Source: a virus. From it: a stretch of DNA of 27,031 bases. The stretch covers positions 1 to 27,031 of IMG/VR virus record IMGVR_UViG_3300043331_001805. One strand, given 5' to 3'. The first letter of the stretch is position 1; each line of letters begins with the position of its first letter. The position numbers were made by a program, and so were the translations under genes. The notes below the pieces were generated by a model. It was not told the origin of the DNA and ran no database searches. It saw nothing but the letters and a program-made list of their open reading frames with translations. Of this stretch, positions 1 through 27,031 are shown piece by piece.

Positions 1-197
1 CTCAGGCCGATGCGGAGGCGGCAGCCAGCAAGGTCAAGACGGTGCTGGCGCAGCTGGAGAAGCCGGAGGAGCCGGCCGAGGAGGACGAGCCCAAGGACAA
101 GCCCAAGGACCTCGTGCCCTCAATCAGTGCAGAAGGCGAGCGCGATCTCGCTGAAATCCTGCGAACACTCATCGGGACCGTACAGGAGGTTATCTAA
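1..197 (+). CDS. C-terminal end of an upstream head gene (protease/scaffold-like, partial)
   Basis: An open frame enters from the left edge (codon phase from position 3) and ends at TAA 195-197, one base before the capsid ATG. The visible 64 residues are a charged, low-complexity tail (Ala, Lys, Pro-Glu and Lys-Asp repeats) followed by a short amphipathic helix. Such tails are common at the C-termini of prohead proteases, scaffolds and portal proteins, which sit directly before the major capsid gene in HK97-type phages. The role is inferred from position only, because no catalytic domain is inside the window. Its last codons contain the AGGAGG (184-189) that serves the capsid gene. Confidence 0.7.
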   Translation, partial: QADAEAAASKVKTVLAQLEKPEEPAEEDEPKDKPKDLVPSISAEGERDLAEILRTLIGTVQEVI

Positions 198-198
198 C

Positions 199-1548
199 AT
201 GAGTGACGTTCTGGAAGGCATCAAAGGCGAGATCGCCCAACTCGCCAGCGTGGTCAAGGACCACGCCAAGGACAAGGGCACGATCGACACCAAGCAGCTG
301 GCCAAGGAGCTGGAGGGCTTGGTGGAGAAGCAGGTCAAGGCTCAGCTGACGGAGGCCGAGCGCAATCGGCCAGTGCGCCGGGGTGAGCTGGTGGGACCGC
401 CTGGTTTCGGCATGCCCTCCAAGGGTCTTGTCGAGACCGGCAAGTTTGCGGGTCACGCGGTGGACGACCTGGTGTTCACGCACTGGCTGCTGCAGCGCAC
501 CCACAAGCTGCAGAAGGACAAGGTCAAGCTGCCGTCCGACGAGCTCACGGGCATCGTTGAGAAGGCACTGACGGCCACCGGCAGCGGCATCGGTGATGAG
601 TTTGTGCCGACTGGCATGCAGGCCACGCTGTGGAGCGACATGTTCCTGGCCAGCAAGGTCAGTGCGCTCCTCCCCACCATCCCCATGCCCACCGATCCGT
701 TCGATATCCCGCTGGGGTGGGGTGCCATCATCTGGCGCAAGGGCACGCAGAACACCGCCACTACCGCCTCCGATCCGGCCACCGCCAAGAGCACGCTCAC
801 CTCGACGGAGCAGGTGGCGGAAGTGGACTGGGCCTATGACCTGGATGAGGACAGCGTCATCGCGGTGCTGCCCACGCTGCGGGCGGACCTGGCGCGCGAT
901 GCGGCGGAGCAGGCCGACCGCTTCATCCTGAACGCAGACGCCACGGATGCGGCCACCGGCAACATCAACCTGGACGACGCCAATCCGCCGGACGACAGCT
1001 ACTACCTGTCCAACGGGCAGGACGGCATCCGGCACCTGTACCTGGTGGACAACACCGGTCAGAGCACCGACATCAACGCAGTGCTGAGCGATGCGCTGCT
1101 GCGGGCGGGCATCGCGCGGCTGGGAAAGTATGCCTCGGATGTCAGCCGGCTGGCGATGGTCACGGATGCCGAAACCTACGTCAACAACATGCTGGGCCTG
1201 ACCAACGTGGTCACCATCGACAAGTTTGGTCCGCAGGCCACGGTGCTCACCGGTCAGCTGAGCTCCTACAGCGGCATCCCGGTCATCCTGTCGGCTGCCA
1301 TGCTGGAGGCGGAGGACGACGGCAAGATCTCCACCACGGCCGGCAACAACGACGAGGGTCAGATCGGGCTGTTCCACCGCGACATGTGGCGCGTGGGCTA
1401 TCGCCGGCAGCTGCTCATCGAAATCGACCGCGACATCAAGAAGCGCCAGTTTGTGATGGTGGTGAGCTTCCGCATTGCGGTGGCTGCGCGCGGCACGCGC
1501 TCCAGCGCGGTGCACACGGCGGGCATCCACGGCATCGTCCGCAACTAA
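199..1548 (+). CDS. HK97-fold major capsid protein
   Basis: This 449-residue protein would form the icosahedral shell. The ATG at 199 is chosen because AGGAGG lies at 184-189; the open frame runs further upstream but without a ribosome site. Residues 1-60 are a charged, probably helical region like the delta/scaffold domain that HK97-type capsid proteins lose on maturation. Residues from about 130 to 449 have the look of the HK97 capsid fold: a P-domain-like helix with ADLARDAAEQADRFIL, an A-domain stretch with the YSGIPVILSAAM motif, and a C-terminal GLFHRDMWRVGYRRQLLIEI strand typical of the family. It lies between a protease/scaffold-like end and connector genes, as expected. Capsid identity is strongly supported by pattern and order; whether the N-terminus is cleaved is not visible. 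Confidence 0.9.
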   Translation: MSDVLEGIKGEIAQLASVVKDHAKDKGTIDTKQLAKELEGLVEKQVKAQLTEAERNRPVRRGELVGPPGFGMPSKGLVETGKFAGHAVDDLVFTHWLLQRTHKLQKDKVKLPSDELTGIVEKALTATGSGIGDEFVPTGMQATLWSDMFLASKVSALLPTIPMPTDPFDIPLGWGAIIWRKGTQNTATTASDPATAKSTLTSTEQVAEVDWAYDLDEDSVIAVLPTLRADLARDAAEQADRFILNADATDAATGNINLDDANPPDDSYYLSNGQDGIRHLYLVDNTGQSTDINAVLSDALLRAGIARLGKYASDVSRLAMVTDAETYVNNMLGLTNVVTIDKFGPQATVLTGQLSSYSGIPVILSAAMLEAEDDGKISTTAGNNDEGQIGLFHRDMWRVGYRRQLLIEIDRDIKKRQFVMVVSFRIAVAARGTRSSAVHTAGIHGIVRN

Positions 1549-1564
1549 GCGTTGCGCTGAGCTG

Positions 1565-2194
1565 ATGCATACGACCACCATCTACTGCCTGATTGATCCG
1601 CGTAGCGGTGAAATCCGCTATGTGGGTAAGGCGGATGAACCCCAGCGCCGGTTGCGGCGGCATTTGCGCGACAAGCGCGACTGTCACCGAACGGCATGGA
1701 TCAGATCACTTGCGGTTGCTGGTGTGCAGCCGGCCGTTGTCCCATTGGAGCACGTAGCAAAGTCGGACTGGCAGACAGCCGAACGCCGCTGGATTCAGTT
1801 CATGCGTGCCAACGGCGCGGACCTGGTCAATGGGACAGATGGCGGAGATGGTGGTCGGATGCGGCCGGAAGCGCGAGCCAAGCAGGCGGCGAGGATGCGC
1901 GGCCGAGCAACCAACCCTGCGGGATGGAAGCACACGCCTGAAGCGCGCAGCAAGCTAAGCGAATCGCACAAAGGCAAGGCAATGCTGCCACAAACGCGGG
2001 CAGCTATCCGGGCTGCGATCTTCGGAAAGAAGTGGACGACTGAGCAGCGAGCGCGTCTGAGCAAAGTAGTGACCGGAAGGTCTATGAGCGCTGAAACGCG
2101 CACCAAGATCAGCCAGGCATTCAAAGGCAAAAAGCATCCGTTAGACTGCAAGCACTGCGCCGCGCTTCGAGCGCGGTATGGAAAGGAGAAGTAA
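1565..2194 (+). CDS. Free-standing GIY-YIG homing endonuclease with NUMOD3 repeats
   Basis: A 209-residue selfish endonuclease. The N-terminal nuclease domain shows the GIY-type strand (Ile6-Tyr7-Cys8), the YIG-type strand as Tyr19-Val20-Gly21, an Arg-rich helix (residues 28-33) that would carry the catalytic Arg, and a helix with Glu73 matching the metal-binding Glu of the family. The C-terminal half has three NUMOD3-like DNA-binding repeats (about 121-138, 153-172 and 173-190), each with the pattern hT-E-R-xKLS-x-GK, and ends with Cys195-x2-Cys198. The first ATG of the domain is at 1565, with only a weak ribosome site. Base use is visibly more A-rich than in the flanking structural genes, suggesting acquisition. 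It is inserted between the capsid gene and its partner, and its last codons supply the AAAGGAG used by the next gene. The family is clear; the target site is unknown. Confidence 0.9.
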   Translation: MHTTTIYCLIDPRSGEIRYVGKADEPQRRLRRHLRDKRDCHRTAWIRSLAVAGVQPAVVPLEHVAKSDWQTAERRWIQFMRANGADLVNGTDGGDGGRMRPEARAKQAARMRGRATNPAGWKHTPEARSKLSESHKGKAMLPQTRAAIRAAIFGKKWTTEQRARLSKVVTGRSMSAETRTKISQAFKGKKHPLDCKHCAALRARYGKEK

Positions 2195-2197
2195 AAG

Positions 2198-2638
2198 ATG
2201 GGGCAATTATTCGATCCTGTGCATGGGCCTGTGGTCCCCATCGGACCGTTCACCGTGGCCAACTTGGACACCGCCCTCACCAACACCGATCTGGTGTACG
2301 GGCAGGCTGGCAACACGCTCTCGCCTGGCATGCCTTCCGCCGGCACGGTGGTGGGCGTGAGCGTGGTGGCCAACGCAGCGCCGTCGGCTGGCACGGCCGT
2401 CTTCAGCGCTCACAGCGCCGGCACCGAGCTGGTCAACGGACCCACCGCCACCATCGACTCCGCCGCCAACACGCTGGAGTCCAGCGGACTGGCGGCATCC
2501 GTGCGGCAGCATACCTTCGCCAAGGGTGCGCGGCTGGGCGTGAGTGCCACGACCTCCACCAACCTGGCGGCCACGACCGTGGAATACACGGCGCTGCTGT
2601 GGGTGCGCTTCGACCCGAACGGTCTGGCCGGAGCCTAG
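2198..2638 (+). CDS. Small structural protein, candidate capsid decoration/stabilising protein
   Basis: A 146-residue protein rich in Ala, Gly, Thr, Ser and Val with no charged helices, looking like an all-beta virion protein. The start at 2198 has AAAGGAG at 2179-2185. Its place directly after the capsid gene (apart from the endonuclease) and before the connectors is where many siphoviruses put a decoration or head-fibre protein. The sequence has repeated short strands with turns such as PSAGTVVGVSVVANAAPSAG, where PSAG recurs. No signal peptide or known domain is recognised. The decoration role is inferred from order and composition. Confidence 0.7.
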   Translation: MGQLFDPVHGPVVPIGPFTVANLDTALTNTDLVYGQAGNTLSPGMPSAGTVVGVSVVANAAPSAGTAVFSAHSAGTELVNGPTATIDSAANTLESSGLAASVRQHTFAKGARLGVSATTSTNLAATTVEYTALLWVRFDPNGLAGA

Positions 2639-2660
2639 TGTAAGACCGTTGTGAAGAGGA

Positions 2661-2719
2661 CCACGCTGCGGTGTACCTCCCCCGGCACCGCAGCGTGGTA
2701 CCTCCTCACACCGGGGGAG
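2661..2719 (+). promoter_or_regulatory. Intercistronic hairpin with a possible pseudoknot over the Shine-Dalgarno of the next gene
   Basis: Positions 2661-2673 (CCACGCTGCGGTG) and 2686-2698 are perfect reverse complements, giving a 13-bp stem with a 12-nt loop. The loop segment CTCCCCCGG (2677-2685) is also the exact reverse complement of CCGGGGGAG at 2711-2719, which is the probable ribosome site of the gene starting at 2730. The two helices together make an H-type pseudoknot that would hide that site. There is no U-tract after the stem, so it is not a typical terminator. The pairing is seen directly; translational control is inferred. Confidence 0.55.
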
Positions 2720-2729
2720 ACCACATACA

Positions 2730-4268
2730 ATGAGCAGCAACCTCTCGAGCAAGCGTATGCGTGGTGCGTGGGGCAAGATTTTCATTGCCACCCGCTACCA
2801 GCCCAACAACCCCTGGCAGTTCACGGAATCCCTGGCGGGACTGATCCAGCACGGCATGCGCGCGGGCGACCAGCGCGACTACGTGCCCTCCAAGACCATG
2901 CACAAAGCCGCCAACATGCTGGTGCGGAACTTTCTGGTGAGCGACTGCGACAGCCTTTGCTTCATCGACAGCGACGCGGTGTTCGGCAGCAATGCGCTGG
3001 AGGAGCTGCGCAGCGACGCGGACGGCCAAGCCTATGACGTGCTGCAAGCCTTCACGGTCAAGCGTGGCTGGCCACCTGAGCCCATGTTCATGGTGGAGGC
3101 CACCGCCCAGCCGCAAGGCGAGCGTGCGATGCGCGGGGTGCACTATGCCACCCAGCTGCCGCTCAATCCGGAGTATGTGTATCCGGGCGAGGGCGATGGC
3201 TACCGCATCGCCGTGAGCCTGCACTTCACACTGGTGCGGCGCTGGGTGTTCGAGCAGATGCTGGCCGACATGGGACGGCCGGCGGAGTACACCTACTGGT
3301 TCGAGTATGCGCGCGACAACGGTGAGGACATCAACTTCTCCATCACCGCCAACGCACTGGGTGCACGCCTGGGCATGACCACCAAGCTCAAGGTGGGACA
3401 CGTCAGCGAGATCGTCAGCGGCTGGGGCACCATGGTGGACTACTATCACCGCAAGTTTGAGGTGGAGGCGGGTGCTCCGCCGGCAGACCTGCAGGGTGCG
3501 CTGCGGACGCAGCAGGCGGAGCTGCAGCTCAGTGAGCTGTACAGCGAGTACTCCGGCTTGCCGCTGGCGCAGGTGTTCAACCGCGTGAGCACGGCCGTGG
3601 TCAACGTGGCGGATGCCTGGCAGCAGGCAGACCCGCAGACCCCGGAGCAGGTGCGTGCCTTCTATGGCGACACCGAGGATTACGTGTACGACCTCATCCG
3701 CTGGAACTGTCGGCCTGCCTATCAGCGACTGCTGGGCGAGCTGGCGCGCAGCCTTGCTTTGCACGAGGTCATCCTGGAGGTTGGGGGTGGGCTGGGCACC
3801 ACAGCGGAGTTTCTGGCGGCGCGCGGACACCGTGTGGACTACTATGATGTGCCGGGTGTGCTGCTGGACTTCGCCAGTTGGCGCTTCGCGCGCGCGCAGC
3901 GGCTGGGCCTGGCCAACGCACCGCACGTGATCAAGCGCTGGCCAACGGGTGCCTATGACCGGGTGGTCGCCATTGACGTGCTGGAGCACATCCACCCGGA
4001 GGAGCTGCGGCCATTCCTGAATGGGCTGCACATGGCGCTCAAGCCGGGTGGACTGCTGTTCGCCCACAACGAGTTCGACAAGCACGGCGATGCCTATCCG
4101 CAGCACTTCGAGAGTGGACCCATCTGGGAGCAGTTCCTGCAAGAGCTGGACTACAGCGCGGTGGGCGAGTGCTTGTGGCGCAAACCGCTGCTGGGTGAGG
4201 CGCAAGCGATCGACCTGGACGACCCTGAGCTGCGCGCAGCCATGGTCGTAGATGTGGAGGCGGCATGA
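2730..4268 (+). CDS. Glycosyltransferase (GT-A-like) fused to a SAM-dependent methyltransferase
   Basis: A 512-residue bifunctional enzyme. The N-terminal half looks like a GT-A glycosyltransferase: beta strand KIFIATRY (16-23), a Cys-Phe-Ile-Asp-Ser-Asp stretch giving the DxD nucleotide-sugar/metal motif (Asp80-Ser-Asp82), a Glu199-Asp200 acceptor-side pair and His224 in a late strand, all in the order usual for the GT2-like fold. The C-terminal half (about 345-500) is a class I methyltransferase: glycine-rich motif I ILEVGGGLGTTAEFLA (348-363), an acidic residue ending the next strand (Asp373), motif IV-like IDVLEH (415-420) and LKPGG (437-441). The gene lies among head genes and shares a 4-base ATGA overlap with the next, so it is probably expressed late. 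Modification of capsid or tail proteins with a methylated sugar is a reasonable inference, but the substrate cannot be read from the sequence. Confidence 0.82.
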   Translation: MSSNLSSKRMRGAWGKIFIATRYQPNNPWQFTESLAGLIQHGMRAGDQRDYVPSKTMHKAANMLVRNFLVSDCDSLCFIDSDAVFGSNALEELRSDADGQAYDVLQAFTVKRGWPPEPMFMVEATAQPQGERAMRGVHYATQLPLNPEYVYPGEGDGYRIAVSLHFTLVRRWVFEQMLADMGRPAEYTYWFEYARDNGEDINFSITANALGARLGMTTKLKVGHVSEIVSGWGTMVDYYHRKFEVEAGAPPADLQGALRTQQAELQLSELYSEYSGLPLAQVFNRVSTAVVNVADAWQQADPQTPEQVRAFYGDTEDYVYDLIRWNCRPAYQRLLGELARSLALHEVILEVGGGLGTTAEFLAARGHRVDYYDVPGVLLDFASWRFARAQRLGLANAPHVIKRWPTGAYDRVVAIDVLEHIHPEELRPFLNGLHMALKPGGLLFAHNEFDKHGDAYPQHFESGPIWEQFLQELDYSAVGECLWRKPLLGEAQAIDLDDPELRAAMVVDVEAA

Positions 4269-4492
4269 GGCTTTACGTCAAGGGCAGCTACTCCAACCCA
4301 CCGGCCGGCATGTACTTCGCTGCGGCCGGCTGGGTGGAGGTAGACGAGAAGGTGGCGCAGTTCCTGCTGCGCGACGCACCCGAGAATTTCTCCACCGAGG
4401 GTCCAGTGCCGGAGGCCAAGGCTCCGGATGAGCCTGCCAAGGACAAGCAGGTCAAGTCTCCGCCACGCAAGAAGGCAGCCAAGAGCGAGTAG
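4265..4492 (+). CDS. Small head-region protein with a Lys/Pro-rich tail
   Basis: A 75-residue protein whose ATG overlaps the preceding stop (ATGA 4265-4268). Residues 1-43 form a compact segment with conserved-looking aromatic and glycine turns (GMYFAAAGWVEVDEKVAQFLL). Similar short proteins, with a 'value must equal position' beta hairpin followed by a helix, occur just before head-tail adaptors in many siphoviruses. Residues 45-75 are disordered and alternate Pro, Glu and Lys. The function is unknown; membership in the head-completion cluster is inferred from tight coupling on both sides. Confidence 0.7.
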   Translation: MRLYVKGSYSNPPAGMYFAAAGWVEVDEKVAQFLLRDAPENFSTEGPVPEAKAPDEPAKDKQVKSPPRKKAAKSE

Positions 4493-4495
4493 GCC

Positions 4496-5524
4496 ATGCC
4501 CGACCGGCTGTACTGCACACTGGAGGAGGTGATCACCGACCTGGAAGAGCCAGGTATGCGGGACACCACCACACTGCTGGCGTTCATCCGTGCCGCGTCG
4601 GACTTCATCGACCGACGTGGTGGGCGGTTCATTCCATTTACGGAGGCACTGAGCTTGGATGGACCGGGTGGCAAGATGCTGTGGGTGCCACCGCTGCTGG
4701 CGGTCACGGCCCTTAGCAACGATGGCACGGCCGTGGCCAGCGACCAGTATGTGCTCTATCCGCGCAACCGTCACTGGGAGAATGGTCCCTACACCCGGCT
4801 GGACATCGACCCGGATGCCAGCGCACTGACGGCTTGGCCATATGAGGCCGACATCCTACTGCTCACCGGCCGCTGGGGTCTGTATGACGAGGACATTGCT
4901 ACGGGTGCCACCGTCAGCAACAATCCGCTGGCCAGCGATGGTACCTCCCTGGTGGTGAGCAACGGTGCGCTGCTGTCGCCTGGGATGGTGCTGCTGATCG
5001 AGACGGAGCAGCTGCTGCTGACGGACTACGGCAGTCCCACCGACTCCACGGCCAACCTGGCGGAGGACCTGGATGCGTCCGAGGAGGCAGTGGACGTCAA
5101 CACCGGCTCCCTGCTCAACGTGGGCGAGCTCATCCGGGTGGACCTGGAGCAGATGCGGGTGCTGGACATCGCCAGCAACACATTACATGTGCTGCGTGGC
5201 TACAACGGCACCGTGCGCACCACGCACTCCTCCGGCGCGGACGTGTATGCCTACCGCACCTTCGACGTGGAACGCGCGATCAGTGGCACCACCGCTGCGG
5301 CCCACGTCCAGACCACCGCCATCCGCCGCTATCGTCCGCCCTTCGACATCAACTACCTGGCGCGCCAGATGGCCGGCTTGATGTGGAAGAAGAAGCGCTC
5401 GCAGTGGGCTGGCAAGGTGGGCAACGCAGCGCTGGGTGAGACGTTCTACTTCAACGAGTTCCCGCGCGACCCGCTGAAGGAGATCATGCGCAACTACCGC
5501 GCGCGCGGTGGGACGATGGTGTGA
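4496..5524 (+). CDS. Head-tail connector (adaptor) protein with an inserted beta domain
   Basis: A 342-residue protein in the adaptor position. The N-terminal 45 residues (YCTLEEVITDLEEPG then FIRAASDFIDRRGGRFI) match the helical start of gp6/gp15-type connectors, which begin with a helix pair and a RxGRxF turn. The C-terminal 60 residues (AIRRYRPPFDINYLARQMAG onward) look like the closing helices. Between them, residues about 135-255 form a beta-rich insert with two similar hairpins (153-175 and 198-224, each L-P/N-G-h-h-L-I-x-x-E-Q-h-h-L), ending in an RGYNGTxxTTHSSGADVY segment. The ATG follows the previous stop by three bases. A plain connector is about 100-120 residues, so the insert explains the length. 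It may form a collar or decoration around the neck; that is inference. Confidence 0.75.
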   Translation: MPDRLYCTLEEVITDLEEPGMRDTTTLLAFIRAASDFIDRRGGRFIPFTEALSLDGPGGKMLWVPPLLAVTALSNDGTAVASDQYVLYPRNRHWENGPYTRLDIDPDASALTAWPYEADILLLTGRWGLYDEDIATGATVSNNPLASDGTSLVVSNGALLSPGMVLLIETEQLLLTDYGSPTDSTANLAEDLDASEEAVDVNTGSLLNVGELIRVDLEQMRVLDIASNTLHVLRGYNGTVRTTHSSGADVYAYRTFDVERAISGTTAAAHVQTTAIRRYRPPFDINYLARQMAGLMWKKKRSQWAGKVGNAALGETFYFNEFPRDPLKEIMRNYRARGGTMV

Positions 5525-5525
5525 C

Positions 5526-6020
5526 ATGTACGAGGTGACCATCGCCGGCTTGAGCCAGCAAACGGCGCTGCTGCAGCAGTATCCGGAGATTGCCACCCAG
5601 GAGCTGCAGCAGGCCATGCAGCTGGGGACGCTGGCCATTGTACGCGAGGTGCGGCCGCTGGCTCCAGTCTACCGAGGTGCGCTGCGTCAGAGTCTGGTGA
5701 GCACGGTGGTCAACGAGGGCAACCTGAGCATCGTGGGACGTGTGGGCAGCAATCTGAGTGGTGAGGTGTATCCGGCCGTGATGGAGTTTGGTCGCGCACC
5801 CGGTCGCATGCCGCCTGTGGAGGCGCTGCGCGAGTGGGCTGGGCGGGTGCTGGGCGACGAGGGACTGGCGTATGTCGTGGCGCGCGCCATCGGAGCGCGC
5901 GGCATCCGTGGGCGCGCATTCCTGCGCACTGGCTTCAGCAATGCGGCGCAGCAAGTGATTGGCTACTTCAATCAGGCGCTGGACAACATTGTGCGTCGCA
6001 TCGGAAGAGGTGGTGGGTGA
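5526..6020 (+). CDS. HK97 gp10-like neck/tail-completion protein
   Basis: A 164-residue protein with the HK97-gp10 signature: an N-terminal helix (ALLQQYPEIATQELQQAMQL), a VREVRPLAPVYRGALRQSL strand-turn matching the family 'aP.dTG.LR.Si' motif, then VYPAVMEFGRAPGRMPPVEAL, which fits the 'yA.yvEfGt' motif followed by a proline-rich loop, and a final RAFLRTGF plus helix. The ATG at 5526 begins one base after the previous stop; an upstream ATG at 5508 would overlap the previous gene and is less likely. It lies between the connector and the tail-terminator-like gene, as in other siphoviruses. These proteins join head and tail. Confidence 0.82.
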   Translation: MYEVTIAGLSQQTALLQQYPEIATQELQQAMQLGTLAIVREVRPLAPVYRGALRQSLVSTVVNEGNLSIVGRVGSNLSGEVYPAVMEFGRAPGRMPPVEALREWAGRVLGDEGLAYVVARAIGARGIRGRAFLRTGFSNAAQQVIGYFNQALDNIVRRIGRGGG

Positions 6021-6490
6021 GCATCGAGAGCTGGATCGATCACCTGGTGGCGCGCTGGGGCACCATCGAGCAGGTGGGCGCGCGCGGTGCGCTGCTGCAT
6101 GCCTATCGGGTGTTTGAGGTGGCGGAGTTCCCGGAGGCGCTGGGCGTGTTCCCCTGCGCCATCACCTATCCGGTGCATCTGCGGCCAGTGTACTCCGCCG
6201 GTGGACCCTGCATTGATCTGTGGCGCGGGGTGACGGAGTTCCACCTGTTCCCCAGTGCCAGCAAGTCCAATCTGCCAGCCTTGACGTTGTACTTTGCGCG
6301 CATCCGCGCGGCTGCAGCCGGCTCCATCACACTGGGTGGTCGTGTGGCGCACTTCTTGATCCGCACCGATGTGGATGGACTGCTGGGACCGGTGGAGCTC
6401 AAGTATGGCACGGAAGAGCCGCACTGGGGCATCCTTTGCAACTGGGAGGTCAAGGAGAACGTCAGCGGCTCCTTCGCAGTGGCCGCATAG
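6017..6490 (+). CDS. Tail-terminator-like protein
   Basis: A 157-residue protein beginning with GTG at 6017, inside a GTGA overlap with the previous stop and preceded by GGAAGAGG. The N-terminal helix (IESWIDHLVARWGTIEQVGARG) followed by a mixed beta sheet, and its place between the gp10-like gene and the tail tube gene, fit the gpU/tail-terminator slot that caps the tail tube. No specific catalytic motif is present, and none is expected. The frame runs open further upstream, but that part overlaps the preceding gene. The role rests on order and length rather than on a recognised motif. Confidence 0.65.
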   Translation: MSIESWIDHLVARWGTIEQVGARGALLHAYRVFEVAEFPEALGVFPCAITYPVHLRPVYSAGGPCIDLWRGVTEFHLFPSASKSNLPALTLYFARIRAAAAGSITLGGRVAHFLIRTDVDGLLGPVELKYGTEEPHWGILCNWEVKENVSGSFAVAA

Positions 6491-6502
6491 CAGGAGGTCA
6501 GT

Positions 6503-6721
6503 ATGGCAACGGCAAGGTTGTACGTGGTTCTCAAGGAATTCAGCGAGGTGCGGGATGGCGCGGATGCGCGCGTGTACCTGCCGGGTGAGGTCGTCCTGGA
6601 CCCGCGCTGGTATGCGCCCAACGATCGGCGCGGTGAGGCACGTATGGCACGCGGGCAGGTTGAGCTGCAGGACGTGGAAGTGCTGGATGCGCCGGGGGAT
6701 GGCGAGGTGAGCAATGGGTGA
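6503..6721 (+). CDS. Small hypothetical protein before the tail tube gene
   Basis: A 72-residue protein with a strong ribosome site (CAGGAGG, 6490-6496) and an 8-base overlap with the next gene. It is mostly beta with a hydrophobic core (ARLYVVLKEF, RVYLPGEVVL) and an acidic end. The YLPGEVVLDPRW segment resembles the 'PGe.h.l....a..h...G.v' pattern of small phage proteins near tail tubes and recalls the small protein at 4265-4492. The function is unknown. Translation is probably coupled to the tail tube gene. Confidence 0.65.
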   Translation: MATARLYVVLKEFSEVRDGADARVYLPGEVVLDPRWYAPNDRRGEARMARGQVELQDVEVLDAPGDGEVSNG

Positions 6722-7721
6722 GAGATCGCTATCGCTGTTCCAGTGGGGCATTGAGTCCACGCGCGGCACGGCTGTGGCCGCCACGCGCAAGGTGGGTTTT
6801 GACCCCAAGGGCATCCCTATGGATCGCGTCTGGGAAGGGGTGCGGCTGGCGACCGCCCAGCGTGTGCCGCGCATGAAGAAGCGCAACGACACCTACCTGG
6901 TGCAGGATACGCTGGTCGCCAGCCATGGCTACTACCAACTGCTGCCCGGCATCCTGCAGTGCATGCTGGACGGCACGATCACTCCGGCTGAGCAGACCCC
7001 CAGCCAGGCGGATTACAAGTGGGATGTCACCCCCAGCATCACTGCCGCCAACGACCCAGACTCGCTCACGCTGGAGATGGGCGACAACGTGCAAATGTTC
7101 GAGGTGGAGTACTGCCAGTTCAACCGGCTGGTGCTGGCCGGCTCTCTCAACCAGCAGGGCGCGTCCTCGCCTGTGCGGCTGGAGGCTGGCTACTACGGTC
7201 GGCAAATGACGCCCACCACCGTGACCGCTTCCCAGGCACTGCACACTGGCGTGGAGTTCATGAACGCCAAGCTCAGCCGGCTGTACCAGGACACCACGTG
7301 GGGCGGTGTGGGCGGCACCGAGGTCACCAGCACGCTGCGGGACTTCAACCTCGAACTGCTGGCCGGCAACCACCCCAAGTTCCTGGCCTCCGCCAACAAA
7401 TACTTCGACACGCACGGTGAGGGAGACGTTGGCGCTATGCTCACGCTGACGCTGGAGGGCAACTCCAGCGCGGATAGCATCTACGACCTGTATCAGGCTG
7501 GCACCGAGCGCGCACTGCGGATCACCCTCAACGGCTCGCAGATTGGCTCGGGGGTGAACTACAAGTTCCAGCTGGACGTGTATGGCTATTGGGCGGAGGT
7601 CGTGCCGTTGGACAGCGAGAGCAACGGCAACAACCTGCACAAAGCGCTGTTTGTCAGCCAGCCGGACAGCTCCGGCAACTACCTGGACATCGACGTCATC
7701 ACCAACCATAACGCCATCTAG
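6714..7721 (+). CDS. Major tail (tube) protein
   Basis: A 335-residue protein in the tail tube slot, directly before the frameshifted chaperone pair. It starts with FQWGIESTRGTAVAATRKVGF, a stretch typical of phage tail tube proteins of the 'G.EttwGt.vapt..lp...' type. It continues as long beta strands with loops rich in Asn, Gly and Ser, and includes the tube-like TLTLEGNSSADSIYDLYQAGTERALRI portion followed by a C-terminal strand cluster. It would polymerise into the tube that encloses the tape measure. The ATG at 6714 overlaps the previous gene by eight bases and is preceded by a GAGGTGA site. Confidence is high from order and moderate from sequence. Confidence 0.82.
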   Translation: MGERSLSLFQWGIESTRGTAVAATRKVGFDPKGIPMDRVWEGVRLATAQRVPRMKKRNDTYLVQDTLVASHGYYQLLPGILQCMLDGTITPAEQTPSQADYKWDVTPSITAANDPDSLTLEMGDNVQMFEVEYCQFNRLVLAGSLNQQGASSPVRLEAGYYGRQMTPTTVTASQALHTGVEFMNAKLSRLYQDTTWGGVGGTEVTSTLRDFNLELLAGNHPKFLASANKYFDTHGEGDVGAMLTLTLEGNSSADSIYDLYQAGTERALRITLNGSQIGSGVNYKFQLDVYGYWAEVVPLDSESNGNNLHKALFVSQPDSSGNYLDIDVITNHNAI

Positions 7722-7745
7722 GCCAAGCGCCGGGGGAGGCGACCG

Positions 7746-8225
7746 ATGCAGATCAACGTTGTTCCGATTGTACGACCCATCCCGCTGCGGGAGTATGCGC
7801 CGGAGTATGAGGCCATCACGGTCTGGTGCCGCGTCAACCCCAGCCGCGCGACCTTGGACCAGTTCACGCAGCTGCAGGAGGAGATGCGCTGCATCGAGCA
7901 GGACCAGCAGGAGCTGGAGGCGCAGCTGCAGCAGACCCCACTGGAGCCGCAGGCGCTGCAGGCGCTGCTGGGACCGTTGGTGGAGCAGATGCGGCACAAC
8001 TCGCAGCAGACCTTCGGCTGGTATGCGGTGCTGTGGAGCGAGGGCAAGGACCCGGCCACGCACTGGACCGCTGAAGGTGTTCAGGCCCTGGCCAGTAACC
8101 AGGACGAGCCGGCGCTGTGGCTGTGGCTGTGCCAGCGCTCGTGGGATCTGATCAACGAGCACCGCGCCACGCGAAAAAAAGTATCCGCACCGCGCTCAGT
8201 GAGTTTGCCGAGCGCGGTGCGCTGA
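7746..8225 (+). CDS. Tail assembly chaperone, short form (lambda gpG analogue)
   Basis: This 159-residue zero-frame product starts at ATG 7746 behind a GGGGGAGG site (7732-7739). It is helical and Gln/Glu-rich (residues 38-85 with a coiled-coil-like stretch), and ends at TGA 8223-8225 with a short Ser/Pro/Arg tail. In lambda-like phages the short form outnumbers the frameshifted form and the two together hold the tape measure protein during tail assembly. The placement between the tail tube and tape measure genes, and the slippery site at 8174-8180 before its stop, are strong evidence for this role even though the sequence is not recognisably gpG. Confidence 0.85.
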   Translation: MQINVVPIVRPIPLREYAPEYEAITVWCRVNPSRATLDQFTQLQEEMRCIEQDQQELEAQLQQTPLEPQALQALLGPLVEQMRHNSQQTFGWYAVLWSEGKDPATHWTAEGVQALASNQDEPALWLWLCQRSWDLINEHRATRKKVSAPRSVSLPSAVR

Positions 8226-8452
8226 CCGATCCGTTTCTGATCGACCTGCACGTGGCGCGGGTCATCAACGCGGTCAGTGGCGGGGTGCTGGTTGGCGCGT
8301 GGGACGTGCCGCAGTTAGACGAGGCCACGGTGGAAGGGTACTTGGCTGTACGGTATGAGCTCCCCCGGCAGCGACAGGCGGCTGCCAAGATCGAGCAGGC
8401 CAAGGCGAAGTTTCGAGACGCGATCCTGAAACGCGGGAACAGGCTGCACTGA
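7746..8452 (+). CDS. Tail assembly chaperone, -1 frameshift product (gpG-T analogue)
   Basis: If ribosomes slip one base back on A AAA AAA (8174-8180), reading continues in the frame of codons from 8180 and ends at TGA 8450-8452, giving about 235 residues: 145 from the zero frame and 90 from the second frame. The second-frame part is a conserved-looking domain (ALTDPFLIDLHVARVINAV... WDVPQLDEATVEGYLAVRYE) ending in a basic helix. It has no start codon with a ribosome site of its own; the only ATG, at 8117, lies deep in the first gene. The stop overlaps the tape measure ATG (TGATG), coupling their translation. This layout is the lambda G/GT arrangement found in most long-tailed phages. Confidence 0.85.
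8174..8221 (+). other. Programmed -1 ribosomal frameshift signal
   Basis: The heptamer A AAA AAA occupies 8174-8180 in the right phase: zero-frame codons are CGA AAA AAA GTA, and the -1 frame reads AAA AAA AGT. Five bases later a perfect 12-bp stem begins, 8186-8197 pairing with 8210-8221, with a 12-nt loop. Slippery heptamer, short spacer and GC-rich hairpin are the standard parts of a -1 frameshift site, and the site lies 43 bases before the zero-frame stop. Confidence 0.9.
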
Positions 8453-10098
8453 TGGCAACCCAGCAATCCGTCCTAGAGCTGATCCTCAAGACCATCAAGA
8501 CTGGCGAGGGCATTGAGGAGGCCGAGCGCGAGCTGGCCGAGCTCAACAAGACGCAGCAGGAGTCCACCAGCACCGTCAAGGAGAGCAAGTTCTCCTGGAC
8601 TGAGCTGAAGAGCGCCATCGACATCGGCAAGCAGGCGTTCCAGGCAGTGGCGGGCACAGTGCAGGCCGTCATCGGTCCGGTCATCGACTACGGCAAGCAG
8701 GTGCGCGACCTGAGTGCCTTTACGGGCGCAGGTGCCGAGGACTCGTCTGAGCTGATCCAGGTGCTAGACGACCTGGGCGTGGAATACGGCACGCTGCGCA
8801 CCGCTGCCAAGAGCCTGACCGAGAACGGGCTACAGCCCAACCTCAAGACCCTGGCGGAGCTGGCGGAGCAGTACAACGCCATTCAGGACCCGGTTGAGCG
8901 CAGCCAGTTCCTCATCGACCAGTTTGGCGCACGCGCGGGACCGCAACTGGCCTTTGCGCTGGAACAAGGCAAGGACGCGCTGCTGGAGATGGGCGAGGCC
9001 GCGCGTGAGACCGGGCTGGTGGTGGGCGAGGACTTCCTGGACCGAGCGCGGCAAGCTGAGCTGGCGCTGGACGACTGGGAGGACAGCGTCCTGTCGCTCA
9101 AGATCGCTTTGAGCGAGACACTGCTGCCGGCCGTGACCGGAGTCACCGAGGCAGCCGCCACGCATGTGAGCACCATCGGCAATGTGGTGCGTGCCTTCCA
9201 GGAGGGCAAGCTGGGGCTGGGCGAATACGTCGCCATGAGCTGGGACGTAGTGTACGGCTCTCAGACTATGGCGGACGCCAACGCCACGCTGGTGGAAAAA
9301 CTGTATGGCCACCAGAGCGTGCTGGATGAGCTGGACCCCAAGCTGGAAAACAATGCCGGCCGGCTGAACGATGCTGCGGCTGCCAGCAGTGAGGCTGCGG
9401 CTGCCACTGGCGCATACGACTTCATGATCGACACCGCCAAGGGCAGCACGGACGACTACAACAAGGCACTGGACGAGCAGCAGAAGCTTCTGCAGGAAGT
9501 CAACAAGTGGACCAAGGAGTACTCGACCTCGCTGGCGTATGCCGAGGCAGTCAAGTATCTGGATGCAGACGCTGCCCTGTTCCTGGGTGCGCAGCTGGGG
9601 GTGGTGGACTTCAACACCGTAACATTGCTGGGCCGACTGCCACAGCTCATCGCACAGTGGGATCTGGACAAGAGCGGCAAGATCGACAACGCTGAGGAGA
9701 CGCGCGGCTTCACAGCCGCCATGTCGGCTCTCAACGACGAGTTGACCGAGGCCGACGGCCGCGAGACCACCTCACACCACTCCCACACCACCGAGTATCT
9801 GTATCAGGGTGTGCCGCCGGAAGCCATCAGCGAGTCGCTGAGCATTGGTGCGCACACCCCATATGCGGGTGGGGGAAACTACGGCACAGGACCGATCCTT
9901 ACGGGGGAGGATGGCGTCGAGCTGCTCTGGCCCAGCCAGGGTGGCAGCGTGACGAGCAACGCAGACGTGCGCCGTCTGATTGCTGCGCTGGAGGTCATCG
10001 CAGGCATGGGAGGCGGTGGCATGGTCAACAACATCTACACCTCGCAGGCGGACGTGGACCTGGCCTTCCTGCGGGCACAGGCAGGAGGCCGGCGATGA
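8452..10098 (+). CDS. Tail tape measure protein with an EF-hand calcium loop
   Basis: A 548-residue protein in the tape measure slot after the chaperone pair. The N-terminal half is helical: residues 10-45 form a charged coiled coil, residues 55-80 a small hydrophobic/glycine segment, and residues 85-260 repeat tape-measure-like features (LRTAAKSLTENGLQPNLKTL; DQFGARAGPQLAFAL), also seen in Mu-like and lambda-like tape measures. An Ala-rich stretch spans 305-320. Residues 404-415 are a canonical EF-hand loop, DLDKSGKIDNAE, with Asp at 1, 3 and 9, Ser at 5 and Glu at 12. The C-terminal part (430-548) is a Gly-rich, probably beta, tail-tip portion. It is short for a tape measure, so a tail of roughly 80 nm would be expected from the usual length rule. 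Its ATG shares TGATG with the frameshift product. Confidence 0.85.
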   Translation: MATQQSVLELILKTIKTGEGIEEAERELAELNKTQQESTSTVKESKFSWTELKSAIDIGKQAFQAVAGTVQAVIGPVIDYGKQVRDLSAFTGAGAEDSSELIQVLDDLGVEYGTLRTAAKSLTENGLQPNLKTLAELAEQYNAIQDPVERSQFLIDQFGARAGPQLAFALEQGKDALLEMGEAARETGLVVGEDFLDRARQAELALDDWEDSVLSLKIALSETLLPAVTGVTEAAATHVSTIGNVVRAFQEGKLGLGEYVAMSWDVVYGSQTMADANATLVEKLYGHQSVLDELDPKLENNAGRLNDAAAASSEAAAATGAYDFMIDTAKGSTDDYNKALDEQQKLLQEVNKWTKEYSTSLAYAEAVKYLDADAALFLGAQLGVVDFNTVTLLGRLPQLIAQWDLDKSGKIDNAEETRGFTAAMSALNDELTEADGRETTSHHSHTTEYLYQGVPPEAISESLSIGAHTPYAGGGNYGTGPILTGEDGVELLWPSQGGSVTSNADVRRLIAALEVIAGMGGGGMVNNIYTSQADVDLAFLRAQAGGRR

Positions 10099-12674
10099 GC
10101 TTCTGGGGCATCCTGGTGCCGGAGGCGGGCACCAACCTTATCCTCAATCCTTCCGCCGAGCTGGACGGCTACACCGGCACGCACGGCAGCAGCTCCCTCT
10201 CGCGCTCGACGCTGTATGCGCGCTCCGGGCTGTACCACTGGCTTGTGGACGTGAGTGCCACCAATGCGGGCATGACCTGGACGGTGAGCGCGCTGGCCAA
10301 CGCCATCCACTACTTCAGTGTGTACGTGTACTGGGGCAACAGTGGCACCATTTACAGCACGCTGCAGGTCTCGCCCAACAACGTGGACTGGGTGTCTGCC
10401 ACGCTGCTCAATCGCGGGCTGCACTGGGCACGCGTTGGCTTCCAGCTGCCAGCTGCCTCTTGCTCCGGCTCAACCACGCTGCGCATTCGCTCCACCGGCA
10501 GCACCGACTATCGCCTGGACTGCGCGCTGCTGCAGCAGCTGGAGTACCCCACCACCTATTTCGACGGCGACAGCTCTGTGTTCTGCCGCTGGACCGGGCT
10601 GCGGCACCTGTCCAGCAGCACGCGCTCCGCCTCCGACCGCATGGCCGGCCGCGAACGGGATCTGTACGACGACTACGGCATCGGTGTGCGGCGCGAGTTT
10701 CAGGGTGCGGGCATGCCGCCCTTGAGCAATGTGCGACAGGCACTGGGCGCACAGGAGGGCAGCAGCTACCAGGGCACGGCCGTACAGTCGCGAACGATGG
10801 TGCTCACGCTTGACATCGAGGGCAGCAGCTGGGAGGGTCTGCACTCCAAGCGTGCGGACCTGATCGATCTGATTCGCCCCAACGCCACGATGGGCAACCA
10901 GCCCTTCGTGCTGGTGTACAAGGGTGCTGAGGACGCGCCACGCAAGCTGTATGCTGCCTTCCGCTATGAGGGCGGCATGGAGCTCAATGGGCCTCCCGGC
11001 TGGACGGAGACACCTGGCTTCCGGGTGGCGGCTGAGGACCCGTTCTGGTATGAGGACGACCGCATCACTCGACGCGAGTCCGGAGCCAGTACCTCCTCCT
11101 CGGTCAGCAATGCCAACTACGTGATGCGCCGGCTGCGGTCTACGGGTGTCTGGTCTGCGCTGGGCAGTGGCATGAACGCCCAGGTCAACTGCATTGCGAT
11201 AGATGAACGTCGTGGGCGCATCTACTTTGGTGGGACGTTCACGACCGCCAATGGGGTGACCGTCAACCGCGTGTGCTATTGGGATGGGACGACCTTTGTC
11301 GCGATGGACAGCGGGGTGAACAACGCAGTTCAAAGCATTGCCATCGCGGCCAATGGGGATGTGTGGGTGGGTGGAAGCTTTACCACGGTGGGGTCGGGCG
11401 CGACCGCCTGCGATGGGCTGGCAGTCTGGGACGTCAGCGCCAGCACCTGGACGGCCGTCAATGTTGCAACGGGCGGCAGCAGCGCTATCTACAGCATGGT
11501 GCTGGACGGTGCGGGCAACCTGTACATTGGAGGCAACTTCACCGATTGGAACGGTGACGCAGACATCGACTATGTCGCCATGCGCAGCGCAGCCGGCACC
11601 TGGACGCAGCTTGGCACCTCACCTTTCAGCAGCACCCGCTATCCCAACAACCACCACGCGATGGCCATCGATGCGGACGGCAACTTGTGGAGCGGCTCCG
11701 GCACGTCAGGCGGCACCTCCCAGGCCATCCTGGTGAAGTGGGACGGCTCTACCTGGACCACCGTTGCGGCGACCCTTGGAGGCGGTGGGCTCAACGACCA
11801 GATCTACGCGCTGCTGTTCGACGCGCTGGGCGACCTGTACATCGGCGGCAGGTTCACTGCCTTCGCCTCACCCAATGCGGTGGATGCGGAAGCCATCGCG
11901 GTCTACAACGGCAGCGCGGTTGCGCAGGTGGGGGGTGGCCTGGGCGATCCCGGCACCGGGCAGGACGTGTATGCCCTGGCGTTTCACGATGGCTTGCTCA
12001 TCGCTTCTGGCAACTTCACCGAGGTGGCGGACTCGTCCCTGACGTTCGGAGAGCGGATTGCCGCCTGGAACGGCTACACCTGGCTGCACATGGATGTGGA
12101 TCTGCCCAGCACGCCCATTGTGTACGACGTGGTGTCCTATCGCGGCGATCTGTACATCGGCTACAGCTCCAACGGCAGCGCCACGGTCAGCGCGCTCCCC
12201 AACATCGGAGGTGCTGGTCTGGAGCCAGTCGGCAGTGCGGATGCCTATCCGGAGGTCACCATCCTGGGCTCAAGCTCAAGCGTGTCCACCCTGCGCTACA
12301 TCGAGAACGTTACGACCGGCCACCGGCTGTACTTCAACTTGGAGATCCAGCCCGAGGAGGTCATGATTATTTCCTTTGCGCCCGGCATGCGCGGGGTGTA
12401 CAGCGAATGGACCAGCCGGCCGTCGCAGAGCATGCAGTACCTGCCGGATGCCGCCGACTTCAGCGCACCCTTCATGGGCTGGACCAACCGCGCCAACGTG
12501 CAGCGGATCACCGGACAGCCACTGCCGGGCAGCGACCTGGCAGCCTTCAAGCTGCTGAGCCCTCTGAACGGCTACAACAGCATTGCCGTGTACCTGACGA
12601 GCAGCGGCAACGACCACGTCCTGATGTTTCACTGGCCAATGCGACACTGGACGGCAGACGGAGTAGCCCCATGA
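10095..12674 (+). CDS. Distal tail (Dit-like) protein with a carbohydrate-binding-like N-domain and an inserted seven-bladed beta-propeller
   Basis: An 859-residue tail tip protein. Residues 10-158 form a jelly-roll-like domain of the TNLILNPSAE...YFDGD type that is common in phage minor tail proteins and carbohydrate-binding modules. Residues about 185-325 match the first half of a Dit/minor tail protein, ending in RVAAEDPFWYEDDR. Residues 716-859 match its second half, with the usual AYPEVTILG, IENVTTGHRLYFNLEI and EEVMIISF strands. Between them, residues about 347-715 hold seven repeats of about 50 residues, each with an hhGGxFT-type strand: 377, 424, 477, 531 (degenerate), 582, 636 and 687 (degenerate), together with WDGTTF/W or equivalent strands. 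Seven such repeats fit a seven-bladed propeller. The ATG overlaps the tape measure stop (ATGA). Host binding by the propeller is inferred. Confidence 0.82.
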   Translation: MSFWGILVPEAGTNLILNPSAELDGYTGTHGSSSLSRSTLYARSGLYHWLVDVSATNAGMTWTVSALANAIHYFSVYVYWGNSGTIYSTLQVSPNNVDWVSATLLNRGLHWARVGFQLPAASCSGSTTLRIRSTGSTDYRLDCALLQQLEYPTTYFDGDSSVFCRWTGLRHLSSSTRSASDRMAGRERDLYDDYGIGVRREFQGAGMPPLSNVRQALGAQEGSSYQGTAVQSRTMVLTLDIEGSSWEGLHSKRADLIDLIRPNATMGNQPFVLVYKGAEDAPRKLYAAFRYEGGMELNGPPGWTETPGFRVAAEDPFWYEDDRITRRESGASTSSSVSNANYVMRRLRSTGVWSALGSGMNAQVNCIAIDERRGRIYFGGTFTTANGVTVNRVCYWDGTTFVAMDSGVNNAVQSIAIAANGDVWVGGSFTTVGSGATACDGLAVWDVSASTWTAVNVATGGSSAIYSMVLDGAGNLYIGGNFTDWNGDADIDYVAMRSAAGTWTQLGTSPFSSTRYPNNHHAMAIDADGNLWSGSGTSGGTSQAILVKWDGSTWTTVAATLGGGGLNDQIYALLFDALGDLYIGGRFTAFASPNAVDAEAIAVYNGSAVAQVGGGLGDPGTGQDVYALAFHDGLLIASGNFTEVADSSLTFGERIAAWNGYTWLHMDVDLPSTPIVYDVVSYRGDLYIGYSSNGSATVSALPNIGGAGLEPVGSADAYPEVTILGSSSSVSTLRYIENVTTGHRLYFNLEIQPEEVMIISFAPGMRGVYSEWTSRPSQSMQYLPDAADFSAPFMGWTNRANVQRITGQPLPGSDLAAFKLLSPLNGYNSIAVYLTSSGNDHVLMFHWPMRHWTADGVAP

Positions 12675-13846
12675 GCTATCGCGCTGAGCACGAGATCCAC
12701 CTGGTGGGCGACGATGGCCAGCGGCTGGGGCTGCTGGAGGAGCACGGTGGGTTCACCTATACCTACACCCTGGATGATGTCGGGCACTTTCGGATCGATC
12801 TGCGCGAGCGCGGTCTGACACCTCAGTTGGTGCGGGGTGGGTGGGGTGCGGCATCCTTCCCGGTCGTGGCGCTGCAGGCACGCAAGGACATGCGGGTGGA
12901 GTTCTGGCGCAGACCTGCCGGCGGACCCATGCGGCTGAGCTTCGCCGGTCTGCTGCGTCGGCGTCTGCGCAGCCTGAGTGACCGTCTGGTCGGGCTGCGC
13001 CGGCTGCAGGGTGCTGGGCTCAATGAGCTGTTGGCGCGCCGCATCGTGGCGTATGCGGCCGGCAGTGCCCAGGCACAGATGTCGGACGAGGCGGGCGACA
13101 TGATGACCGAGGTGGTCAAAGACAACATGGGCACAGATGCTGCCACGGAACGGCAGTATCCCAGCGACCACTTCGAGGTTGAGTCGGCTATCAGCCTTGG
13201 GCCTCCTATTGCCAAGAGCTTCGCATACCGCAATGTTCTAGGTCTGCTGCAGGAGCTGGCAGATGTCGCGCGGCAGCAGTCGTATTTCGACCCGACGATG
13301 GAGCTGCACTTTGGGGTGGTGCCACAGGGGACCAGCAAGCTGATCTTCCGGGTGCGAGGTACGGTGTGGGGTGTGGACCGCACCGGGCACCAGCCATTCG
13401 GCACGCGCTGGGGCAACCTGGCAGCGCCGGAGTTGGATGAGGACGCGACCGACGAGCGCAATGCGGTGTATGCCCTGGGGCAGGGTTTGGAGAGCAACCG
13501 CAACGTGCAGCTCAGCGACGACAACGTGGCGATGGTGCAGTCCATCTGGGCTCGGCGCGAGGCCAGTCTCAACGCTTCCCTGCAGAGCACGGATGTGGCG
13601 GTGCTGGCCGAGGCGGCAGCGCACCGCGCGGCCCACAAGTCGGTCACAACCTTCCGCGCCAAGCTGCTCGACACCCCTGGCAGCCGCTTCCAGGTGCACT
13701 GGAACGTGGGCGACCTGCTGCCCATCGAGGAGTTTGGGATGCAGTTCAATGCCCTGGTGCGCAGCGCCACAGTGAGCGTAGACACGTTGGGCTTTGAGCG
13801 GATACAGGCGCAGATTGAAGCACGCCTGCCCACAGGAGAGCTCTGA
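12671..13846 (+). CDS. ReqiPepy6 Gp37-like tail hub protein
   Basis: A 391-residue protein that follows the distal tail gene with an ATGA overlap (12671-12674). Its N-terminal HLVGDDGQRLGLLEEHGGFTYTYTL and DDVGHFRIDL strands, the Arg-rich central part, and the C-terminal FQVHWNVGDLLPIEEFG...ATVSVDTLGFERIQAQIEAR match the general plan of siphovirus ReqiPepy6 Gp37-like/Tal baseplate hub proteins. These form the trimeric hub that closes the tube below Dit and carries fibres. Residues about 95-140 are unusually Arg/Leu-rich. I assign the family from pattern and position, with moderate certainty. Confidence 0.75.
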   Translation: MSYRAEHEIHLVGDDGQRLGLLEEHGGFTYTYTLDDVGHFRIDLRERGLTPQLVRGGWGAASFPVVALQARKDMRVEFWRRPAGGPMRLSFAGLLRRRLRSLSDRLVGLRRLQGAGLNELLARRIVAYAAGSAQAQMSDEAGDMMTEVVKDNMGTDAATERQYPSDHFEVESAISLGPPIAKSFAYRNVLGLLQELADVARQQSYFDPTMELHFGVVPQGTSKLIFRVRGTVWGVDRTGHQPFGTRWGNLAAPELDEDATDERNAVYALGQGLESNRNVQLSDDNVAMVQSIWARREASLNASLQSTDVAVLAEAAAHRAAHKSVTTFRAKLLDTPGSRFQVHWNVGDLLPIEEFGMQFNALVRSATVSVDTLGFERIQAQIEARLPTGEL

Positions 13847-14352
13847 TGGAGGCGCTGCTGCGCGAGATCGACGACCTCAGACGTCGGCTAGAGATCATCG
13901 AGACCTGGCCGCGACCGTTCTATGAGATTGGCGCTCGGGTCTATCACAACGCCAACCAGAGCATCAGCCATGCTAGTCTTACTGCCCTGGCCTTCAATAA
14001 TGAGCGCTTCGACAGCGGCGGATTTCACGACACCGCTACCAACAATTCGCGTCTGACCGTCCCGACTGGTCTGGACGGCAAGTATCTGATCTTTGGATCC
14101 GTTCGCTGGGCGACCTCTGCCACGGGCTACCGTGAGCTTTCCATTCGGCTCAATGGCACCATCCTGATTGCTGTAGATGCACGCGGCGCTGCGCCAACCT
14201 ACGGAACCTACGTGACCATCAGTGGCATCTACGACCTGTCGGCCGGAGACTATGCCGAGCTTATCGTCTATCAGGAGAGTGGGGGTGGGGCCTTGAATGT
14301 CGAATCGGCCAGCGCCTACTCGCCCGAGTTTGGACTGTGGCGGCTGTCGTGA
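13846..14352 (+). CDS. Trimeric tail fibre tip with a C1q-like head domain
   Basis: A 168-residue protein: residues 1-20 are a heptad coiled coil (MEALLREIDDLRRRLEIIE), likely to trimerise it. Residues 28-168 form a jelly roll like C1q/TNF-type fibre heads: ARVYHNANQSI, LTALAFNNERFDSGGFHD, SRLTVPTGLDGKYLIFGSV, ELSIRLNGT, YVTISGIYDLSAGDYAELIV and FGLWRLS. C1q-like knobs are common at phage fibre ends and in exosporium proteins and bind surface ligands. The ATG is in a TGATG overlap with the hub gene. Receptor binding is inferred. Confidence 0.78.
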   Translation: MEALLREIDDLRRRLEIIETWPRPFYEIGARVYHNANQSISHASLTALAFNNERFDSGGFHDTATNNSRLTVPTGLDGKYLIFGSVRWATSATGYRELSIRLNGTILIAVDARGAAPTYGTYVTISGIYDLSAGDYAELIVYQESGGGALNVESASAYSPEFGLWRLS

Positions 14353-16508
14353 GCAAGCACCCCACCGGCAAAGGCTACTTCATCTGGCAACTGGAACGCT
14401 GCGCCAACGGTCACCCTGGCCGGCTGGCAGAGCAGGCCCAGCGCGCGGGTTTGAGCTGGGTGGCGTTCAAGACCCACAACGGCACCGCCACGCGCAACGG
14501 CAATATCACACCGCACGTGGCAGCCCTCAAGGCAGCCGGGATCGAGTGCTGGGGCTGGGGCTACTGCTATGGCATCAACCCCACCGGTGAAGCCGACATT
14601 GCACTGCGGCGCACACACCAGTTCGGGCTGGACGGCTACTTCATCGATGCTGAGGCGGAGTACAAGACAGCCGGTGCGCGCAGCAAGGCAAGGCTCTTCA
14701 TCGAGCGCATGCGGGCGGATGCGCCTGAGCTGCCGCTGGGGCTGTGCTCCTATCGCTATCCGAGCGTGCACCGTGAGCTGCCCTGGGACGTGTTCCTGCC
14801 AGCCTGTGACTTTCATGCACCCCAGGTGTACTGGCTGGAGGACCCGGACCCAGCCGCACCCATCTACAACCTGCAGCGCTCCTATCGTGAGCTGACGGCG
14901 CTGCGTGCGTTGCCCTTCATCCCAATCGGGGTCTGCTCTCCCAACGATGCCGGCACCTGGCTGCCAACCTCCGTGCAGGTGGACAACTTCGACCGAGCCG
15001 CGCGCGACGCAGGCTTGCCAGGGGTGGGCTGGTGGAGCTGGGAGCATGCGGAGCGTCGGCTTGTCATGTGGAGCTCAATCAGCATGCACAACTGGTCCAC
15101 CCCTACCCCACCGCCCATTCAGATGCCCATGCCACGCTTGAGCCACGACAGCGGCTCCCGTATTGGGGCGCACGTGCTGCAGCCGGATGCGGTGCGTGGG
15201 CTGCAGCAGCAGCTGGTAGCGGCTGGGACACACCTGGCGGCTGTGCTGGCGGTAGAGAATGCCGGGGTGCTTATGGAGCTCAAGGCACTCTCGCCGGCGA
15301 CGGCAACCTTCTGGCGACTGTTCACTCCCGGCTGGGATGCCTGCGACGGCATTGAAGGCTGGAGCGACCTGCTCATCGGGGAGCAGGCCGGACGCGTCGT
15401 CGAGTATGCCGCCCAGCGCTATGCGCAGCTCAGTCCAGAGGAGCGTGCCGCCATCGACTGGATCGTGCTGCTCAACGAGGCGGACCCTCCCGGTGTGGAG
15501 GGTTGGCGTAGGTTTGGTCGCTTCATCCGCCAGCTGGCGCTGACGGCCACGACCGCTGGGCTCAAGATCGCCACACCGGCTTTCAACTTCGGCACACCCG
15601 AATACGACGAGTGGCAAACGTTCATCGCGGAAGAGCCCATTGAGGCGCTGGTGGAGGGTGGACACGTGCTGGTGATACACGAGGGGGTGGCACCGCACGG
15701 CACCGAGCCACTGGCTGCGGACCAGCACCCCATCCCAGGCGCACCGGCCGTCCCCATGGGCGCCGGCAACAAGGCTTGGCGCTATCGCTACTTCTACGAT
15801 GCGCTGGCGCGCGCGCATCGTCCCTGGCCACTGCTGCTGGTGGGGGAGTTCTATGCCGGTGGTGGCTACAGCAGTCTGGCGGAGGCGCTGCTGCGACACG
15901 TGCTGTACGATCAGCAGACGGCGCGCGACCCGTATGTCATCGGGGTGTGTGGCTTCACGATGGATCCGGATGCCAGCTGGCAGGCGCAGAACTACAATCC
16001 GCTTTACACCAGCCAGGGCTTCAAGGACTACCTTATCAGCCAGCGCGCGCGGCGCAACAGCCCACCCGGCAGCAAACCCTCGGTCGCACCCATTGTTCAG
16101 GAGGAAGGCATGGTCCAGTACTTGTTGACGGTGGACGATAGTGTGAGCATCGGAGAGCTGCGTGAGAAGCTTGGAGCCACGCGCATCTTCGACGCACGCA
16201 TCTGTGTGTATGTGGACAACGTGCCCCAGCCACCCAGCTGGGACGAGCGCATCCCGGACGGCCCCATCGCGCGACCCTGGCCGCTGGTCAAGCCACGCGA
16301 TGCTGACAACAATCCCGCCACGCCCAACACAGCCCGGATGTACGACTCGGCCGGTCGTGCGCTCACCATCACCCGCAGCAACCAGTTTGAGCTGCGCGAG
16401 AAGAAGACCCTGCCGGGTGGGCAGGTGCTGTTCCGCGTCCTGGACGCACCCCTCACGGTGGGCGGGGTGGTCTGGTGGGTGCGTGTGCAGGATGTTGTGC
16501 CCGTATAG
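14349..16508 (+). CDS. Two-barrel glycoside hydrolase with a C-terminal SH3-like region (endolysin or tail hydrolase)
   Basis: A 719-residue protein starting at GTG 14349, in a GTGA overlap with the previous stop; a GTG at 14337 is also in frame but overlaps more. Residues 5-245 are a TIM-barrel resembling GH25-like or DUF-type lysozyme folds, with a DGYFIDAEAE strand bearing Asp100, Glu102 and Glu104, and aromatic strands GWGYCYGIN and YRYPSVH. A Pro/Ser/Thr-rich linker (249-264) follows. Residues about 270-570 are a second barrel of clan GH-A type, with Asn376-Glu377 as the acid/base pair (WIVLLNEAD) and Glu500 as a likely nucleophile (LLLVGEF). Residues about 585-719 end in beta strands like a cell-wall-binding SH3 (RSNQFELRE... 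VRVQDVV). Because it lies after the fibre gene and just before the holin candidate, it may be an endolysin or a virion depolymerase. The sequence cannot decide which. Confidence 0.78.
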   Translation: MSKHPTGKGYFIWQLERCANGHPGRLAEQAQRAGLSWVAFKTHNGTATRNGNITPHVAALKAAGIECWGWGYCYGINPTGEADIALRRTHQFGLDGYFIDAEAEYKTAGARSKARLFIERMRADAPELPLGLCSYRYPSVHRELPWDVFLPACDFHAPQVYWLEDPDPAAPIYNLQRSYRELTALRALPFIPIGVCSPNDAGTWLPTSVQVDNFDRAARDAGLPGVGWWSWEHAERRLVMWSSISMHNWSTPTPPPIQMPMPRLSHDSGSRIGAHVLQPDAVRGLQQQLVAAGTHLAAVLAVENAGVLMELKALSPATATFWRLFTPGWDACDGIEGWSDLLIGEQAGRVVEYAAQRYAQLSPEERAAIDWIVLLNEADPPGVEGWRRFGRFIRQLALTATTAGLKIATPAFNFGTPEYDEWQTFIAEEPIEALVEGGHVLVIHEGVAPHGTEPLAADQHPIPGAPAVPMGAGNKAWRYRYFYDALARAHRPWPLLLVGEFYAGGGYSSLAEALLRHVLYDQQTARDPYVIGVCGFTMDPDASWQAQNYNPLYTSQGFKDYLISQRARRNSPPGSKPSVAPIVQEEGMVQYLLTVDDSVSIGELREKLGATRIFDARICVYVDNVPQPPSWDERIPDGPIARPWPLVKPRDADNNPATPNTARMYDSAGRALTITRSNQFELREKKTLPGGQVLFRVLDAPLTVGGVVWWVRVQDVVPV

Positions 16509-16516
16509 GAGGACCT

Positions 16517-16858
16517 ATGGAAACGATTGTTGATCCGAACGAGGTGATGGCCTGGGGTGGTGCGGCGCTGGCGCTGCTGCTACAGTATGCGCCTGGACTG
16601 GCACCCTGGTACGACCGCCAGGAGAGCAGCACCAAGAAGCTGATCGCACTGGGCAGCTGCGTGCTGGCGGTGGTGGCGGTGTTGGGGTGGGACTGCCAGC
16701 TGCAAGCTGCCTGCCTGCAAGCCGGCTGGCGTGAGTATGCGGAGGCGCTGGTGATCGCGGTGTTCAGTCAGCAGGGTGTGGCGCGTGTTCTGCCCTTGAG
16801 CTCTGGGCGCAGGCTGGCGCGTGAGCGGGCTGCAGAGCACAGCCTGCGACGCGTGTAG
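16517..16858 (+). CDS. Holin candidate
   Basis: A 113-residue membrane protein starting at ATG 16517 behind AGGAGG (16507-16512), which overlaps the previous stop. Two hydrophobic segments are visible: residues about 8-27 (EVMAWGGAALALLLQYAPGL) and 41-60 (LIALGSCVLAVVAVLGW). They are followed by a less hydrophobic helix (VIAVFSQQGVARVL) and a basic tail. Size, segments and place between the hydrolase gene and the membrane-anchored coiled-coil protein fit a holin that opens the inner membrane for the lysin. No sequence family is recognised. Confidence 0.65.
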   Translation: METIVDPNEVMAWGGAALALLLQYAPGLAPWYDRQESSTKKLIALGSCVLAVVAVLGWDCQLQAACLQAGWREYAEALVIAVFSQQGVARVLPLSSGRRLARERAAEHSLRRV

Positions 16859-16860
16859 TT

Positions 16861-17454
16861 ATGGAGCAACAGCTGCCTGTTGGCTGGACCATCCTGATTG
16901 CGCTGCTCTCGGCCGGTGGGGGTGCGGTGCTGCGGGACATTATCGGCTGGCTGCTGGGCGGTCAGGACCGTACCGCCAAACAGGATGCCGCCAACGACGA
17001 GCTGAGCGCCAGACTGCGACGCGAACTGGAGGACTACAGCGATAAGCTCAAGGCTCGACTGGACGCAACCAATGCGGAGGCGGAGGCGCTGCGCGCGCGC
17101 GTAAATAGCATGGAGGCCACCAATGCTACGCGCGAGGAGAGCGCACGTGTCCGCATGCGCGACAGCGAGGTCAAGATCGCGCTGTTGGAGGGACGCGTGC
17201 TGGAGCTGAGCAACAACAACAGTGAGCTGCGAGCCGAGAACAGAGAGCTGCTGCGACGTGATGCCACCAAGGCTGTGCAACTGCAGCAGCAGCAGGTCAA
17301 GCTTGAGGCGCAGGAGCAGGCGCTGGCGGTGCTGGAGGAGAAGTACCGTGCCATGAGCGAGCACAGCGCGCGGTTGGAGGCCACACTGCGAGAGCACAAC
17401 ATTGAGGTGCCTGGCGATCGTCGCAAGACAGGACCGCTGAGCACACCTGAGTAG
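16861..17454 (+). CDS. Membrane-anchored coiled-coil protein (spanin-like or holin partner)
   Basis: A 197-residue protein two bases after the holin candidate. Residues 7-33 form one membrane segment (VGWTILIALLSAGGGAVLRD, then IIGWLL). Residues about 40-180 are an almost unbroken heptad coiled coil rich in Glu, Arg, Leu, Ala and Gln, followed by a short disordered end. A type II membrane anchor plus a long periplasmic helix is the plan of Rz-like inner-membrane spanins, but no outer-membrane lipoprotein gene is visible, so a Gram-positive-type accessory holin or another structural role is equally open. It is the last gene before the terminator. Confidence 0.65.
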   Translation: MEQQLPVGWTILIALLSAGGGAVLRDIIGWLLGGQDRTAKQDAANDELSARLRRELEDYSDKLKARLDATNAEAEALRARVNSMEATNATREESARVRMRDSEVKIALLEGRVLELSNNNSELRAENRELLRRDATKAVQLQQQQVKLEAQEQALAVLEEKYRAMSEHSARLEATLREHNIEVPGDRRKTGPLSTPE

Positions 17455-17473
17455 TGTAGTCGCTGCGACTACA
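17455..17473 (+). other. Short hairpin directly after the last late gene
   Basis: TGTAGTCG (17455-17462) and CGACTACA (17466-17473) are perfect reverse complements separated by three bases. The hairpin starts on the base after the stop codon. It may protect the 3' end or help release ribosomes. It lacks a U-tract and is distinct from the terminator 36 bases later. Confidence 0.5.
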
Positions 17474-17509
17474 GCAGCTGGAGTTGGCTGGCGAGCGCTG
17501 CCGGCCGCG

Positions 17510-17539
17510 CGGGGTGGGTCCCTCAGGCCCACCCCGTTT
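17510..17539 (+). terminator. Probable intrinsic terminator of the late operon
   Basis: CGGGGTGGG (17510-17518) pairs perfectly with CCCACCCCG (17528-17536) around a 9-nt loop, and a short TTT follows. The stem is strong and the place after the last lysis/tail gene is right. The U-tract is only three long, so termination may be partial or factor-assisted, which would allow late transcripts to enter the RNA/ribozyme region downstream. Confidence 0.7.
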
Positions 17540-17711
17540 GCGTTCCTATAAAGGAAGATGCAGCGCCAAAAATTGGGCCTGAGCCCATGCGAAGCTCACT
17601 CCAACGTCTTTTTTGGACCCTCCAAGCCTCGTAAAATTCGGAAACAGGCTTCTTTTCTTGGCGAAATTACATCGGAAACTTTTTAGGTTTTCCTATTGCC
17701 TAAAATGCGAA
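17540..17711 (+). promoter_or_regulatory. A+T-rich control region with a reverse-strand terminator-like hairpin and possible -10 elements
   Basis: This stretch is clearly richer in A and T than anything else in the window and has no gene. TGGGC (17574-17578) and GCCCA (17583-17587) form a small hairpin next to an A5 run, which reads as a U5 tract on the minus strand. TCGGAAAC is repeated directly at 17638-17645 and 17672-17679. TAAAAT occurs at 17632-17637 and 17701-17706; the second could be a -10 box for the RNA that follows, but the matching -35 sequence is poor. Operator or promoter roles are inferred. Confidence 0.4.
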
Positions 17712-17998
17712 GAGGGGGCATACTAGTCCTCGGGGGGCGCAGCCGGGAACGCGCAAAGAGCACCGGGGAGACGCCGAAGCCAAAGCACCAGGCCGTAGCC
17801 CTGACGAAATAGGGACCCGAGCCGGACGGGAAAGCCCACCGGCACCTTACCAAAAGCGACGGTAGTAGCAGCAGGACGGCGCGCGGGAGCACACCCAGGA
17901 CAGGGGTGCCAGTAACGCGCCGGGACTACCGCCCAACAAACCTCGGTCCCAACGGCTCAACGCCGGTCTAGATGATGATCGCGGGACCACCGAGTAAG
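17712..17998 (+). ncRNA. Candidate structured non-coding RNA of unknown family
   Basis: No plus-strand gene is visible here, yet the region holds many nested complementary segments. A three-part arm is formed by 17860-17866/17925-17931 (7 bp), 17877-17883/17916-17922 (7 bp) and 17889-17892/17906-17909 extended by CCC/GGG, with a 6-nt loop AGGACA. A second arm pairs 17945-17950 with 17983-17988, extended by CTC/GAG across a 3-nt bulge, and encloses a CGGC/GCCG hairpin at 17953-17965. Other helices are 17821-17825/17839-17843 with an inner GGG/CCC, 17736-17739/17772-17775 enclosing 17743-17746/17763-17766, and 17799-17802/17811-17814. I cannot match it to RNase P, tmRNA, a tRNA or group I/II introns. 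Strand and ends are inferred, with the plus strand favoured by the neighbouring genes. Confidence 0.6.
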
Positions 17999-18020
17999 GG
18001 TAACACGAGAGACAGAGATA

Positions 18021-18090
18021 CGCGAAACGACCCAACACGAGCGACCATGCGTTGGGTCGTCGGCAGGAAATTGGCCTGCCCTGACGAGCG
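18021..18090 (+). ncRNA. Type II hammerhead ribozyme 1 (before the amidoligase gene)
   Basis: All core parts are present in order: CGC (18021-18023, stem II), GAAA (18024-18027), stem III of 10 bp (18027-18036 with 18051-18060, sequence ACGACCCAAC and its complement), cleavage-site C at 18061, stem I of 6 bp (18062-18067 with 18075-18080) with loop AAATTGG, CTGACGA (18081-18087) and GCG (18088-18090). Cleavage is expected between 18061 and 18062. The stem III sequence differs from the other five copies yet remains fully paired. AAAGGAG and the ATG at 18110 follow. Confidence 0.93.
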
Positions 18091-18109
18091 ACAGACAAAG
18101 GAGCCTACC

Positions 18110-19096
18110 ATGCCAGAGCACATCAACCTCCACAGCACCCCTGAGCAGCGCGCTGAGTGGGGTCGCAAGGCTGCCGAGCGCACGGCCGCGCGGCACATCG
18201 ATGTGGACATCGACGAGGTGACGTTCGGTGTCGAGATTGAGTGTTTCGTCAAGCGCGATTGGGCGAGCCGGATGGGGATCGTCGCCGGCAACTACCACCG
18301 TGACAGCCAACTGCCAGCGCCGTTCCCCTATGGCTGGAACGCGCAGCGCGATGCTTCGCTGCGCCCGGACGACGAGGTCACCTACCGCGCGATGGAGGTC
18401 GTGTCGCCGGTGCTAAAGGGTGTGGCTGGGCTCAAGCAGGTGGTGCTGGTGCTCAACACCCTGGAGCGCGCGGGTGCCAAGGTGAGTGCTACCTGCGGGC
18501 TGCACGTGCACGTCGGCATGCCCTCGCTGCTGGGCGCACGCGCCAGCGACTTTGACCTGGTGGCCAGCTGGGTGGCGCGGCTGGTGGCGCTGATCAGCCG
18601 GCACGAGGTTGCGCTGGGTGCCATCGGCGGCACGCCCACGCGCTTCAACAACCACTACTGCCAGTCGGTCAAGGACGTGTGGAAGCACTTCCACGTTTGG
18701 AGCAAGGGCAACCGCGCGGCGCAGTACCAGGAGCGCGGCAGCCGCTACCGCGTGCTCAACGTGGCGCACCTGTTCGACAGCCAGCGCACCGTGGAGTTCC
18801 GCGTCTTCGCCGGCACGCTCAACGCCACTAAGGTCGTGGGTTACATCACCACGGCGCTGGGGCTGTGCCACAAGGCTGCCGACAAGGCACGCGCGGTGAA
18901 GTTTGACGACAGCACCTACACCGTCGAGCAGCTGCGGCTGATGGACCTGCAGGCGCAGGTGGCCAAGCTGCACAAGGAGCTGCAGGGCTATGGTTGGCCG
19001 ACGCACGAGGCCACCGAGATCCCCACCCTCGGGCTGGTGAAGCACAACCAGCTGTGGAACGCTGGTCTGACCAGCCGCAAGCTGCGCGGCCAGTAA
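18110..19096 (+). CDS. Amidoligase family enzyme (Amidoligase_2 type)
   Basis: A 328-residue enzyme of the glutamine-synthetase/gamma-glutamylcysteine-ligase-like amidoligase superfamily, which uses ATP to join a carboxylate to an amine. Its signatures are FGVEIE (39-44), DASLRPDD (81-88; the 'D.S....' substrate/ATP loop), MEVVSP (95-100; 'E..tP.l.g'), CGLHVHVG (129-136; the hallmark histidine/metal strand), YRVLN (213-217) and VEFRVFAGT (228-236; ATP-binding Arg). All expected acidic, histidine and arginine residues are present, so it is probably active. The ATG at 18110 has AAAGGAG at 18097-18103, just downstream of ribozyme 1; the frame is open further upstream only through the ribozyme. 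Glutamine-amidotransferase-like and GGCT-like genes farther along suggest a shared gamma-glutamyl/amide pathway. The substrates are unknown. Confidence 0.9.
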   Translation: MPEHINLHSTPEQRAEWGRKAAERTAARHIDVDIDEVTFGVEIECFVKRDWASRMGIVAGNYHRDSQLPAPFPYGWNAQRDASLRPDDEVTYRAMEVVSPVLKGVAGLKQVVLVLNTLERAGAKVSATCGLHVHVGMPSLLGARASDFDLVASWVARLVALISRHEVALGAIGGTPTRFNNHYCQSVKDVWKHFHVWSKGNRAAQYQERGSRYRVLNVAHLFDSQRTVEFRVFAGTLNATKVVGYITTALGLCHKAADKARAVKFDDSTYTVEQLRLMDLQAQVAKLHKELQGYGWPTHEATEIPTLGLVKHNQLWNAGLTSRKLRGQ

Positions 19097-19101
19097 GCGA
19101 A

Positions 19102-19163
19102 CGCGAAACACCCCGTCAGGAGGTACGGGGTGTCGGCAGCAAATCGGGCTGTCCTGACGAGCG
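19102..19163 (+). ncRNA. Type II hammerhead ribozyme 2
   Basis: CGC 19102-19104, GAAA 19105-19108, stem III 19108-19115 with 19126-19133 (ACACCCCG), cleavage C 19134, stem I 19135-19140 with 19148-19153 (one G-U pair) around loop AAATCGG, CTGACGA 19154-19160 and GCG 19161-19163. It begins five bases after the amidoligase stop. The stem III loop, TCAGGAGGTA, contains AGGAGG. AAAGGAG and the next ATG (19183) follow. It is nearly identical to ribozyme 6, with a change in the CTGANGA variable base and in the G-U pair. Confidence 0.93.
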
Positions 19164-19182
19164 ACAGGCAAAGGAGCCTACA

Positions 19183-19818
19183 ATGACCCGCAACAGCATC
19201 ACCCTAACCACCGTCGAGCAGTTCTACGTTTGGGCGCAGGCGCAGCTGAGCAGCACCTACAACGCGAGCCACAAGTATGGGCTGCGCGAGTGGATGCACC
19301 ACGAGGACGTGGTTGACCCCAACGGCAACCGCATCTGGACCGGCGAGGTCTATGAGCACTACAAGGACGCGGACGGCAACCCCGAGAAGATCTACCTCAC
19401 CGCGTTGGTGCCGCACTACTACCTGACCAGCAAGGACGGCCGCGACTACGCGCGCGACGTGGTTGAGCTGCCGCGCGAGATCGGTGAGGCGCTGGCCAGG
19501 GTCTGGAAGCAGAACCAGTATCAAAACTTTGTTGGGCTGCGCGATGTGGCTGGGATCCTGAAGGTGCTGGATGCTCAGCTGGCGCGCGAGACGGTGGCGC
19601 GCGGACAGCAGCGCGCCAACCTGGAGAAGCGCATCGTGGACGTCAATCGCCGCAACAGCGCGCGGGCGGAGATCGCGCGGCAGGCCACAGCGCTGCGCGA
19701 CTATATCGCGCGCTCCTGCCTCAATGACCTCAACGCCAGCACCGAGGAGATCGGCAAGCTGACCCTGGCGGAGTTGATCGGGGTGGCGGAGGCGCTGGAG
19801 ACTGCCCCCACCATGTAG
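19183..19818 (+). CDS. Hypothetical protein in the ribozyme-delimited operon
   Basis: A 211-residue protein with AAAGGAG at 19170-19176 and the ATG at 19183. It has an N-terminal half with many aromatic residues (VEQFYVWAQAQLSSTYNASHKYGLREWM, split by an Asp/Asn-rich turn; IYLTALVPHYYLTSKDGRDYARDVVELP) and a C-terminal half that is helical and basic (residues 125-175), possibly a coiled coil. No known domain is recognised. It stands alone between ribozymes 2 and 3, so after cleavage it would be a single-gene mRNA. Confidence 0.75.
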   Translation: MTRNSITLTTVEQFYVWAQAQLSSTYNASHKYGLREWMHHEDVVDPNGNRIWTGEVYEHYKDADGNPEKIYLTALVPHYYLTSKDGRDYARDVVELPREIGEALARVWKQNQYQNFVGLRDVAGILKVLDAQLARETVARGQQRANLEKRIVDVNRRNSARAEIARQATALRDYIARSCLNDLNASTEEIGKLTLAELIGVAEALETAPTM

Positions 19819-19820
19819 CA

Positions 19821-19882
19821 CGCGAAACACCCCGCCCCACCAGGCGGGGTGTCGGCAGGAAATTGGCCTGCCCTGACGAGCG
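19821..19882 (+). ncRNA. Type II hammerhead ribozyme 3
   Basis: CGC 19821-19823, GAAA 19824-19827, stem III 19827-19836 with 19843-19852 (ACACCCCGCC, 10 bp, 6-nt loop), cleavage C 19853, stem I 19854-19859 with 19867-19872 around AAATTGG, CTGACGA 19873-19879 and GCG 19880-19882. It starts two bases after the upstream stop. The stem I arm is identical to that of ribozyme 1. AAAGGAG and ATG 19899 follow. Confidence 0.93.
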
Positions 19883-19898
19883 AACAAAGGAGCGAGCA

Positions 19899-20198
19899 AT
19901 GAGCACCCCCATCAGCATCAAGTTCACCACCCCCACCGGCCGGCACGTTATGGCTTGCAAGACCTGCGGCCACCCCGTTGGTGTCAGGGTCAGCAAGCCG
20001 CTGCGGGACAGCAAAGGCCAGTATCGCAAGGTTGACAGCGTCACCTGCCGCAAGTGCACCCACAGCCACCACTACATCGTCCGCCCGCACACCATGACGC
20101 GCGAAGAGATGGCTGCTTTCTCGGCTGCGCGCAAAGCGGCACGCATCTGCCCAGCTTGCAAGAAGTCCTACGCGGACTGCTCCTGCAACGTGGCATAG
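19899..20198 (+). CDS. Small zinc-ribbon protein
   Basis: A 99-residue protein with two Cys clusters. The first is Cys20-x2-Cys23 and Cys50-x2-Cys53, spaced like a zinc ribbon and including a THSHHYI segment with several His. The second is Cys84-x2-Cys87 with Cys94 and Cys96 near the end. The protein is basic and probably binds nucleic acid or protein through zinc. The start is 19899 with AAAGGAG at 19885-19891. It is the first gene of a three-gene block after ribozyme 3. Confidence 0.8.
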   Translation: MSTPISIKFTTPTGRHVMACKTCGHPVGVRVSKPLRDSKGQYRKVDSVTCRKCTHSHHYIVRPHTMTREEMAAFSAARKAARICPACKKSYADCSCNVA

Positions 20199-20208
20199 GA
20201 GGCTGACC

Positions 20209-20496
20209 ATGTCCTGGGAAACGCAACGCATCTTCTGCCAAGGCTGCCTGACCTACCACGCACGCAACGCGGACTGCCCTGCGTCGGCACCGCAAGTGCT
20301 GCCCTCCTTCGAAGGCACAGCCACCGACTACGAGATCGCCACGCGCGGCACCCCGGTGGGTCGTGGGCAACTGGACGATGCCGGCGACGGCACAGTGATC
20401 GTGCGCTGGGGCATGCGGGAATACCGCGTGACCTACAGCATGGGCGTGCCCACGAAGGTCGAGCCGTTCGGCCTGGGCATCGAATGGGTGGACTAA
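20209..20496 (+). CDS. Hypothetical protein with an N-terminal Cys-x2-Cys motif
   Basis: A 95-residue protein with AGGAGG just after the preceding stop (20198-20203) and the ATG at 20209. The start has Cys10-x2-Cys13 and His17, a further Cys23, then a beta-rich segment (GTVIVRWGMREYRVTYSMG) that might be a small barrel. Zinc binding is suggested by CQGCLTYHARNADC, a plausible treble-clef-like knuckle. No family is recognised. Confidence 0.72.
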   Translation: MSWETQRIFCQGCLTYHARNADCPASAPQVLPSFEGTATDYEIATRGTPVGRGQLDDAGDGTVIVRWGMREYRVTYSMGVPTKVEPFGLGIEWVD

Positions 20497-20507
20497 GGAG
20501 CCAAGCA

Positions 20508-20855
20508 ATGACCCAAATCTGGAACACCATAACTGCCTCACGCGAGGATGCGCTGGCAGCTATTGCGCTGCTGGGCGGGGACCTGAGCACCTGGGGCAGC
20601 AAGTTTCGCATTGACGTGGAGCGCGGCGACGTGGTTGTTACGATCAGCGGCCGTGTCTTCAGCGAAAGCCGCAGTGGTCAGTGGTACTACACCGCCAACC
20701 CTGAGGGCGACCTGCGCGCTGCCTACACCGGCCGGCAGCAGTATCGCTTCGACGATATCGCCTGCAAAGGAAAGGGTGCGCGGCGGAGTGGCATGTTCTT
20801 CAAAGTGATGCGGGAGCTGGAGGCGCTGCTGCTGGCCCAGCCAGCAAAGAACTGA
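20508..20855 (+). CDS. Hypothetical small beta-rich protein
   Basis: A 115-residue protein with AAGGAG at 20495-20500 and the ATG at 20508. The N-terminus has a helix (ASREDALAAIALLGG); the centre has strands FRIDVERGDVVVTISGRVF and QWYYTANPEGDLRAAYTG, and the end is helical. No catalytic motif is recognised. It closes the block between ribozymes 3 and 4. Confidence 0.7.
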   Translation: MTQIWNTITASREDALAAIALLGGDLSTWGSKFRIDVERGDVVVTISGRVFSESRSGQWYYTANPEGDLRAAYTGRQQYRFDDIACKGKGARRSGMFFKVMRELEALLLAQPAKN

Positions 20856-20857
20856 GA

Positions 20858-20919
20858 CGCGAAACACCCCGCGTGCGAGCGCGGGGTGTCCACGGCAAAT
20901 CGGGCCGTGCTGACGAGCG
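20858..20919 (+). ncRNA. Type II hammerhead ribozyme 4
   Basis: CGC 20858-20860, GAAA 20861-20864, stem III 20864-20873 with 20880-20889 (ACACCCCGCG), cleavage C 20890, stem I 20891-20896 with 20904-20909 (CACGGC/GCCGTG) around AAATCGG, CTGACGA 20910-20916 and GCG 20917-20919. Stem I has a sequence different from the other copies while keeping all six pairs, strong evidence that the structure is maintained. It starts two bases after the previous stop. Confidence 0.93.
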
Positions 20920-20942
20920 ACAGACAAAGGAGCCAAGGAGCA

Positions 20943-21383
20943 ATGAACACCATCCGCATCAACCAATGGATCGACGAGCACCGCTACTGCCCAGACTGCG
21001 ACCACGCGGTCCTCCAAACCTACGCGCGCTGGGATGGCAAGCACTACCAGCTGGCTTGCCCCACCTGCGGTGCGTCCACCTTCACCACCACTGAGTACCA
21101 GCTGCTGCTGGCCAGTGCGGAGCGCCGGCTGACCGAACTGGGCTATACGCTGGGTGAGGTAGCGGGTGCTGTCCTGAAGGCACACCGTGACAATGCGGAG
21201 GAGCACGAGGACGTGGATCGCTTTGGTGCGCCCAGCGAGTGCCATGCCCTGGTCAACAACGGTTTCGAGCGCAAGCTGCGTACCATTGTGTGGGGCTATG
21301 GTCTTACCACCACTGAGTACAACGGACTGCTGCGGCAGCGCTGCGACGGCAAGCAGATCTTCCAGCTGGGGCTGTTGGTATAA
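20943..21383 (+). CDS. Zinc-ribbon protein, first gene after ribozyme 4
   Basis: A 146-residue protein. Residues 16-42 are a zinc ribbon (Cys16-x2-Cys19 and Cys39-x2-Cys42, with strands QTYARW and HYQLAC between). The rest is helical, with LLLASAERRLTELGYTLGEV and a C-terminal LTTTEYNGLLRQRCDG. The short motif T-T-T-E-Y-x-x-L-L occurs twice (about residues 48-56 and 123-131), suggesting an internal repeat. The start is 20943 with AAGGAG at 20935-20940; the upstream in-frame ATG at 20886 lies in the ribozyme. The function is unknown. Confidence 0.78.
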   Translation: MNTIRINQWIDEHRYCPDCDHAVLQTYARWDGKHYQLACPTCGASTFTTTEYQLLLASAERRLTELGYTLGEVAGAVLKAHRDNAEEHEDVDRFGAPSECHALVNNGFERKLRTIVWGYGLTTTEYNGLLRQRCDGKQIFQLGLLV

Positions 21384-21393
21384 GGAGGCACCC

Positions 21394-22602
21394 ATGAGCA
21401 CCCAACCCGAGGCACCCCGCACCTATCGCATCTCCCCCAGCAACTACGCGCGCTTGGCGCAGCGCATCGACAAGCTCAACAAGCGCGCCACCAAGCTTGG
21501 GCTGCCGGCTGTGGCCTTGACCGTCGTGGGTCGCGAAGAGGAGCAGCACAAGGACGACCTCACCGGGCTGGTGACCCTGCGCGAGTACATGCGGGTCACG
21601 GCCGAGGGCGAGCCACCCTACCTGGCGGGCTGGACACTGGTGGCGACGCTGCATCACGTGGAGGACCAGTTGCTGGCGCACGTGGTGCCAGGTGAGCAGC
21701 TGCCGCCGGAGTACCTGAGCGCGCCACGCAAGTGCGACCACTGTGGGCTGGACCGACAGCGCAAGGAAACGTTTGTGCTGCGGCACACCGACGGCCACCA
21801 CACGCAGGTGGGTCGCACTTGCATCGCGGACTTCCTGCCAGGCACGTCGCCGGCAGCGCTGGCGGCATGGGCTGAGCTCAGCAACGGTATCCTGGCGGTG
21901 CTGTGCGAGAGTGAAGACAGCTGGGGCATGAACCCCTTGGACCTGCGGTATGCGCTGGATGACTTCCTGACCATGACAGCCGCTGTCATCCGCAAGCACG
22001 GCTGGTTGAGCAAGGGCAAGGCACGCGAGCAGGAACGGCCGTCGGACGCCACGGTGGAGCGCGTGCTGTGGCAGTACAGCAGCGAGATCCGCCGCTATCC
22101 GGCGGAGGTGCTGCACCCCAACGATGCGGACTGCGCGCTGGCGGATGCGGCGCTGGCTTGGGCGCAGGCGCTGCCCGAGGACACCGACAGCGAGTACCTG
22201 CACAACCTGCGGGTGATGGCGGGTGTGGGCGCTATCGAGCCACGCTGGGCTGGTTATGCGGCCTCCATCATCGCAGCTTACCAGCGCGAGCAGCTGCGTG
22301 CGCAGGAGCGCGCGGAGGAGCCGGTGAGCAACTGGGTCGGCGCTGTCGGCAAGCGCCAGGTGTTCACCGGGCTGCTGGTCAAGTCCGTTCGCACCATCGA
22401 CAGCGATGGGCCGTGGCTGCGGCAGCTGTGTCTGCTGACGGATCCGGAGGGCAACGTGCTCAAGTGGTGGACCGGCACGGAGGCGCTGCGGGAGGGCAAG
22501 ACGGTGACGCTCAAGGCCACCGTCAAAGCGCACGAGGAGTATCGCGGCCGCAAGGAGACCGTCATCACCCGCGCAACAGTTGTGGAAACGGAGACAGCAT
22601 GA
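21394..22602 (+). CDS. Phage zinc-finger protein with a possible C-terminal OB-like domain
   Basis: A 402-residue protein with AAGGAGG at 21382-21388 and the ATG at 21394. The N-terminal region (residues 11-100) is mixed. Residues 114-147 carry Cys114-x2-Cys117...VGRTCIADFL with Cys143; this pattern of one CxxC, a beta hairpin and a GxTC-x-DF helix is common in phage proteins of unknown role. The C-terminal 80 residues (FTGLLVKSVR... LCLLTDPEGNVLKWWTG... TVTLKATVKAHEEYRG) alternate strands and look like an OB-type fold, a DNA- or RNA-binding possibility. No known catalytic motif is seen. Its stop overlaps the next gene (ATGA). Confidence 0.75.
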   Translation: MSTQPEAPRTYRISPSNYARLAQRIDKLNKRATKLGLPAVALTVVGREEEQHKDDLTGLVTLREYMRVTAEGEPPYLAGWTLVATLHHVEDQLLAHVVPGEQLPPEYLSAPRKCDHCGLDRQRKETFVLRHTDGHHTQVGRTCIADFLPGTSPAALAAWAELSNGILAVLCESEDSWGMNPLDLRYALDDFLTMTAAVIRKHGWLSKGKAREQERPSDATVERVLWQYSSEIRRYPAEVLHPNDADCALADAALAWAQALPEDTDSEYLHNLRVMAGVGAIEPRWAGYAASIIAAYQREQLRAQERAEEPVSNWVGAVGKRQVFTGLLVKSVRTIDSDGPWLRQLCLLTDPEGNVLKWWTGTEALREGKTVTLKATVKAHEEYRGRKETVITRATVVETETA

Positions 22603-22829
22603 GCAAGCGCAAGGTAGCACCCCAACCACGCAAGCCCAGTGCCTTTGACCCGGACGTGGTCGCGGTGCTGGAGGCATATTGGACTGGGATGTTTGACAGC
22701 CGCGACTTCTCCCTGAGCGCGCTGGAGCACGCGCAGCAGGTGCTGGCGGACAGCAAGTTGCCGGACAGCCAGCAAGCCGCGCAGACGCTGCTGGCCATCG
22801 TGGAGATGCGCCGCAAGCTGGGCAAGTAA
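22599..22829 (+). CDS. Small helical hypothetical protein
   Basis: A 76-residue protein, starting within the preceding stop (ATGA 22599-22602). It has a basic start (MSKRKVAPQPRKP), an FDPDVVAVLEAYWTGMFDS segment and helices. It closes the block before ribozyme 5. It may be a partner of the zinc-finger protein through translational coupling; no domain is recognised. Confidence 0.7.
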   Translation: MSKRKVAPQPRKPSAFDPDVVAVLEAYWTGMFDSRDFSLSALEHAQQVLADSKLPDSQQAAQTLLAIVEMRRKLGK

Positions 22830-22833
22830 CGCA

Positions 22834-22894
22834 CGCGAAACACCTCGGTTGAGCGCCGGGGTGTCGGTGGCAAATCGGGCCACCCTGATGAGCG
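22834..22894 (+). ncRNA. Type II hammerhead ribozyme 5
   Basis: CGC 22834-22836, GAAA 22837-22840, stem III 22840-22848 with 22856-22864 (9 bp including one U-G pair), cleavage C 22865, stem I 22866-22871 with 22879-22884 (GGTGGC/GCCACC) around AAATCGG, CTGATGA 22885-22891 and GCG 22892-22894. It is the most diverged stem III of the ACACC-type copies. It starts four bases after the stop. Confidence 0.93.
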
Positions 22895-22911
22895 AGCAGA
22901 CAGGAGCTGCC

Positions 22912-23205
22912 ATGTACCCTAACGAGCGACCCATACCCAACAGTGCTGCCTACGTCAACTTCCGACACCGGCTGATCGAGCGCTTCAAGCGTCTGCTCGG
23001 TCGAGCGCCAACGATCCAAGAGCGCGGTTGGCTCAAGGACTACGCAGGAGCGCTGGCCGACCGCTACACCGCGATCAACGGCACCAGCAACGTCTGGTGG
23101 GACACCCGCCGCACCAGCGCCTACGAGCGCAACAACGGCACCACGAGCGAGCAGAAGGAGCCTACGCATGAGCCGCAAGCCGGTCGTCCTGACGACCATC
23201 GGTAG
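22912..23205 (+). CDS. Small basic hypothetical protein
   Basis: A 97-residue protein behind a weaker CAGGAG (22900-22905). It is rich in Arg and Asn, with a basic helix FRHRLIERFKRLLGRAPTIQ that could bind nucleic acid and an unstructured tail. Its last 38 bases overlap the start of the amidotransferase gene, which uses its own AAGGAG (23156-23161). Confidence 0.68.
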   Translation: MYPNERPIPNSAAYVNFRHRLIERFKRLLGRAPTIQERGWLKDYAGALADRYTAINGTSNVWWDTRRTSAYERNNGTTSEQKEPTHEPQAGRPDDHR

Positions 23206-23812
23206 CAACCATCTTTCCATCCAGCGCCGACTAGCGCAGCTGGGCGCGCAGGTCAGGGTTGTCGGTGATGCCGAGCAGGCGCTGCGCGCCTACAAGAAGG
23301 CCACGCACGTGCTACTGCCAGGCGGTGCGGACGTACATCCCATGCACTACAACCAGCCGCTGCGGTATGCGCGCTACCTGGACGAGGAGCGCGATGAGCT
23401 GGAGCTGCAGATGGCGGACTGGTGTCTGTTCGACCGCAAGCCGCTGCTGGGCATCTGTCGAGGGCACCAGGTGATCGCGGTGGCGGCTGGAGGTGAGCTG
23501 CACCAGGACATCCAGAAGTGCCTGCGCCGCAGTCACGACTCGGACTTCCACCGGGTGTGTGTCCGCAGCGGCTCCTTGCTGCACACCGCACTGGGTGGTC
23601 GGCCCAAGCACGAGGTACAGTGGGTCAACAGCTACCACCACCAGGCGGTGAGCAAGCTGCCGGCCGGCTGGCAGGTCACCGCCCAGACGCCCAACGGCAT
23701 CATTGAGGGCATCGGCCGCAAGGGCCTGCCGGTGCTGAGCGTGCAGTGGCACCCGGAAGTACTGGTCACCCCCTCAGCTCTCAACCTGTTCAAGAATTTC
23801 CTGGCACTGTAA
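23168..23812 (+). CDS. Class I glutamine amidotransferase-like protein (peptidase C26/gamma-glutamyl hydrolase type)
   Basis: A 214-residue enzyme with the full class I glutamine amidotransferase triad: nucleophile Cys97 in GICRGHQ (95-101), with His195 and Glu197 in SVQWHPE. It also has the LLPGGADVHP segment (49-58) typical of the C26/PuuD branch that cleaves gamma-glutamyl bonds, and NSYHHQAV (154-161). All catalytic residues are present, so it should be active. There is no synthetase domain fused, which suits a hydrolase of gamma-glutamyl conjugates or a free glutaminase partner. The ATG at 23168 is supported by AAGGAG at 23156-23161. It is encoded between an amidoligase and a GGCT-like gene, supporting a role in building or removing gamma-glutamyl/amide tags. 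Confidence 0.9.
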   Translation: MSRKPVVLTTIGSNHLSIQRRLAQLGAQVRVVGDAEQALRAYKKATHVLLPGGADVHPMHYNQPLRYARYLDEERDELELQMADWCLFDRKPLLGICRGHQVIAVAAGGELHQDIQKCLRRSHDSDFHRVCVRSGSLLHTALGGRPKHEVQWVNSYHHQAVSKLPAGWQVTAQTPNGIIEGIGRKGLPVLSVQWHPEVLVTPSALNLFKNFLAL

Positions 23813-23821
23813 GGAGGACGT

Positions 23822-24220
23822 GTGAAGACCAACTGGGATATGCAGCGACTGGAGCGCCTGTACGGGGTGCGTGGCTCCAAGGAGTGGGCGGCAGCAAAGT
23901 GCAAAGCCTACGCGCAGCACACCGGGGTGCCGTGGTGCTGGGCCAGCTACAACGGTCGTGTGCACCTGGCACCCTATCTCGACAAGCTCAAGGAGCGCAT
24001 CTCCGAGCCACCCGTAGGCGCGCAGCGGCTGGAGCAGGTACTCTACCGCCAAGCTGCCCATAGCCCCATGCGGTTGGTCTCACTGCTGCAGCTGCAGTGT
24101 GTGATGGACCTGCCGCTGGCGACCGTAGCACGCGCGGCCACCTGGCTGATCCAGCAGGGCAAGGCTGCGCCCAACGTCAACCGCACTGGGCACGTGACGA
24201 TGCTCAGTCCGCGCTACTAG
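23822..24220 (+). CDS. Hypothetical protein with a winged-helix-like C-terminus
   Basis: A 132-residue protein starting at GTG 23822 behind AAGGAGG (23812-23818). The first half is basic, with the pair WCWASYNGR in the middle and two Cys. The second half (PMRLVSLLQLQCVMDLPLATVARAATWLIQQGKAAPNV, then a strand) looks like a helix-turn-helix followed by a wing, so DNA or RNA binding is possible. No family is recognised. Confidence 0.72.
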   Translation: MKTNWDMQRLERLYGVRGSKEWAAAKCKAYAQHTGVPWCWASYNGRVHLAPYLDKLKERISEPPVGAQRLEQVLYRQAAHSPMRLVSLLQLQCVMDLPLATVARAATWLIQQGKAAPNVNRTGHVTMLSPRY

Positions 24221-24222
24221 CA

Positions 24223-24284
24223 CGCGAAACACCCCGTCAGGAGGTACGGGGTGTCGGCAGCAAATCGGGCTGCCCTGATGAGCG
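24223..24284 (+). ncRNA. Type II hammerhead ribozyme 6
   Basis: CGC 24223-24225, GAAA 24226-24229, stem III 24229-24236 with 24247-24254 (ACACCCCG), cleavage C 24255, stem I 24256-24261 with 24269-24274 (GGCAGC/GCTGCC) around AAATCGG, CTGATGA 24275-24281 and GCG 24282-24284. It starts two bases after the stop and ends only 13 bases before the next ATG (24298). Stem III and its AGGAGG-containing loop equal those of ribozyme 2. Confidence 0.93.
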
Positions 24285-24297
24285 AAAGGACAGAGGG

Positions 24298-24468
24298 ATG
24301 GACCAGTTCCGCAAGACGCAAGGCAAGAACCACAAGTGGATCGGGGTGGGCGGTGCGACCTGCTACTGCTGCCGGCCGGATCGCAAGGGCATGAAGGCTT
24401 CACGGCGCTATGCGCGCCGGCAGCTCAAGGCTCAGCTGCGCAGCGACGTGCGGCAGGAGGTGCTGTGA
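24298..24468 (+). CDS. Very small basic Cys-rich protein
   Basis: A 56-residue protein with a weak ribosome site (AGAGGG) and the ATG at 24298. It has a Cys22, Cys24, Cys25 cluster and a long basic helix (RKGMKASRRYARRQLKAQL), so it probably binds nucleic acid. It is the first gene after ribozyme 6. Its stop shares TGATG with the next gene. Confidence 0.68.
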   Translation: MDQFRKTQGKNHKWIGVGGATCYCCRPDRKGMKASRRYARRQLKAQLRSDVRQEVL

Positions 24469-24734
24469 TGCGCGCGCACGTGCTGGGCAACCGCCTGGAG
24501 ACCGTTTTCACGGTGCGGCTCAAGCATGAGGTGCCCACCCAGCGCGCACCCTATGAGGCTACTGAGCTGGCAGAGCGTGCCGCCAAGGACCTGCTGCCCA
24601 CGCTGCGCACCAACGCAGTGCCGCGCACCCGACCGCAGTTCTGTCAGGTGCTGGAAGACAACTACTCCGCCCGCAGCGACAAGCCGGGACTGGAGTGGCA
24701 TGAAGCCGTCGTCGAGTTCCGCTGGAGGAGCTAG
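24468..24734 (+). CDS. Hypothetical protein, 88 residues
   Basis: This starts in a TGATG overlap (24466-24470) with GGAGG at 24456-24460. It has an amphipathic start (VFTVRLKHEVP), a helix (TELAERAAKDLLPTL) and a closing strand (EWHEAVVEFRWRS). It resembles the small alpha/beta proteins of phage accessory regions, but no family is recognised. It is coupled to its neighbours. Confidence 0.68.
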   Translation: MRAHVLGNRLETVFTVRLKHEVPTQRAPYEATELAERAAKDLLPTLRTNAVPRTRPQFCQVLEDNYSARSDKPGLEWHEAVVEFRWRS

Positions 24735-24736
24735 CA

Positions 24737-25096
24737 ATGACTCGCAACCTGTTTGTGTATGGCACCTTGAAGACTGGAGGCTACTTCTGGCAGCGCGCGC
24801 TGGCACCCCGCATTGGGGTGCCAGACCGCTGTCGCAACCTGCGGCTGTTCGACCTGGGAAGATTCCCGGCTGCCAAGCTGGGGCTGGACAGCAGCGACGT
24901 CGTGACCGGCGAGACGTTCTTGGACGTGTCGGACGAGATTTTCGCGATGCTGGATCGCATCGAGGGTGTGCCGCACCTGTATCAGCACGCGCAGCTCACC
25001 ACGCAGGCTGGCCACGCGGTCGTTGTCTACGTTATGGAGAGCGCGCACCTACATGGGGACTACCTCCCGGAAGGAGTTTGGCATGAACGCCGCTGA
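24737..25096 (+). CDS. Gamma-glutamylcyclotransferase-like (AIG2/GGACT) protein
   Basis: A 119-residue protein with the family hallmark at the N-terminus, LFVYGTLKTGG (5-15), which is the VYGTL/S substrate loop. The catalytic Glu is Glu76 in MLDRIEGV (the 'LDxxEG' motif), followed by YQHAQLT. Length and motif order match the small AIG2/GGACT enzymes that release 5-oxoproline from gamma-glutamyl amines. The GGAGG of its ribosome site ends at 24728. The overlapping next gene suggests co-translation. It completes, with the amidoligase and the amidotransferase-like gene, a set for making, transferring and breaking gamma-glutamyl or amide bonds. Confidence 0.88.
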   Translation: MTRNLFVYGTLKTGGYFWQRALAPRIGVPDRCRNLRLFDLGRFPAAKLGLDSSDVVTGETFLDVSDEIFAMLDRIEGVPHLYQHAQLTTQAGHAVVVYVMESAHLHGDYLPEGVWHERR

Positions 25097-25547
25097 GCAA
25101 CGCAAGTATCGCAAGGCACTGCGCAAGGCACTGCTGGACTACGTGCAGGTGCTGTGCGGTGGGTTGGGCTTTGACGAGACCGGCCGACACCTGCAGCTGG
25201 AGAGCCTGGCCTCCCCCGCCTGGTCCGACCTGGTGGACGACGTGGCGAACGCGGTGGACCCGGCACTGCGCGCACCCTACTGCCGCGTGACGGACGACGA
25301 GCTCATGGGCATCCTGGACGACGCGCACGAGGAGCTGCTGGAGCAGCTGCGCGCCTACGTCGTGCACGAGACCGACCAAGACGCGGACGACGTGGTGCGG
25401 GAGACACTGGAGGGTCTGCTGGACGAGAAGTTTGCGGTGCGGCTGGAGCGGCAGCGCGCGCGGACGCGCAAGCTGCTGCGGCTGCAGTGGAAGAACATCA
25501 AGCGGGTGCTGCGCGACTACAACCGCGCGATGCCCGCAAAGGAGTAG
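25083..25547 (+). CDS. Hypothetical helical protein
   Basis: A 154-residue protein overlapping the preceding gene by 14 bases, with GGAAGGAG at 25069-25076. It is mostly helical and strongly charged: a basic start (RKYRKALRKALL), an acidic middle (DDELMGILDDAHEELLEQL; DQDADDVVRETLEGLLDEK) and a basic coiled-coil end (RQRARTRKLLRLQWKNIKRVLRDY). No known domain is recognised; the dipolar design suggests a nucleic-acid-associated or protein-binding role. Confidence 0.7.
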   Translation: MNAAEQRKYRKALRKALLDYVQVLCGGLGFDETGRHLQLESLASPAWSDLVDDVANAVDPALRAPYCRVTDDELMGILDDAHEELLEQLRAYVVHETDQDADDVVRETLEGLLDEKFAVRLERQRARTRKLLRLQWKNIKRVLRDYNRAMPAKE

Positions 25548-25551
25548 CAAC

Positions 25552-26052
25552 ATGCCACGCGTTCATGAGGTGCAGCGCGCACGCAAAGCCATTCCCGGCA
25601 CAGACGTCGCCAGGGGAGACCACTACTACTGGTGGAAGTTTCGGTTTGGCGGCAAGCACGTGAGCAAGACCTATCCGGATCGCAGCCAGCTGACGCAGGA
25701 CGACTTCCTGATCAGCCTGTATGCGCACGAGGATGGGCTGCAGATCACGACCGACACCCACCGCCACGACTACTATGAGCTGCTGCGCAGCACGGCTGAG
25801 GAGGTGGAGCAGCTGGGGCAGACTGAGGAAGGCAAGGTTGACAACCTGCCGGAGAATTTCCAGGAGTCCTCGCCCAACGCGGAGCGCTGGCGCAGTCGCA
25901 ACGAGAAGTGCCGGGAGATTGCGGAGGCGCTGCGAGTGCTGGCGGACGAGGTGGAGGGGTGGAAGCCAGACAAGGCTGCTGGCGAGCGCTGGGGTGCTTG
26001 GCGCGACTTGGCGCGTGATGCGCTGTTCGGCATCGACTGGAGCGTAGACTAG
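25552..26052 (+). CDS. Hypothetical phage protein with an aromatic N-terminal motif
   Basis: A 166-residue protein, ATG at 25552, with AAGGAG at 25538-25543. Its N-terminal region, GDHYYWWKFRFGGKHVSKT, matches a common phage protein opening ('G..YY.W.fr.ggk..s.t.P..S.lT.S.f'), which I cannot assign a function. The C-terminal half is helical and acidic, with Arg and Glu pairs. It ends three bases before the Spo11-like gene and is probably co-translated with it. Confidence 0.7.
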   Translation: MPRVHEVQRARKAIPGTDVARGDHYYWWKFRFGGKHVSKTYPDRSQLTQDDFLISLYAHEDGLQITTDTHRHDYYELLRSTAEEVEQLGQTEEGKVDNLPENFQESSPNAERWRSRNEKCREIAEALRVLADEVEGWKPDKAAGERWGAWRDLARDALFGIDWSVD

Positions 26053-26054
26053 CC

Positions 26055-26966
26055 ATGCCACGCGAAGCCTTCATCCAGATCAACATGGGTGAGGCGCGGA
26101 TGGCGTTGATCGCCAAGGTCAACGTCATCATCGCGACCTACCAGCAGCAAGGCTATCGGCTGAGCCTGCGGCAGCTGTACTACCAGCTGGTCTCGCGCGC
26201 GGTCATCGAGAACAACCTCAAGTCCTACAAGCGCCTGGTAGCGCTGCTCACGGATGCGCGCATGGCTGGGCTGGTGGACTGGGACGCCATCGAAGACCGC
26301 AACCGCGAGTATCTGCTGCCCAGCCACTGGGAGCGACCGGAGCAGGTCATCGCCAGCGCGGCTGCCTCCTACCGCATCGACAAGTGGAAGGATCAGCCCA
26401 AGTATGTGGAGGTCATGGTCGAGAAGGATGCCCTGAGCGGGGTGCTGTGGCCGGTGTGCGCTGCGCTGGACGTGGGCTTCACCGCCAACCGTGGCTACTC
26501 CTCCGCCAGCGCCATGTACGAGGCTGGCAAGCGCATCCGCCGCGCGCTGCGTGCCGGCAAGGAGTGCCACGTGCTGTACTTGGGGGATCACGATCCCTCC
26601 GGACAGGACATGACGCGCGACATCCGCGAGCGCCTGGGGCTGTTCGGCGGCACCCTGCTGGTCAGCCGACTGGCGCTCAACAAGAGCCAGGTGGACTTCT
26701 ATGGTCCGCCCGAAAATCCCGCCAAGCTCACCGACAGCCGTGCGCGCGCCTACGTCGCCAAGTATGGCAGCAGCAGCTGGGAGCTGGATGCGCTGGAGCC
26801 CAACGTGTTGGCAGAGCTGGTGCGCAAGGCAGTGCTGCGCCGGCGAGACCAGGCACTGTGGGACGCGGCCGTGGCCGTGGAGCGCGTGCAGTGTGCGGAG
26901 CTACAGCAGATCGCCCGCCGCTATGACGCAGCGGTGCTGGCCACGGAAGCTCATGCTGAGGAGTAA
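26055..26966 (+). CDS. Spo11/topoisomerase VI-A-like protein with Toprim domain
   Basis: A 303-residue protein. The N-terminal part has the winged-helix (CAP-like) signature SLRQLYYQLVSR, in which Arg39 and Tyr42-Tyr43 align with the R-x-x-Y-Y of Spo11 and Topo VI-A, where one Tyr attacks DNA. Next is the Toprim part: VEVMVEKDALSGVL (118-131) with Glu123 as the conserved acid, and VLYLGDHDPSGQD (173-185) with Asp178-x-Asp180 as the DxD pair. About 303 residues is short compared with Topo VI-A, matching minimal orphan A-subunits from mobile elements. No B-subunit (GHKL ATPase) is encoded in the window. The protein probably binds and may cut DNA; the final 50 residues are a basic helix. ATG at 26055 follows the previous stop by two bases. 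Confidence 0.82.
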   Translation: MPREAFIQINMGEARMALIAKVNVIIATYQQQGYRLSLRQLYYQLVSRAVIENNLKSYKRLVALLTDARMAGLVDWDAIEDRNREYLLPSHWERPEQVIASAAASYRIDKWKDQPKYVEVMVEKDALSGVLWPVCAALDVGFTANRGYSSASAMYEAGKRIRRALRAGKECHVLYLGDHDPSGQDMTRDIRERLGLFGGTLLVSRLALNKSQVDFYGPPENPAKLTDSRARAYVAKYGSSSWELDALEPNVLAELVRKAVLRRRDQALWDAAVAVERVQCAELQQIARRYDAAVLATEAHAEE

Positions 26967-27027
26967 TTGGTAAAGCTGCCGCGTGCGGCTTGGACTATAA
27001 TTAGGACAGGAAGGAGCGCAGAGCGAG
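26967..27027 (+). promoter_or_regulatory. Possible promoter and leader of the next gene
   Basis: A perfect TATAAT lies at 26996-27001, but no good -35 box is at the usual spacing (TTGGTA at 26967 is 23 bases away). GCCGC and GCGGC (26978-26982, 26985-26989) form a small palindrome just upstream, possibly an operator. AAGGAG at 27011-27016 begins the translation signal of the following gene. Confidence 0.4.
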
Positions 27028-27031
27028 ATGA
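27028..27031 (+). CDS. Start of the next gene (only the ATG is in the window)
   Basis: ATG at 27028-27030 is preceded by AAGGAG at 27011-27016. Only the first codon is visible, so no product can be named. Confidence 0.4.

Follow-up and report, generated by a model that had tools for sequence, protein, structure and literature searches.

We confirmed the predicted presence of six complete type II hammerhead elements on the + strand between positions 18020 and 24285 of a tailed-phage contig. Judged by their sequence, they are well placed and probably active, and we consider it likely that they act in cis to cut a polycistronic accessory-operon transcript into blocks. The window, by which we mean the whole analysed stretch of 27,031 nucleotides (positions 1 to 27,031 of IMG/VR record IMGVR_UViG_3300043331_001805), is part of this contig and encodes capsid-like, tape-measure, and minor tail proteins upstream of the elements. 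A search with the pattern CGCGAAA-N-GTC-N-CTGANGAGCG returned exactly six matches in the window, all on the + strand and at the places given in the original prediction, compared to zero matches across 100 dinucleotide shuffles. The looser core GAAA-N-GTH-N-CTGANGA, searched on both strands of the 27-kb window, retrieved the same six matches only; the shuffles gave a mean of 0.39 and a maximum of 3 such matches and never reached six. Together with a control in which the element scan was run on 1.35 Mb of reversed sequence and gave no element, the shuffles rule out a chance origin of the six elements.

Hammerhead 1 (18020-18091, pattern 18021-18090; predicted cut 18061/18062; 32.8 bits against the Rfam model RF02276) heads the operon, precedes the amidoligase gene, and combines a 3-bp stem II with a long stem III loop. 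It is followed on the same strand by hammerheads 2 (19101-19164, pattern 19102-19163; predicted cut 19134/19135; 27.7 bits), 3 (19820-19883, pattern 19821-19882; predicted cut 19853/19854; 36.3 bits), 4 (20857-20920, pattern 20858-20919; predicted cut 20890/20891; 31.5 bits), 5 (22833-22895, pattern 22834-22894; predicted cut 22865/22866; 29.4 bits), and 6 (24222-24285, pattern 24223-24284; predicted cut 24255/24256; 29.5 bits). Loop I reads AAATTGG in copies 1 and 3 and AAATCGG in copies 2, 4, 5, and 6, which bears out the loop AAATYGG noted earlier. The stem III loops of copies 2 (19115-19124) and 6 (24236-24245) contain AGGAGGT, a perfect Shine-Dalgarno-like heptamer; this may be a coincidence.

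The hammerhead core (GAAA, UH before the cleavage site, CUGANGA) is intact in all six copies, as had been claimed. The minimum-energy fold of each copy is the exact three-stem hammerhead, in which loops close stems I and III and stem II, just 3 bp long, is open, corresponding to the type II permutation. The strand order (GAAA, stem III hairpin, UH, stem I hairpin, CUGANGA, open short stem II) and the core are identical to those of type II in RF02276 (PMC3088659), and the length is similar. At the Rfam gathering cut-off, which is 37 bits for RF02276, no match was found for the six elements, all of which score lower. A permissive search limited to the 7.2-kb region ranked them as the top six matches, all to Hammerhead_II (RF02276), at 27.7-36.3 bits and with E-values of 1e-4 to 0.02 that apply to this 7.2-kb region only. 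The Infernal check proposed with the original prediction was thus negative at the gathering cut-off but positive at the level of E-values (6/6). Because of the scores below 37 bits, we file the elements as type II by core and fold rather than as formal Rfam hits; the proposed assignment to type II with an open stem II agrees with core, fold, covariation, and Rfam similarity alike.

Evidence on pairing came from relatives of the elements. The pattern used to find them specifies the bases of the core, the two inner pairs of stem II, a single pair of stem III, and part of the loop I signature, and leaves the pairing of stem I and the remaining pairing of stem III free. It retrieved eight further elements from other IMG/VR virus contigs, and stems I and III form in all eight. 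As a rough negative control for this pattern, a scan of GTDB with one genome for each of 84,980 species gave six matches, none with convincing stems; the only one to pass a lax stem test has 4-bp stems and a 37-nt loop I, and we read it as chance. In the alignment of the window's six elements with the eight relatives (14 sequences, 9 contigs), 202/202 pair cells are standard, and 44 cells, in ten pairs of stems I and III, carry two-sided changes. No shuffled or slid structure came near the observed pairing. Stem II is CGC/GCG in all 14 aligned sequences; members found later add one CTC/GAG and one G-U form.

These changes bear on the idea that the elements are DNA-level repeats, i.e. near-identical junctions at which recombination swaps accessory blocks, in which case any ribozyme activity would be a by-product or a selfish passenger. 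The copies within the phage are indeed alike (hammerheads 2 and 6 differ at 2/64 positions), the blocks consist of accessory genes, and in other contigs, the genes next to elements are small and, on visual comparison, unlike one another. However, compensatory changes in stems alongside fixed unpaired core bases point to selection on RNA, and strand and placement before the Shine-Dalgarno sequence are consistent, so that we see only a slim chance for an origin as recombination junctions. Likewise, it is highly improbable that the elements are ordinary hairpins between genes, serving as terminators or RNase sites, and only look like hammerheads. The GC-rich stem III right after a stop codon does look like a terminator stem, but such hairpins have no need for the exact conservation of GAAA and CUGANGA seen in every copy and relative, and no terminator-like sites were found on the + strand from 17200 to 27031.

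The elements split the accessory region into blocks of 1, 1, 3, 3, and 3 genes, all on the + strand, plus the genes beyond element 6. Block 1 (18110-19096) is the amidoligase gene (Pfam PF12224, E 2e-22; PHROG 2443, amidoligase), block 2 (19183-19818) one open frame with a Shine-Dalgarno sequence and no Pfam or PHROG match, and block 3 (19899-20855) three small open frames (19899-20198, 20209-20496, 20508-20855) with no Pfam match. Block 4 (20943-22829) comprises a gene with weak zinc-ribbon matches (20943-21383), a member of PHROG 2319, a family of unknown function (21394-22602), and a third gene (22599-22829). Block 5 (22912-24220) consists of the genes 22912-23205, 23168-23812, and 23822-24220, of which the second encodes a peptidase C26/class I glutamine amidotransferase according to Pfam and PHROG. 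A gamma-glutamyl cyclotransferase-like (GGACT) gene (24737-25096) lies in the same operon; the set of amidoligase, peptidase C26/glutamine amidotransferase, and GGACT suggests that a peptide or metabolite undergoes gamma-glutamyl (amide) chemistry. The protein encoded at 26055-26966 matches PHROG 6247, annotated as DNA topoisomerase (E 1e-102), and has a 52% identical relative in the contig L070. Neither for the amidoligase nor for the PHROG 2319 protein was a close relative found in IMG/VR. No hammerheads were detected in the contigs L070 and L071, which are two large relatives of the phage; one weak 18-bit match in L071 fails the stem test. Virus contigs with a 62-63% identical capsid protein lack the elements, which are therefore accessory, not fixed, and dispensable in the wider group.

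Each element was predicted to stand before a gene block, and this holds for all six: a start codon follows 13-23 nt downstream with a Shine-Dalgarno sequence in between. On the other side, stem II begins 2-5 nt past a stop codon in five of the six copies (2-6). Hammerhead 1 is preceded by a purine-rich non-coding leader of about 300 nt (17718-18019) with no gene directly before the element. This leader folds to -109.7 kcal/mol with a z of only -1.1, and the stretch 17440-18110 had no match in Rfam, by blastn, or in the phage collection. If the leader is a separate RNA, hammerhead 1 would set its 3' end.

The close spacing to stop codons raises the question of whether active ribozymes were selected for regulation and not for constitutive trimming. 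GAAA and the 5' strand of stem II would be hidden by a ribosome terminating at the stop codon, which would delay cleavage until the upstream gene has been translated; in an alternative form, cleavage would vary with translation or Mg2+. Sub-class members from other contigs, where a stop codon was found, also have it 2-10 nt before stem II, this stem is short and weak (3 bp), and Perreault et al. 2011 raise regulated cleavage as a possibility (PMC3088659). Yet the tight gene packing of phages alone would yield short stop distances, and copy 1 does not directly follow a gene. We regard selection for regulation as unlikely.

Under the reading that we favour, constitutive processing of the operon transcript, each hammerhead, once transcribed, would cut in cis after the C following stem III (C17), between the stop codon of the upstream gene and the ribosome-binding site of the next. 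As inferred from the hammerhead class, the cut would leave a 2',3'-cyclic phosphate and a 5'-OH. The upstream RNA would end in a GC-rich 3' hairpin carrying the 2',3'-cyclic phosphate, about 35-40 nt beyond the last stop codon, and the downstream RNA would carry a 5'-OH and start with the hairpin of the 6-bp stem I, with the Shine-Dalgarno sequence close by. This would divide the transcript into mRNAs of one gene or a short block, whose structured ends would be relatively protected. The hairpins formed at the two new ends would be expected to slow decay, and each block would therefore become a separately stable mRNA. RNase III sites in T7 early RNA provide a comparable splitting into mRNAs with structured ends. 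Core, fold, covariation, position, and orientation are read from the sequence, and it is cleavage in the cell, end protection, and an effect on expression that we infer.

Processing of mRNA by the six elements is plausible and has already been proposed by Perreault et al. 2011 for phage hammerheads in clusters (PMC3088659). That study describes prophages with multiple hammerheads flanking genes or short blocks and puts forward that long phage RNAs are cut into gene- or operon-length mRNAs (PMC3088659). The window is similar to these prophage clusters in that several hammerheads share a strand and surround genes of diverse kinds: its six elements on the + strand flank blocks, with phage structural genes upstream. 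It differs in that its six elements all belong to a single sub-class and a single operon; the arrangements named as tested in that study are double and triple ones. In vitro cleavage is reported there for clustered hammerheads, as is cleavage in E. coli for those of Agrobacterium; four of 18 consensus-like candidates failed to cut in vitro (PMC3088659). For the haloviruses HF1/HF2, the mapped 5' end of a major transcript is no more than 3 nt from a hammerhead variant's cleavage site (PMC3088659). This HHphage variant likewise lies a few nt (13) upstream of a phage start codon, but it is single-copy, a core variant, and from a virus with an archaeal host.

For the question of how unusual the array is, we surveyed virus contigs by pattern scans and a stem test; the patterns fix parts of the core, and the contigs are not a random sample. 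The survey yielded at least 168 different type II elements, the six of the window among them. At least 25 sources have several elements, on one strand only in each among the matches listed. Among the 168 elements listed, a Shine-Dalgarno and start codon context was found for 104 in sense versus 7 in antisense, and a stop-codon context for 129 versus 26. The virus contig IMGVR_UViG_3300017605_000570 (L200) carries, like the window, a same-strand type II array; its 11 RF02276 matches within 3.9 kb (2817-6749) are all above the gathering cut-off, unlike the window's six, which are all below. The L200 elements are mostly 240-390 nt apart and form the densest array among the contigs examined. At least eight stem-tested elements were present in virus contig L211 and at least seven each in the IMG/VR records L159 and L168. 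The arrays of L159 and L168 show near-equal spacing, and the two are apparently related phages with a conserved array. IMGVR_UViG_3300046490_000023 has six elements in 5.8 kb. Since other virus contigs hold 6-11 elements, the window's six in 6.3 kb fall inside the observed range. The original prediction had called six copies exceptional; this view does not stand against contigs with 11, at least 8, at least 7, and at least 7 elements and against clustering published in 2011 (PMC3088659). The array phenomenon is already known, and six copies are not a record.

What may be less usual than the copy number is the sub-class to which the window's six belong, comprising at least 18 elements from at least 11 contigs. 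Its members, selected in part by loop I sequence, have a 6-bp stem I, a 7-nt loop I ending in YGG (usually AAANYGG), and a 3-bp stem II with an A on the 5' side in all 18 members listed and a purine after. The type II consensus of RF02276, as presented in PMC3088659, includes a pseudoknot between loop I and the tail, with at least four pairs in most cases, whereas the AAATYGG loops of the window have no complement in the tail; we thus rejected such a loop I pseudoknot for the six elements. In the 18 sub-class members listed, the longest Watson-Crick run between loop I and the 3' tail is 1-3, with a mean of 1.9 versus 2.1 in shuffled sequences, compared to 3.2 versus 2.8 shuffled for the other type II elements. 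Only 2 of the 18 listed pass the Rfam cut-off, and 16 are missed.

PMC3088659 links the pseudoknot to fast cleavage in tested type II ribozymes. Because the window's elements lack it, their activity may be slow at physiological Mg2+. From the sequences, it would be a natural inference that a tertiary contact other than the pseudoknot connects loop I to the capped short stem II. A more far-reaching version for the AAANYGG sub-class, in which an A-A or A-G mismatch caps the 3-bp stem II, would be that an undescribed contact replaces the pseudoknot and that siting past the stop codon lets the terminating ribosome time cleavage; we offer this combination as speculation that is probably wrong. Many hammerheads without the pseudoknot are already mentioned in 2011 (PMC3088659); for this reason, and given the selection by loop sequence, we claim no new type.

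The value of the array lies mainly in the under-counted sub-class and in its use as a test system and is otherwise moderate. As the sub-class without the pseudoknot shows, surveys that apply the Rfam cut-off overlook part of the hammerheads in phages. Being compact, this type II ribozyme also lends itself to structural work; as of 2017, no type II hammerhead had an available crystallographic model (PMC6155905). Bacterial hammerheads are enriched near one another and near Mu-like phage genes for reasons unknown (PMC10085705), and what role hammerheads play in phages has yet to be settled (PMC6155905, PMC10085705). A phage operon whose junctions carry six near-standard copies provides a clean test case of whether hammerheads define mRNA ends.
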